A stretch of 64,000 nucleotides of DNA from Bidens hawaiensis (taxonomy: Eukaryota; Streptophyta; Magnoliopsida; Asterales; Asteraceae): the NCBI GenBank assembly GCA_021521415.1, contig JAIQDT010000172.1, positions 186,001 through 250,000 on the forward strand. The letters run 5' to 3'. Below the pieces are notes generated by a model, which was not told the DNA's origin, did no database searches, and worked only from the letters and a program-made list of their open reading frames with translations. Below are positions 1 through 64,000 of the stretch, in pieces. The translations under genes were made by a program, and so were the position numbers. The first letter of the stretch is position 1, and the number at the start of each line of letters is the position of its first letter.

Positions 1-255
1 ATATATAAACGAAACTTAGGAAATTTCACGAGGGATAGCACACATTACACACAGTCACGAACCAGCTGCTGCCGAAAAACCTCTCTGCCAATCTTCGTCG
101 TGTCGGTCTTTTCCTCCGTCCCTAGGTGTCAAACCGTCTTAGGAATCGTAACCGTGCGTTGTTGATCACCACCGAATCGCCGTGTTAGAGGATTCCGCAC
201 TCTAACACGTTGCCCCGTGAATCGTTGGGAAACCGTGTCCCGCACCGGTCCGACA
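1..255 (+). repeat. Element A 5' LTR, right part only
   Basis: Matches the last 255 bases of the 3' LTR (22381-22635) with no difference that I see. It starts at the TATA box and ends in CCGACA, three bases before the primer site. About 194 bases of U3, including the TTCGATCGAA array, lie left of the window. Confidence 0.95.
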
Positions 256-258
256 AAG

Positions 259-270
259 TGGTATCAGAGC
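259..270 (+). other. Primer binding site of element A
   Basis: TGGTATCAGAGC is the usual plant site complementary to the 3' end of initiator methionine tRNA. It sits three bases after the LTR end and fixes the LTR boundary and element orientation. Confidence 0.95.
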
Positions 271-1099
271 CTTTGGTTCTTGATTCACGTTAGATTCGTG
301 GTGAAATTCGTGTTTTTCTCGCGAAAATCGTAATTTTTGCCGGAAAATTCCGAATTTTTGGTGTTTTTGATCTTGGTGTTCGTCGTGTTCTTGTCAAAAA
401 CTGTTAAAATTGTCATATTTTGGTGTTTTGATCTTAGAATTGTGTGTTAAAAGTTCGAGTTTCGTCAAGAACGTTCTTCGCGTTCTTCGTGTTCTTCGTA
501 TTTTTGGTGGTTTTGATCCGTTTTTTGGTTGGTCTTAAGTTGTTTTTGTGTTAAAAGTCATATTTCGATCTTAATTTGCCTCTGGATCTTTCAAAATTCG
601 TGTTTTTGATTCAAAATTCGAAAATCCGTCAAAATCTTCTAATTTTAGAATTTCCAGAAATTTCGATCGAACCAGTCTATTTTTGGAACTCATTCGATCG
701 AATAGCCTTCCTATTCGATCGAACAAGTTTGAACTTTGACCGAATCATTTTTTCCCGCCGAGAATTACTCCTAGTTCATTCGATCGAACCAGATTTGTTC
801 ATTCGATCGAATTAGTCACCATTCGATTGAATAAGTCTTTTATTCGATCCGTCGATTCGATCTTTGTCTTATTCGACTGTCAGAACCCGTTCGATTGAAC
901 CAGAAACTCTATCGATCGAACTTCTCAACCCATTCGATCGAACCAGATTCACATTCGATCGAATAACTTTCGGAAGATCAGATCTGTATTTCAGAGAGAC
1001 ATTCGATCGAACCAGAACACATTCGATCGAATAGGTCACTCATCCGATCGAATCAAACTCATTCGATCAACAGTTCAACGTTAAAGCAAAGAAACAAAG
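271..1099 (+). promoter_or_regulatory. Element A leader with TTCGATCGAA array
   Basis: Untranslated leader between primer site and gag. The first 390 bases are T-rich with repeated GTTCTTCGTGTTC-like runs. From about 656 to 1080 I read nine exact copies of the 10-bp palindrome TTCGATCGAA (starts 662, 693, 713, 779, 802, 933, 954, 1002, 1022) plus one-base variants. Several neighbours are 20-23 bp apart. A short frame at 576-815 crosses the array but looks like chance. Confidence 0.8.
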
Positions 1100-4000
1100 A
1101 TGGCTACAAGTTCGAGTACCAACAAGAGGATTCAATCGATTCTCGAAAGTGATTCTGAATCGGGAAGCTATAACAAGCCACCGAAGCTAATGACTTTAAA
1201 CGAATTTACAACCTGGAAGACAAGATTTCAAATTCATATAACAGGTGTAAATCCTGGACTTTGGGAAGCTGTCCAGACAAGTTGGGTGCATCCAACGAAT
1301 GATGATGGTGAGTCGTTGAGCTACTTTAGGCTATCTGAAGAACAAAAGATAGCCTTCGATGCTGAGAAGAAAGCCTTCTCCTTACTATCACAAGCACTCT
1401 CCATTGATCTTTTTCATCAGTTTAACCAGTTTACTACAGCGTCAACTCTTTGGAACGCACTGGTTGACCGATGTGAAGGATCTGATTCCCTTAGAGAAAT
1501 TCACGCACGGGAGCTCAAGCGTGAATTTGATCTGTTTAGTCCAGAGTCGGGAGAAGATATTGAGTCGTTACTGTCGAGATTTTACCATCTAATGTCAGAA
1601 CTCAAGTCCTATAACGTCAAAACTACAGGGACTGAGAAAGTTAGATGTCTTGCACAAGGACTTCCACCTAGCTGGAGCACCTTCCTGACAGTAATGAGAA
1701 GAAGTCATCAGCTGGAGACGATTCTCCTGTCTGATTTTATTAAAGAAATCAGACACGAAGAGGCTGAACTAAGAGCCTCTTCCAGAAAACCGAGATCAAC
1801 TTCTGACAAATCACTTTACATGTCAAAACCTCCTATGTCAGATTCAACTGATCATGCTCCGATGAAGACCGCTTTTGTCTCCTCAACGTCAAATCAATCA
1901 AAGGGGACTGAAACGAGATCTTCCGTCCCACCATTAACTTCTGGAAACTCAAGTACTAACTCCGGACCCAAGTCAACGGAGAAAGCAACGTTGAATACTG
2001 AAGGCTTGGGAACAGTAACAGTGGAGGTTGCCAAAGAACACATGGCAACTCTAGGCACGATAATTGAGTCCTACAGTTTAATGGTGGCGGGTAAGCTAGG
2101 AAATAGTCATCTGGACAGCGATGACTATGAACAGCTTGACGAAGATGATATGGAACGCATAGACATTATGTGGGCTCTTGGCAGTGCGTTCCGAAGGGCC
2201 AGAAAGTGGACGAAGAAAACAGGTCAGGCCCTCTCAATAAACAACAAATCCAAGTTCGGCTTTGATAAAAACAAAGTAAAATGCTACAACTGTGGCGAAC
2301 TTGGTCACTTTGCCAAGGAGTGCTCGAAGCCAAGAAGGGAAGGTCACCAATATCCCTTCCGAACCACTTCATCATCATCCACTCCTGCTGCAGCAGCTGC
2401 AACTGTCAACCTTGAGAGACAACTGGTCCCTCAAAATCAAACCGCAGCAAACAACGTCGACATCAACAACGAAACTGCTCTTGCAGTTCAAGGGGATGAA
2501 GGCGAGACATGGAACTTGAGCATCAACATGGCTGATGTCACAGTAGTAGATGAAAACTCTGAAACAGAGTCTGTTGTTTCCTCGACCAATGAAGAATATA
2601 TTGTCGATGAACCAGCTGCTGAAGTCCATGAAGGAGAACCTGAGGTTGAAGTGGTATCTTTGGAGATTAAGGAGGATCACGAAAAAGAGTCAAATGTTCC
2701 TCAAATATCTCCATGTTCGACAATTCCCGCAGAGGCTGCTAAAGTTGAAGAAGTCAACGAAGTAGAGTCTAAAGCAACTTCTGCATCGTTTCTGGAAAAA
2801 GCTGGGAATCTTTGCTTTGCATTCATGGCAGAGACATCAAATGCCAAGGTAAGTTCTAACCCATCAACTCCCAAACCAGAAAATGTTAAATGTTTAAAAT
2901 GTGAATTGTATGAACAAGAAATTCAATCTCTAAAAGAGAGAATTGAAGATCTCGAGGCTTACAAACAAGCAGCCTCAAGATCTTTAATGGAACTGACTGA
3001 CGCGCTTGCACAGAATAAGGCTTGGAAGCAGAAAGAGTCTGTTTTTAAAGAAAAGATTGATAGCCTTAAGCGTCAGAACAAGGAACTTGAAATATGTGTT
3101 CTGAATCAACAAGATTCTATCAATTTTCACATAAATAAGAATAATGTTTTGAAAAAAGAATTGGAAAACTTGAAAGCTGATTTTGAATCATTGAATTTCA
3201 AATTAAAAAGTTACTCAAATTCATCTTATTTATTAGAACACATCATTCCCGAGTTCCGAGGCAAAAAGGAAAAAGGCGTGGGATATAACAATGTCCCACC
3301 CCCGATCCTGAATCAATTTGCAAGCACACCAGGAGCTGTGCCGGATGATGAATCAAATGATTATACACCCGAGGAGACAAACAAAATTTCTAAGTCTAAG
3401 GGTAAAGAAGTCATTGACCCGGCTCCTGAGTCCAAACAAAATGTTGTTGCCACAGACTTAGGTTCCACAACTAAATCGGGCCCACCACCATCTAAGTCAA
3501 AGGCAACAACAACAAGAAGTTCTCAGAAGAAAAAGTTTAATCCTAAATCTGAGAAAGTCTATGTGGAACATAGTACCCAGTTTGTAAAGGAGGGTAACGT
3601 TAATGAAAAACATAATTTCCCAAAACACCCTCCTAGACAAACGACACCCCAAAATGTCAAATCCAGGGGGTACTATGATAACAGACAAAACCAGAGTTAT
3701 TTCTCTCCACCAAGTCAAAGGGGGAGAAACTACTGTTTTTCGTGTGGAGAGGTAGGGCATATAGCAAGATTTTGCTATAAGTACACGGATCCTAAGCAGT
3801 ACATATCGACTCCGGATCCGAGGTACGTCAAGTCACCTCCTAGAAGGCGACCGACCATTGACGTTCAAGGTCAAGAACGGTTTCACACACCGAGGTCGGT
3901 TTCTCCTCGGAAACCTCAGCCAACCTCACCACACCAATCCCCAAATCCCTCAGATCCAAATGTTTCCACTTCGACAAGTGAAACTCAGTCTTCAACCATC

Positions 4001-4177
4001 TATCTCAAACATGCTGAGAAGAAGACTGACTTTTGGAAACCAAAGAAAACTAACACTGTTGATAACAACGTCAAATCTGAAAACAGTGTTAATGAGGGTA
4101 AATGGATTGAATTGTTCATTCGTGATGAAGATGGAAAACCCAAGACCTTAAGGGCTTGGGTTTCCAATGATATTTAA
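1100..4177 (+). CDS. gag: Element A Gag (1025 aa), two zinc knuckles
   Basis: Structural protein that would form the particle and bind genomic RNA. The N-terminal third is a copia Gag domain (UBN2/Retrotran_gag_2 type). A CX2CX4HX4C knuckle lies at residues 395-408 (CYNCGELGHFAKEC), with basic residues before it. Acidic stretches follow, then a predicted coiled coil at about residues 597-710, then a second knuckle at 879-892 (CFSCGEVGHIARFC) within a basic, Pro/Ser-rich tail. At 1025 aa this is much longer than typical copia Gags. The ATG follows an A-rich context and starts the conserved region. The stop TAA is at 4175-4177, in the same frame as pol. A GTAAGT donor-like site after codon 583 could let splicing drop the second half. 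Confidence 0.92.
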   Translation: MATSSSTNKRIQSILESDSESGSYNKPPKLMTLNEFTTWKTRFQIHITGVNPGLWEAVQTSWVHPTNDDGESLSYFRLSEEQKIAFDAEKKAFSLLSQALSIDLFHQFNQFTTASTLWNALVDRCEGSDSLREIHARELKREFDLFSPESGEDIESLLSRFYHLMSELKSYNVKTTGTEKVRCLAQGLPPSWSTFLTVMRRSHQLETILLSDFIKEIRHEEAELRASSRKPRSTSDKSLYMSKPPMSDSTDHAPMKTAFVSSTSNQSKGTETRSSVPPLTSGNSSTNSGPKSTEKATLNTEGLGTVTVEVAKEHMATLGTIIESYSLMVAGKLGNSHLDSDDYEQLDEDDMERIDIMWALGSAFRRARKWTKKTGQALSINNKSKFGFDKNKVKCYNCGELGHFAKECSKPRREGHQYPFRTTSSSSTPAAAAATVNLERQLVPQNQTAANNVDINNETALAVQGDEGETWNLSINMADVTVVDENSETESVVSSTNEEYIVDEPAAEVHEGEPEVEVVSLEIKEDHEKESNVPQISPCSTIPAEAAKVEEVNEVESKATSASFLEKAGNLCFAFMAETSNAKVSSNPSTPKPENVKCLKCELYEQEIQSLKERIEDLEAYKQAASRSLMELTDALAQNKAWKQKESVFKEKIDSLKRQNKELEICVLNQQDSINFHINKNNVLKKELENLKADFESLNFKLKSYSNSSYLLEHIIPEFRGKKEKGVGYNNVPPPILNQFASTPGAVPDDESNDYTPEETNKISKSKGKEVIDPAPESKQNVVATDLGSTTKSGPPPSKSKATTTRSSQKKKFNPKSEKVYVEHSTQFVKEGNVNEKHNFPKHPPRQTTPQNVKSRGYYDNRQNQSYFSPPSQRGRNYCFSCGEVGHIARFCYKYTDPKQYISTPDPRYVKSPPRRRPTIDVQGQERFHTPRSVSPRKPQPTSPHQSPNPSDPNVSTSTSETQSSTIYLKHAEKKTDFWKPKKTNTVDNNVKSENSVNEGKWIELFIRDEDGKPKTLRAWVSNDI

Positions 4178-4198
4178 ACCTTTTGTTTTTGTGTGCAG
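2849..4198 (+). other. Putative alternative intron joining gag to pol in element A
   Basis: The donor AAG|GTAAGT follows base 2848, exactly after gag codon 583. The acceptor TTTTTGTGTGCAG|GT ends at 4198, with a T-rich tract before it. Both edges are phase 0 and the interval is 1350 nt. Removal would take out the coiled coil, the second knuckle and the gag stop, and would fuse Gag to protease in frame (about 1720 aa). Readthrough of the single in-frame stop is the alternative, since gag and pol share a frame. Element C has the same two sites. Confidence 0.6.
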
Positions 4199-7100
4199 GT
4201 TGCTCTATATGATCCAAGATTCAATATGTGGATCATAGACTCAGGAGCTTCCAGGCACATGACTGGAAACATGAATCTCCTTTCAAGAGTCAGACAAATA
4301 AAAGGAGGTGCAGTTTCTTTTGCAGGAAATCAAGGAGGTTATATCACGGCCCAAGGAATTGTGTCTAATGGGCGAATTTCGTTTGAGAAAGTTAATTTCA
4401 TCAAAGAGTTGGAGAACAACCTGTTGTCGATAAGTCAAATCTGCGACAAAGGTTTCAAAGTTATGTTTGACGACCGAGATTGCCACATCTTGGCTAAGGA
4501 TTTCAACTTTCCTGAAGACAAGGTTTTAATGTCAGCTGCACGCCAGAGTGATCTCTACATTCTGGATATGGCTAAGGCAGGGTCATCGTCTCCAACGGCG
4601 ACATGTTTCGTGTCCAAGGCATCCGAACGTGATACTGTCTTATGGCATAGACGGATGGGACACATAAATGTCAGGAACATGAACAAGCTTGTGCACCGCA
4701 GACTAGTTGAGGGAGTTAATCTGAGAAGTTTTCGTCTCCCTGATTCGTGTGTGCAGTGCAAAGCCGGAAAGCAAATAAAAAGGTCCCACAAGTCTAAGAG
4801 TTTCCACTCAATTGATATTCCGTTGGAACTCCTTCATATGGATCTTTTTGGCCCAATAAGCGTCAAAAGTATCTCTGGGCACTCATACTGTCTAGTGGTT
4901 ACTGATGAATATTCTAGATTCTCTTGGGTGTTTTTCTTGAAAGTAAAATCAGAAACGTTTGGGTGTATACAACTGCTGGTTACAACTATTGAGTCTCAAT
5001 ACAATCTGAAGGTTCGAAGAATGCGGTCAGATAACGGTACAGAATTTAAAAATGCGAATGTTGAAAATTTCTGCAAAGAAAAAGGGATCGTTCAGGAGTT
5101 CAGTGCCCCATATGTTCCACAAATGAACGGGGTTGCTGAAAGGAAAAATCGTACGTTAATCGAGACAGCAAGAACAATGTTAGCCGACTCAGTGTTACCT
5201 GTTACGTTTTGGAGTGAGGCAATTGCCAACGCCTGTTTCACATTAAATCGGGTAGGCATCGTCAAGCGCCACGGCAAGACAAGTTTCGAGCTTCTTCAAC
5301 GACGAAGGCCTAACTTAGAGCACCTGGAACCATTCGGGGCTCTTTGCACGTTACTTAAAAGGCAAGTCGATAATAAGTTCGAGGAGAAGATCATCAACGG
5401 CTATTTTCTGGGTTACAGCATACCTCTCAAAAGGGTCTTCAACAGAACAACAAAATTAGTTGAAGAATGGTACCATGTCGATGTTCAACGCTACACAGAA
5501 CCAGCCAAGGGGACAGGAGAAGACTGGTTGTTTGATTATGACAAATTGTTCAAGTCATTCAATCTGTATGAGATTGCTATTCAAATGATGTATGAGGCGC
5601 AAAATGCACCTCCTGATGAATCTTTGCAATCTTCAACTCATCCTGGTCCGTCATCATCTTCCTCCACAGAGTCTAGCGATCAAGTTCAAGAATCTTCCGA
5701 ATCTGAATCTGAAGATGAATCTCCAGCAGATGATGTACAATCGGCACCAACTCAGGTTACTTCACAACCTTCATCGTCAAATCAAGAAGTGCCGAATGCA
5801 GATCAGCCTCTAACGTCTACTTCAGAGGCACCACAATCCGCTCCAGTTCCTGAGCCGAACTTAACTAACTTGGAACAAAATGTTGTCGTTCCTGACAATC
5901 CGGTTGTTAGAACTGAACGTGATCATCCACAAGACAACATTATAGGGGACATTCAACAGGGTGTCAAAACTCGTCGACAGCTGAATTTTGGTCTCTACAC
6001 AGAAATGATGGAGTCAGGATCAGTTGCTCTTAATGCCCATGAATGCTTCTTAGCACAAGAAGAACCACACAGCACCACAGATGCGCTGAAAGATTCCAAC
6101 TGGGTCTCAGCCATGCAAGAGGAATTATTGCAGTTTAAAAGACTTGGTGTGTGGAAGCTGGTGGATCTCCCCAAAGGACAGAAGAAAATTGGCACTAAGT
6201 GGGTACTAAAATGTAAACGTGACGATCGTGGAGTGATTGTTCGCAACAAAGCCCGCCTGGTGGTCCAAGGGTTTAGGCAAATCGAAGGCCTAGACTACAA
6301 TGAGGTATATGCTCCGGTTGCTCGTTTGGAGGCAATCCGGATGTTCTTGGCGTATGCATCTTTCAAGAATTTCAAAGTATATCAGATGGACGTCAAGAGT
6401 GCCTTTTTGTACGGTCACATCGAAGAGACCGTATATGTGGCACAACCTCCAGGTTTTGAAGACCCATATCACAAGGACAAAGCCTATCTGCTCAACAAGG
6501 CTTTGTACGGTCTTCACCAAGCCCCGAGAGCTTGGTATAAGGAACTATCCAAACACCTTCTGAACAACGGGTTTAGAAGGGGAACCATTGACTGCACGCT
6601 ATTCTCAAAAGAAAAAGAAGGAGATCTAATTATGGTACAAGTGTACGTGGACGACATCATCTTCGGGTCCACGAATAAAACACTTTGTAAGGAGTTCGAA
6701 CAAGTGATGAAAGAAAAATTTGAAATGAGCTCCATGGGTGAGATGAAGTTCTTCTTAGGACTTCAAGTTGATCAAAAAGATTCCGGTATCTTCATTCACC
6801 AGACAAAATACGTCAATGACATCTTGAAACGGTTTGAGATGTTGAGTTCTTCTTCACAGGGAACTCCTTTAGAGGTTAATCACGGGATTAATCCTGACGA
6901 GAAGGGTGAATTGATCAATCCAACTCACTATAGAGGGATCATCGGATCTCTAATGTACCTGACTGCTTCTCGGCCTGACATAATGTTTGCTACGTGTCTC
7001 TGTGCACGTTACCAGTCAAAGCCGAAGGTCTCCCATCTGATTGCAGTCAAAAGAATTTTGCGTTATCTGAAGGGTACTCCAGATTGGGGTCTTTGGTATC

Positions 7101-7612
7101 CTTATGATGACAACTTCGATCTTCATGCGTATAGTGATTCGGATTATGGTGGTTGTAAACTCGATTACAAATCAACAACAGCAGGATGTCAGTTCTTTGG
7201 AAGTCGTTTAGTAACGTGGCAATGCAAAAAACAGACGTCAGTCTCCACTTCAACAGCTGAGGCGGAATATATTGCGGCTGCCAGTTGCTGTTCTCAAGTT
7301 ATTTGGATTCAGCAACAAATGCGTGACTACGGTATTGAATGTTCTACTACTCCCATATATATTGATAATTCTGCTGCAATTTCAATTACCAAAAATCCGG
7401 TCCATTTTAGCAAAACGAAGCACATCGAAATTCGATATCACTTCCTTCGTGACTGCTACGAAAAGAAGTTAATCGATGTGATAAAAATCCCCACTCAGGA
7501 ACAACGCGCTGATCTATTCACTAAAGCATTTGATAAACCACGGTTTTTATATTTACTAGAGATCAACGGCGTTAAACGTATATCAGATGATGTTCCTGAA
7601 GATATCATTTAA
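4193..7612 (+). CDS. pol: Element A Pol: protease, integrase, reverse transcriptase, RNase H
   Basis: Intact copia polyprotein of about 1137 aa counted from the putative exon start at 4199. Aspartic protease has DSGAS with Asp at residue 16 (numbered from 4193). The GAG_pre-integrase LWHRRMGH motif follows. Integrase has D217, D280 and E316, giving the expected 35-residue D-E spacing. Reverse transcriptase has YVDD at about 818-821. RNase H shows YSDSDYGG, STAEAEY and YIDNSAA. A Ser/Glu-rich linker separates integrase and reverse transcriptase. No ATG opens the frame: 4193 is a GTG inside the acceptor sequence, and the first ATG is one codon from the protease core. Expression therefore probably depends on splicing or stop readthrough from gag. 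I saw no internal break. Confidence 0.95.
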   Translation: MQVALYDPRFNMWIIDSGASRHMTGNMNLLSRVRQIKGGAVSFAGNQGGYITAQGIVSNGRISFEKVNFIKELENNLLSISQICDKGFKVMFDDRDCHILAKDFNFPEDKVLMSAARQSDLYILDMAKAGSSSPTATCFVSKASERDTVLWHRRMGHINVRNMNKLVHRRLVEGVNLRSFRLPDSCVQCKAGKQIKRSHKSKSFHSIDIPLELLHMDLFGPISVKSISGHSYCLVVTDEYSRFSWVFFLKVKSETFGCIQLLVTTIESQYNLKVRRMRSDNGTEFKNANVENFCKEKGIVQEFSAPYVPQMNGVAERKNRTLIETARTMLADSVLPVTFWSEAIANACFTLNRVGIVKRHGKTSFELLQRRRPNLEHLEPFGALCTLLKRQVDNKFEEKIINGYFLGYSIPLKRVFNRTTKLVEEWYHVDVQRYTEPAKGTGEDWLFDYDKLFKSFNLYEIAIQMMYEAQNAPPDESLQSSTHPGPSSSSSTESSDQVQESSESESEDESPADDVQSAPTQVTSQPSSSNQEVPNADQPLTSTSEAPQSAPVPEPNLTNLEQNVVVPDNPVVRTERDHPQDNIIGDIQQGVKTRRQLNFGLYTEMMESGSVALNAHECFLAQEEPHSTTDALKDSNWVSAMQEELLQFKRLGVWKLVDLPKGQKKIGTKWVLKCKRDDRGVIVRNKARLVVQGFRQIEGLDYNEVYAPVARLEAIRMFLAYASFKNFKVYQMDVKSAFLYGHIEETVYVAQPPGFEDPYHKDKAYLLNKALYGLHQAPRAWYKELSKHLLNNGFRRGTIDCTLFSKEKEGDLIMVQVYVDDIIFGSTNKTLCKEFEQVMKEKFEMSSMGEMKFFLGLQVDQKDSGIFIHQTKYVNDILKRFEMLSSSSQGTPLEVNHGINPDEKGELINPTHYRGIIGSLMYLTASRPDIMFATCLCARYQSKPKVSHLIAVKRILRYLKGTPDWGLWYPYDDNFDLHAYSDSDYGGCKLDYKSTTAGCQFFGSRLVTWQCKKQTSVSTSTAEAEYIAAASCCSQVIWIQQQMRDYGIECSTTPIYIDNSAAISITKNPVHFSKTKHIEIRYHFLRDCYEKKLIDVIKIPTQEQRADLFTKAFDKPRFLYLLEINGVKRISDDVPEDII

Positions 7613-8559
7613 ATTGTTTTCATTTTTTCTTTTCTTAAAAATTTGAAAAATCCAAAAAGAATTTGTTTTTTATAAATTCTAGGGGGAGAAAGGTTTCAAG
7701 AAAAAAAACCAAAAACAATATAAAATACAAAAACCCAAAAACATTAAAAAATTTTCAAAATTTTGAGAAGTTGATCTTGTTACAAGAAAGGTGATAGTAC
7801 ACAGACGCTATCATACTGAGACATCAAAAAGATTTGCTATTTCTGTACAGCTTATTTTCATTTTTCTTATATTAAATTTTTATACATCACTATCGCTTAA
7901 AATTATGTCGATTACTTCAGTTTGATGGACACATTTTCGGATGTGTTTTGGTCCTTACTTCTACTAGTAGATTATGAGGATAGCCATTAACCAGATGACT
8001 GAAAGTGATCGGGGCGGGTTTTGATGGGTTTTTATTCTTTCGCTGAAAAATAGTCGGTTATACTTAGTTAGAAGGACACATACTCGTATGTGGTCGGTCC
8101 AGTTGATCCATTGGATCTTCAGGATAGCCGTTTACCTGAAGACTTTGACTTGATCGGGGCGAAATAATTTAAACGTTATATTTTTTAAAAGACATTCATA
8201 TATATTCAGAAAATGAGAAATTGATCCAACCTTGGAAAATGATAGATACACTGATTCTGTGTGCTTAACTAGTGAAGTTATTAGGCTTAAAAGGCTTTAG
8301 AACGGTCATTGTGTGTCATGGTAGCTTTTTATGGTGCGTAAAAGTAGATGTGATACAAACTAAATCTACTCGATTTTACGTGGAAACTCCTTAAGAGTTT
8401 TGTATGTCTTCATATATATCTTTCCGAATGATAGGCAGAAAAGCGATTACCCAGTCATACACGAGCCCATAAGTGTTCTGATTCCCGTAAAGATAGTGTG
8501 TGAAGAAACTGCAGTGATCCAGATTCGGGACTTGCAATTGTTTACTACTCTGAAGTCTA

Positions 8560-8606
<47 letters not shown>

Positions 8607-8822
8607 ACATTATGAGTGATTGAAACATTCTAGAGTTAACAATGTCAAGACTTCTCAATCATGGAGTAAGAAAGAAAACGGGAAGCAGATGAAGACACTT
8701 ACAACTTTAATCAGACACTATGGGTCAAGGTCAATTCGGGGTGACTTGGGGAAAGCCAAATACGCTTTGAGAATAGATAGGAGGCATCATAATCTCTGAG
8801 TTGATACCCACTTAAATTTTGA
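7613..8822 (+). ncRNA. Conserved noncoding segment after pol in element A
   Basis: No credible gene. Two related modules lie at about 7898-8033 and 8050-8163, each with a short hairpin, then GGATAGCC and GATCGGGGCG-like boxes. Hairpin 1 (7929-7946) has a TTCG loop; hairpin 2 (8077-8092) has a CTCG loop. Both recur in element C (63556-63830). Further boxes at about 8219-8250, 8317-8360, 8423-8467 and 8720-8815 recur in the same order in D2 (about 40260-40950). The 45-nt box at 8423-8467 differs from 40473-40517 at three positions. This argues for function at RNA or DNA level; packaging or dimerisation is possible. A 42-base A tract lies at 8563-8604. Confidence 0.6.
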
Positions 8823-9019
8823 GACATAATTGAACCTAACTCGTATCACAGAAACGATGAAAACCATTTTAAGTTATTTACATGCTCACAACCTGTTTCT
8901 TTATGTCATAATACAGCTAAACACGGATCTGTGTGACAGTCACGTAATTAGTATGATTCCTGTTCGGATCTTTCTCACAAAAAGAATATTCATTATGTCT
9001 TGTTTAACTTCGTATATTC

Positions 9020-9067
<48 letters not shown>

Positions 9068-9179
9068 CGAAAAGTCTCAGTAGATAGTCATATACGTCTG
9101 TATGATTTCTTATTATAGATCCTTCTCAACCAAAAATAATGTGTTTTAAATTTTTGTACAGTTGTTTATTTCAGTTTGA

Positions 9180-9226
<47 letters not shown>

Positions 9227-9677
9227 TCAGATTAAAAATCCTTTTTTTTTTTTTGATAAAAACCAAAAAGATTTTATTTATTTTATCTATTTCTGTTTGT
9301 TTGAGAATCGATGAGAAATCATCGTGACAGGTAGTCTGATCCCTGTCTGTTCCTACTAAATGTTTATCCAGTGTGTAGGAATGAAAGAAAACTTCATGCA
9401 GGTTGCTAAATGTTCATCTGTGCAACAGGCTGTGCATGAAAGAAAGAATGAAGTGACAAGAAAACCCAAAGATGTTTGAGCCTGACATGTTTCCATTTGT
9501 TACTAATGTATTATGATCTATATGTTCTGTAGGAACGAAGCTCTCAGGATTGGAAAATGTCTACGAAAACTAACCAAGTGTCAAAAGTTTATGTTTTCGT
9601 GCAGGTTCAAAGGCATCACGATCGATGGACGGGAAATGAGAAATTTATAAAATTTATTTTTCAAATGTTTTCCCTCA
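8823..9677 (+). other. Noncoding spacer with long A tracts, element A
   Basis: I see no gene here. The stretch holds two further A homopolymers of roughly 41 and 37 bases (9024-9064, 9185-9221) and a T run near 9242-9254. A frame at 8830-9087 reads through an A tract into poly-lysine and is not credible. Confidence 0.6.
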
Positions 9678-9945
9678 TTCGATCGAATAGGTTGCTATTC
9701 GAATGAATAACTCGATCGAATGAACTGATTCGATCGAATCAGTGTGTGAGAGAATGCGAACAGTTGTGAAGAGACTCATTCGATCGAATAGAATCTCATT
9801 CGATCGAATGATCCAAACGAATCAGTGTGTGAGAGAATGCGAACAGTTGTGAAGAGACTCATTCGATCGAATAGAATCTCATTCGATCGAATGATCCAAA
9901 CGAACAAGTCCATTCGATCGAATAAGTCCAAAAACAGTATAAATA
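9678..9945 (+). promoter_or_regulatory. Putative internal promoter of third gene: TTCGATCGAA array plus TATA box
   Basis: Seven exact TTCGATCGAA copies (starts 9678, 9729, 9779, 9799, 9862, 9882, 9913) precede TATAAATA at 9938-9945. The last copy ends 15 bases before the TATA box, similar to the LTR promoter. A pyrimidine-rich stretch follows, as in a plant 5' UTR, then a GTAAGT site at 10075. Part of the array is an 83-bp tandem duplication (9738-9820 and 9821-9903). Confidence 0.6.
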
Positions 9946-10074
9946 TTCAAACTTATTCGATCGGACAGATTTATTCGAAAAATATTACGGATTTTCTCTC
10001 TCAAATTTGTTTTTTCTCAAACCCTCTTTTTAATCCGATCACATTATTCAGTTTTTCACGTAGATTACAAAAAT

Positions 10075-10429
10075 GTAAGTTTTACTTGTTTTTAACCGTG
10101 TTTTGATCGGGTTTTTGGTCGTTTTGGTTCGGGTGTTCTTCATTCCGGGTTTCTGCTTGAATGAGTCGAATCAGTCTATTCGATCGAATGAGTTTCTTAT
10201 TCGATCGAATGTGACTTATTCGATCAGTAGTTCGATCGAATCAGAAGTAAATGATAAGATCTATCTCATTCGATTGTCTGTTATCGAACCAGATCTCATT
10301 CGATCGAATGAATAGCTCACCCGATCGAATGTGGTGCTCGTTCGATCGAACTAGTCCAGAAAGTTTGAAAATTTTAAACGCATTCAGTCGTTTCGATATC
10401 TGTTCGTTCTAACACGTTTAAGTTTACAG
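10075..10429 (+). other. Putative 5'-UTR intron of third gene, element A
   Basis: The donor-like AAAT|GTAAGT is at 10075 and the acceptor-like TTTACAG ends at 10429, five bases before the ATG at 10435. The 355-nt interval holds five more exact TTCGATCGAA copies (10179, 10200, 10231, 10299, 10341). D2 has a comparable donor and acceptor before its third gene. Confidence 0.5.
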
Positions 10430-10434
10430 ATTCA

Positions 10435-11294
10435 ATGGCTGAAGTTGCAGAAGTGGTTGCTCCATTCAAAACGTCTATCAAGCACAATATCGTGGCTTTC
10501 TTGGACGAAAAGTCTAGCCACGGGAAGGATTTTGCAACAATTATCAAATTTCTGAAGAGGTCGAGGATTTCTGGACCTATCTCGAGGATCGTTGAGCCGA
10601 TAATGTCAATTCAACAAGAGTTCTGGAGGAATGCCACGCACGACAAAACAGTCGTGCCGTCGGTTATTCGCTCCACGGTCAGAGGGCATGCCATCGTAGT
10701 ATCTGCCCAGGTAATCCGAGAAGTCTGCGGTTTTGAAGACTTAGAATCAGATCCTACATCCTTACATCCTGCGGCAACTAGAGGATGTTTTGCAAGAATG
10801 AAGTATGACGGCGATCTCAATGCCGGTCTGCTTCACAAAGCCAACCTGTGCCCCGAATTCAAGTATCTGGCACACGTGGTGATGCATTGCTTGGGGCCTC
10901 AACGAACTAGCTTTGACAAGCTGAGGGAAAGCATGCAGTTCACCGTAGCTGCTCTGGTGATGAACCGCCCCTACAACTTCTCTCAAATGACGTTTGGTCA
11001 TATGGTGGAAAACATCACGTTAAAACAAGGGAAGAGCGAGAAGTTTCTTCAGTACCCGAGGTTCATTCAGATGATAGTTGATACTCAAGCACCGGGTCTA
11101 CTGAAAGAAAATGAAGGTGATGTGGTGAAACTGGACCACATGAAGAATGAGACTCTCAAGCGTCTCAAATCCTACAAAGAACTTCCCACCAGGCCACCAC
11201 TCAAACGATGCTTCGGGCATATTGTCAATCCGTCCTACAGGGCCCCTCCGAAGAGGAAGTGGAGAAATGCTGCCAGTGATTCAGACGTCGAGAA
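10435..11294 (+). CDS. Element A third gene, part 1 (interrupted by B1)
   Basis: The first 286 codons of the third gene, starting at the first ATG after the putative 5'-UTR intron. It encodes a mixed alpha/beta-looking domain with no transmembrane segment or signal peptide, so it is not obviously envelope-like. I do not recognise a characterised domain. The degenerate frame around 44980-45490 in D2 resembles it in layout and in a few motifs. B1 inserted after base 11294 and its GAGAA target is duplicated at 19739. The next segment of the gene resumes at 19744 in the matching phase. In the present allele the frame runs into the B1 LTR and stops at 11325, so the gene is disrupted. Function is unknown; a nuclear regulatory role is inferred from the later parts. 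Confidence 0.8.
11290..11294 (+). repeat. Target site duplication of B1, left copy
   Basis: GAGAA, repeated exactly at 19739-19743 after the B1 3' LTR. This proves a single B1 insertion into element A. Confidence 0.97.
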
Positions 11295-12230
11295 TGTTGG
11301 AATACCGTATGCCCGAGACACATAATTAGGTTAATGTGGCTAGCCGTGTTTGATCCAAGTCGGGTCATACCCAATAACGAGTTAGACACATACCAATTAT
11401 GTATTTGTTAAGATAAGATCTATAAGACAAATACAGAACACAATACATTCAGAAAATCGGGTTTCTGAATACTTACTTGAAAGTGTTAAATAAATTAATT
11501 GGTTAATTTATTTATTCAAATAATTATTATTGGAATGATTATTTAACTATATGATCTTTTGTAAAATGGTTTATAAAAGATGGGGTGTTTATATATTTTA
11601 TAAAGTATAAAATAAATAAAAAAAAAAAAAAAAAAAAAAAAAAATTATATATTGGGGCCGGTTTTGGGTGGGCCCCACACCCCACTAACTTGGTCAAAAT
11701 CATTAACATGCAAAAGATGGAGGTTGAGTGTATAAGTGTTTATATCTACCTAACCATGCATTCTTGGGTGTGATGATGATGAAGACCCTTTTTAATAACT
11801 TTCAAGTAAACAAAAAAAACATACAACTCTTCCTTTCTTTCTTTCTTGTTTACGGCCAAAAGGAAAAAGGAAGGGCTCGGGTCTCGTTTTTCGTGTTCAA
11901 GCTCCCTAGCATAGCTCGGTGCGTGTTGGAGGCTCGGGGTATATTCGGTTTGAGAGTTTTCCTTTGAAAGTCTTGCATTCATCATCATCTTCTTCAACCA
12001 CCTACTAAACTCTTAAAGGGTTAAGATTGTAAGTGTTTATATAGCTTTGATTGTTTAGTTGTTCCCGTATCATGTGATCCTAGCTTCGGGTTTCTAGTAA
12101 ATAGATTATTGGTAATCTTGCAATGAATAAACTAGGTTGTTCATATGGTTAGTTTGTCTATCACGTTTCCGCATTAATTATAACTAGTTAAACGGTTAAC
12201 TAAGTTTGTAAATTCCGTAGAAACCCACCA
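11295..12230 (+). repeat. B1 5' LTR
   Basis: Begins TGTTGGAATACC and ends AACCCACCA. It holds an A tract (about 11619-11644), a GC-rich inverted repeat TGGGGCC/GGCCCCA near 11653-11678, and a donor-like ATT|GTAAGT at 12029. A short frame of about 79 codons near 11728 also occurs in the 3' LTR and is not a gene. Confidence 0.96.
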
Positions 12231-12232
12231 AA

Positions 12233-12246
12233 TGGCATCAAGAGCC
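12233..12246 (+). other. B1 primer binding site (variant)
   Basis: TGGCATCAAGAGCC starts two bases after the LTR and resembles the initiator-Met site TGGTATCAGAGC with changes. B2 has the same sequence at 55133-55146. The exact primer tRNA is uncertain. Confidence 0.65.
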
Positions 12247-13979
12247 GGGATACGGGAAACTAAGCTTCGGGTTCTCGGTTTTTTTATTTTCCCCTTGAAA
12301 GATTTTATACAAAAATTAACATGCATGATATTTTTGTATTTAATCTTGTTATTGTTTTTGGCTTTGTTCAAAAAAAAAAAAAAAAAAAAACCGGGCAAAT
12401 GGGCCGAAACCCAATTCGGGTGAATTTGGGCCGAAGCCCATTTTGGTTATTTGGGCCGAGCCCATAAAATTTTATTGGGCCGAGCCCATAAAGTTTTAAA
12501 TGGACCGAGCCCATGGTTATTATTGGGCCGAGCCCATATAGTTTTATTTGGGCCGAGCCCATGCAGTTTTTTATTGGGCCGAGGCCCATAATCTTGTTAT
12601 TGGGTCAAGCCCAAATGGGTTGGGCTAGGCCCGATAAAGCAAAGGGGTTTTTGGAACGGGTTCCTATGACATATCGGGTTATGTTTGTTAGTACTAGACC
12701 GAGCCGTAGACCAAATGGATGTTTTGTTTGTGGTTGATGTTGTGATTGTAATTTATTATTCAAAGTATCGGTTTGTAATAATTTATTAGGGGCTATTTTG
12801 TAATTATTTATTCATATGGGTATGTAATAAATAGGTAATTTGTAATATCTTTATTTTATAGAAAAAATGTATTAGGACATTTAATTTTGTAAAATTTAAG
12901 AAGATTGCAAAGTTGGAAGTTTGGGCCTAATTGGGCCGGGTATGGTCATAATGGGTTTCACAAGCCCATTAAGGGATTCAAGCCCAAAAGGACCTAAGCC
13001 CACCAATTGAGCCCAAGTGGAAGCTTATGGAAGCTAAGGCCCAAGTTCAAGCCCAATGGATCACAACAAGGTTGAAGAAGATGCTCGAAGCATTTGGATG
13101 CGGGATCGAGTGGGAGCTACAACATCCATGTGTCATGTGTCCCTTAGGATTGGACCTAAGACACACACTTGTTTCGGCTAACAAGTGTGGTCTAACTTAG
13201 TGGCTCGTGTCTAGTATATATTGTGTGTATGCTTGTTGATTGATTGTTTGATTGTGTGGTTGTTAGATATTAGGATATCAACTCCGTCACATAGAATTAA
13301 TTAACAAAGCATAAAACGGGTTCTAATAATTATCGATAATTACGTGACACGTAGTTTAATAAAATGGAATTATTAACTAGCCGTCTCACGCCCATAATAA
13401 AAATGGTTTTATTATAAATTAGTTTTGAAAATGGTTTCAAAATCATGTTTCTAAATGCATGTTAGAACATGATTTAAAGTTTTATATCTAGAATTATTAA
13501 AACTAAAAATCCCTTTAAAATTAAGGATAATAAGTTAAACACCATCCTTTTGTATAACACTTAACATATTAGTAAGCTCTTAGTGGGAAAAAGGTCACCT
13601 AACCGCATAGAGTAAATTAACATGTTAAGGTAATATTGGCATATAAATGGGAAAAAGGTCACCTAACCATTTGTATGTTAATATTACAAGTTGATACAAG
13701 TAGGACAACTTAAATTAGAACCATGTGAAGAGGGTCACCCAAGCATGGGGTCTAATGGGTGTTGATGGGATAAACATGCCAACACGAAATATGATTTCGA
13801 ACCGGTCCCATAAATTCTAGAAGTTGCAAAAGGGTTTGCAATTGTTATGAATAACTACCTTGATAAACCGACAAAGGGAAAAAGGTCACCTAACCGGAGT
13901 TGGGTTTATCGTTGGATTCTAGATTTTAATTATTAATTATATAAAAGGGTATTAATAATTAAAAGGTTAAAACACTAAA
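12247..13979 (+). promoter_or_regulatory. B1 leader with TGGGC/GCCCA array and GGTCACCTAACC repeats
   Basis: Untranslated leader. Between about 12397 and 12640 some nine copies of TGGGCCGAGCCCA-like short inverted repeats occur every 25-30 bp; more GCCCA boxes lie at 12923-13050. From 13585, GGGAAAAAGGTCACCTAACC occurs three times (13585, 13649, 13876) with a degenerate fourth near 13727. TGGGCY is the known site II motif bound by TCP factors; any such role here is inference. No gene is visible. Confidence 0.7.
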
Positions 13980-16900
13980 ATGAACTTATTTAAAATTCTG
14001 CAGATGGCCACACACGTCGACGACAACATTATCCCTAACGTCCAAAACGTATCTCTCCGATCTATTCTCGCTAAAGACCGTCTTAACCACAATAACTTTT
14101 CGGATTGGTTCCGAAATTTAAGGATTGTTCTAAAACAAGAAAAATTATATCATGTTTTGGAAACACCTATCCCCGAAGAACCGGAAGAGGGAACTGAGGT
14201 CGAATACATGAATTGGGTCAAACTCACGGAAGATTCCATTCAAGTATCATGCCTCATGTTGGCGACTATGGTTCCCGAAATCCAAAAGGATTTCGAAAAC
14301 CATAATGCGTACGACATGATTACTCAACTTAAGGAAATGTTCCTTAAGCAATCGAGAGTGGAAAGGTTCGAAACGGTTCGAGCCTTACATGCATGTAGAA
14401 TGGATGATAGTCAACCAGTTTCATCTTATGTACTTAAGATGAAAAGTTATATTGATCGGCTCACTAAGCTCAATTGTCCCATCTCAAATGAGTTAGCAAC
14501 GGATTTGATCCTTAACTCTTTGTCGAAAAGGTTCGACACTTTCGTGTTAAATTATAACATGAACGGGTGGGACAAAACCATTGGAGAACTTCACTCAATG
14601 CTTAAAACAGCCGAGGCGAGCATGGGCAAAAGGGTTTTACCCGTGTTTGCAATCAATGAAGGTAGATCCAAGAATCGATCTCAACCCAATCTTAAGGCTA
14701 AGGTAGCTAAAAGGAAGGGTCCCCCTATGCATCTTAAGGGTAAGGGCAAATCACCGGTTATGGCAAAGAAACAAAAGGTTGTGGAACCAAGGGGTCATAA
14801 GGATGATCCTTGTTTTGGTTGTGGGGAGACCGGACACTGGAAACGCAATTGCCCGGTCTACCTAAAAGAGCTAAAAGACAAGAGGAATGCGGCGCATACC
14901 TCGGGTAATGTCTTTATGATTAATGTTGAGCTAAATCTTATTTCTTCTAACACATGGGTATTGGATACCGGATGTGGAACTCATATTTGCAATTGGTTGC
15001 AGGGGTTCAAAAGGAATGAAGACTTGAAGAAGGGCGAAGTGAATCTTTTCATGGGCAACGGTGCAAGAGTACACGTGGTCGCTAGAGGAGACTTCACTTT
15101 ATCACTTCCAAGTGGTTTGGAAGTTGTTTTAAAAAATGTTTTGTATGCTCCTAGTTTGACTAGGAACATTATTTCTGTGCACCTTCTTAGACAATGTAAC
15201 TTTGACTTTAAATTTGTAGGATCGGAAATGCATGTGTCATCTAATGGTATCTTTTATTTTAAAGCTGTACCAAACAACGGTATTTATGAATTGGTTCATG
15301 ATAATACCTCAAATAGCTCATTATATCAAACTTCTACTAAAAGACTCAAAAAGGGTTTGAGTGATTCCTACATTTGGCATTGTCGCCTTGGACACATAAA
15401 CAAGAATCGTATAAACACTCTCCAAAAGAATGGTCTTTTGAAAACAAACGAGTTAGGTTCGTTTGATGAGTGTGAATCTTGTATTCAAGGCAAGATGACC
15501 AAAGAGCCTTTCAAAGGTACAAATGAAAGGGCTAAGGATTTGTTAGGTATCATACATACGGATGTATGCGGACCTTTCAAGCCAACTAGTAGGAATAGTG
15601 AAAGGTACTTCATTACCTTTACCGACGATTTTAGTCGATATGGGTATGTTTATCTAATGAAACACAAACATGAAGCCTTTGAAATGTTCAAAGAATTTCA
15701 AAATGAAGTGCAAAATCAGCTCAACCGAACAATCAAGGTACTCCGCTCCGATAGAGGAGGCGAATACCTAAGTGATACCTTTCAAAGTCATCTTAGAGAT
15801 TGTGGAATTATTTCACAGCTCACTCCTCCTGGAACTCCTCAACATAACGGAGTATCCGAGAGGAGGAATCGAACACTGTTGGACATGGTTCGATCAATGA
15901 TGGCACGAAGCTCACTACCGCCATCATTTTGGGGATATGCGCTACTCACAGCGGCTCGTATTTTGAATATGGCCCCGACCAAAAAGGTGGATCGAATACC
16001 CTATGAAGTGTGGCATGGAAAGGTTCCATCCTTTTCATATTTAAGGATATGGGGATGCATAGTTTATGTTAAACGTGACACCCCAAATAAGCTTGAGGCT
16101 CGATCCATCAGGTGTGTCTTCATAGGATACCCAAAGGATGATATAGGATATATATTCTATGATCCTAGTGAACAAAGAGTGTTTGTTTCACGCAAAGGAT
16201 ACTTCTTAGAAACTAGGTTCCTTATGGAAGGACCTAGTGAAAAGAGAGTGGAACTTGAAGAGGTTCAAGAATCACTGGATGATACACAGTTGGTCGATAC
16301 TAGCTTTCAACACGAGGATGTTGAAGATGATCAAATGGTTGATCATACGCACGTTGCTCGCAGATCTAGTAGGGTTAGTCAACCTCCCAAGAGATATGGA
16401 TTTCTTGTGGATGATTGCTACTTGATTGATTCGGATGAACCGATCTCCTACAAAGATGCTATGTCACAACCTGATTGTGACAAATGGCTTGAAGCCATGA
16501 GCGCCGAGATGCAATCCATGCACGATAACCAAGTTTGGGAATTGGTTGATCGTCCACTTAACTCCAAACTGGTTGGATGTAAGTGGGTCTTCAAAAAGAA
16601 GACCGATATGCATGGAAATTTAGATACTTACAAAGCTCGACTTGTCGCAAAAGGTTTCACGCAAACTCAAGGGATTGATTATGATGAAACCTTCTCGCCA
16701 GTCGCGATGCTTAAGTCGATCAGGATATTGTTTGCCATTGCAGCTCATTTTGATTATGAGATATGGCAAATGGATGTCAAGACCGCTTTTCTAAATGGAT
16801 ATCTTGAGGAAGATGTCCATATGGTTCAGCCTGAAGGTTTTGTCGATCCATCTAATCCTGACAAAGTATGTAAGTTAAGGAAATCAATCTACGGGTTGAA

Positions 16901-18020
16901 ACAAGCATCACGGATGTGGAATCATCGTTTTAATGAAGAAATCAAAGCGTTTGGTTTCGTCCAAAACGGTGATGAGGCGTGTGTGTATAAATGGGCTAGT
17001 GGGAGTATAATCATTTTCCTTATTTTGTATGTCGATGATATACTTTTATTTGGAAATGATATACCAAGTATGGAAAACGTTAAAACGTGGTTAAGTAGTC
17101 GTTTCTCAATTAAGGATCTTGGAGAAGCGATATATATCTTGGGAATAAAAGTCTATAGGGATAGACAAAGGAAATTGATCGGACTCAATCAAAGTGCGTA
17201 CATTGATAAAATCCTAAAGAGGTTTAGGATGGAAAACTCTAAGAAAGGTTTGGTGCCTATTCCTAGAGGAACTGTATTAAGCTCATCCCAAAGTCCTAGC
17301 TCTAAGGAAGAGCAGGATAGGATGAAGCATGTTCCTTATGCTTCGGCAATAGGATCTATTATGTATGCAATGATGTGCACTAGACCGGATGTCTCGTATG
17401 CTTTAAGCATAACAAGTAGATACCAGCACAACCCAGGTGACAGTCATTGGATGGCTGTCAAGAATATATTAAAATACCTTAGAAGGACTAAGGATATGTT
17501 TTTAATATATGGGTCTGGTGAGGAAGAACTCGTCGTAAAGGGTTACGTGGATGCGAGTTTCCAAACTGACCGAGATGATTCTCGGTCACAGTCGGGATAT
17601 GTTTTCATCTTAAATGGAGGCGCTGTCTCTTGGAAGAGTTCGAAGCAGGATGTTGTCGCGTTATCCACTACAGAATCTGAGTACATCGCCGCTTCAATGG
17701 CAGCCCAAGAGGCTGCATGGATGAAAAAGTTCATCATGGATCTAGGGATTATCTCTTCCATTCAGGAGCCCCTAGAGATATTCTGTGACAATGAGGGTGC
17801 TATTGCACAGATCAAGGAGCCTCGTGCTCATCAGAAAACGAGGCACATTGAGCGCAGATTCAACTACATAAGGGATGAAGTTGAAAAGAGAAAAATATGT
17901 ATTCATAAAGTTCATACCGATCAAAATATTGCGGACCCACTCACGAAGCTCCTCGATAGGCCAAAGCATGAGGGTCATGTTTGTGCATTAGGACTTCGGT
18001 ATTCTAGTGAGTGGATTTAA
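13980..18020 (+). CDS. gag-pol: B1 Gag-Pol polyprotein (1346 aa), intact
   Basis: A single copia frame. Gag is at the N-terminus, with a zinc knuckle CX2CX4HX4C at residues 278-291 (CFGCGETGHWKRNC). Protease has LDTGCGTH with Asp at 329. The GAG_pre-integrase WHCRLGH motif follows. Integrase has D528, D591 and E627 with the canonical 35-residue D-E gap. Reverse transcriptase has YVDD at 1017-1020. RNase H shows GYVDASFQTD, STTESEY and FCDNEGA. All key residues are present and there is no internal stop, so the element may be autonomous. A second ATG at 14004 lies directly after an acceptor-like CAG and could be the true start; the first eight codons would then be leader. Confidence 0.96.
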   Translation: MNLFKILQMATHVDDNIIPNVQNVSLRSILAKDRLNHNNFSDWFRNLRIVLKQEKLYHVLETPIPEEPEEGTEVEYMNWVKLTEDSIQVSCLMLATMVPEIQKDFENHNAYDMITQLKEMFLKQSRVERFETVRALHACRMDDSQPVSSYVLKMKSYIDRLTKLNCPISNELATDLILNSLSKRFDTFVLNYNMNGWDKTIGELHSMLKTAEASMGKRVLPVFAINEGRSKNRSQPNLKAKVAKRKGPPMHLKGKGKSPVMAKKQKVVEPRGHKDDPCFGCGETGHWKRNCPVYLKELKDKRNAAHTSGNVFMINVELNLISSNTWVLDTGCGTHICNWLQGFKRNEDLKKGEVNLFMGNGARVHVVARGDFTLSLPSGLEVVLKNVLYAPSLTRNIISVHLLRQCNFDFKFVGSEMHVSSNGIFYFKAVPNNGIYELVHDNTSNSSLYQTSTKRLKKGLSDSYIWHCRLGHINKNRINTLQKNGLLKTNELGSFDECESCIQGKMTKEPFKGTNERAKDLLGIIHTDVCGPFKPTSRNSERYFITFTDDFSRYGYVYLMKHKHEAFEMFKEFQNEVQNQLNRTIKVLRSDRGGEYLSDTFQSHLRDCGIISQLTPPGTPQHNGVSERRNRTLLDMVRSMMARSSLPPSFWGYALLTAARILNMAPTKKVDRIPYEVWHGKVPSFSYLRIWGCIVYVKRDTPNKLEARSIRCVFIGYPKDDIGYIFYDPSEQRVFVSRKGYFLETRFLMEGPSEKRVELEEVQESLDDTQLVDTSFQHEDVEDDQMVDHTHVARRSSRVSQPPKRYGFLVDDCYLIDSDEPISYKDAMSQPDCDKWLEAMSAEMQSMHDNQVWELVDRPLNSKLVGCKWVFKKKTDMHGNLDTYKARLVAKGFTQTQGIDYDETFSPVAMLKSIRILFAIAAHFDYEIWQMDVKTAFLNGYLEEDVHMVQPEGFVDPSNPDKVCKLRKSIYGLKQASRMWNHRFNEEIKAFGFVQNGDEACVYKWASGSIIIFLILYVDDILLFGNDIPSMENVKTWLSSRFSIKDLGEAIYILGIKVYRDRQRKLIGLNQSAYIDKILKRFRMENSKKGLVPIPRGTVLSSSQSPSSKEEQDRMKHVPYASAIGSIMYAMMCTRPDVSYALSITSRYQHNPGDSHWMAVKNILKYLRRTKDMFLIYGSGEEELVVKGYVDASFQTDRDDSRSQSGYVFILNGGAVSWKSSKQDVVALSTTESEYIAASMAAQEAAWMKKFIMDLGIISSIQEPLEIFCDNEGAIAQIKEPRAHQKTRHIERRFNYIRDEVEKRKICIHKVHTDQNIADPLTKLLDRPKHEGHVCALGLRYSSEWI

Positions 18021-18799
18021 TCCGTGTTTAGTGTTTGTTTAAGAACGAATGTAATGGGTATCTCATGAAATTAATTAAGTTTTAATTATTAAATGAGTTA
18101 TGTTCTATTTTTGCATGTTTAATCCATGAATGACTTATGTTGTTCTAAACGTCCGTAGTCGATCATGCTTGTGGGAACAAGTATGAAGGTAAGACTATTA
18201 TGAACCTGGATTGGTTGATATTCATGTGATGAATATAAGGCATAGGTTTGCCACCAAGGTTCATAGATATTTGTGGGATACAAATATTGGACATGATCCG
18301 CTCTCGAGGATCACTGCATGGAGTTAGTGCAACTGATCATAAGTAATCCTTGAGTAAAGGCGAGTATCATTGTGTCCTTTGACCTGAGATGCATATTGGA
18401 TCTGACCTTTCATCAAGTCTGATAACTTGACTCTCTTCTTTGTTTTTCGGTAACACGATGACATAAAAGAAAGAGCTCAGATATCATACGAGATGTCAAC
18501 AAGGATGTATGCAGTCAAGATGGGATTTGTTCCTCTTATGTGTTGAGAGTTTAGATGTCTAAGGCCTGTTAAGTTAAATCAATGAGAGAATGATCAATCT
18601 ATGTCTCTTCGATTTGACAGGACATCTAGTAACAAAGGGATGTAATGATAAGACTTACCTATATCATATCAAGTATGGACTTGAAGGGGATGATGTTATT
18701 GAATGGCACTTAGTCAAACACACTAGGGGTGGTGACCTGTTGTTAGGCGGTATTCACCATTAGCATTAACTTCTTATGAGTCACGTGCAAGTGGGAGAT
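18021..18799 (+). other. B1 3' untranslated region and polypurine tract
   Basis: Noncoding. It ends in AAGTGGGAGATT just before the 3' LTR, the likely polypurine tract (about 18789-18798). No gene is visible. The same sequence with few changes follows the B2 gene at 60956-61735. Confidence 0.8.
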
Positions 18800-19120
18800 T
18801 GTTGGAATACCGTATGCCCGAGACACATAATTAGGTTAATGTGGCTAGCCGTGTTTGATCCAAGTCGGGTCATACCCAATAACGAGTTAGACACATACCA
18901 ATTATGTATTTGTTAAGATAAGATCTATAAGACAAATACAGAACACAATACATTCAGAAAATCGGGTTTCTGAATACTTACTTGAAAGTGTTAAATAAAT
19001 TAATTGGTTAATTTATTTATTCAAATAATTATTATTGGAATGATTATTTAACTATATGATCTTTTGTAAAATGGTTTATAAAAGATGGGGTGTTTATATA
19101 TTTTATAAAGTATAAAATAA

Positions 19121-19154
<34 letters not shown>

Positions 19155-19738
19155 ATATATTGGGGCCGGTTTTGGGTGGGCCCCACACCCCACTAACTTG
19201 GTCAAAATCATTAACATGCAAAAGATGGAGGTTGAGTGTATAAGTGTTTATATCTACCTAACCATGCATTCTTGGGTGTGATGATGATGAAGACCCTTTT
19301 TAATAACTTTCAAGTAAACAAAAAAAACATACAACTCTTCCTTTCTTTCTTTCTTGTTTACGGCCAAAAGGAAAAAGGAAGGGCTCGGGTCTCGTTTTTC
19401 GTGTTCAAGCTCCCTAGCATAGCTCGGTGCGTGTTGGAGGCTCGGGGTATATTCGGTTTGAGAGTTTTCCTTTGAAAGTCTTGCATTCATCATCATCTTC
19501 TTCAACCACCTACTAAACTCTTAAAGGGTTAAGATTGTAAGTGTTTATATAGCTTTGATTGTTTAGTTGTTCCCGTATCATGTGATCCTAGCTTCGGGTT
19601 TCTAGTAAATAGATTATTGGTAATCTTGCAATGAATAAACTAGGTTGTTCATATGGTTAGTTTGTCTATCACGTTTCCGCATTAATTATAACTAGTTAAA
19701 CGGTTAACTAAGTTTGTAAATTCCATAGAAACCCACCA
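18800..19738 (+). repeat. B1 3' LTR
   Basis: 939 bp, matching the 5' LTR apart from A-tract length (about 28 versus 25) and one G/A change at 19725. Ends CCCACCA before the GAGAA duplication. Confidence 0.96.
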
Positions 19739-19743
19739 GAGAA
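19739..19743 (+). repeat. Target site duplication of B1, right copy
   Basis: GAGAA, identical to 11290-11294. Confidence 0.97.
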
Positions 19744-20420
19744 TTTACCGTATCAGGAATCCAGCGACGATTCTGACACTGAGGAGGTGGCGGTCACGGA
19801 AGACACAAGGACAGAAGCTGAAAAACAGGCTGATTGGTATTTAAATGTTGAGGATCTGGAGGCAGGTGAAGAAGTTAGAGCCGAGAAACAACCGGCTGAG
19901 GTAGATGCGAGTGAAGAAAGGCCTGCAAAGAGGCAGAAGAAGAAGGTTACAAGAAAGTATCGGAGTTTATTTTCCGATCAACCACGTCCTTCAGTTGGGA
20001 CTTCTGCTGCCCCTCCTGCTCAACCAGCACAGCCACCAACACCGCAGTCAGCACCACAACCTACTCCTCAACCTCAACCTGAAATGTCTATACCTCAAAA
20101 GGTTGCATCTGAAATTGCTGATCTTCACAAGGCTATGATGAAGATGTTATTGTTCAAGACAGAGCAAGAAGAACAGAATCGACTCAGAGATGAGCAGATT
20201 GCTAAACTTCAAGCTGAGAACGAAATGCTCAGGCTTGAAAACAGTCAGCTAAATGCTACTGTCGCTGAACAAGGATCTTCGATCAACGAGCTGAAAGAGT
20301 CAAATCTAAGCCTTGAAGCAAAGATCACCGAGCTGAAAGGAGATGTTCTTCGTCTGGAAGGTCCAAGCAATGTCGATGTGGACACAGACGAACTGGACTC
20401 TTCTGATGATGGAGGTGAAG
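19744..20420 (+). CDS. Element A third gene, part 2: basic patch, Pro/Gln linker, coiled coil, acidic end
   Basis: Continues the reading phase left at 11294 once B1 and one target copy are discounted. An acidic stretch comes first. A basic cluster (KRQKKKVTRKYR, about 19929-19964) could be a nuclear localisation signal. A Pro/Gln-rich linker follows at about 19995-20085. A strong coiled coil with Leu/Ile heptads and Glu/Asn-rich faces spans about 20110-20360. The exon closes with an acidic DELDSSDDGGE-like run. Read straight on, the frame stops at 20428. A donor-like GAAG|GTATTT after 20420 would instead splice to 20592. The coiled coil suggests a dimer. No enzyme motif is visible. Confidence 0.75.
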
Positions 20421-20591
20421 GTATTTGAGAGTATTTTGAGTGAATGTAGTGAGGACTTAAATGTTAAATCTTTTTAATTAATGATTTGTATGTAAACTTA
20501 GTTTCATATGTAATGGTATTGTATTTCATGTTTATGATACTACATATGTTTATTTAAAATTTGTGTTACATTGTGGTTTTTAATCAAACAG
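20421..20591 (+). other. Putative phase-1 intron of third gene
   Basis: GTATTTG to TTTTTAATCAAACAG, 171 nt, AT-rich, with in-frame stops inside. Both sides are phase 1 and the GGT codon is kept across the junction. With it the three coding parts total 2784 nt (860+677+1247), exactly 928 codons including the stop. Confidence 0.6.
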
Positions 20592-21838
20592 GTGATGCTG
20601 ATCCGTTTAATGTCCAACCGCTGCAATCAAAAACAGCAGCGGAATATTTCACGTTTTTACTGGACAATCCAGATGAGCAGCAAAACTTCGCAAGTAGAGA
20701 CTTGGAAGAAGGTGAAATTTCACACAATTTCACAGAAGAAGAACTGGAACAAATGTTTGAGCTATACAATGAAGAAACAGGCAAGTATCTGGCTTTGCCT
20801 TCAACAGAACAAACATCTTCTTCGGCTGCTACACCTGACTCAACATCATCTACGGCCGCTGATCCCTCTCAATTTGATGAAGTTGAAGTGGAAGACTTGA
20901 CACAGGAAGAATATCCAGAATACTACACGTCTCAAACTGACAATCTTCCTAACTCTGCAAGTTTCTTCCAAAATGTAACAGAGGAGGAAATACAGAAGAA
21001 GGCTGACGAAAGGTCAAACACAATGAAACAGCCTTCTGAAGCAGATCAAGCCGAATTCGTTGAGAAAACAGAAGAATGCAAGAAAGCTTTCAACGCTATT
21101 CTTGAGAAGATAAGGTCCAGACGACAAGCAAAGCCGACCATTCCTCACACAACGTCTTATAAGATGAAGGGTCGTAGAACTTCAGGAGAGATTATTGCTT
21201 GGGCGTGTCTGAAGGATCTTAATTGCATTGCTATCAAGAGAGAAAAAGGGGTTGAGTACTTTCAACGTATCACTGACTTGAAGACTCTTCCTACTTATGA
21301 TCTAAACCGTCTGAACTATCTTGATATGCTTTACGCCAGTTCATCACCATTTGCCACGTACTATCAGAGTGTATTGCGAAAGGAATACAACTCAAAATGG
21401 AAGATGATCACTCCACAGAGGCCAAAGAGATATACAAGTAAAAAGGAGATCGATCCGATCACCAACAGGCCAAAGGTTATCTTGAAGTACATGCCACCAC
21501 TCACGATGAAGAAGATTCCTCTAAGAAAGATGAAGCAGGACTTCTACAAAGCATTCAGGCATTGGTACTATGATGGAAGACTGCATGAAGCAGTTATCGT
21601 GCTCAACGACAATGGAAATTGGAGCACAATTCGCATATTTGATCCTATGTGGCTCACAAACTTGTCACGGGAGGATGTCTATACGCTATACAAGACAGAG
21701 ATTCTTTATGCCCCCGAAGACAGAGAGCAAGCATTAACGTATAGAAATGTCATTAGGATTTGCTTTGCCTATGACATACATGCAGGATCAAACTGGAAAG
21801 AGCAACAGAAGAAGTATGCACAAGAAACTGAAGCTTAA
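20592..21838 (+). CDS. Element A third gene, part 3: C-terminal domain
   Basis: About 415 codons ending in TAA at 21836-21838. It begins with acidic, Ser/Thr-rich sequence (about 20600-21000). A Lys/Arg-rich helical segment follows at about 21060-21170. The compact C-terminal domain (about 21170-21830) is rich in Tyr, Trp and basic residues, with WACLKDLNCIAIKRE and FDPMWLTNLSRED segments. I recognise no catalytic motif, transmembrane helix or signal peptide. The frame extends upstream to 20561, but that start is a chance ATG inside the putative intron. The likely role is a nuclear accessory protein of the retrotransposon. An envelope-like role, often suggested for Sirevirus 3' genes, is not supported by what I see. 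Confidence 0.75.
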
Positions 21839-22186
21839 TTGTCATGTTTATTTTGTTTCTTGTTGTAATTCAAGGTTTAATCTTCTGATTGTAATTGTTC
21901 TTGAGTTGAATGTAATTTGTTTTGGAACATTGGGATAGATTGTGCTTAAATGTTTATCTAAAATTCCAATTGATAGCTTCTCAGGATATGCGGAACCTAT
22001 GGTAAGTCTGACTGACTGAACCATTTGATCTTGAGAGAACTTCATGAAGAAAGGAGTTCGTGGATGCAACGTGCGCACCACTAGCTTTGAGAAAAGAGAG
22101 AGTGAGATAACTCCAAGGGGGAGTTACAATCGAGCAAGAGAACTCGATTGATTATAAGTAAATAGAACTGGCTCCAAGGGGGAGTT
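21839..22186 (+). other. Element A 3' region with doubled polypurine tract
   Basis: Noncoding. CTCCAAGGGGGAGTT occurs twice, at about 22111-22125 and 22172-22186, some 60 bp apart; the second abuts the 3' LTR. Repeated polypurine tracts are known in Sireviruses. No gene is visible. Confidence 0.85.
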
Positions 22187-22635
22187 TGTTAGGACATGAA
22201 ATGTCATGTATATGTCCCCAGTTCTATCAGGATGGTTCGATATGAAAATAACGATCGTGAAACCAAGTTAACGGACTGAAAATGTCAAAAGAAACTGATT
22301 CGATCGAATCAGTGACTGATTCGATCGAACCAGGACTCATTCGATCGAATGAGATACTCATTCGATCGAATCAGTATTCGATATATAAACGAAACTTAGG
22401 AAATTTCACGAGGGATAGCACACATTACACACAGTCACGAACCAGCTGCTGCCGAAAAACCTCTCTGCCAATCTTCGTCGTGTCGGTCTTTTCCTCCGTC
22501 CCTAGGTGTCAAACCGTCTTAGGAATCGTAACCGTGCGTTGTTGATCACCACCGAATCGCCGTGTTAGAGGATTCCGCACTCTAACACGTTGCCCCGTGA
22601 ATCGTTGGGAAACCGTGTCCCGCACCGGTCCGACA
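22187..22635 (+). repeat. Element A 3' LTR (449 bp)
   Basis: Starts TGTTAGGACATG directly after the polypurine tract and ends CCGACA. Bases 22381-22635 equal window bases 1-255. It contains the U3 palindrome array and a TATA box. GATTCCGCAC near the end also appears near the ends of the C LTR and the 27812 solo LTR. Confidence 0.95.
22298..22389 (+). promoter_or_regulatory. LTR promoter: four phased TTCGATCGAA sites before TATA
   Basis: Exact palindromes start at 22298, 22319, 22339 and 22360, spaced 21, 20 and 21 bp, two helical turns each. ATATATAAA follows at 22381-22389, 11 bp after the last site. The regular spacing puts all sites on one face of the helix, as for cooperative protein binding. 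Confidence 0.7.
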
Positions 22636-25600
22636 ACACTTCGTAAACATCACTAAATATTATATATCTCGTCTATAATGTAATCCTCGATTCGTTCGGG
22701 CTTCAATAACCGTTGATCGGTTAATCGTATTTCCAATACGATTAACTGTATAATCGAGTATAATCCGTAATGTGAATCATACATACTCGTATGAACGCAT
22801 TATAATTCATATATTCATTATTAAAGAACACATAAATAGTATATACCGGCTAGGGTATACCTGAATTTGCCGGAATCGTTACAATATATATATTATAGAG
22901 GCCATCATATGGATTTTAGGCCCCGGTACGTTTAAAACTCTTTAAACGAAAAAGGATTCTTTATTGTTACGCTATAAGTTTAAACGCAATCGTTAACATC
23001 AAAACGAGCATTGTAGCATCCGTTAAGCAGAAAAAGATTTATAAAACACTTATATGACATGTTCTAAGCAATCCATGAAAATATTTTGGATTTTTACAAC
23101 GAGTCAGTACGTTTTTCTTATTTTACAAAAATAAACTGAAAAACACTAATTTTCGCGCTGTTTTTCGCACCCGAACTAGTTTTCTTGCGAGAAACTGAAC
23201 CCGAACTAATTTTGGACTTGAGATCTCACCTTTTCACGCAAAAAAAAGAGGCAAAAATTGGCCAAAGGAGGGACCATGGGACCCCCCCAATATGACGGCT
23301 AAAAAGAAAATACATAAGGCACATTTATATATTAATTTTTCAAGGCTTCTCAAACAAGCCAAGCTTGATATTTTGCAAAGTCTTCAGCTGATCCAGAGAA
23401 AGAAAACCTTAACCAACTCAAAAACATAAGGTAACCTCTGAATTTTGATGAATTTAATTCATGTTTTATACAAGTTTAACACATATAATTTGTCTTTGAT
23501 TAATTTTAAACATGTTTAACCATTCAAAAACCATAAAAATCAACTAAAATCATGTTTTGAATTTAAACACTTTTACAAGTCATAACCATTTGGATTTTTG
23601 GCCAAAAACGCGGATTAGAACATGAATACAACTTTTTTACGGTTAAAAACATCGGTTTAAAACCAAAACCGAAACCCTAGATAACAAGGCTGTTCAATGG
23701 ATGATTTATGCTTGGTTTGATGTTATATGATATGTAGATACTCCGAGTTTGCAACCCAAGACCCGGAGAGTCGTTTAAACTAGCAAAAACCACCGAAAAC
23801 CGACAAGGTAATACCGTATTACTCGCTTAGGGGCTGTTTAGTATTAGGTTGTGACGTGATTGTTTATAGCTTGTGAAGCTTTGCAAGGATATTAGGGATC
23901 ATATAAATGAGTCCCTGTTCAAATTTGGTAATTTTTCGATAAAAGAAGAATATTTGGCGAATTTATTACCGTTTATTGGCGCTTATTCAGGAAAAATAGG
24001 TAAACTTCATGAAAAATTATGAAATTTAGAATGGAACCTATAAATGTTATATTAATATCACGGTAAAGGTTTAGAACATTTGGAGATGTCTAAGTATTAT
24101 TTGTGCAATTGTGTTTTAATCGAGTTTTAATAGCCGAAAAACACGCAAAAGGGCATTTTGGTCAAAGATTTAGATTCTGGAGATTTTGCAGGGGATATGT
24201 ACTGACATTTAGACCACTTGGAAAAATTATCGGATTTTTCGGATGTCGTTTGGTATAAACGGGCTATTTATTACTTAATTATAACACATTAAATGAATTT
24301 TTATAAATAGATAACTAATCATAAAATTTCTGAAAATATTTTTATAAAATTCTCTATATTTTAATTTATTTTTACCAAAATTTCCATAATCTATATATAA
24401 GTACATAATTGGTTATGATTAATCAAAGATTTAGACAATAATTGTTTTAACGAAACCGGCAGTTTTTGTGTTTAACGGACTGACTGGTATGTAAAAATGT
24501 CAAAAATGGTCGAATATCGTATTTTTGGATGAATTTGATAAAAACAAACTTTCTACGAGAATTCCGGACAATTCGGGTGGATTATACGCGATTTATATAA
24601 TCAAACCAGTATGAAAACGGAAATGAACCCTGCGATCAATCCAGATACCGAAACTTCAAAATTCTTTCATAAAGCAAATCATTTATTCAATCAATATATT
24701 TACTTAAGTTTGCGTGAACTTACCTAATCCCGAAACGCATAAACGATCAACTTGGCTAGGCTCGGAAAACGGTGAAACTGAGCCAAGTCTGATTTTGAAT
24801 ATTTCATAGTATACAACGTCACAATCTAAGACTATGGTCATGTTCTGGGCCTAACAACTATACCCATACTAGTTATACAACCCGATTTAGTTTAAAGACT
24901 ATACTAGTGTTAACCGTACTACACCGATTATAAGACATGAGCTATAATCGAGGCATATTACTATTGACGTGTATTACCTGCTCAAACTACAATAAGGTGA
25001 GTTTCATGACCCCACTTTCTAAACTGTTTTACGAAATTTTGGGGTGGAAAGCGTGTTTACATATACTTATATACTTGAAAACGTGTGATGATGTGATTTA
25101 TCTAAGTACAAACACTTGAAAGTCCCCACAAACACAAGTGATTAACTTCGTGCCAGTGACGTGTGGATAGTACTATCGGTTTGACAAACCCAACTAAAAG
25201 GCGCCGGTGGGGTATGCCGGATATACTTGTTAACACAGTTGCACATTGTCATTTATACTTATTACATTCTGCTATGTGGTGTTAGACATAGTACATACTT
25301 GGGGCAAAGTGGCTAAATGCCAACGGGAGTACATGGGCAAGGGTGGCCATGCAGTGCGAGCTGTCTTGGTTTCACTTGTGGCTTAGTATAATACATCATA
25401 CACATACTTATATACATACGTATTGTGAACTTTACGAACTCTTATCCTGATTTTGTTCGTACTCGTGAAACTTGAAACTCACCAACTAGACGTAGTTGAC
25501 CCGTTTTAACATGCTTTTCAGGTAAGCCGATGTTGGAATGATTTGCTTACGTGCTTGGTGTTAGAAGAAAAGTTGAATAGCTGTGAATAGATGCAAATAC

Positions 25601-25786
25601 GTACTAATGAATAAGGAACCGAGAACTGGTTATGTGTTTTTAATCTAGTTTGTAAACATAGTACCTACCAATGTAATATGATATAAATTAGTTGTTGAAT
25701 TTCGTTATAAACAATGTGGTTGATACCAGTGTTATCTGTTACATTCCCGTATTATGCTTCCGCAACTACCTAGTCGGTGTGTGACA
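22636..25786 (+). mobile_element. Element F: right part of a long LTR, probably plus orientation, received A
   Basis: AT-rich, no believable gene. It ends GGTGTGTGACA exactly where the minus-strand E pol frame stops matching, so this is an insertion in E. On the plus strand a TATATATTAA-like box near 23327, a C/A-rich leader and a GTAACC site near 23431 look like LTR transcription signals. At over 3.1 kb it resembles long Ty3/gypsy LTRs, but I see no coding proof. Its left end is outside the window because A inserted into it. Confidence 0.5.
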
Positions 25787-26454
25787 CATCAACAGTTTCA
25801 AATAAATTAGTGTATTGTTCACCCAGATCATGAGATGAAACATCAATATCAAGTTCGATAACTTGATCAACAACTGGAGTGTCATCAGATGAAGTAGACG
25901 CATTGTCGAAGAAAACTGGAGACTCATTTACAAGTTCTTCAATTGGAGCAACAATTGGAGCTTCAACATCATTAGAACTAGCAAATCGTGGAATTTCCAA
26001 TTGATTCTCAAAATAAGCTCGAACTAGGTCTTCATCTGGTTGCTCAGTCGATGGTTTAAACGAATTAAATAAGCTATCATAATCAAACATCCAGTCGGGA
26101 CCCTTCCCTTGAGAAGGATAGTATACTTTTGACAGTCCACATGGTACCATTCTTCAACACAACCAGACGTAAAATTAAATACCCGTTTCTTAGGAGAAGC
26201 ATATCCCAAGAAATATCATTCAATGGCTTTTTCATCGAACTTTCCTACATCCTTTTTCAACATCGTACAAGGACACCCAAAAGGCTCCAAGTACTTTAAA
26301 TTAGGTTTACGATTATTCAACAACTCATAACTTGTATTTTTAAGTTTCTTAACAGTTAGAACTCGATTAAGTGTGTAACAAGTTGTATTCACCGCCTCAT
26401 TCTAAAAATGGATAGAAAGCTTTGAATCAGCGAGCATCGTTCTAGAAGCTTCAA
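25787..26454 (-). pseudogene. pol: Element E Pol, integrase C-terminus and linker (broken)
   Basis: Minus-strand remains after the integrase core. Motifs such as EEWYHVDCQKY and DWMFDYDSLFNSF match the element A segment around 5464-5560. The frame is broken between 26150 and 26455 and ends at the F junction (25786). Its last visible residues belong to the acidic linker before reverse transcriptase. Confidence 0.8.
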
Positions 26455-27543
26455 TCAATGTTCTATTCTTTCGTTCAGCAACACCGTTTTGTTGTGGTAC
26501 ATATGGGGCACTGTATTCTCGATGAATTCCCTTTTGTAAACAAAAGAAATCCAATACAGTATTTTAAATTCAGTACCATTGTCACTTTGAATTCTCCTCA
26601 CTTTCTGTTTATATAGTGATTCGATCTTAGTGATTAAACTTTGAACGAGAACCGGTGTTTGATCTTTCGAACTCATAAATAAGACCCATGAGTATCGTGA
26701 ATAATCATCAGTAACTACCAGGCAATACGAATCTCCAGAAATACTTGCACGATTAACTGGACCGAATAAATCCATATGAAGTCGCTCAAGTGGAGTATCA
26801 ATAGAATTTAATAACTTAGAAGGATGTGTCTTTTTTTTTCTGTTTGCCATTTTTGCGAGCAACACAGTGATCGGATAACTTAAATTCTTCAACGAGACAC
26901 CCTCAACTAAATCATTTGCCATTAGATAGTTCATCTTACGAACTTGTATGTGACCCATTCTATGATGCCATAGAATAGAATCTTTCTCGGTTGCTTTCGA
27001 GACAAAACATGTTTCTATCGATGTTGATATTTTTGAGCTCGTATTCAAGACATAAATATCATTTGATCGAGGTGATTGCATGACAACCATGTCCTCGGGA
27101 ATCACATAACTCGGTTTTAAAATCAGACACTCTTTATCTGTAAATATTGTAGTGTATTGCTTATCACAGATTTGCAACACACTCAATAAATTATGATCCA
27201 CTTTGTCACAATAGTTAACCTTCTCAAATGTAATATGCCTATTCGAAACATCACCTTCTTGTGTAATCATACCCCCAGAATTCCCAGCAAAAGCCACATA
27301 ACCCCCTTGAATATTTCTTAGATTTGTTAAGAGGTCGAGATTTCCGGTAATATGACCAGAACATCCACTATCCATTATCCAGTTTTCACCAGAAATGGTC
27401 TTGGATGTACCCTCATTTTGTTTAGACATCCAAGCAGACATGGTTGAATCACTGATCTTTGCCATACAAGCGAAAGTAGTTGGAAGCTTTTCACTCATCA
27501 GACTCAGATTTAGTATCAGCATCAGAAGAAATTTCACTTCCAC
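26455..27543 (-). pseudogene. pol: Element E Pol: protease and integrase core
   Basis: A 362-codon open stretch on the minus strand with protease motif MDSGCSGH, GAG_pre-integrase LWHHRMGH, integrase MDLFGP, and RSDNGTEF changed to QSDNGTEF. The frame is lost just before the third catalytic residue region. The N-terminal ~40 residues are not gag-like in this frame and mark a deletion joining the gag knuckle region to sequence just before the protease. Confidence 0.85.
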
Positions 27544-27806
27544 TCACAATTGTAACACTTGACCTTTAACTTATCAAATCCCAACTTCTTGTTCAACGAA
27601 GGAAGATCTTTACCCGTTCTCTGCATGTACTTCTTAACTTTTCTAACTATCATAGCCATGTTCCACTTTAAGTACATCAGTTCTAAATCATCAGGTTCAA
27701 TCTGATCGTAATCTTCATCAGTCAGATCACTTGTAGCAATCTTACTACTAACCAAATTCTCATATGAAGTCATGAAAGCAGACAAAAATGCAAAGTTTTG
27801 TTCAGC
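27534..27806 (-). pseudogene. gag: Element E Gag, C-terminal fragment with truncated knuckle
   Basis: Minus-strand continuation of E gag left of the solo LTR. It has the conserved DEDYDQIEPDDLELM segment, also present in C gag ([15 protein letters not shown]). The first zinc knuckle starts (KCYNC) but its His and last Cys are missing. Everything that in A lies between knuckle 1 and the protease is deleted. Confidence 0.8.
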
Positions 27807-27811
27807 CTCTC

Positions 27812-28353
27812 TGTGGGTCCCCCCTGGGGCGTCGCCGATCGATACGAGATCCGCACGAGGTCTAGGAGTGCGGAATCCTCCTAGACTCGTTAATGGTGTA
27901 CAAGATGAAGAACACAAACACGTACACGAACAAATACACTAACAAATACAAGAACGGGATAAACAAATCTGCAGATTCTTTATAATAATAATTAAACAAA
28001 CACGTTACATACCGTAACATAAACAGAAACACGTCCGACCCGAGGTGAGCTCTACCTCGGGTCGTCCCTAACGACACTCTCTCTCTGTTTGTTCTCTCTC
28101 GACACTCAAACTGTAACACACAACTCTCTGAATTACTGGATTCTTAACTTAAACAAGACACACTTATATATATATAAACTTCAGTAGGCGTCAGTAGGCG
28201 AAGTTGTTCATTACTTCGCCTATGGCGAAGTTGTGATAACTTCGCCTAGGGTGAAGTTGTTCTAACTTCGCCTAAGGCGAAGTTGTTCTAACTTCACCTA
28301 TGGCGTCTCCGCTGGTCTGAATTGCATAGCGACGGTCACAAAATGCACCAACA
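27812..28353 (-). mobile_element. Solo LTR, C-like family, inside E gag
   Basis: 542 bp flanked by CTCTC on both sides (27807-27811, 28354-28358). Read on the minus strand it starts TGTTGGTGC and ends CCCACA. It carries four GGCGAAGTT...AACTTCGCC inverted pairs (28187-28310), a TATATATATATAA promoter box, and ATTCCGCAC near its end. These link it to the element C LTR family. No internal region remains. Confidence 0.92.
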
Positions 28354-28358
28354 CTCTC

Positions 28359-29325
28359 TCATGTTTACATTTGTTTGAGATGATAATTGATTTGTGGATG
28401 ATGAAGTTCCAGATCCACCAGATGAACTAGTATTTCCAGCTGTATAAAAACAAGCACGTGGATCGCTATACATAGTTGTTGCATTTTCACTTGTAATTTG
28501 TGTGAGAAAAGCAGTGATAGGTGAAATGGTCGAACTTAATGGCATGCTTCCACTATAAAATGCAGGATCTTGATTATCTTTCAAAGACTTCTGACATTTA
28601 AGATCATATTCTCTAGCCTCGATCCTTTGCAAGAACTCCGATTCAGTCAAATCCTCATTGCTAAAATAATTATTTTCCTTCAAAACCATCAAGAATGTTG
28701 AATAAGAACTTGGCAAAACATTCTTAATAGTATCAATCTTGTCTGCTTCTGATATTTCCAATTTCATTTTATCCATCTCGGCTATCAGATGATTAAACCT
28801 TGTAATCATTTCTTCAACCGTTTCACCCTTTTGCAGATTAAAGTTTCTGAATTGAAACTTAAGCATAACCTTTTTGCTTTCAGCTTTGTTTCCCATACTT
28901 CTTATTCGGATATGTTGGAATAGCAAGGCACAAATCTTTATACATCCTACTTGGTGAAAAATATTTTCTGGTAAAGCCATAGTAAGAGTAGAATAAGCTT
29001 TTGTCTCTGTTTCCAATGCTTTCTTCTCTTCAATCGAGTATTGTGAGATGGCTTTAGGTGTAAAACCAATAGTCTCATATCTAATCATAGGAACAGTGTA
29101 AACTTCATCCAAACAGTACGAACACTCAGGATGAACTAACCCTAGATGAGCTCGGAAACGGGGTTCCCATTTAGCAAAATCGCTAAATTTCATTAAACGG
29201 GGACATTTCGAATGTGAACCGATCTCAGTATCAAGTTGCAACATTTGTTGCATCAACATGTTTTGAGAAGCGAGTGCATACATACCAGCCATGTTTGCTA
29301 AATAATCAATTTTCTCAAACGTCAA
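28359..29325 (-). pseudogene. gag: Element E Gag, N-terminal part
   Basis: About 320 codons on the minus strand of a copia Gag (UBN2-like), with the IEEKKALETETKAYSTL and ETVEEMITRFNHLIAEM segments typical of this group. A start at 29325 or at the later ATG at 29292 is possible. The frame is interrupted by the solo LTR at 28358. Confidence 0.85.
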
Positions 29326-30292
29326 GATTTAAAATTAACGAACTGTAAATAGTGTAACGAACTGTGAACAGTTGTAGCGAACTGTGAACAGTAGTGAATT
29401 AGATAGCGAATCTGGATTGAAGCTTAACGAATTAAACAACGAATCTGGTAGTCAACGAATCTGATGGTCAATGAATGAGTCAAACTAACGAATTGACTAA
29501 GCAAATTACTAAGTACAAGCGTAGAGAATTAGAAAGTTTTCTGTAACGAATGGACAAGAGATACTTAACGAATTAGATAACGAACAAGCTACAGTTGATA
29601 ACGAATCAACTTATAGCGAATCAGGTTGTTACAACGGTTTATAACAAACTCTGACACCGAATGCCACGTGGCAAAGGTGGTTATAACACAGTTTTCGAGG
29701 TAAACACGTGTCACACGAATCAGTGAACACGAATCTGACAAATACCGAACTGGTTAAACGAATCAACTATAACTCATAGAAAATTGGTGAAATATGTTAA
29801 CGAATCAAGTTGAATTTAACAAATCAAAATTGAATCTTCATATCTTCAAATATTCAAGTGAACATTTCCAGAACTCAGGAAATTGAAGAACACGAACCCA
29901 GAAATATGAATTTGAAATACTACCTCAATTCTTACCCAAATTGCACAAATAGACTACCAAAATAAACGTCATCACAACGCAAAACCAAATCAAAACGTAA
30001 CCGATTAACACATATCTCGAATCCAATTGCACCAAAACTATACCCTGTTTCAGCCAAAACTAGACTCAAACCCAAATTCTATCCAAACACAGTCCAAACC
30101 TTAATTCCAGTCAACAAAAAGTTTACAATTACTTTACCAAACACAAATCTAATCCAATCCTTCCTTAATTTATAGAATTAATCTCAAGTTGACCCAAAAC
30201 TTAATCAAACAAAGACTTATCAATAAATACGATCAATTACTAATCAGATAACATAATTTAACATCCAAATCAAGCGTAATTGAGCACTGAAA
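29326..30292 (-). promoter_or_regulatory. Element E leader with AACGAAT-like array
   Basis: Noncoding leader. From about 29330 to 29830 short motifs AACGAATC, AACGAACTG and AGCGAATC recur many times, often every 15-30 bp. The same word in either orientation fills the E LTR (30550-30740). The remainder is AT-rich with no gene. Confidence 0.65.
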
Positions 30293-30304
30293 GCTCTGAT
30301 ACCA
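30293..30304 (-). other. Primer binding site of element E
   Basis: GCTCTGATACCA on the plus strand is the reverse complement of TGGTATCAGAGC, two bases from the LTR. Confidence 0.93.
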
Positions 30305-30306
30305 CT

Positions 30307-30835
30307 TGTTTGAACCTTATAGTCAATACTTAACAATAAACAAATCTCAGATCTGATATATACGATTAACTCTAAATTTGGATCTAGCTCATTATCACGA
30401 TTGATTGTATTTTTTGTATGTGTATATATATTATCAGTAGTATGTATAATGTTAATATTATTAGTATGAAGATTGAGAGAGAGTTTGGGCAGAGTGTTGT
30501 TAATTAAATCTCAAAGCTTACATTAATGTGTGAACAATGTTCACTATAAATAGACGATGGAGTTAGTTCGTTAACATCCCCTAACGAACTAACCTCCAAT
30601 TCGTTACATACATTAAATAGACAATAGCTTAACGAATCACCCCCTGATTTGTTAAACATCCTCAATGAATCAGGAGGGATAATATCTTAAGTCTTTGTTC
30701 ACTAAACATCCTTAGCGAACTGGACCTTATATTAACGAATTACAAAGATATATTAATTGTTTATTACATTAAACAAAACCACAAATACATTAACGATAAA
30801 TACAAAGACTCGAGACGCAAAACCGTGCACTAACA
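30307..30835 (-). repeat. Element E 5' LTR (529 bp)
   Basis: On the minus strand it runs from TGTTAGTGCACGG to GGTTCAAACA. It holds many TTCGTTA/TAACGAA words and a TATTTATA box near 30546 followed by a CT-rich leader. The 5 bp to the right are TTTCT; the matching copy would be left of the window. Confidence 0.85.
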
Positions 30836-31465
30836 TTTCTTTAGCTTGGTTTAGTCAAGAGTTTGCTAGGAAACAAACCTTGATTGACTTGAAGAACAAC
30901 CTCGCTAGACAAAGTGAACCTTGCTCGGTTTAACACTTAAGAGGAATTCTAGAAGATAACCTTGCTGGGAAAGCAAAATACCTTGCTAGGATAAGTAAAA
31001 GCTTGCTGGGAGGCCTAAGTGTGCTCGGTTTCCATACTTAGGCATTTCATAGAGAGGGTGAGAAGATTCCAATCTCCCTTAGGGCTTTTTTTGTCTTTTC
31101 TTCAACCCAACAAACAAAGATGACTTAAGTGACACAAGTGATCAATGTTCATGTGATAATGGTTTAAAGGACAAAGGAAAAGGCAAGTCAAGTCCAACAA
31201 GCAAGATTCCTACTCTACCAAAGATCACACCCAAGATGAGAAAACATCATGAACAGATGAGAAGGGAACATGTGTCATTTGACATATGTGGTGGATCAAA
31301 AGGTAGCTATAATTCAGTAAAGCCTTCAAGCAAAGAAGCATTAAAGAAGAAAAAGATTAAGAACAAGAAGAAGACTGAAGAAACTATGAACAGTGATTAG
31401 TTTATTCAAGTTTACCCTGTTTTTTCTCAAATCAATAATTACTTGATGTTAAAGAATTAGAAAGT
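30836..31465 (+). pseudogene. D1 left remnant: ACCTTGCT array and broken gag tail
   Basis: The first ~200 bases repeat ACCTTGCTAGG-like words, the reverse complement of the AGCAAGGT word found before the D2 third gene. From about 31110 a Lys/Ser-rich reading resembles the basic tail of a Gag, with stops. No LTR or primer site of D1 is visible; E inserted at its left. Confidence 0.5.
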
Positions 31466-32410
31466 GTGAAAGAATATGAAAGAAGACAATCAAGGTTTGG
31501 AGGAAATTCAGATGATGAACCAATTAATTTGGAAAGAATAATCTTTGTGAAAAGTTCAGTTGAAAGACAAGACATCAAAATTGAGGAGTTTGTACCTTTC
31601 TCAATGGACTTTGATGGTCTCAATACTCAAAAGACCATTGGAGTTGAACCCCTAAGACCAAATGAAGGATTTAAAAAGGGGAAGTCAAATGAGAACATCA
31701 AAGAAAAGTTTGGTGCAAGCACTTTGATGTGTATGGGCATCACACTGATTATTGTCATGAAAGATTTACATTCAAGCCTTTTCATGTACCAGATACAATT
31801 AAGTTTGGGCAAGACTTCGGTCTTTAAAAGAAGAAGTATGATGAATATTTGGGATAGGGAAAGAAGCCATATGTTGATACTAAAAGATGAAGTGAATGAA
31901 CTAAACAGTCAAAAGAAAAATGAAGTGAGTGACAAGAAATATAAGAAAGTTGTGGAAGAGAAGAAGGCTCCAATGACCAAACAACCTATTAGAATAAATT
32001 CTGACAAGGCTGTTAAGAATGTGAAATCTGTTAAACATGGGAAATCAACAGAGGGTGAAGAAGAAGTTAAAAGAGAGATGGTTAGGAGAAATAAATCAAG
32101 AGAGTTGAATGGTGATGAAAAATTTCTGTTGAAACATGGGTTTGAACCTCAAGGATTTCTTTGGAAACCAAGAAATGAAACAAAAGTAACATGTGAAACA
32201 TTAGTGACAAATGCGAAGAAAGAGTTTGTTATTTAAGAATGCACTAGCATAGTTCCATACGTGGGAAGATCATATGAAACTGGCTATGAATCAGATGATT
32301 CTAATGCATCTTGTGAAGTTGTTTATGAGGACCCCAAACCAAATGCAACAACTTCTCATGTTGATGATGATTTGCAAGCTGATTGTGATTGTATTTCATC
32401 CCTTAACTGA
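31466..32410 (+). pseudogene. gag: D1 Gag, C-terminal part (degenerate)
   Basis: An open stretch to 32236, then broken continuation to the TGA at 32408-32410. The segment with LLKHGFEPQGFLWKPR and CETLVTNAKKEFV is repeated with small changes in D2 (35817-35930), which proves common origin. It ends in ISSLN and a stop, just before an acceptor-like TTTGACCAG. Confidence 0.75.
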
Positions 32411-32432
32411 TCCTTTTATTTGATTTGACCAG

Positions 32433-35400
32433 CAACAGTCCACACCAATTAATGATGTATGGTATATGGACAGTGGAAGTTCCTGGCACATGACATATGA
32501 CAAGAGGTCACTAGTAAAGCATGAAGAGAAGTTTAAAAGACCTGTTGCATTTGGGAGTGATGAAAATGGAATTGTGGGGAAAGGTATTCTAACCAATGGC
32601 AAAGTGTCATTTGACAATGTGTTTTATGTGGAAGGATTGAAATATAATCTTTTGAGCATCTCACAAATGCGTGATAAAGGTTATAAGGTTGGATTTGATG
32701 ATTCTCATTATTTCATCATCAAACCTGAATTTGTGATTCCTCCAGATATGATTATGATGATAGCTCCTAGAAATAGAAACTTTTATGAATTAAAGATGAA
32801 GGATGCAGTTTCTAGGGATGGAACATGTTTTGTGTCAAAAGCCACTGAAAATGAAACCAAATTGTGGCACATAAAGCTTTGTCATGTTAATTTAAAGAAC
32901 ATGACAAACTTGTTAAAGGTGAGCACGCAATTGGTTTACCTACAAGGGAGTTCAAGCATGATGACAAATGCATTTCATGTCAAAAGGGTAAGCAACATAA
33001 GTCATCACATAAAAAAAATCTTGTGAACTCAATTTAACATGTACTGGAAATGCTTCATATAGATCTCTTTGGTCCTGTGAGTGTTCCTAGTATAGGGAAT
33101 AAAAGTTACTGCTTGGTGATCATTAATGATTTTTCAAGATATATTTGGGTTTATTTTCTAAATTCCAAGGATGAAGCTGCTGAATTGATCAAGAGTTGTG
33201 TTATAAGGATTGAGAACCAACTGAATGTAAGGGTGAAGGTAATGAGAAATGATAATGGGACTGAGTTCAAGAATGATGTAATGACTGAATTCTATCTTGC
33301 AAAATGAATTCTACAACAATTTAGTTATCTTAGAACAACTGAACAAAATGGTGTAGCTGAAAGAAAAAATAGAACACTTATTGAAGCTGCAAGAACCATT
33401 AGCTGATGCTTATTTGCCTATTAAATTTTGGGCAGAGGCTATCAACACTGCTTGTTATGTTCAGAATAGGGCTCTTCTCAACAAAAGTCAAGACAAGACT
33501 CCATATGAGATTTTGTTCAAAAGAAAACCCTACGTCATGTTTCTCAAGCCTTTTGGATGCAAATCCTCATTGTTAAACACTAACGACTACTGGAACAAAT
33601 TTCAGTCAAAATCTTTAGATTGTTTCTTTGTTGGATACTCCACACTCTTAAAGGCTTATAGAGTATATGTGAAGGATCACTTGAGTGTGACTGAATCTTC
33701 TAATGTGATTTTCAATGAAAACCAGTTCAATATAGTTGATGGAGCATCATGGTTATTTGACCTTGAGAAATTAATCAAGTCTTTCAAGATTTATCCTGAA
33801 AACTTTGATGAAATTTGTATAGAAAAGTGTCCAAGAGGAAAAATCAGAAAAGAAGGTTGATTTGGACAAACTATGGTCAAAAGTTGCTAACAAAAATGCT
33901 GAATACTCCTTTGATAAGAATGATTCTAATCATGAAGAAGTAGTTGAGCAAAATGACAATCTTGAGCAACCATCTGTTCACGAAGATCTTATCATGAATG
34001 AAAAGCAAACTAGTGATCAAAATGATCGAGAGAAAGCTGTCAACAATGAAGCTAAATCTAATGACTTGTTTGTTCAAGACCAAGATGAAAGACAACCAGA
34101 CTTTGAAAATTTGTTTCAAAGTTTGAACATTGAAAACAACGTTGCTTCAAATTAACAATAGTTTGCTGAAAATTCAAATGAATTTCATGATGCAAATACA
34201 GATTTGATCATTGAGGAATCTGATCTCAATGATACAAATCTTGATTCTAATGTGTCTACTGATCTAGTTGTGCAAACTTCCTTTGTGGAAAAAAATCATC
34301 CACCTCAAAAAATCATTGGGGACATAAATGAAAGAGTTACAAGAAGTGCATCTGAATCTACAAACATCTGTTTATACTCCTGCTTCCTATCCCAAGTTGA
34401 ACCAAGAACATTGTTCAAGCCTTAAAAGACAATAGTTGGGTTGAAGAAATACAAGAGGAGTTGGCCCCATTCAGAGATCTGCAAGTGTGAGAACTTGTAG
34501 ACAAGCCAAGAAATAAGTATGCCACTGGAACTAAATGGGTTTTTAAAAACAAAAGAGATGAGAGAGGGATTGTTATAAAGAACAAAGCAAGATTAGTTTC
34601 ACTAGGATGCTTACAAGAAAAATGTATTGACTTCGAGGACGTGTTTGCACCAGTGGCAAGGCTAGAAGCAATCAGAATCTTCTTAGCTTATGCTGCTTCA
34701 AAGAATATTAAAGTATTCCAACTGGATGTTAAATCTGCTTTCTTGATTGGAAAAATTGAAGAGGAGGTGTATGTGGCTCAACCTCCAGGTTTTGAGGACC
34801 CTGATTTTCCGAATAGAGTCTATAAGTTAAAGAAAGCTCTATATGGATTACATCAAGCTCCAAGAGCTTGGTATGATGAGTTATCAAACCACCTGATTGT
34901 TAATGGCTTTCAAATAGGAGCAATTGACAAAACACTCTTTTACAAAATGAGAGGAAGAGATTTACTCCTTCAACAAGTATATGTAGATGATATTATCAAT
35001 GTGCTTGGAATTTTAAGAAGTCATGAAATTAAAATACTGCATGAGCTCTATGGGTGAAATGAATTTCTTTTTGGGATTACAAGTTCAACAACAGAAGGAT
35101 GGTATATTCATTTGTCAATCAAAGTATGCGCAGGATATCTGAACAAGTTCAAATGTCAAGATCTCAAGACTGCTTCAACTCCAATGGAAACCAATGAAAA
35201 GATGATTGCAGATGAAAAGGGGGAGCCTGTTGATGAACATGACTAAAGAGAAAAAATTGGATCTATGATGTACCTGACTGCTTCAAGGCCATACATTCTA
35301 TTTGTTGTCTGTGTTTGTGCTAGATTTTAATCATGTCCAAAGATATCTCACATGACTGCTGTTAAGAGGATTTTTAGATACTTGAAAGGGAAACCTGATT

Positions 35401-35615
35401 TGGGGATTTGATATCCAAAGAACCAAACTACTGTGTCCATCTCAACTGCTGAAGCTGAGTACATTACTGCATCTGCCTGCTGTGCACAAGGCCTTTGGAT
35501 TCAAAAACTACTAGACTATGGTTTGAATTTCTTGTACACTTCTATCTTTATTGACAATACTACTGCTTTGTTCATTGTAAGGAAACTAGTCCAACACTCT
35601 AAGAAAGTTTATACC
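32433..35615 (+). pseudogene. pol: D1 Pol, multiply broken, ends in RNase H
   Basis: Starts after CAG at 32430-32432. Protease MDSGSSWH; GAG_pre-integrase LWHIKLCH; integrase IDLFGP and RNDNGTEF in separate frames; reverse transcriptase APVARLEA and YVDDII (34641-35057); RNase H STAEAEY (35433). Frameshifts or stops occur near 32930, 33307, 33400, 33858, 34155, 34425 and 35057. RNase H jumps at about 35610 straight into D2 gag. Confidence 0.85.
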
Positions 35616-36118
35616 ATTGACAAGAAAGTGAAGAAGAATGTGGTTCAACAAGAGAAGAAAATGCTCCAAATGAACACACAACCCATTAGAAATGTCCCCA
35701 ACAAAGACTCCAAGTCATTGAAATCTGATGATGCTGATAGGTCACCAAAAGGAGAAAAGAAGATTAAGAAAGTATTGTTCTCAAAGAAGAAGCCAAGAGG
35801 GCTAAATGGAGATGAGAAATTTTTGTTGAAACATGGCTATGAACCACAAGGGTTCCTATGGAAACCAAGATGTGAAGCAAAAGTAACATGTGAAACTTTG
35901 ATCTCAAATGTGAAGAAAGAATATGTTATTGAAGAATGCATGAGCATAGTTCCATATATGGGAACATCAGATGAAACTGGATATGACACAGATGATTCAG
36001 ATGAATCTGGGAAGTTGTTTATGAGGACCACAAACCTATTCTCAAACCTGATGCAACACTTGTTCATGTCACTAATGATTTGCAAGTTGAACGAGCCTGC
36101 ATATCATCACTTAATTGA
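35616..36118 (+). pseudogene. gag: D2 Gag, C-terminal part
   Basis: Lys-rich gag tail with LLKHGYEPQGFLWKPR, homologous to D1 at 32119-32165. It joins D1 RNase H without LTRs, so D1 and D2 are a tandem product of recombination or template switching. It ends in ISSLN and TGA (36116-36118) in a frame different from D2 pol. Confidence 0.75.
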
Positions 36119-36134
36119 CTATTTTCTTTGATTT

Positions 36135-37812
36135 GTGCAGGAACAGTCCACACCAATTAATGAAGTATGGTATATGGATAGTGGATGTTCCAGACATATG
36201 ACATGTGACAAGAGGTCACTAGTTAACTATGAAGAGAAGTTTGAAGGACCAATTGCATTTGGGAGTGATGAGAATGGAGGGAAAATTGTGGGGAAAGGCA
36301 TACTCACAAATCGAAAAGTTACATTTGATAATGTTTTCTATGTTCCAGGATTTCAATATAACTTTTTGAGTGTCTCACAAATGTGTGATAAATGTTATAA
36401 TTTTGGTTTGGATGAATCTCATTGCTTTATTCTCAAACCTGACTTTGTGATTCCTCCAAATATGATTATGATAATGGCTCCAATAAATGGAAATCTGTAT
36501 GAATTAAATATGAAAGATGCCATTTCAAGGGGTAATACTTGTTTCGTTTCAAAAGCCACTGAAAATGAAACCAAATTGTGGCACATGATGCTTTGTCATG
36601 TCAACTTAAAGAAGATGAACATACTTGTTAAAGGTGAACATCTAATTAATTTACCAACAAGTGAGTTCAAACTTGATGATAAATGCATTTCATGTCAAAA
36701 GGGTAAGCAACACAAGTCATCTCACAAAACAAAGCTCATAAACACAATTGATCAAGTGCTTGAAATGCTTCAAATGGATCTCTTTGGTCCAGTGAGTGTT
36801 CCAAGTATTGGCAAAAAGAGATATTGTTTGGTGATCATTGATGACTTTTCAAGATACACTCGTGTTTATTTCCTAAATACCGAAGATGAGGTTGCTGAAC
36901 TAATCAAGTGTTGTGTGACACGGATTGAGAATCAATTGGATGTGAGGGTGAAGGTCATGAGAAGTGACAATGGTACTGATTTCAAGAATGCGGTAATGGA
37001 TGAGTTTTGCAATGCAAAAGGAATTTTTCAACAATTCAGTGCCCCTAGAACTCCTGAACAGAATGGGGTTGCAGAGAGAAGAAACAGAACACTCATTGAG
37101 GCTGCAAGAACCATGCTAGCGTATGCTTTCTTGCTTCTAACTTTTTGGGCAGAAGCAGTCAACACTGCTTGCTATGTTCAAAACAGAGTACTTCTCAACA
37201 AAAGTCAAGACTCCCTACGAGATTTTGTTCAAAAGAAAACTCTGCATCAAGTTTCTCAAGTTATTTGGTTGTAAATATTCACTGTTGAATACCAAGGACT
37301 ATCTTAACAAGTTTCAATCAAAATCCTTGGATTTTTTCTTTGTTGGGTATTCAACACACTCAAAAGCCTAAGAGTCTATGTGAAAGACCATTTGAGTGTA
37401 ACAGAGTCCTCTGATGTATTATTTAATAAGGACACCAATGCAAGATTCCAATCAAGTCCAAATATCTCTCACATGACTGATGTCAAAAGGATTTAGATAC
37501 TTGAAAGGGAAACCTGATTTGGGGATATGGCATCCAAAGAACCATGCCTTTGATCTGATTGCTTATACTGACAGTGACTATGATGGTTGCAACATGATTA
37601 GAAAGCAAGAAGCAAACTGCTGGCTCTGCCTGCAGTGCACAAGTTCTATGGATTCAGAATCAACAACTGGATTATGTTCTGAATTACTTGAACACTCATA
37701 CTTTCATTGATAATACTTTCGCATTATTTATAGTTAATAACCTAGTTCAACACTCCAAGACCAAGCACATTGAAATCAGATATCATTTAATTAGAGATTG
37801 TAGTTAGAAAGG
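36135..37812 (+). pseudogene. pol: D2 Pol, protease-integrase plus RNase H pieces
   Basis: After GTGCAG|GAACAG (acceptor-like, ends 36140) comes protease MDSGCSRH, GAG_pre-integrase LWHMMLCH, zinc residues CISCQKGKQHKSSH, and integrase with MDLFGP, RSDNGTDF (Glu to Asp in the usual TEF) and GVAERRNR. This frame is open to 37274. Reverse transcriptase is almost wholly deleted: after about 37440 the reading resumes in RNase H (YTDSDYDGCN, then HSKTKHIEIRYH). RNase H is then interrupted by a solo LTR at 37813. Confidence 0.85.
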
Positions 37813-39580
37813 TGATATGGGCTAAATTATACATATTATTATATAAATATTTCCTACACTTTTGTGTAGCTTTACGGTTGGTTTTATTAAATAATTCTTC
37901 TAGTTGGTTCATATTTGGTTTTAAATGGTTTAAAGAGACAACGAATCAAAATGACGTTTATTGACTAAACTTTTGACTTTGGCAACTTCAATTGTATTAT
38001 GAATATATTTTCTTGTCATTAACTTTCTGTCTAAAAAACAAGAAAAGAAAAAAACTAAGTCTATAAAAGTTGTATCATAGGTGATGCTATATTTATATAA
38101 ATAATAATAGTAAAATAACTCAACAGATATAATTATATATATAAAGAGTTTAATTTATAATTTTTTTTACGAGTACAGTAACTAAATTATTGTTTTCTAA
38201 TTGCAAGGTTGAATGGGGCTTTATGAGAGTTTGGAGTATAAGGCCCGACTATTGTTTTTCTTTTAGAAGAAGCCATCTAGGAATATAAAAGAGGGTTTTG
38301 TGAGACATAAGCCAAGTAGTTGGAGCTGGTCAGACGAACGAAGTCAGGGGGCTGCCCCTGTGTGTTGACCAACAGAATATTAGAGAAGGGTCCACCTCTT
38401 GTTGGTGGATGTGAGTTCTATAAAAAAAACAAAGAAGAAAGCTAGTATTGAAGCAAGTAAAACTACTATTATTATTTTCAATGAACTACAAAATATATAA
38501 TATTCTTGTTTCGTTTATTAATATGGTTGGCTAAACTTTTATACTGCTTGGGTTTGGATGAATACTTTTTAGACTCGTATTATTTTTGGTTTTGGATTAT
38601 TATTAATTGATTGATGTTTTGGTAAAGGTTTTATTTTAATTGGTTATGATGCATATGCGTATTTGGTATTAATTTATTATCACTTTATTGTTCCATATGT
38701 GTCTTTGTGAATGTCTTTCGTGTATGGATGCATATTAGGTTGTTTACTGTGTGTTTACAACTAGTTTATGATATATTGTTAACGTATTCCATAGGAAGAT
38801 AATTGAGAGTTTAGAGATACCTTATATTCTGTCACTTGAGAGACCGGGAGGTAATTAAGTGTCGCCTGTTTTGGTCTTTTGCGGGTTTGGGTAGTGATTG
38901 CACGGGAGTGAGTTACCCTATATTCTCTAAGATTCTTACAAATCCGAATTATAACCGAATTAAATAAAAATACCCCTTTACGCTTTAGGGTGTTTTGTGA
39001 TTAAAGAGACCGGAGGGTGATTTAATCTTTGGGTACCTTAGCATAGTTAGGTATGGTGAAACCGGGAGGAGATCCGAACCATTAACCGTTGAGGTTTACA
39101 TGATATTTAGGGTTCTTAGGTATTGTTGGTGAGACCGGGAGGAGATCTAGCGTACTTTAGTTATTCCTTAAATTTCATGTTTTTAGAATACGGTACCGAT
39201 CATAAATCCAATTCCGAAAGTTTACGAGTTGACTAGTGGGATTCCTTACCTCGGTAGTTGTTTCCATATTTGAGTTCCAGTCCGATTTTTTTTTTCGTGT
39301 CAGTTTTAGTTTAAGTATTTTATTTAGCTTATAGTTAATAAATAAAAAAACACAAAAAAAAAATCAATTAAATCAATTTATTTAAGTTATTAGTCAGAGT
39401 CTAGTTTATGTGTCGCTATTGTCCAGTGGGTTCGACATCCGGACATCGTTAGGCTTTACTACAGTTGATAGGTATACTTGCCTGTCTAGTGGTCTAGCAT
39501 TAGGATAGTCTAGATTTATAAATTTAAAACTAGAGTGTCTAGGTTAGGTTAAGTTTTTAATAGACCGTTTCAGCACATCA
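37813..39580 (+). mobile_element. Solo LTR (1768 bp) inside D2 RNase H
   Basis: Flanked by AAAGG (37808-37812 and 39581-39585). Ends TGATATGGG and CACATCA, so TGAT/ATCA are terminal inverted. AATATAAAAGAGG near 38281 may be its promoter, suggesting plus orientation. Four GAGACCGGGAGG-like repeats lie at 38840-39140. There is no coding region. Long LTRs of this kind are usual in Ty3/gypsy Tat or Athila groups; this assignment is a guess. Confidence 0.88.
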
Positions 39581-39742
39581 AAAGGACTGATTGAAATGAA
39601 AAGAATTGATACTAGTGACAATTTGGCTGACCTATTCACCAAGACACTAGATAAAACCAGATTCCACTTTCTTCTGAAAGCATTGGGAATGAGCAACTCT
39701 GATGAGGTCAGATTGATGTCGTGTGCTCACTATGCTAACTGA
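39581..39742 (+). pseudogene. pol: D2 Pol, last part of RNase H
   Basis: The reading resumes right of the solo LTR with the IDTSDNLADLFTKTLDKTRF segment, matching the element A C-terminus (QRADLFTKAFDKPRF). The stop TGA is at 39740-39742. Confidence 0.85.
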
Positions 39743-41229
39743 TTTTCTTTAATGGTCCTGTGAGTGAAAGTTATGAGAATGTGATTGTTTATGTGAATGG
39801 TATTTTCTTATGTTTTTAGAATGAGAATCTGTGTGACTTAGGTGTCTCTGATACTTAGGTTTGTTTAAGTGAATGTTGATAATATCTTTATAAGTGTGCC
39901 TGAATATGATTTGAAATGATAAATCTTGTGCTTATCTGATATTTTCTGATTACTTGGATAATCTGAACGAATGATGTGATTAGTATAGGATAGTCTTTGC
40001 ATAATCTGTCTTGGATGTACATTATGTTGAGTCTGCTTGCGTTAATTGTATCATTTAAGTTCTGATTACTCCTCAATATGTTACCTATTGCTTGTGTCAA
40101 AACTGAGTTTTTGTGTCAAACTTGTATGCTTAAATGAATATTTTGCAAAAGAAGTTTGTCAGGAAAATTGTTTTTAGCAAAGTGAGCAACTTTTATGGTG
40201 CAGAGTTATGATAAGATTATTCAGTTCAAAGCTTTGTAGAATCTTAAAAGGTTTTCAAAGAAAATTGATCCAACATTTTGGGAAATGATATTACATTGAG
40301 TATTTATGCCAATCATATGTTTCTAATAGGATAAAAAGACAATTAGTACAATCATTAATATGCATGGTTGCTTTCCATGATGTGTAAAAACTGAGGTGAT
40401 ATAAACTTAAAGAATATTCTAAGATTAATGTGGATATACATTGTTGAATATGCATGTTTCAATGTAAATCTCTCCGAATGATAGGCAGAAAGGTGATTAA
40501 CCAGTCATACACGAGCCTGTTGGTATTTGATCACCGAAATGAAACATCTTATGAATATGACAAGCACAAATGTTAACAAAATTTTTATTTTCAACCCAAA
40601 GTTGATCTATGTTCACAAATTTTGAAAGAAATTCCAAACATGAGGGTTAATTATAGAACTAAAGGGGTGGAGGCAATAATCTAATTCCTTTAACATCTCG
40701 AATAAAAGGCCTATAAGTCCGAACTGCATGGCATTTAAGTCCAACGGTCAACCTCAATATGTTTGAAGTTTAGAAAAGAAAAAATCGATAAATTTAAATG
40801 TTCTGTCATAAAAAAATTATTTTGACCATATATCAGGGGGTTGAAGTCAAATTGGGGTGATCTGGGGAAAACTAAATAAGCTTTGAGAAGAGATATGGGA
40901 CATCATAGTGCAATAAGTGTTATCCATTTTTTATTATGCAAACTAATTGAACCTTAAGCATTTCCCCAATATGTAATGAAATTCATGTTAAGTCTAGACC
41001 TGCTATTAACTTGTCTGATCTGTCATAATAATGCTGAGAATGAAGTATTGAAAGGTGAATTAATCAATATGATCCAATGTTGAGATATTTTCATAAAAGG
41101 AAAAGGGATTGAAAGGAAATAACAAAAATTTGATCTCATTATGCACCATTTGCTCTTAAACTTTGAATCCTAATGATAAAATTGTTTGAAATATAATTTA
41201 AGTAAAAAAGAGTTGCATTTTAACCTTGA
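39743..41229 (+). ncRNA. D2 noncoding segment after pol, conserved with element A
   Basis: No gene. Boxes matching element A in order: about 40260-40300 (AAAATTGATCCAAC), 40361-40410, 40473-40517 (45 nt with three differences from 8423-8467), and 40835-40945 (GGGGTGA...GGGGAAAA). Conservation in noncoding DNA while the D2 genes have decayed is notable. Confidence 0.6.
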
Positions 41230-42122
41230 ATATGTCTGAATATGTATTTTCGAGCAAGCTTTGATGATTTTAAACTTTCCAACAAACTTAGATGTTTTTA
41301 TTGAATATTTGACTCATTCAAGCAAGCTTGATGCTTATCTGTTCTTATAGGAATTATTCATGTAATATCGAGCATACATTGATAAATTTATGCTTTCGAG
41401 TAAACTTGGATGTTCAGAAAGTTGTTTTTATCAAGTACACTTGATGATTATGTGATACATGAATGAATATGCTTTACATATCTGTTTCGAGTAAACTTGA
41501 GTTTTTTAGTTGAAATTGTCTTTGTCTAGCATACTTCATAGTCTTTGTGTTATTTTCTGAAATTACAAGGGTTTTCTAGTAAACTTTGTTTATCGAGCAA
41601 ACTTCATGTTTAGAGTACACTTGTCAATTGGTAAACCGATCCAAGTGTTCTCCCAGCATACTTGTTAATTTCAGAAAATATCCATCAAACTTTACTTTTC
41701 GGGTACACTTTATGTTTAGAGCACACTTGTATATCAAAGGATAACAAGTCTTCTCTAGCACACTTTGCACTCTTCAAGTATTTTCGGGCATAATTTGTTT
41801 TAAAGTATTGTCGGCTAAGGTTTGTGAAATTCAGATATTCGAGCAAGGTTGATAATTAGAAATATCTGTAAGTTATTATTTTGGATTCTTTATTGATTCC
41901 TAGCAAGGTTCCATATTTGATGCATTATACTTGATTATTTACCTTGTGATTTATTTCTGGAGCAATCTTGTATATTCGAGTAAGCTTTCTTCATTTTATC
42001 CACTTAGTATTATTTTTAATTACTTTATAATATCTGAGCAAACTCTGGGACGAGCAAGGTTTGAAAATAAAACTTTAATGAGCAAGGTTTGCAAACTACA
42101 GTTTAACAAGCAAGGTTTTAAA
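41230..42122 (+). promoter_or_regulatory. D2 motif array, AG(C/T)AnACTTG / AGCAAGGTT type
   Basis: About 23 degenerate copies of a GAGCAAGCTTG, GAGTAAACTTG or GAGCAAGGTTTG word, mostly every 25-50 bp, all in one orientation. The last three (about 42054, 42081, 42111) are the closest to each other and lie just upstream of the TATA box at 42208. No gene is visible. Confidence 0.6.
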
Positions 42123-42207
42123 AGAGAAAGATATTTTTACTGAGATATTTTTTGCTACGTTCTCACACAAAAGGACAAAAATCATTTAAAACCCACTTTC
42201 AAAAATG

Positions 42208-42578
42208 TATATAAGAGGGACTTAGAAAATTTTACATTTCACTTTTCTCCCTCTTTCCACTATTGCTTTATTGCCAGTTCGCTCGTTCCAGAATTTCAAT
42301 CGTTTCTTATTAAACCTAACCTAAAATTTTCAGCCCACTAAATCCAACTCGGTAAGCATCAATTGACTGTTTTCCGACACTGATTATGTGGATTTAGATA
42401 TTTAATTTCATCTTCACTAACATCTCTGTTTTCTGTGTAGGTTTACAATTTGTCGAAGAACAGGTTCTTAAAGAAAATCTTTTATTTCTTCTTCAATTAT
42501 GACCTAAAACATGTCAAAGTTGTGAACTTTATAACTAATATTTACTTTGAATGTGTTTTTGTTTGTGATTGTGTAGAC
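42208..42578 (+). promoter_or_regulatory. Putative promoter and spliced 5' UTR of D2 third gene
   Basis: TATATAAG at 42208-42215; a CT-rich leader from about 42235; donor-like ACTCG|GTAAGC at 42352; acceptor-like TTTTCTGTGTAG ending at 42440 (89-nt interval). A second acceptor-like GTGATTGTGTAG ends at 42576, two bases before ATG. This mirrors the element A layout (TATA, leader, GTAAGT, CAG, ATG). Confidence 0.5.
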
Positions 42579-42616
42579 ATGAATTATCCTTCCGAGAAGA
42601 AGCACAACATGTGCGC
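42579..42616 (+). pseudogene. D2 third gene, first codons before the 42617 solo LTR
   Basis: The ATG at 42579 opens a frame rich in Lys and Asn. It is cut after 38 bases by the solo LTR with target duplication TGCGC (42612-42616, 44810-44814). The rest follows from 44815. Confidence 0.5.
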
Positions 42617-43046
42617 TGTAAGGCCCCGTTACTGGTGCCTCACTTTGGATGTTGGATTTACTCATAAACACAGTTCTACAAATCAGAGTTAATTAAAACT
42701 TTCGCGGGATAATATAAAACATCAATCATTCGTTACATATTTCCATAATTTATCTTTCAAAACATAACATAAATCACAACATTCAAAACATCATGACAAT
42801 CTTCGGATGCCAGCCTCTTCAATCCTTCCATGTGTCCATCTCAAACTAGCTGTCTTAATCTGTTAACCTGCATGCATACTAAAAGTCAGCTACGCTGAGT
42901 GAGTTCTAGTTAATCACGTCACTTACTTTACATACGCATATACATGCCCGAGGGTACGCATTACATACTTAACATGTCCATCAATTATCATACGCAATCA
43001 TAGCTAACCTTACTTTATAAAGAGCATTCGCCCTACATACCTAGGA

Positions 43047-43211
43047 TATTATTAGGGTCCGGTACCCTCCATCGTCGAATATTATTAGGGTTAGGTACCC
43101 TTCATCCTCGGATATTATTAGGGTCCGGTACCCTCCATCCTCGGATATTATTAGGGTCCGGTACCCTCCATCCTCGGATATTATTAGGGTACGGTACCCT
43201 TTCTTTCATAC
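43047..43211. repeat. 33-bp tandem repeat, five units
   Basis: Units start at 43047, 43080, 43113, 43146 and 43179 with core TATTATTAGGGTCCGGTACC. AGGGT...ACCCT inside each unit is an inverted repeat around GGTACC. One or two substitutions separate units. Confidence 0.85.
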
Positions 43212-43617
43212 CCCCCTTAACATACTTTCTATATACATAATCGTAAGTTTGACAAATACATACATCATTCATTCTTCATATTACAACATACATATAACAT
43301 CAACCATTTCCTGGCAGTACATGCAATTCCGAAGATCGTTCATGTACCGGTAAGAAACCATTCATACATTTCACATAATACATATATGGCATACACTTAT
43401 CATTTAGGATAAGTGTATTAACTAATCACATCGAGTATGCACACAGCCCCGAAAACGTAACAAGGAATGGGGCTAGAAACTCACCTGAAGTCGGTTACGT
43501 TCACCATTAATAGTTATTCCTTTCTTCAGTTGGGCACGACTAACTGTATAATAATTACATACATCAATTACTATCACTACTCATAACGCGTTTCTAGTCT
43601 ACTTATAACCCTCAATG

Positions 43618-43710
43618 AATGGGGTCCAGGGGCAGCGCCCCTGGCAGCGGGGTCTAAGGGCGGCAGCCCCTAGCAGGGTCCAAGGGGCAGAGCCCCTGGC
43701 TGGGGTCGAG
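43618..43710. repeat. GC-rich hairpin repeat, three units
   Basis: Three units of about 28-30 bp of the form GGGGTCCAGGGGCAGCGCCCCTGG; each can fold with GGGGC pairing GCCCC. This is unusual in AT-rich surroundings. Confidence 0.7.
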
Positions 43711-44814
43711 CTATTTTCCATTAACTGTCGTAACACATTTTCCATTAAGATTTTAATTTATTATTTAATTCGCTAACTCAAAAGTTCAAGGGCATATTTG
43801 TAATTAATTCATTCTTTTCTAAGTCTAGGGACTGTTCTGTCATTTTGTTAAACTTGCAGTTCGTTACTCAGTCCTTAACGAATTAACTATCATAACGAAC
43901 TGGTCCTTGTAACGAATTGGACCTCATTCGTTTGGTCTGGCTAGCGAATTGAAATTCATAGCGAACTGAACCCTTATAACGAACTGAACCTTAAATGAAC
44001 TGGGGTTTATCTGCCAGTTTCACCCTTAACGAACTACTTAACGAATTGGCATACGAATTGCTTAACGAATTAGTTAGCGATGAAGCTAGTTCGTTAGTCT
44101 TCCATAGCGAATTGGCTTAACAAATCATGGGTTAGTTCGTTAAGCTTCCGTAATGAATTAGGGTTAGGATTTGTCAGAGAATGTCAGGAACATTCCCTGA
44201 CAACCTTATATACATGCGCCGCCTTTCCGGCGCCGTCTTTCCGGCGCCGTCGTGCCGGAAAACCGGGCAGTGGCCGGAAAAACGCGGTTTAACCCATTTT
44301 ACACCGTTTTTCATCGTTTTTCGTCTCGTTCGATCCGGATCTGAGCTAGGGTGATCCCTAAGCTCATCTTAGGTTTGGTTATACCCGATAATACCTCGAT
44401 CTCGTAACTTAACGGTTTAACGATGTCGGCTCGTCGTTTCGTGACTAAATCTAACGGGTTTAAGTTTATTAACATCAAACTATTATTACCTCGGGTCGGT
44501 GCTCGGTTTCCTTCTTGGTTTCGGCTTAGAGAAAGGAAGAACTAGAGAGAAAGCTTAAGTGTGTGTTTTGGGTGGTGTATGGAATATGTGTGAAATGAGG
44601 GATTTAATGGTGATTATGGTTTATATATTTAGGGATCATGGGCTTAAGCCCATGGTCTTTCCTTTTTTTTATATAACCCAAGTCCATAACCCATATCCAT
44701 TTAACCCAACACTAGCCCAAGTCATATTCTATTTATCTAAACCGATAACGACCGACTATAAAATAGACAAAGTTTATTTTATTATTATAACTGAAAGTAG
44801 GATGTTACATGCGC

Positions 44815-47800
44815 TCTACTCCAGGTGACAGATGATAACCAACCTGTTAAACTGATGATATGATGGCTGCAACGGACAAATCTCATATTTTCATTGACGG
44901 AAAGCCCGATCATTTATAGAAAATCATCATCTAGATTTCTGGCATTCGGCACAATTGATTGATGAAGGTGGTAGGCGTATAGAGGCTACAGTAGCAGGCA
45001 AGAGATTGTGATTCCTGAACAACTCATAAGGGCCAGTCTATAGTTGCATGACGAAGTGGAAGCCCCAATTCATTTTTCTACCTGCCGATTATTGAGGATA
45101 TTCCAGGAAACTATGGGATATCAACGGGACGTCCATGAAGGGCAGTTCAAAAAGGGCGTGTTCCCTAATATTTATCGATTTTTAATACACCACATTGTTC
45201 AGGGTTTTACCCCAAGGAAAGGATCATAGACCCTGATGAGCAGGGAGATTGCCAAAGCCACCGTGCCTGTTATCTACAACCAGCCGTTTAATTTTTCACG
45301 GATGATATTTGAAGAATTGGATGAAAACATGAGAAAGGATGATAAAGACAAATTCTTGGTTTATCCGAGATTCCTTTAGATCATATTCAATTTGGTGATA
45401 CCTGATTTGCCAACCAAGGGCACAACACATATATTGCAAGATCCTAACGTTTACAAGAGGATTGCAAAATTGGCAGCGACACGCAAATTTAACCCGTAAG
45501 TTGAATTTGATGTGCTTTCGTGGTTATTGAATCATGATTTGGAAATAATGGCTGCTCCAGAATCACCACGGGTGAGTTCTGAGGAGGTATATAGTGAAGA
45601 TGATGATTCTGGTGATGACTCTGATGATGGAGGTGATGATGGACATGATGTAGGTGATGGAGGACATGATAACGAGATTATTGTTGAAAACGCGGATAAA
45701 GAGGCTCAGGGGGAGAACCAAAACCAACCAATTCCTACCCCACCTACCTCACCCTTAAACCAGCCCTTAACCGAAACCATATCACCACCTCAAACCCTAT
45801 TACCTCCCCAATAACAATACCATGAACCATACATCCCATCCCACCAACATCTCCACTAGACCAAACCCAAACACCAACCCAATCACCAAACCAAAGCCAA
45901 ACCCAAAGCCCATTACAAAAACTAGACCAACCACAAACACAAACCCAAAGCCCACCCCAAACCCAAAACCTATACCCAACCCAAACACAAACCCAAAGCC
46001 TACCCCAAACCCAAATCCCAAACCAGCCATTAGCCCAAACCCAAGACCAATCTTTACATGAACCATATATTCCTCAACATGTCCCAACCCACCTAATAAA
46101 CCAGCCTAACACACCATATCAATCTCCAACCCAAACCCGTACAGCTGACCAAACCAATATCCCAAACTTCGAAATCATTCACACTTTCACACCAATAATC
46201 CGAACCATTAATCCATTACCCTCAACAAGCGCAAACATCATAGAAAGCCCACCCCATGAACCCATCCAACCCCAAACCAATATTCCAGACCCATTCCCAA
46301 CTTCACCTATCAATTCCCCTTCCCTTGGTGCCCATTTATTTGGAAGATACATGGATGTTGTGATTGATAATGTCGATCTAAGGAGGGAGAATGAGGCACT
46401 GAGAAAAAGAATCACTGAATTAGAATCATTGTTGGCACAACACAACAATAGATTCAATCCCTGGAGACTGAGGTTGAGAAGACCTCAACTATACCAAAAC
46501 AGGGGGAGAATCCACCTGTGGTCAACATGATTGATACTTTGAAAAATCTGTGTGATGTCTATGGAAGTAGTGGTGATGAAGATGATGAGGATGAGGAGGA
46601 GAGGAATGTGGAAGGTGGATATGATGGTGATGAGTCTTAGGGTGGTGAACAAGATTATGATGTAAACAATGAAGCGTTATAGAAGAATGTGGTTGAGGAG
46701 ATTTAGAGAAGGTGGTTGAGAAAGTGGTGGATGATGAAATTGCTAATAAAAATGTGGCTGATACTGATAATGTTTTAACTGATGCTATAGCAACTGATGC
46801 CATAATGACTGAGCCAGAAACTAATGTAATCATTGAACATTGAAGATGGTGAAGATACTGAGGAGATTGTGATAACTGATGAGAATGTTGATGATATAAC
46901 ATCTGAATTAAAGATGGGAAATAATGTTGAAAAGGAAAATGATGAAGAGTTAGAGGACTTATTTGCTGAAATCGATAACTTTCCTAGTAAACCAACCATG
47001 GTGGGGGAAATTGATTCTTCTAGGCCAGTAACTTGAGATGAAGAGAGAAGGAGAATGAAAGGAAAATCTATTGCTGAATCAGAAGAACAATTACAACCTC
47101 TTGAAACCAAGAAAGTCAAATGCAGTGATGAGGTATTGATCGTAGATTAAGGAGCTGAAAGGGCTGCCAAAATACATGATGAGATTGTAACCGAATGGAT
47201 GCAGAGGGATATGGAATCAAGATTCTTGTCTAATAAGGAACTTGAGGAACAGAGGAATTTTTTGGAGGAAGCTAAACTGAGGAAAGATTTAAATGAAGAA
47301 CAGGATGAGTTAAAAGAAGATGTTATTGAGGGGCTGATTAAATTGAAACAAACTGAAGAATCCGACAAGTCTCTAGCAATAATCTTGTATCAATTCAAGA
47401 AATCACCTGAACCTCATAAAAAAAGACCTGAGAAAGCCACTGCTGAACCTGAATTTGAAAACTTGAATAAGCTGGAGAGTCCATAACTCGAATAATATCT
47501 AAAGCTTGGACATAACAAATGGATGATGACCATATAAAGAATCCAGAAGAATGGGATCCTGAAAACTGTGGCAAATATGGAAAGAAGTATACAAGAAAGA
47601 GGAAGAAAGGTGACAAAAGTGAAAATGTTGATGAACCTATCCTCAAGAAGAAGAAGATCCCTATCAAATTTGTTCCTATTCAAGCCATACCTATTCAAAC
47701 TATCAAACCTGCTGATGTTGAAGAGAGCCCAAAGGGGATGAACTGAAAATTGATGCAATAGCTGACTTATCAAAAGCAGATGATGATGATGATTATGATG

Positions 47801-48224
47801 ATGATGATGATGATGATGAAACAGCTGATTCACCTTTTGTTGATATGACTGATGAGCATAGGAAAAGATTCAAATAATGTTAAATGAGGTTAAAAAGAAT
47901 GATCCAAAAATATTGGGGTTAATGAATCATGGATATAAGTTTGAAACACTGGCTCCTATGACTAAAGAGGAGTTTTAGGAACTGATTGATGGATAGATGA
48001 GGGATATGAAGAAAAGGATGGAAAAGAAAAACAAGGATACCCAAAAGGTCCTTGCATATCTGAGACTTCATGGCTATTCTAAAAAACAAATGAGCCATAT
48101 GAAGTTTGAATAGTTGGAAAGTGCTTACAACACAACAACTGAAGCTGTGAAAAGGGATGAATTGGAGAGGATGAAGAAGGCATCTAATCAGCAAGAAAAA
48201 CTTGAAAGATTATTTGGCAAATAT
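44815..48224 (+). pseudogene. D2 third gene, degenerate
   Basis: Many stops and frameshifts, but the domain order of the element A third gene can be followed. A folded N-terminal region spans about 44980-45490. An acidic Asp/Glu/Gly run (45590-45700) is followed by a Pro/Asn/Lys low-complexity linker made of CCAAACCCAAAGCC-like repeats (45840-46060). A coiled coil with RRENEALRKRITELESLL lies at 46378-46434. Long acidic stretches then run 46540-47030 and 47780-47830, followed by a Lys-rich, helical C-terminal stretch. Element C inserted at 48225, so the end lies beyond the window. Confidence 0.6.
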
Positions 48225-48636
48225 TGTTGGTACATGATGTCAGTAGTTCAGTGTCTAGTGTCTTTAATCGAGTTAGTTGGATTTGTATTTTTAATTAAGC
48301 GAAGTTAGCTCACAAGTTCGCTGATATAGGCGAACTTGTGGAATAAGCGAAGTTAGGGACAACTTCGCCTAAACATGTTAGGCGAAGTTGTCGACTGTTA
48401 AATAGCCTAGGTTACGGCAGAGTTTTAAGTTTGAGTTTTTACGAGTTATTCAGTTTGTGTAATCGGTGATCAGTGAATCACGTGTTTCCAGTTGCAATAC
48501 AACGTGTCTTTGTTTATTGTAACGTGTGTTTGATCGTGTTAACGTGTATCGTCTCCTACGCTCGTAACGTCTTACGTAGGGATTCCGCACCTACGTAGAA
48601 CGAGATATTCCGTGTAGATCCGGCTGGGAACCTACA
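48225..48636 (+). repeat. Element C 5' LTR (412 bp)
   Basis: TGTTGGTACATG to ACCTACA, two bases before the primer site. U3 holds GCGAAGTT/AACTTCGC words in both orientations (48299-48390). GGGATTCCGCACC near the end recalls the A LTR and the 27812 solo LTR. Confidence 0.9.
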
Positions 48637-48638
48637 AT

Positions 48639-48650
48639 TGGTATCAGAGC
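48639..48650 (+). other. Primer binding site of element C
   Basis: TGGTATCAGAGC, complementary to initiator Met tRNA. Confidence 0.95.
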
Positions 48651-49123
48651 TTTTGCTCGTGATTGTGTGGTTCGGGATTATCACGCGGGTGTAGAAATCG
48701 TTCCGTTCGACTATTCGCGGGACGAGTTTACCGAGTTTTTGTGTCCTACTCACCTCCCACCACCAAAAACAACCCATTACACCTTCGCATACCTCGCAAA
48801 ACGTCAAAATCAAACCTGCAAAATCATCGTGTTCATCAGGCGAAGTTGCCGCTACTGTTTGTAGGGTTTAGGCGAAGATATAAGGTTAAGCGAAGTTATC
48901 CACAACTTCGCCTACCTCACAAGTTCGCTTATCTCAAGCGAAGTTATCCACAACTTCGCCTACCTCACAACTTCGCCAAATCAGGCGAATTTAAAAAGGA
49001 GAGCGAAGTTAAGAATTCAAGTGAAGTTATCCCTAAGCGAAGTTATCCACAACTTCGCCTATAGTACTGTTAAGGATAAAATTTTTATTTTTCGGGTTTC
49101 TTTGTTTTTTCGTTTCGTAAAAG
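48651..49123 (+). promoter_or_regulatory. Element C leader with GCGAAGTT/AACTTCGC hairpins
   Basis: At 48838-49062 the leader has repeated pairs of GCGAAGTT and AACTTCGC separated by ATCCAC, giving at least three 8-bp stems with 6-nt loops. Short frames that cross it are built from the repeats and are not genes. Confidence 0.75.
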
Positions 49124-51744
49124 ATGACTTCGATAAATATTACGGAACTGGTGAAGATGGAAGTGGAAGCAGGTTCAGCTACTAAGGCACCGAAAATGCT
49201 TAAGGGTACCGATTTTGTGGCTTGGAAAGATCGGTTTGAGCAGTATGTTAAATACCAAGACGCTAAGATGTGGGTGTGCATTCAAGACGGATACATTCCA
49301 CCAACTGCTTTGTATGAGGGTCTTTAACAGATTAAGAAATACAACAAGATGGAAGAGGAAGAAAAGAAGATGTATGAGGCTGAAAGCAAAGCTCATGCTG
49401 CGATTACAATGGCTCTTCCACAAGAGATTCTTCACACCTTCAGGAAGTATAAAACCGCTAGAGAGCTATGGGAAGCACTTGAAAACCGATTTGAAGGTAA
49501 TGTGGGGATACGTGCATCCAAGATTAAACTACTCAAAACCCAATTCTCGGTGTTCAAGTATTTGAAGAATGAATCACTTGATGATATCATCACGAGATAT
49601 TATCACCTGATGACTGAACTCAGCAATTATTCTATTGGTTACAAAGAAGAGGAGATCGTAGAAAAGCTTCTTGATGCTCTCCCACCGAAATGGGAGATGT
49701 ACACTGTCTTGATGAGATAAGATAAAGAGTTTGCCGACTATGACTTGGAAACAGCAGTCAACAAACTACGAACTTTTGAACTTAACATGGTTCGAAAAGA
49801 GACCCCAACTGATCAGGTTCAGGATCCGGGAATGTATGGTGCAAAGGTTAACTCAAGTTCAAGTTCGAAGTCTGAATCATCTGCTTACTACTCAAAGGGA
49901 GACTCGGACGCTAACTTAACACATGAAGGTCATGTAACTCTCAACATGGATGGTGATGTGTGTTTCGTAGCTGGTGGAACAAATGCTTCTAAACCTCAAG
50001 CAACCAAGGGTAGTTTCTCTTCAAGTGTTCCGAACAACAACTACTCTCAGATGCCCATGAGTGTTAAATCTGCTGAACAGCAGTTTGCTCTCTATGCATC
50101 TTTCATTGCTTCGTATGAAAATTACATTAAAGGCAAGATTGTTGATCCTGCAACTTTAGACGAAGACTATGATCAGATCGATGCTGATGATCTGGAAGAG
50201 ATGGATCTGCAGTGGCAGATGGCGATGATTGTAAGAAGGGTTAAAAGGTTTATGAAGAAGACTGGTAGAAAGTTTGTTGGTGAAAGACCAGGTTTTGATA
50301 AGTCAAAGGTTCGGTGTTACAACTGTCAACAGAATGGCCACTTTGCTAAAGAATGCACAAATGACAGAGTTGAACGTAGTCAGAACAGGTCTACACAACA
50401 GAGTGGTGGAAGTAGTGAGAATAGGGCGATGATATCCAGACAGAACAGGGAATACAATTGGAATCTGCATGTTGAGGAAGTGTTCGAACAGGCCAATTTG
50501 GCGAACATCGAAACTGCAGGAAGTGAGAAACTAACTGGAGAAAATCAAGCTTATATGGCAGAAGTGACAGATCAGCTCTCCGAGGTAAGTACTAAACTCC
50601 CTTGTACGAAATGTGAAAATCTGTATGAACAATTGAAAACAATAACTGATCAGTTTGTTAGTTTAGATGCTCAATTTAAAACATTAAAAGAAGATCATCA
50701 TTACACTAAAGCTAAAGAAAATAGTTACAAGGTAAAAATAAAAGCTAGTGAGAAAGATATCAGATGTCTTAAAGCCAGTCTAGCTGAAAAATACAAGTAA
50801 TTGATCTTAGCTATGAAGTGTTAGAAGAGAAAACCAAACAAATAGCTGAAAGGGATAAACAGATAGCTGATCACCAGGTGAAAGTGGTGGAACTTAACAG
50901 AAAGCTTGAGCAATTTAGAAATTCCTCTGCTATACTTGATCACCTTGTAAGTGATCAACGTTCCCCAGTTAAAAGGGGAGGAGTTGGATATAATGAAGTT
51001 CCACAACCTTATAAACATAACTACACTTATGATCCTAGTAATCAGAAATCCGTTGATGTTGAAATTGGCCAGACAGTTCCGGTTTAGGTTACGATTAAAG
51101 ATCCAGAAATTAGTAAAGGCGAAACGAGTAAGCCTATTTCTAATGTTAAGATTTCTGTTCCTAGTCCTGTCTCATCAAATTCGGACAAGTCATCCGAGTC
51201 GAGTAAGACAAAAGAAGAGGCAGTGTTACCAAAACGTGGAGAGGAACATAAACCAACTGAAAAGAATTCTCCACTAAACCCGTATGTCCCACCATATGTT
51301 AGACAAACGGGCAGTAATGCAGCCTCAACATCTAAAACAACTATTGATACGAAAGTTGAACACAGGAGTTGTTTCAGATGCAATCAATTAGGACACCAGA
51401 TTGCTGATTGCCCTCTGAAGCAGAGATTCAGAGTTATGAGGCCTTCAAAAACTGAGAATAGAACTAACGGTAATTACTATAATTGTAAAAATGAAAATTC
51501 ATCAAAGTTCAGATATTGGACTAATCCAGGTTTTCAAAGAAATCGATCTCAGTTTTTCCCTGTTAACAACCAAACCATTAGTAATAATTCATTTAATTCA
51601 CGAAGGTTTGGATGGCCTCATAGTCAATCTTCAAGAAGGTATCCTTTTAGGACTTACAGAAATCATACTAATACTAACTTTGGACAGCCAAAGTACGGGA
51701 TGTATCGACCCAAGACCAATAGGTCTTGGGTCCCCATATTTTAA
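49124..51744 (+). pseudogene. gag: Element C Gag with two zinc knuckles (broken)
   Basis: Starts at the ATG at 49124. Nonsense codons lie at 49325-49327, 49718-49720 and 50798-50800, a frameshift just after the last, and another stop at 51085-51087. Otherwise it parallels A Gag: UBN2-type domain, first knuckle [14 protein letters not shown] (about 50317-50358), coiled coil (about 50610-50940), second knuckle CFRCNQLGHQIADC (about 51370-51411), basic Asn/Arg/Tyr-rich tail. It ends at TAA 51742-51744, in the same frame as pol and 15 bases before GTGCAG, as in A. A GTAAGT site lies at 50585. Confidence 0.88.
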
Positions 51745-51765
51745 TCCTCTGCTTTAATCGTGCAG
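50585..51765 (+). other. Putative gag-pol intron of element C
   Basis: The donor GAG|GTAAGT follows 50584, phase 0 (280 codons from 49745). The acceptor TTTAATCGTGCAG ends at 51765, phase 0 relative to protease. These positions correspond to those in element A: just after FMAE/YMAE in gag, and immediately before the pol start. The interval contains the coiled coil, second knuckle and gag stop, plus this copy's frameshift. Confidence 0.55.
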
Positions 51766-54211
51766 GAACAGTTGAACAGGGCTGCAAACAATCTATGGGT
51801 TGTGGATAGCGGCTGTTCCCGGCACATGACGGGTAACAAGAATTTGTTACACGAATGGAAACCTGTTCAGGGAGGAAGAGTGAGTTTTGCTGGAGAGAGT
51901 GGTGGAAGGATTACTGGAATTGGGACGGTGACTAATGGTAAAATGACGTTAGAGAAAGTGAGTTTCGTTGAAGAACTGAAGCATAATCTGCTGAGTGTAT
52001 CGCAGATCTGTGACAAAGATTACACTGTGCACTTTACCAAGAATGAAGCGATCGTACTGTATCCTGGTTTCAAGGTACCAGAGGATTGGATAGTAATGAA
52101 GGCTCCAAGGGAAAAGAATACGTATACTATGGACATGAGGTCGACTGAGATGGCAACAGAAGAATCGTGTCTTCTGTCAAAAGCACTGAATCGAAGTCCG
52201 AGTTATGGCATCGAAGAATGGGGCATATTCATCTTCGGGAAATGAACTACATTGTCAAGAATGGGCTGGTGCTGGGTGTTCCCTTGAAAAATTTCAACTT
52301 TGAAGACCAATGCTTATCGTGGAAAAAGGGAAAGCAACACAAGAAATCCCATCACACCAAGAAGGTTAATTCAATAGTCAGTACCCTAGACCTACTTCAC
52401 ATGGATCTCTTCGGTCCCGTGAATGTAAAAAGCCTAGGTGGAACATCATACTGTTTGGTGATCACTGATGATTTCTCTCGATATTCTTGGGTATATTTCC
52501 TGAAGACAAAGGATGAAACGGTTCAGATGGTAATAAATTTGATTACCAAGGTTGAGAATATTATGGGGAAAAAGGTTAAATACATCAGGAGTGACAATGG
52601 GACAGAGTTCAAAAACTATCAGATGGAGATCTTCTGCTTACAGAAAGGGATAGACCACCAGTACAGCGCCCCGTATACTCTGCAACAAAATGGGGTGGCT
52701 GAGAGGAAGAACAGAACGTTAATTGAAGGAGCCAGAACCATGCTGGCTGATTCGAAACTTCTTGTGGTGTTCTGGGCTGAAGCTGTTGCTAACAGCCTGT
52801 TATATCCTTAATAGAGTGTTAACTGTTAAAAGATTGAATAAAACATGTTATGAACTTATGCATGGGAGAAAGCCTAACTTGAGTGGTCTCGAACCATTCG
52901 GGTCCCCGTGTTCGATATTATAGACGAACTCAAAATTTGGTGAAATAGCCGACGAAGGTATTTTAGTCGGATATGTTGTTGGGACTCCCAACAGACGAGT
53001 CTTTAATACATCGACCAGCAAGGTTGAGGTGGTGTGTAACACTGATATCACAAATTACAAATCACCAATACCAAGCACGGGACCCGCTGGGGCTTTCGAC
53101 TATGATAGGCTTTTTAAATCTTTTAACATGCCTTACTTGGATTGTGCAGAAGTTGATGAGAGAATTGCTACGAAGATGCTTTATGATGAGGAAGACAATT
53201 ATGTGCAATGACCGCAGTATGATGAATGTCAGCCTTCCTCGTCAAATGCTGTTGATACCCCTGCTGCCTCTACAGAAGAGGAATTCTTCAATCCGTTTCG
53301 CTCTCAACAACAATCACCCATTGATGAGCTACCTTCGAACCTGGCAAACAATCTGCAAGTCAGTTCGGTTCCGACTACGAGAGTTCACAAAAATCACCCT
53401 TTGGAGAACGTGATAGGTGATCTGTCCGACGGTGTACAAACAAGACAAAGCTTGAATGAGCACACCTGTGTTTACACAAGCATTAAAGATACAGGCATCA
53501 TTAACGAATGCTTGTACACCTGCTTCATCAGCCAGATTGAACCAAAGAACTATCAAATGGCTCTCAAGGACAGCTCGTGGGTTGAAGCCATGCAAGAAGA
53601 GTTAGCCCAGTTCAAGAAGATGGAGGTATGGAATTTGGTTGCAAAACCGAAAAATGTGCATGCGATTGGCACAAAATGGGTTTTCAAATGCAAGAGAGAT
53701 GAAAAAGGGATAATTATCAGGAACAAGGCGAGGCTGGTTGTAAAGGGTTTTAATCAGCAAGAGGGGATCGACTACAATGAAGTGTTTGCTCCTGTGGCGA
53801 GATTGGAAGCGATTCGTTTGTTTTTGACATTTGCTGCAAACAAGGAGATGAAGGTGTTCCAGTTAGATGTGAAGAGTGCGTTTCTTAACGGTAAAGTCGA
53901 TGAGGTTGTGTACGTTGAGCAACCTCCGGGTTTTCCTGACCCAGACTTTCCTGATCACGTGTACAAGCTAAGTAAAGCACTGTATGGGCTACATCAGGCC
54001 CCTCGTGCCTGGTACTCAACTCTATCCGATTACTTGCTTGAGAATGAATTTGAAAGGGGAAAGATCGATAGCGCACTGTTCTTTAAGAGAAAAGGAAGCG
54101 ACTTTCTTCTGGTGCAAGTCTACGTGGACGACATCATCTTTGCTGCATCAAAAGTCGCCATGTGTCAGGAATTTGAAGCCGTCATGAAAAAGAGGTTTAA
54201 AATGAGTGCTA
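51760..54211 (+). pseudogene. pol: Element C Pol, protease to reverse transcriptase (broken, cut by B2)
   Basis: Protease VDSGCSRH; a frameshift near 52180; GAG_pre-integrase LWHRRMGH; integrase MDLFGP, RSDNGTEF, GVAERKNR; a second frameshift near 52795; stops at 52921 and 53209; then an open frame through reverse transcriptase with YVDDIIFA (54118-54141). The frame is cut by B2 after 54211. No ATG opens it; it begins at GTGCAG like A and D2. Third positions differ much from A, so C is a distinct family or an older split. Confidence 0.9.
54207..54211 (+). repeat. Target site duplication of B2, left copy
   Basis: TGCTA, repeated exactly at 62655-62659. Confidence 0.97.
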
Positions 54212-55130
54212 TGTTGGAATATCGTATGCCCGAGACACATAATTAAGTTAATGTGGCTAGTTATGTTTGATCCAAGTCGGGTCATACCCAATAACGAGTT
54301 AGACACACACCAATTATGTATTTGTTAAGATAAGATCTATAAGACAAATACAGAACACGACACTTTCAGAAAAATGGGTTTCTGAATAATTACTTGAAAG
54401 TATTAAATAATTAATTGGTTAATTTATTTATTTAAATAATTATTATTGGAATGATTATTTAACTATGTATTCTTTTATAAAATGGTTTATAAAAGATGGG
54501 GTGTTTATATATTTTATAAAGTATAGAATATATAAAATAAATAAAAAAAAAAAAAAAATAATAATAATGTTGGGGCCGGTTTTGGGTGGGCCCCACACCC
54601 CACCAACTTGGTCATATTGTCAACATGCAAAAAGAGATTGAGTGTGGACTTGTATATAACTAAATCTTATGTATGCATGTGAAAAAAAAGTTCTTACAAC
54701 TTTCAAGTAACCATTTTGAAAAACAACACCCATTCTCTCTTTCTCTCTAGCTCACGGCCAAAGAAGAAAGATTTCGGGTCTCGGGTTTTTCGTGTTCAAG
54801 CTCCCTAGCATAGCTCGGTGCGTGTTGGAGGCTCGGGGTATATTCCGTTTGAGGGTTTTTCTTTGAAAATCTAGCATTCACATCATCATCTTCTTCAACA
54901 TCCACTAAACTCTTAAAGGGTTAAGATTGTAAGTGTTTATATGCTTTGATAGTTTAGTTGTTCCCGTATCATTTGATCCTAGCTTCGGGTTTCTAGTAAA
55001 TAGATTATTGGTAATCTTGAAATGAATAAACTAGGTTGTTCATATGTTTAGTTTGTCTATCACGTTTCCGCATATATTATAACTAGTTAATCGGTTAACT
55101 AAGTTTGTTAAATCCTATAGAAACCCAACA
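54212..55130 (+). repeat. B2 5' LTR (919 bp)
   Basis: TGTTGGAATATCG to AACCCAACA. It contains the GC-rich TGGGGCC/GGCCCCA inverted repeat near 54569-54594 and GTAAGTG at 54929, as in B1. Confidence 0.96.
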
Positions 55131-56914
55131 AATGGCATCAAGAGCCGGGATACGGGAAACTAAGCTACGGGTTCTCGGTTTTTTATTTTCCCCTTGAAAG
55201 ATTTATACAAAAATTAACATGCATGATATTTTTGTATTTAATCTTGTTATTGTTTTTGGCTTAGTTCAAAATTCAAAAAAAAAAAAAAAAAAAAAAAAAA
55301 CCGAGCAAATGGGCCGAAGCCCAATTCGGGTGAATTTGGGCCGAAGCCCACTTGAAAAAGGGTTATTGGGCTAACCGGTTTTATAAAAATTTTTTGGCCG
55401 AGCCCATAAGGATTTTGGGCCGAGCCCATGGGTTTTTATATTGGGCCGGGCCCATAAGTTTTGTTTGGGCCGAGCCCATGCAGTTTTGATTGGACCGAAG
55501 CCCATAATCTTGGTATTGGGTCAAGCCCAAATGGGTTGGGCTAGGCCCGATAAAGGCAAGGGGTTTTGGAACGGGTTCCTATGACATAACGGGTTATGTT
55601 TGCTAATACTAGACCGAGCCGTAGACCAATGTGGATGTTTGTTTGTGGTTGATGTTGTGATTGTAGTTAATTATTCAAGTTTCGGTTTGTAATAATTAAT
55701 TATGGGCAATTTTGTAATTTTGTAATTATTTATTCATATGGGTATGTAATAAATAGGTTATTTGTAATTTCTTTATTTTATAGAAAAAATGTATTAGGAC
55801 ATTTGATTTTGTAAAATTAAAGAAGATTGCAAAATTGGAAGTTTGGGCCTAATTGGGCCGGGTATGGTGATAATGGGTTTCACAAGCCCATTAAGGGATT
55901 CAAGCCCAAAAGGACCTAAGCCCACCAATTGAGCCCAAGTGGAAGCTTATGGAAGCTAAGGCCCAAGTTCAAGCCCAATGGATCACAACAAGGTTGAAGA
56001 AGATGCTCGAAGCATTTGGATGCGGGATCGAGTGGGAGCTACAACATCCATGTGTCATGTGTCCCTTAGGATCGGACCTAAGACACACACTTGTTTCGGC
56101 TAACAAGTGTGGTCTAACTTAGTGGCTCGTGTCTAGTATAATTGTGTATGCTTGTTAATTGATTGTTTGATTGTGTGGTTGTTAGATATTAGGATATCAA
56201 CTTCGTCACATAGAATTAATTAACAAAGCATAAAACGGGTTCTAATAATTATCGGTAATTACGTGACACATAGTTTAATAAAATGGATTTATTAACTAGC
56301 CGTCTCACGCCCATAATAAAATGGCTTTATTATAAATTAGAATTTTGAAAATGGTTTCAAAATATCATGTTACTAAATGCATGTTAGAACATGATTTAAA
56401 GTTTTACAACTAGAATTATTAAAACTAAAAATCCCTTTTTTTAAATTTAAGGATAATAAGTTAAACACCATCCTTTTGTATAACACTTAACATATTAATA
56501 AGCTCTTAGTGGGAAAAAGGTCACCTAACCGCATAGAGTAAATTAACATGTTGAGGTAATATTGGCATAAAATGGGAAAAAGGTCACCTAACCGTTTGTA
56601 TGTTAATATTACAAGTTGATACAAGTAGGACGACTTAAATTAGAACCATGTGAAGAGGGTCACCCAAGCATGGGGTCTAATAGGTGTTGATGGGATAAAC
56701 ATGCCAACACGAAATATGATTTCGAACCGGTCCCATAAATTCTAGAAGTTGCAAAAGGGTTTGCAATTGTTATGAATAACTACCTTGATAAACCGACAAT
56801 GGGAAAAAGGTCACCTAACCGGAGTCGGGTTTATCGTTGGATTCTAGATTTTAATTATTAATTATATTTGCATATATAAAAAGGGTATTAATAATTAAAA
56901 GGTAAAACACTAAA
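55131..56914 (+). promoter_or_regulatory. B2 primer site and leader with TGGGC/GCCCA array
   Basis: Primer-site variant TGGCATCAAGAGCC at 55133. The TGGGCCGAGCCCA-like array lies at about 55310-55550 and again at 55845-55980. GGGAAAAAGGTCACCTAACC copies lie near 56511, 56574 and 56800. TTCTGCAG ends at 56938, just before the second ATG. No gene is visible. Confidence 0.7.
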
Positions 56915-59900
56915 ATGAACTTAATTAAAATTCTGCAGATGGCCGCACACGTCGACGACAACATAATCCCTAACGTCCAAAACGTATCTCTCCGATCTAT
57001 TCTCGCTAAAGACCGTCTTAACCACAATAACTTTTCGGATTGGTTCCGAAATTTAAGGATTGTTCTAAAACAAGAAAAATTATATCATGTTTTGGAAACA
57101 CCTATCCCCGAAGAACCGGAAGAGGGAACTGAGGTCGAATACATGAATTGGGTCAAACTCACGGAAGATTCCATTCAAGTATCATGCCTCATGTTGGCGA
57201 CTATGGTTCCCGAAATCCAAAAGGATTTCGAAAACCATAATGCGTACGACATGATTACTCAACTTAAGGAAATGTTCCTTAAGCAATCGAGAGTGGAAAG
57301 GTTCGAAACGGTTCGAGCCTTGCATGCATGTAGAATGGATGATAATCAACCAGTTTCAACTTATGTACTTAAGATGAAAAGTTACATTGATCGCCTCGCC
57401 AAGCTCAATTGTCCCATCTCAAAAGAGCTAGCAACGGATTTGATCCTTAACTCTTTGTCGAAAAGGTTCGACACTTTCGTGTTAAATTATAACATGAACG
57501 GGTGGGACAAAACCATTGGAGAACTTCACTCAATGCTTAAAACAGCCGAGGCGAGCATGGGCAAAAGGGTTTTACCCGTGTTTGCGATCAATGAAGGTAG
57601 ATCCAAGAATCGATCTCAACCCAATCTTAAGGCTAAGGTAGCAAAAAGAAAGGGTCCCCCTATGCATCTTAAGGGTAAGGGCAAATCACCGGTTATGGCA
57701 AAGAAACAAAAGATTATGGAACCGAGGGGTCATAAGGATGATCCTTGTTTTGGTTGTGGGGAGACCGGACACTGGAAACGCAATTGCCCGGTCTACCTAA
57801 AAGAGCTAAAAGACAAGAGGAATGCGGCGCATACCTCGGGTAATGTCTTTATGATTAATGTTGAGCTAAATCTTATTTCTTCTAACACATGGGTATTGGA
57901 TACTGGATGTGGAACTCATATTTGCAATTGGTTGCAGGGGTTCAAAAAGAATGAAGACTTAAAGAAGGGCGAAGTGAATCTTTTCATGGGCAACGGTGCA
58001 AGAGTACACGTGGTCGCTAGAGGAGACTTCACTTTATCACTTCCAAGTGGTTTGGAAGTTGTTTTAAAAAATGTTTTGTATGCTCCTAGTTTGACTAGGA
58101 ACATTATTTCTGTGCACCTTCTTAGACAATGTAACTTTGACTTTAAATTTGTAAGATCGGAAATGCATGTGTCATCTAATGGTATCTTTTATTTTAAAGC
58201 TGTACCAAACAACGGTATTTATGAATTGGTTCATGATAATACCTCAAATAGCTCATTATATCAAACTTCTACTAAAAGACTCAAAAAGGGTTTGAGTGAT
58301 TCCTACATTTGGCATTGTCGCCTTGGACACATAAACAAGAATCGTATAAATACTCTCCAAAAGAAAGGTCTTTTGAAAACAAACGAGTTAGGTTCGTTTG
58401 ATGAGTGTGAATCTTGTATTCAAGGCAAGATGACCAAAGAGCCTTTCAAAGGTACAAATGAAAGGGCTAAGGATTTGTTAGGTATCATACATACGGATGT
58501 ATGCGGACCTTTCAAGCCAACTAGTAGGAATAGTGAAAGGTACTTCATTACCTTTACCGACGATTTTAGTCGATATGGGTATGTTTATCTAATGAAACAC
58601 AAACATGAAGCCTTTGAAATGTTCAAAGAATTTCAAAATGAAGTGCAAAATCAGCTCAACCGAACAATCAAGGTACTCCGCTCCGATAGAGGAGGCGAAT
58701 ACCTAAGTGATACCTTTCAAAGTCATCTTAGAGATTGTGGAATTATTTCACAGCTCACTCCTCCTGGAACTCCTCAACATAACGGAGTATCCGAGAGGAG
58801 GAATCGAACACTGTTGGACATGGTTCGATCAATGATGGCACGAAGCTCACTACCGCCATCATTTTGGGGATATGCGCTACTCACAGCGGCTCGTATTTTG
58901 AATATGGCCCCGACCAAAAAGGTGGATCGAATACCCTATGAAGTGTGGCATGGAAAGGTTCCATCCTTTTCATATTTAAGGGTATGGGGATGCATAGTTT
59001 ATGTTAAACGTGACACCCCAAATAAGCTTGAGGCTCGATCCATCAGGTGTGTCTTCATAGGATACCCAAAGGATGATATAGGATATATATTCTATGATCC
59101 TAGTGAACAAAGAGTGTTTGTTTCACGCAAAGGATACTTCTTAGAAACTAGGTTCCTTATGGAAGGACCTAGTGAAAAGAGAGTGGAACTTGAAGAGGTT
59201 CAAGAATCACTGGATGATACACAGTTGGTCGATACTAGCTTTCAACACGAGGATGTTGAAGATGATCAAATGGTTGATCATACACACGTTGCTCGCAGAT
59301 CTAGTAGGGTTAGTCAACCTCCCAAGAGATATGGATTTCTTGTGGATGATTGCTACTTGGTCGATTCGGATGAACCGATCTCCTACAAAGATGCTATGTC
59401 ACAACCTGATTGTGACAAGTGGCTTGAAGCCATGAGCGCCGAGATGCAATCCATGCACGATAATCAAGTTTGGGAATTGGTTGATCGTCCACTTAACTCC
59501 AAACTGGTTGGATGTAAGTGGGTCTTCAAAAAGAAGACCGATATGCATGGAAATTTAGATACTTACAAAGCTCGACTTGTCGCAAAAGGTTTCACGCAAA
59601 CTCAAGGGATTGATTATGATGAAACCTTCTCGCCAGTCGCGATGCTTAAGTCGATCAGGATATTGTTTGCCATTGCAGCTCATTTTGATTATGAGATATG
59701 GCAAATGGATGTCAAGACCGCTTTTCTAAATGGATATCTTGAGGAAGATGTCCATATGGTTCAGCCTGAAGGTTTTGTCGATCCATCTAATCCTGATAAA
59801 GTTTGTAAGTTAAAGAAATCAATCTACGGGTTGAAACAAGCATCACGGATGTGGAATCATCGTTTTAATGAAGAAATCAAAGCGTTTGGTTTCGTCCAAA

Positions 59901-60955
59901 ACGGTGATGAGGCGTGTGTGTATAAATGGGCTAGTGGGAGTATAATCATGTTCCTTATTTTGTATGTCGATGATATACTTTTATTTGGAAATGATATACC
60001 AAGTATGGAAAACGTTAAAGCGTGGTTAAGTAGTCGTTTCTCAATTAAGGATCTTGGAGAAGCGACATATATCTTGGGAATAAAGGTCTATAGGGATAGA
60101 CAAAGGAAATTGATCGGACTCAATCAAAGTGCGTACATTGATAAAATCCTAAAGAGGTTTAGGATGGAAAACTCTAAGAAAGGTTTGGTGCCTATTCCTA
60201 GAGGAACCGTATTAAGCTCATCCCAAAGTCCTAGCTCTAAGGAAGAGCAGGATAGGATGAAGCATGTTCCTTATGCTTCGGCAATAGGATCTATCATGTA
60301 TGCAATGATGTGCACTAGACCGGATGTCTCGTATGCTTTAAGCATAACAAGTAGATACCAGCACAACCCAGGTGACAGTCATTGGATGGCTGTCAAGAAT
60401 ATATTAAAATACCTTAGAAGGACTAAGGATATGTTTTTAATATATGGGTCTGGTGAGGAGGAACTCGTCGTAAAGGGTTACGTGGATGCGAGTTTCCAAA
60501 CTGACCGAGATGATTCTCGGTCACAGTCGGGATATGTTTTCATCTTAAATGGAGGCGCTGTCTCTTGGAAGAGTTCGAAGCAGGATGTTGTCGCGTTATC
60601 CACTACAGAATCTGAGTACATCGCCGCTTCAATGGCAGCCCAAGAGGCTGCATGGATGAAAAAGTTCATCATGGATCTAGGGATTATCTCTTCCATTCAG
60701 GAGCCCCTAGAGATATTCTGTGACAATGAGGGTGCTATTGCACAGATCAAGGAACCTCGTGCTCATCAGAAAACGAGGCACATTGAGCGCAGATTCAACT
60801 ACATAAGGGATGAAGTTGAAAAGAGAAAAATATGTATTCATAAAGTTCATACCGATCAAAATATTGCGGACCCACTCACGAAGCTCCTCGATAGGCCAAA
60901 GCATGAGGGTCATGTTTGTGCATTAGGACTTCGGTATTCTAGTGAGTGGATTTAA
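56915..60955 (+). CDS. gag-pol: B2 Gag-Pol polyprotein (1346 aa), intact
   Basis: Same length and domain order as the B1 protein, with only scattered conservative changes (for example Ser to Asn and Ser to Thr in Gag, Thr to Ala and Ile to Thr in reverse transcriptase). Zinc knuckle, protease DTG, integrase D-D-35-E, reverse transcriptase YVDD and RNase H acidic residues are all kept. No stop or frameshift. The alternative start is the ATG at 56939, directly after an acceptor-like CAG. Two intact, near-identical copies in 64 kb suggest the family is, or was recently, active. Confidence 0.96.
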   Translation: MNLIKILQMAAHVDDNIIPNVQNVSLRSILAKDRLNHNNFSDWFRNLRIVLKQEKLYHVLETPIPEEPEEGTEVEYMNWVKLTEDSIQVSCLMLATMVPEIQKDFENHNAYDMITQLKEMFLKQSRVERFETVRALHACRMDDNQPVSTYVLKMKSYIDRLAKLNCPISKELATDLILNSLSKRFDTFVLNYNMNGWDKTIGELHSMLKTAEASMGKRVLPVFAINEGRSKNRSQPNLKAKVAKRKGPPMHLKGKGKSPVMAKKQKIMEPRGHKDDPCFGCGETGHWKRNCPVYLKELKDKRNAAHTSGNVFMINVELNLISSNTWVLDTGCGTHICNWLQGFKKNEDLKKGEVNLFMGNGARVHVVARGDFTLSLPSGLEVVLKNVLYAPSLTRNIISVHLLRQCNFDFKFVRSEMHVSSNGIFYFKAVPNNGIYELVHDNTSNSSLYQTSTKRLKKGLSDSYIWHCRLGHINKNRINTLQKKGLLKTNELGSFDECESCIQGKMTKEPFKGTNERAKDLLGIIHTDVCGPFKPTSRNSERYFITFTDDFSRYGYVYLMKHKHEAFEMFKEFQNEVQNQLNRTIKVLRSDRGGEYLSDTFQSHLRDCGIISQLTPPGTPQHNGVSERRNRTLLDMVRSMMARSSLPPSFWGYALLTAARILNMAPTKKVDRIPYEVWHGKVPSFSYLRVWGCIVYVKRDTPNKLEARSIRCVFIGYPKDDIGYIFYDPSEQRVFVSRKGYFLETRFLMEGPSEKRVELEEVQESLDDTQLVDTSFQHEDVEDDQMVDHTHVARRSSRVSQPPKRYGFLVDDCYLVDSDEPISYKDAMSQPDCDKWLEAMSAEMQSMHDNQVWELVDRPLNSKLVGCKWVFKKKTDMHGNLDTYKARLVAKGFTQTQGIDYDETFSPVAMLKSIRILFAIAAHFDYEIWQMDVKTAFLNGYLEEDVHMVQPEGFVDPSNPDKVCKLKKSIYGLKQASRMWNHRFNEEIKAFGFVQNGDEACVYKWASGSIIMFLILYVDDILLFGNDIPSMENVKAWLSSRFSIKDLGEATYILGIKVYRDRQRKLIGLNQSAYIDKILKRFRMENSKKGLVPIPRGTVLSSSQSPSSKEEQDRMKHVPYASAIGSIMYAMMCTRPDVSYALSITSRYQHNPGDSHWMAVKNILKYLRRTKDMFLIYGSGEEELVVKGYVDASFQTDRDDSRSQSGYVFILNGGAVSWKSSKQDVVALSTTESEYIAASMAAQEAAWMKKFIMDLGIISSIQEPLEIFCDNEGAIAQIKEPRAHQKTRHIERRFNYIRDEVEKRKICIHKVHTDQNIADPLTKLLDRPKHEGHVCALGLRYSSEWI

Positions 60956-61735
60956 ATCCGTGTTTAGTGTTTGTATAAGAACGAATGTAATGGGTATCTC
61001 ATGAAATTAATTAAGTTTTAATTATTAAATGAGTTATGTTCTAATTTTGCATGTTTAATCCATGAATGACTTATGTTATTCTAAACGTCCGTAGTCGATC
61101 ATGCTTGTGGGAACAAGTATGAAGGTAAGACTATTATGAACCCGGATTGGTTGATATTCATGTGATGAATATAAGGCATAGGTTTGCCACCAAGGTTCAT
61201 AGATATTTGTGGGATACAAATATTGGACATGATCCGCTCTCAAGGATCACTGCATGGAGTTAGTGCAACTGATCATAAGTAATCCTTGAGTAAAGGCGAG
61301 TATCATTGTGTCCTTTGACCTGAGATGCATATTGGATCTGGCTTTTCATCAAGTCTGATAACTTGACTCTCTTCTTTGTTTTTCGGTAACACGATGACAT
61401 AAAAGAAAGAGCTCAGATATCATACGAGATGTCAACAAGGATGTATGCAGTCAAGATGGAATTTGTTCCTCTTATGTGTTGAGAGTTTAGATGTCTAAGG
61501 CCTGTTAAGTTAAATCAATGAGAGAATGATCAATCTGTGTCTCTCCGATTTGACAGGACATCTAGAAACAAAGGGATGTAGTGATAAGACTTACCTATAT
61601 CATATCAAGTATGGACTTGAAGGGGATGATGTTATTGAATGGCACTTAGTCAAACATACTAGGGGTGGTGACCTGTTGTTAGGCGGTATTCACCATTAGC
61701 ATTAACTTCCTATGAGTCTCGTGCAAGTGGGAGAT
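60956..61735 (+). other. B2 3' untranslated region and polypurine tract
   Basis: Noncoding, closely matching B1 18021-18799. The likely polypurine tract AAGTGGGAGATT is at about 61725-61736. Confidence 0.8.
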
Positions 61736-62654
61736 TGTTGGAATATCGTATGCCCGAGACACATAATTAAGTTAATGTGGCTAGTTATGTTTGATCCAAG
61801 TCGGGTCATACCCAATAACGAGTTAGACACACACCAATTATGTATTTGTTAAGATAAGATCTATAAGACAAATACAGAACACGACACTTTCAGAAAAATG
61901 GGTTTCTGAATAATTACTTGAAAGTATTAAATAATTAATTGGTTAATTTATTTATTTAAATAATTATTATTGGAATGATTATTTAACTATGTATTCTTTT
62001 ATAAAATGGTTTATAAAAGATGGGGTGTTTATATATTTTATAAAGTATAGAATATATAAAATAAATAAAAAAAAAAAAATAATAATAATAATGTTGGGGC
62101 CGGTTTTGGGTGGGCCCCACACCCCACCAACTTGGTCATATTGTCAACATGCAAAAAGAGATTGAGTGTGGACTTGTATATAACTAAATCTTATGTATGC
62201 ATGTGAAAAAAAAGTTCTTACAACTTTCAAGTAACCATTTTGAAAAACAACACCCATTCTCTCTTTCTCTCTAGCTCACGGCCAAAGAAGAAAGATTTCG
62301 GGTCTCGGGTTTTTCGTGTTCAAGCTCCCTAGCATAGCTCGGTGCGTGTTGGAGGCTCGGGGTATATTCCGTTTGAGGGTTTTTCTTTGAAAATCTAGCA
62401 TTCACATCATCATCTTCTTCAACATCCACTAAACTCTTAAAGGGTTAAGATTGTAAGTGTTTATATGCTTTGATAGTTTAGTTGTTCCCGTATCATTTGA
62501 TCCTAGCTTCGGGTTTCTAGTAAATAGATTATTGGTAATCTTGAAATGAATAAACTAGGTTGTTCATATGTTTAGTTTGTCTATCACGTTTCCGCATATA
62601 TTATAACTAGTTAATCGGTTAACTAAGTTTGTTAAATCCTATAGAAACCCAACA
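61736..62654 (+). repeat. B2 3' LTR (919 bp)
   Basis: Matches 54212-55130. The only difference I see is one A/T in the A-rich tract (about 62067-62092). Ends AACCCAACA before TGCTA. Confidence 0.96.
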
Positions 62655-62659
62655 TGCTA
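62655..62659 (+). repeat. Target site duplication of B2, right copy
   Basis: TGCTA, identical to 54207-54211. Confidence 0.97.
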
Positions 62660-63516
62660 TGGGTGAACTAACTTTCTTTTTAGGACTGCAGGTTGATCAG
62701 AAGAAAGATGGGATGTTCATTCATCAAACTAAATATGCCCATGACGTTCTCAAACGCTTCAAGATGGAGGACAACACTCCATTTGATACTCCAGTTTACG
62801 TCAACCATAAACTGGGTGCTGATTCAGATAGCGATGCAGACGTGGACCCCACCCAATATCGGGCAATCATAGGTTCTTTAATGTACTTAACTGCTTCAAG
62901 ACCTGATATTATGTTTGCAGTTTGTCTTTGTGCTCGCTTTCAGGCAAACCCAAAGGAATCTCACTTGAAGGGTGTGAAGAGGATATTGCGATATCTTAAA
63001 GGCAAGCCTAAGCTAGGGTTGTGGTACACGAAAGGAGGAGACTTGGAGTTAGTCGCCTACACAGATTCTGATTATGGAGGATGCAATCAGAATCGGAAGT
63101 CAACAACAGGTGGATGTCAGTTTCTTGGAGGCAGATTAGTGTCATGGCAGTGCAAGAAGCAGACCTCAGTCGCCATTTCTACCTGTGAAGCAGAATACAT
63201 GGCAGCATCGAACTGCTGCTCCCAGGTTCTTTGGATACAACAGCAATTGCGCGATTATGGTCTGAATTTCACTCATACTCCTATTTGCATAGATAACACT
63301 GCTGCTATCTCAGTAACTAACAATCCCGTCAAGCATAGCAAAACTAAACACATTGACATCCGTCATCATTTTATACGGGATTGTGCTGAGAAGAAATTGA
63401 TTGTGCTCAAAAAGGTTGATACGTTAGATAATTTCGCTGACTTGTTTACTAAAGCGTTTGACAAAACTCGTTTTCAAAACCTTGTTGAGCTGAATGGGAT
63501 GATCAATCCCGAGTAA
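62660..63516 (+). pseudogene. pol: Element C Pol, end of reverse transcriptase and RNase H
   Basis: Resumes right of B2 in the phase left at 54211, starting at the MGELTFFLGLQVDQ region after the active site. RNase H shows YTDSDYGGCN, STCEAEY and CIDNTAA, and the frame ends at TAA 63514-63516. This part is open, but it is separated from the rest of pol by B2. Confidence 0.9.
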
Positions 63517-64000
63517 CCGTGTTTTTTTGTCTTTGTTTAAAAAAAAAAAAACGTCACTATCGCTTAGAATTATGTCGGTTGCCTCAGTTTGAAGGACATA
63601 TCTTCGGATATGTTTGGTCCTCATTTCTACTTGTAGAATATAAGGATAGCCATTAACCAGATGACTGAAAGTGACCGGGGCGGTTTATGATGTGTTTTTA
63701 ATTCTTTCGCTGAAAATTAGTCGTTCATACTTAGTTAGAGGGACACATACTTGTATGTGGTCGGTCCAGCTGATCCATTGGATCTTCAGGATAGCCGTTT
63801 ACCAGAAAACTTCGACTTGATCGGGCGATAGAAGTTAAAAATTTTTTATGGGAGATGAAATTATTTTTCAAGTCTACTACTTCGTAAGAAGTTCCTTAAC
63901 TATATTTAACAGAAAATTGATCCAACCTTGGAAAGTGATAGATATGCTGATTCTGTGTGCTTAACTAGTGAAGTTATTAGGCCTAAAAGACTTTAGAACA
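63517..64000 (+). ncRNA. Element C post-pol noncoding segment with two conserved hairpins
   Basis: Matches element A from 7898 on. Hairpin 1 (63596-63613) has a perfect 7-bp stem and TTCG loop; its stem differs from A at one compensated pair and at one pair that is G-T in A. Hairpin 2 (63744-63759) has a CTTG loop. GGATAGCC boxes follow each. GAAAATTGATCCAACC at 63910 repeats A 8217. No gene; the segment continues past the window. Confidence 0.65.

Follow-up and report, generated by a model that had tools for sequence, protein, structure and literature searches.

Introduction

How does a retrotransposon whose gag and pol share one reading frame, and are separated by a single stop codon, produce its Pol proteins? 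This question is raised by element A, which lies in a stretch of 64,000 nucleotides of the Bidens hawaiensis genome (assembly GCA_021521415.1, contig JAIQDT010000172.1, positions 186,001 to 250,000 of the forward strand; hereafter "the window"). The Gag open reading frame of A runs from ATG 1100 to TAA 4175–4177 and encodes 1025 amino acids (aa), and the pol frame is open from 4178 to 7612. An earlier reading of the window, made from its sequence alone, had recognized this arrangement correctly and had proposed that an intron could be spliced out across the stop codon. It had also stated that pol has no ATG. This holds for the interval between the gag stop and the proposed acceptor, but not for the frame beyond it, where a first ATG is found at 4226, four codons ahead of the DSG motif of the protease. 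Here we follow the proposed intron through the genome of the host.

Layout and Lineage of Element A

Element A extends from the LTR end at 1–255 to the 3′ LTR at 22187–22635 and contains a nested element (Table 1). Genomic copies of A have LTRs of about 450 nt. The sequence TGGTATCAGAGC at 259–270 is presumably a primer-binding site of the initiator tRNA-Met type. Pfam identifies Retrotran_gag_2 (6e-18) and zf-CCHC (2.9e-8) in exon 1, and the domains follow the gag, protease, integrase, reverse transcriptase order of copia elements. With the integrase preceding the reverse transcriptase, A does not show the order of gypsy elements such as Ogre.

Several features were compared with those of Sireviruses. 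The Gag of A, with its 1025 aa and a CCHC motif at 2282, was set against the enlarged Gag of this group, which has a central CCHC motif followed by a coiled coil. An env-like ORF lies 3′ of pol, and an inverted repeat, a putative counterpart of the published Sirevirus motif, is present at the gag/pol boundary. The octamer AGGGGGAG occurs seven times in the window versus 1.06 expected, with one occurrence inside gag and three outside element A; the letters of the Sirevirus polypurine tract (PPT) octamer were inferred, and on that reading A carries multiple octamers. The attachment site of A reads TT/TG (22185–22188), rather than the AT/TG that PMC2829016 reports for 20 Sirevirus elements and that is hence usual there. 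Env-like ORFs are given for 74% of SIRE elements in PMC6317226. Octamers, env-like ORF, and gag-end hairpin point to a place for A in the Sirevirus lineage, despite the TT/TG.

Table 1. Features of element A and of related elements in the window (a slash within a splice site marks the exon–intron boundary)
Feature	Position	Strand	Evidence or remark
5′ LTR end, element A	1..255	+	100% match to 3′ LTR end; start lies upstream of the window
Putative primer-binding site TGGTATCAGAGC	259..270	+	sequence read
Exon 1, Gag codons 1–583, copia gag domain and first CCHC knuckle (2282)	1100..2848	+	Pfam
Phase-0 coding intron, GTAAGT...TGTGCAG	2849..4198	+	top donor and acceptor; missing in 20/20 fetched junction copies
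Gag extension, read only with the intron retained	2849..4177	+	second CCHC 3734; TAA 4175–4177
Hairpin at gag end, inside intron, AAACCCAAGACC-TTAA-GGGCTTGGGTTT	4136..4163	+	fold z
Exon 2, protease/integrase/reverse transcriptase	4199..7612	+	Pfam PF22936, PF13976, PF00665, PF07727
PPT octamer AGGGGGAG	7681..7688	+	
Env-like extra ORF, interrupted by nested element	10435..11325	+	Pfam PF20167 45.6 bits, cut-off 45
PPT octamer AGGGGGAG	22116..22123	+	
Terminal PPT octamer AGGGGGAG, followed by TT/TG	22177..22184	+	
3′ LTR, element A	22187..22635	+	
Matching acceptor, TTTGTGCAG/GAA, ahead of element C2 protease	36121..36140	+	rank 2 of 3941
Corresponding intron of diverged element B, GAG/GTAAGT...TCGTGCAG/GAA, 1181 nt	50585..51765	+	

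Splice Sites and Intron-Less Copies of A

The intron of A measures 1350 nt and is in phase 0 on both sides. Its donor, AAG/GTAAGT, follows codon 583 (protein context AFMAETSNAK/VSSNPSTPKPENVKCLKCELYEQ), and its acceptor reads TTTTGTTTTTGTGTGCAG/GTT, with 4198 as the last intron base. Both sites, their phase, and the in-frame connection of codon 583 to the protease are as the sequence-only reading had given them. Under an approximate weight matrix for plant splice sites, the donor at 2849 reaches 11.39 bits and ranks first of the 3573 GTs on the plus strand of the window; the acceptor at 4198 is first of 3941 AGs on the same strand. At least 11 bits are attained by 2 of 3573 donors on the plus strand and by 0 of 3449 on the minus strand, and the second such donor is that of element B at 50585.

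If this intron is removed and the spliced RNA is reverse transcribed, copies with the corresponding exon–exon junction may be found in the genome. We searched for such junctions in the host's own genome (3.47 Gb). With at most three mismatches allowed, 26 places carry the junction of A (16 exact, 2 with one mismatch, and 8 with two), as against 0 for the reversed control. The donor of intron-bearing copies is present at 757 places (control 5). A less biased search was based on exact exon-2 starts (GTTGCTCTATATGATCCAAGATTCAA) with a third upstream base other than the C of the intron's CAG. This search, which is blind to donors with C at −3 and to copies changed in those 26 bases, returned 16 places (control 0), all 16 of which read AAG/G and are identical to the 16 exact junction places. 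These base-exact copies bear out the splice event that had been proposed.

Twenty of the 26 junction places were fetched as 10-kb stretches, and all copy-level counts cover these 20. Their printed bases contain the same junction in every case, with exactly 2849–4198 missing. Blast pieces end at window position 2850 and resume at 4197 in 18 copies; in the 2 copies of a variant subfamily, the upstream piece ends at 2843. To either side of the junction, all 20 copies remain collinear with the window, and an LTR end was found in 17. Farther out, several copies carry deletions, duplications, or other elements of their own (e.g., L038, L045, L047, L049, and L052). Comparison of the first 2200 nt in seven intron-less pairs revealed similarity from the LTR start in five and only from base 2031 in one; the last pair additionally has an inverted stretch upstream in common. 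The predicted in-frame join of Gag to protease is realized in 16 of the 20 copies, which contain a single Gag-Pol frame that is open over at least 533 codons on the exon-1 side of the junction and 1136 on the exon-2 side; the remaining 4 are interrupted. Intact copies that lack the AG of the acceptor and keep the gag stop did not appear among the 28 fetched intron-bearing copies. All 28 retain the acceptor, in a sample that is biased toward donor retention by its selection through exact donor matches.

Other pairings of sites were rejected. A short 39-nt intron that starts at a late donor (4160), as in the models of some relatives, would use a site ranking 2244 of 3573 and has 0 junction copies. 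Splicing from donor 2849 to a strong acceptor at 9604, before the env-like ORF, likewise has 0 junction copies in the genome.

Distribution of the Intron among Copies

The relationship between intron-bearing and intron-less copies was examined with a tree built from exon flanks only, which includes 29 intron-bearing rows (the window among them) and 20 intron-less rows. This tree requires 17 changes of state, a rough figure because 26 of 45 inner branches have support below 80, the bootstrap is unsettled, and 20 of the rows fill only 41% of the columns; the safer figure is 7, since at least this many changes are forced by well-supported branches. Bootstrap trees require 15–17 changes, and a single origin was recovered in 0 of 200. 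The intron label is as scattered over the tree as shuffled labels are (shuffled mean 15.8). Two intron-less copies, L055 and L056, form a clade of their own, and a GATGCC variant is common to all 8 junction places with two mismatches.

Corresponding Sites in Element B

Elements A and B share 27% identity in gag and 46–65% identity across pieces of pol. The donor of B at 50585 ranks 2 of 3573, and its acceptor at 51765 ranks 11 of 3941. As placed by eye, the donors of A and B each have an A-x-M-A motif on one side and a C-x-K-C-E..LYEQ motif on the other; the local alignment of the two elements stops at residue 504 of A (50632 in B) and does not itself pair the donors. Of the 13 genomic places that carry the exon–exon junction of B (control 0), 3 are exact, and 5, 1, and 4 have one, two, and three mismatches, respectively; the donor of B was found at 3476 places (control 0).

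The copy-level view of B consists of two fetched copies of the 13. One of them, L058, aligns with window positions 49832–50585 and then from 51764 onward, at 85–88%, and its frame is uninterrupted over the full 500 codons covered. For the other, L057, blastn gave an alignment solely on the exon-2 side, and a stop follows after 10 codons, although the translation of its exon-1 end, AFMADAKDQLSE, is similar in kind. The B intron in the window, at 1181 nt, is not a multiple of three. Since this copy is broken inside the intron, the difference in frame may be due to decay. On the minus strand, element D (27540–27370) looks like Gag joined to protease without an extension.

The Retained Intron

If the intron is retained, it would be read as an extension of Gag. 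The gag stop, at codon 443 of the intron, is reached in an open frame in 26 of 29 intron sequences, comprising 24 introns of 1350 nt and 2 that measure 1351 nt owing to one additional base past the stop; the other 3, of 1349 nt each, stop early. The 24 introns of 1350 nt contain 35 synonymous and 52 nonsynonymous changes and 0 stops, corresponding to an N/S per site of 0.39. As judged from these substitutions, the retained extension is evidently under purifying selection. The second zinc knuckle that had been noticed earlier does lie within the intron, as a CCHC motif at 3734, although its Pfam zf-CCHC score of 18.7 bits is below the cut-off of 20.8. Two CCHC motifs are also present in the long Gags of the relatives P0121, P0122, and P0124 (967–1022 aa). 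The A-x-M-A motif was not found in the Gags of P0121, P0122, and P0124.

The hairpin of A folds into 12 bp with a one-base bulge and a 3-nt loop, with z scores of −3.05 (4134–4167) and −2.10 (4130–4200). Element B contains a counterpart at 51707–51732 with 11 bp and a 4-nt loop (z = −5.15 for 51690–51770).

Gene Models of Relatives

Relatives of pol named among the best 120 of 7585 come from genera such as Mikania, Helianthus, Centaurea, Tanacetum, Arctium, and Smallanthus, all members of the Asteraceae, the family of the host. In a set of 127 relative proteins, 50 are without the protease motif according to our own pattern, and 30 contain it with at most 150 aa upstream. The remaining 47 have over 150 aa ahead of the protease; the early site connects Gag to protease in 9 of them (Helianthus 4, Centaurea 3, and Tanacetum 2) and not in the other 38. 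We count these gene models little, as divided predictions rather than as proof of splicing.

Eleven of 21 hand-chosen relative proteins begin 14–36 residues ahead of the protease motif, with Val-Gln or Met-Gln in 10 and Tyr-Gln in one; some of these proteins are near-identical, and the comparison is at the protein level only. Val-Gln and Met-Gln correspond to what GTGCAG and ATGCAG would read. Some models, such as P0025 and P0030, begin one residue before DSG. A search for relatives by Gag residues 400–1020 yielded none among 7988 candidates scored, and IMG/VR returned no Sirevirus pieces.

Splicing as a Probable Route to Gag-Pol

Base-exact loss of the intron in many lineages is explained by reverse transcription of spliced RNA, to our knowledge the sole process known to produce this pattern. 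The genomic products, which we read as reverse transcribed, leave repeated splicing at 2849/4198 in A as good as demonstrated. Splicing at the corresponding sites of the diverged family B is likewise documented through apparently reverse-transcribed genomic products. Processed genomic copies are a direct and repeatable test of splicing that can be made without RNA, here with a positive outcome in two distant families of one genome.

We consider it highly probable that element A is a Sirevirus-type Ty1/copia element with a facultative coding intron at the end of gag, the spliced RNA of which gives rise to Gag-Pol. The unspliced RNA would be the genomic RNA and would encode the long Gag (1025 aa) with its C-terminal extension and second zinc knuckle. 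Excision of 2849–4198 by the host spliceosome would take out the stop together with the extension and the hairpin, and would fuse Gag codon 583 in frame to the protease-integrase-reverse transcriptase. The spliced RNA is probably the message for Gag-Pol, as suggested by its open frame and by a join that keeps the frame in A as well as in B. The spliced share would set the ratio of Gag to Gag-Pol, translational recoding is probably unused in A, and the hairpin near the acceptor may tune splicing. The intron-less copies attest that splicing occurs, not how frequently it does so, nor that it is the main source of Pol. They also indicate that spliced retrotransposon RNA re-enters the genome, at 26 places versus 757 donor places for A and 13 versus 3476 for B; these shares stand for what was packaged and inserted rather than for RNA levels, and they are rough since the search patterns differ.

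Splicing could be real and yet incidental, with the hairpin and the stop as the site where ribosomes on unspliced RNA reach Pol through bypass, readthrough, or internal entry. A hairpin at the gag end of both A and B is what the published bypass idea predicts (proposal in PMC2829016, motif in PMC5009743), and the two ORFs of A do share a frame with one stop between them and an ATG at 4226. We nevertheless hold this reading to be improbable, given that the donor and the acceptor of A are the strongest on the plus strand of the window, that B has the second-strongest donor within the same flanking motifs at 27% gag identity, and that the join is in frame in both elements. The sequence between the gag stop of A and the acceptor also has the appearance of a splice acceptor, with 1 of 24 positions variable in the 24 copies compared. 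Use of acceptor 4198 mainly by another donor, which would give Pol without Gag, appears very unlikely. The best donor in the 5′ UTR of A has 4.74 bits versus 11.39 bits at 2849, all 16 exact exon-2 starts derive from donor 2849 (in a search confined to donors without C at −3), and junction copies of the late donor number 0; in favor of this possibility are the ATG at 4226 ahead of the protease motif and the start of some relatives' models, such as P0025 and P0030, one residue before DSG.

A different explanation of the short form, as a separate old intron-less lineage or as the ancestral state before a later gain of the intron, we regard as extremely improbable. Intron-less and intron-bearing rows are neighbors across most of the tree, with 17 changes of which at least 7 are forced and a single origin in 0 of 200 bootstrap trees, and the boundary matches the splice junction base for base. 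The exon-flank tree contradicts a single old intron-less lineage as the full explanation. The separate clade of L055 and L056, and the GATGCC variant in all 8 two-mismatch places, are in line with such a lineage; some intron-less copies may have multiplied, and the GATGCC group alone may be a separate lineage.

Sireviruses are very abundant in some plant genomes. That a facultative coding intron before the protease is their general route to Gag-Pol is a tentative proposal, to which we would give slightly less than an even chance. If it is general, this intron would explain the reported variation in gag/pol frames and the extra stops, since only the spliced frame would matter. The bypass and internal-entry proposals would be replaced, and the hairpin would be a regulator of splicing. 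Spliced RNA would be packaged and reverse transcribed, and the family would keep yielding intron-less copies with a single ORF. Ty1/copia elements would join the intron-in-polyprotein strategy of Ogre, with a polarity opposite to that of BARE1 and EVD.

Comparison with Known Systems

One close likeness is with Ogre elements (Ty3/gypsy, Tat; pea and Medicago), where, according to PMC6317226, an intron between polyprotein blocks is spliced from a subset of transcripts so that the whole is translated. In both systems, splicing of an intron joins the halves of a polyprotein, as seen here through genomic products. Ogre is a gypsy element, whereas A is Ty1/copia and has its intron before the protease, with 442 Gag codons that are evidently under purifying selection. 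Splicing also partitions Gag and Gag-Pol in the copia elements BARE1 and EVD, where the spliced RNA gives Gag only (PMC3735527, PMC12786077, and PMC8892269). The polarity is opposite in that the unspliced RNA of these elements makes Gag-Pol, while the spliced form of A has a fused Gag-Pol frame that is open in 16 of 20 copies.

With Sireviruses (SIRE1, Opie-2, and others), A shares an env-like ORF, several PPT octamers, and an inverted repeat at the gag/pol boundary, as described in PMC2829016; a large Gag is described for them as well, and that of A has 1025 aa. The same paper leaves the expression of Sirevirus Pol open and suggests bypass or internal entry (motif in PMC5009743). In the literature searched, which omits most subscription papers, neither an intron between Gag and Pol nor a proposal of splicing for Gag-Pol was found for Sireviruses. 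Sirevirus Pol has been explained by recoding, bypass, or internal entry, in contrast to element A, for which splicing is the probable explanation.

Intron-less and possibly mosaic copies

Twenty-six host-genome sites carry the exon-exon junction of element A, a Sirevirus-type Ty1/copia retrotransposon, without its intron. A GATGCC variant is common to all eight such places with two mismatches, and the two of these that were fetched (L055 and L056) form a clade of their own. A lineage lacking the intron may therefore have proliferated. In three other fetched sequences (L039, L053 and L054) the gag half is diverged (~82% identity) while the later parts are 96–97% identical, and the overall identity of L006 and L008 is ~90%; these values suggest template switching between subfamilies. 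Element D (window 27370–27540, minus strand) contains the reading ...FACMAKISDSTMSAWMSKQNEGTSKTISGENWIMDSG, like Gag fused to protease without the extension. This element may be a spliced-derived copy from a further family.

Region around the env-like ORF

From the motifs preceding it (see table), the env-like ORF of element A may have its own promoter and a leader intron within window 9938–10445. Three long poly(A) runs (8563–8604, 9024–9064 and 9185–9221) lie in the linker between pol and this ORF. Another LTR element is present in two copies, one in element A and one in element B, a diverged second family; its terminal blocks recur ~7.5 kb apart, and the repeated blocks are 76–100% alike.

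Features upstream of the env-like ORF and nested insertions
Feature	Window position	Rank	Context
TATAAATA box	9938–9945		5′ of env-like ORF of element A
Donor-like AAT/GTAAGT (exon/intron)	10075	55 of 3573 GTs	5′ of env-like ORF
Acceptor-like TTTACAG	within 9938–10445		5′ of env-like ORF's ATG at 10435
Other LTR element, copy 1	11295–19724		interrupts env-like ORF of element A
Other LTR element, copy 2	54212–62639		interrupts reverse transcriptase of element B

ATTCGATCGAAT-like palindromes, spotted by eye and not counted, are repeated in the leader of element A (660–1060), before the env-like ORF (9670–9930 and 10150–10350) and in the LTR (22300–22370). They recall the recurrent motifs that have been reported in Sireviruses.
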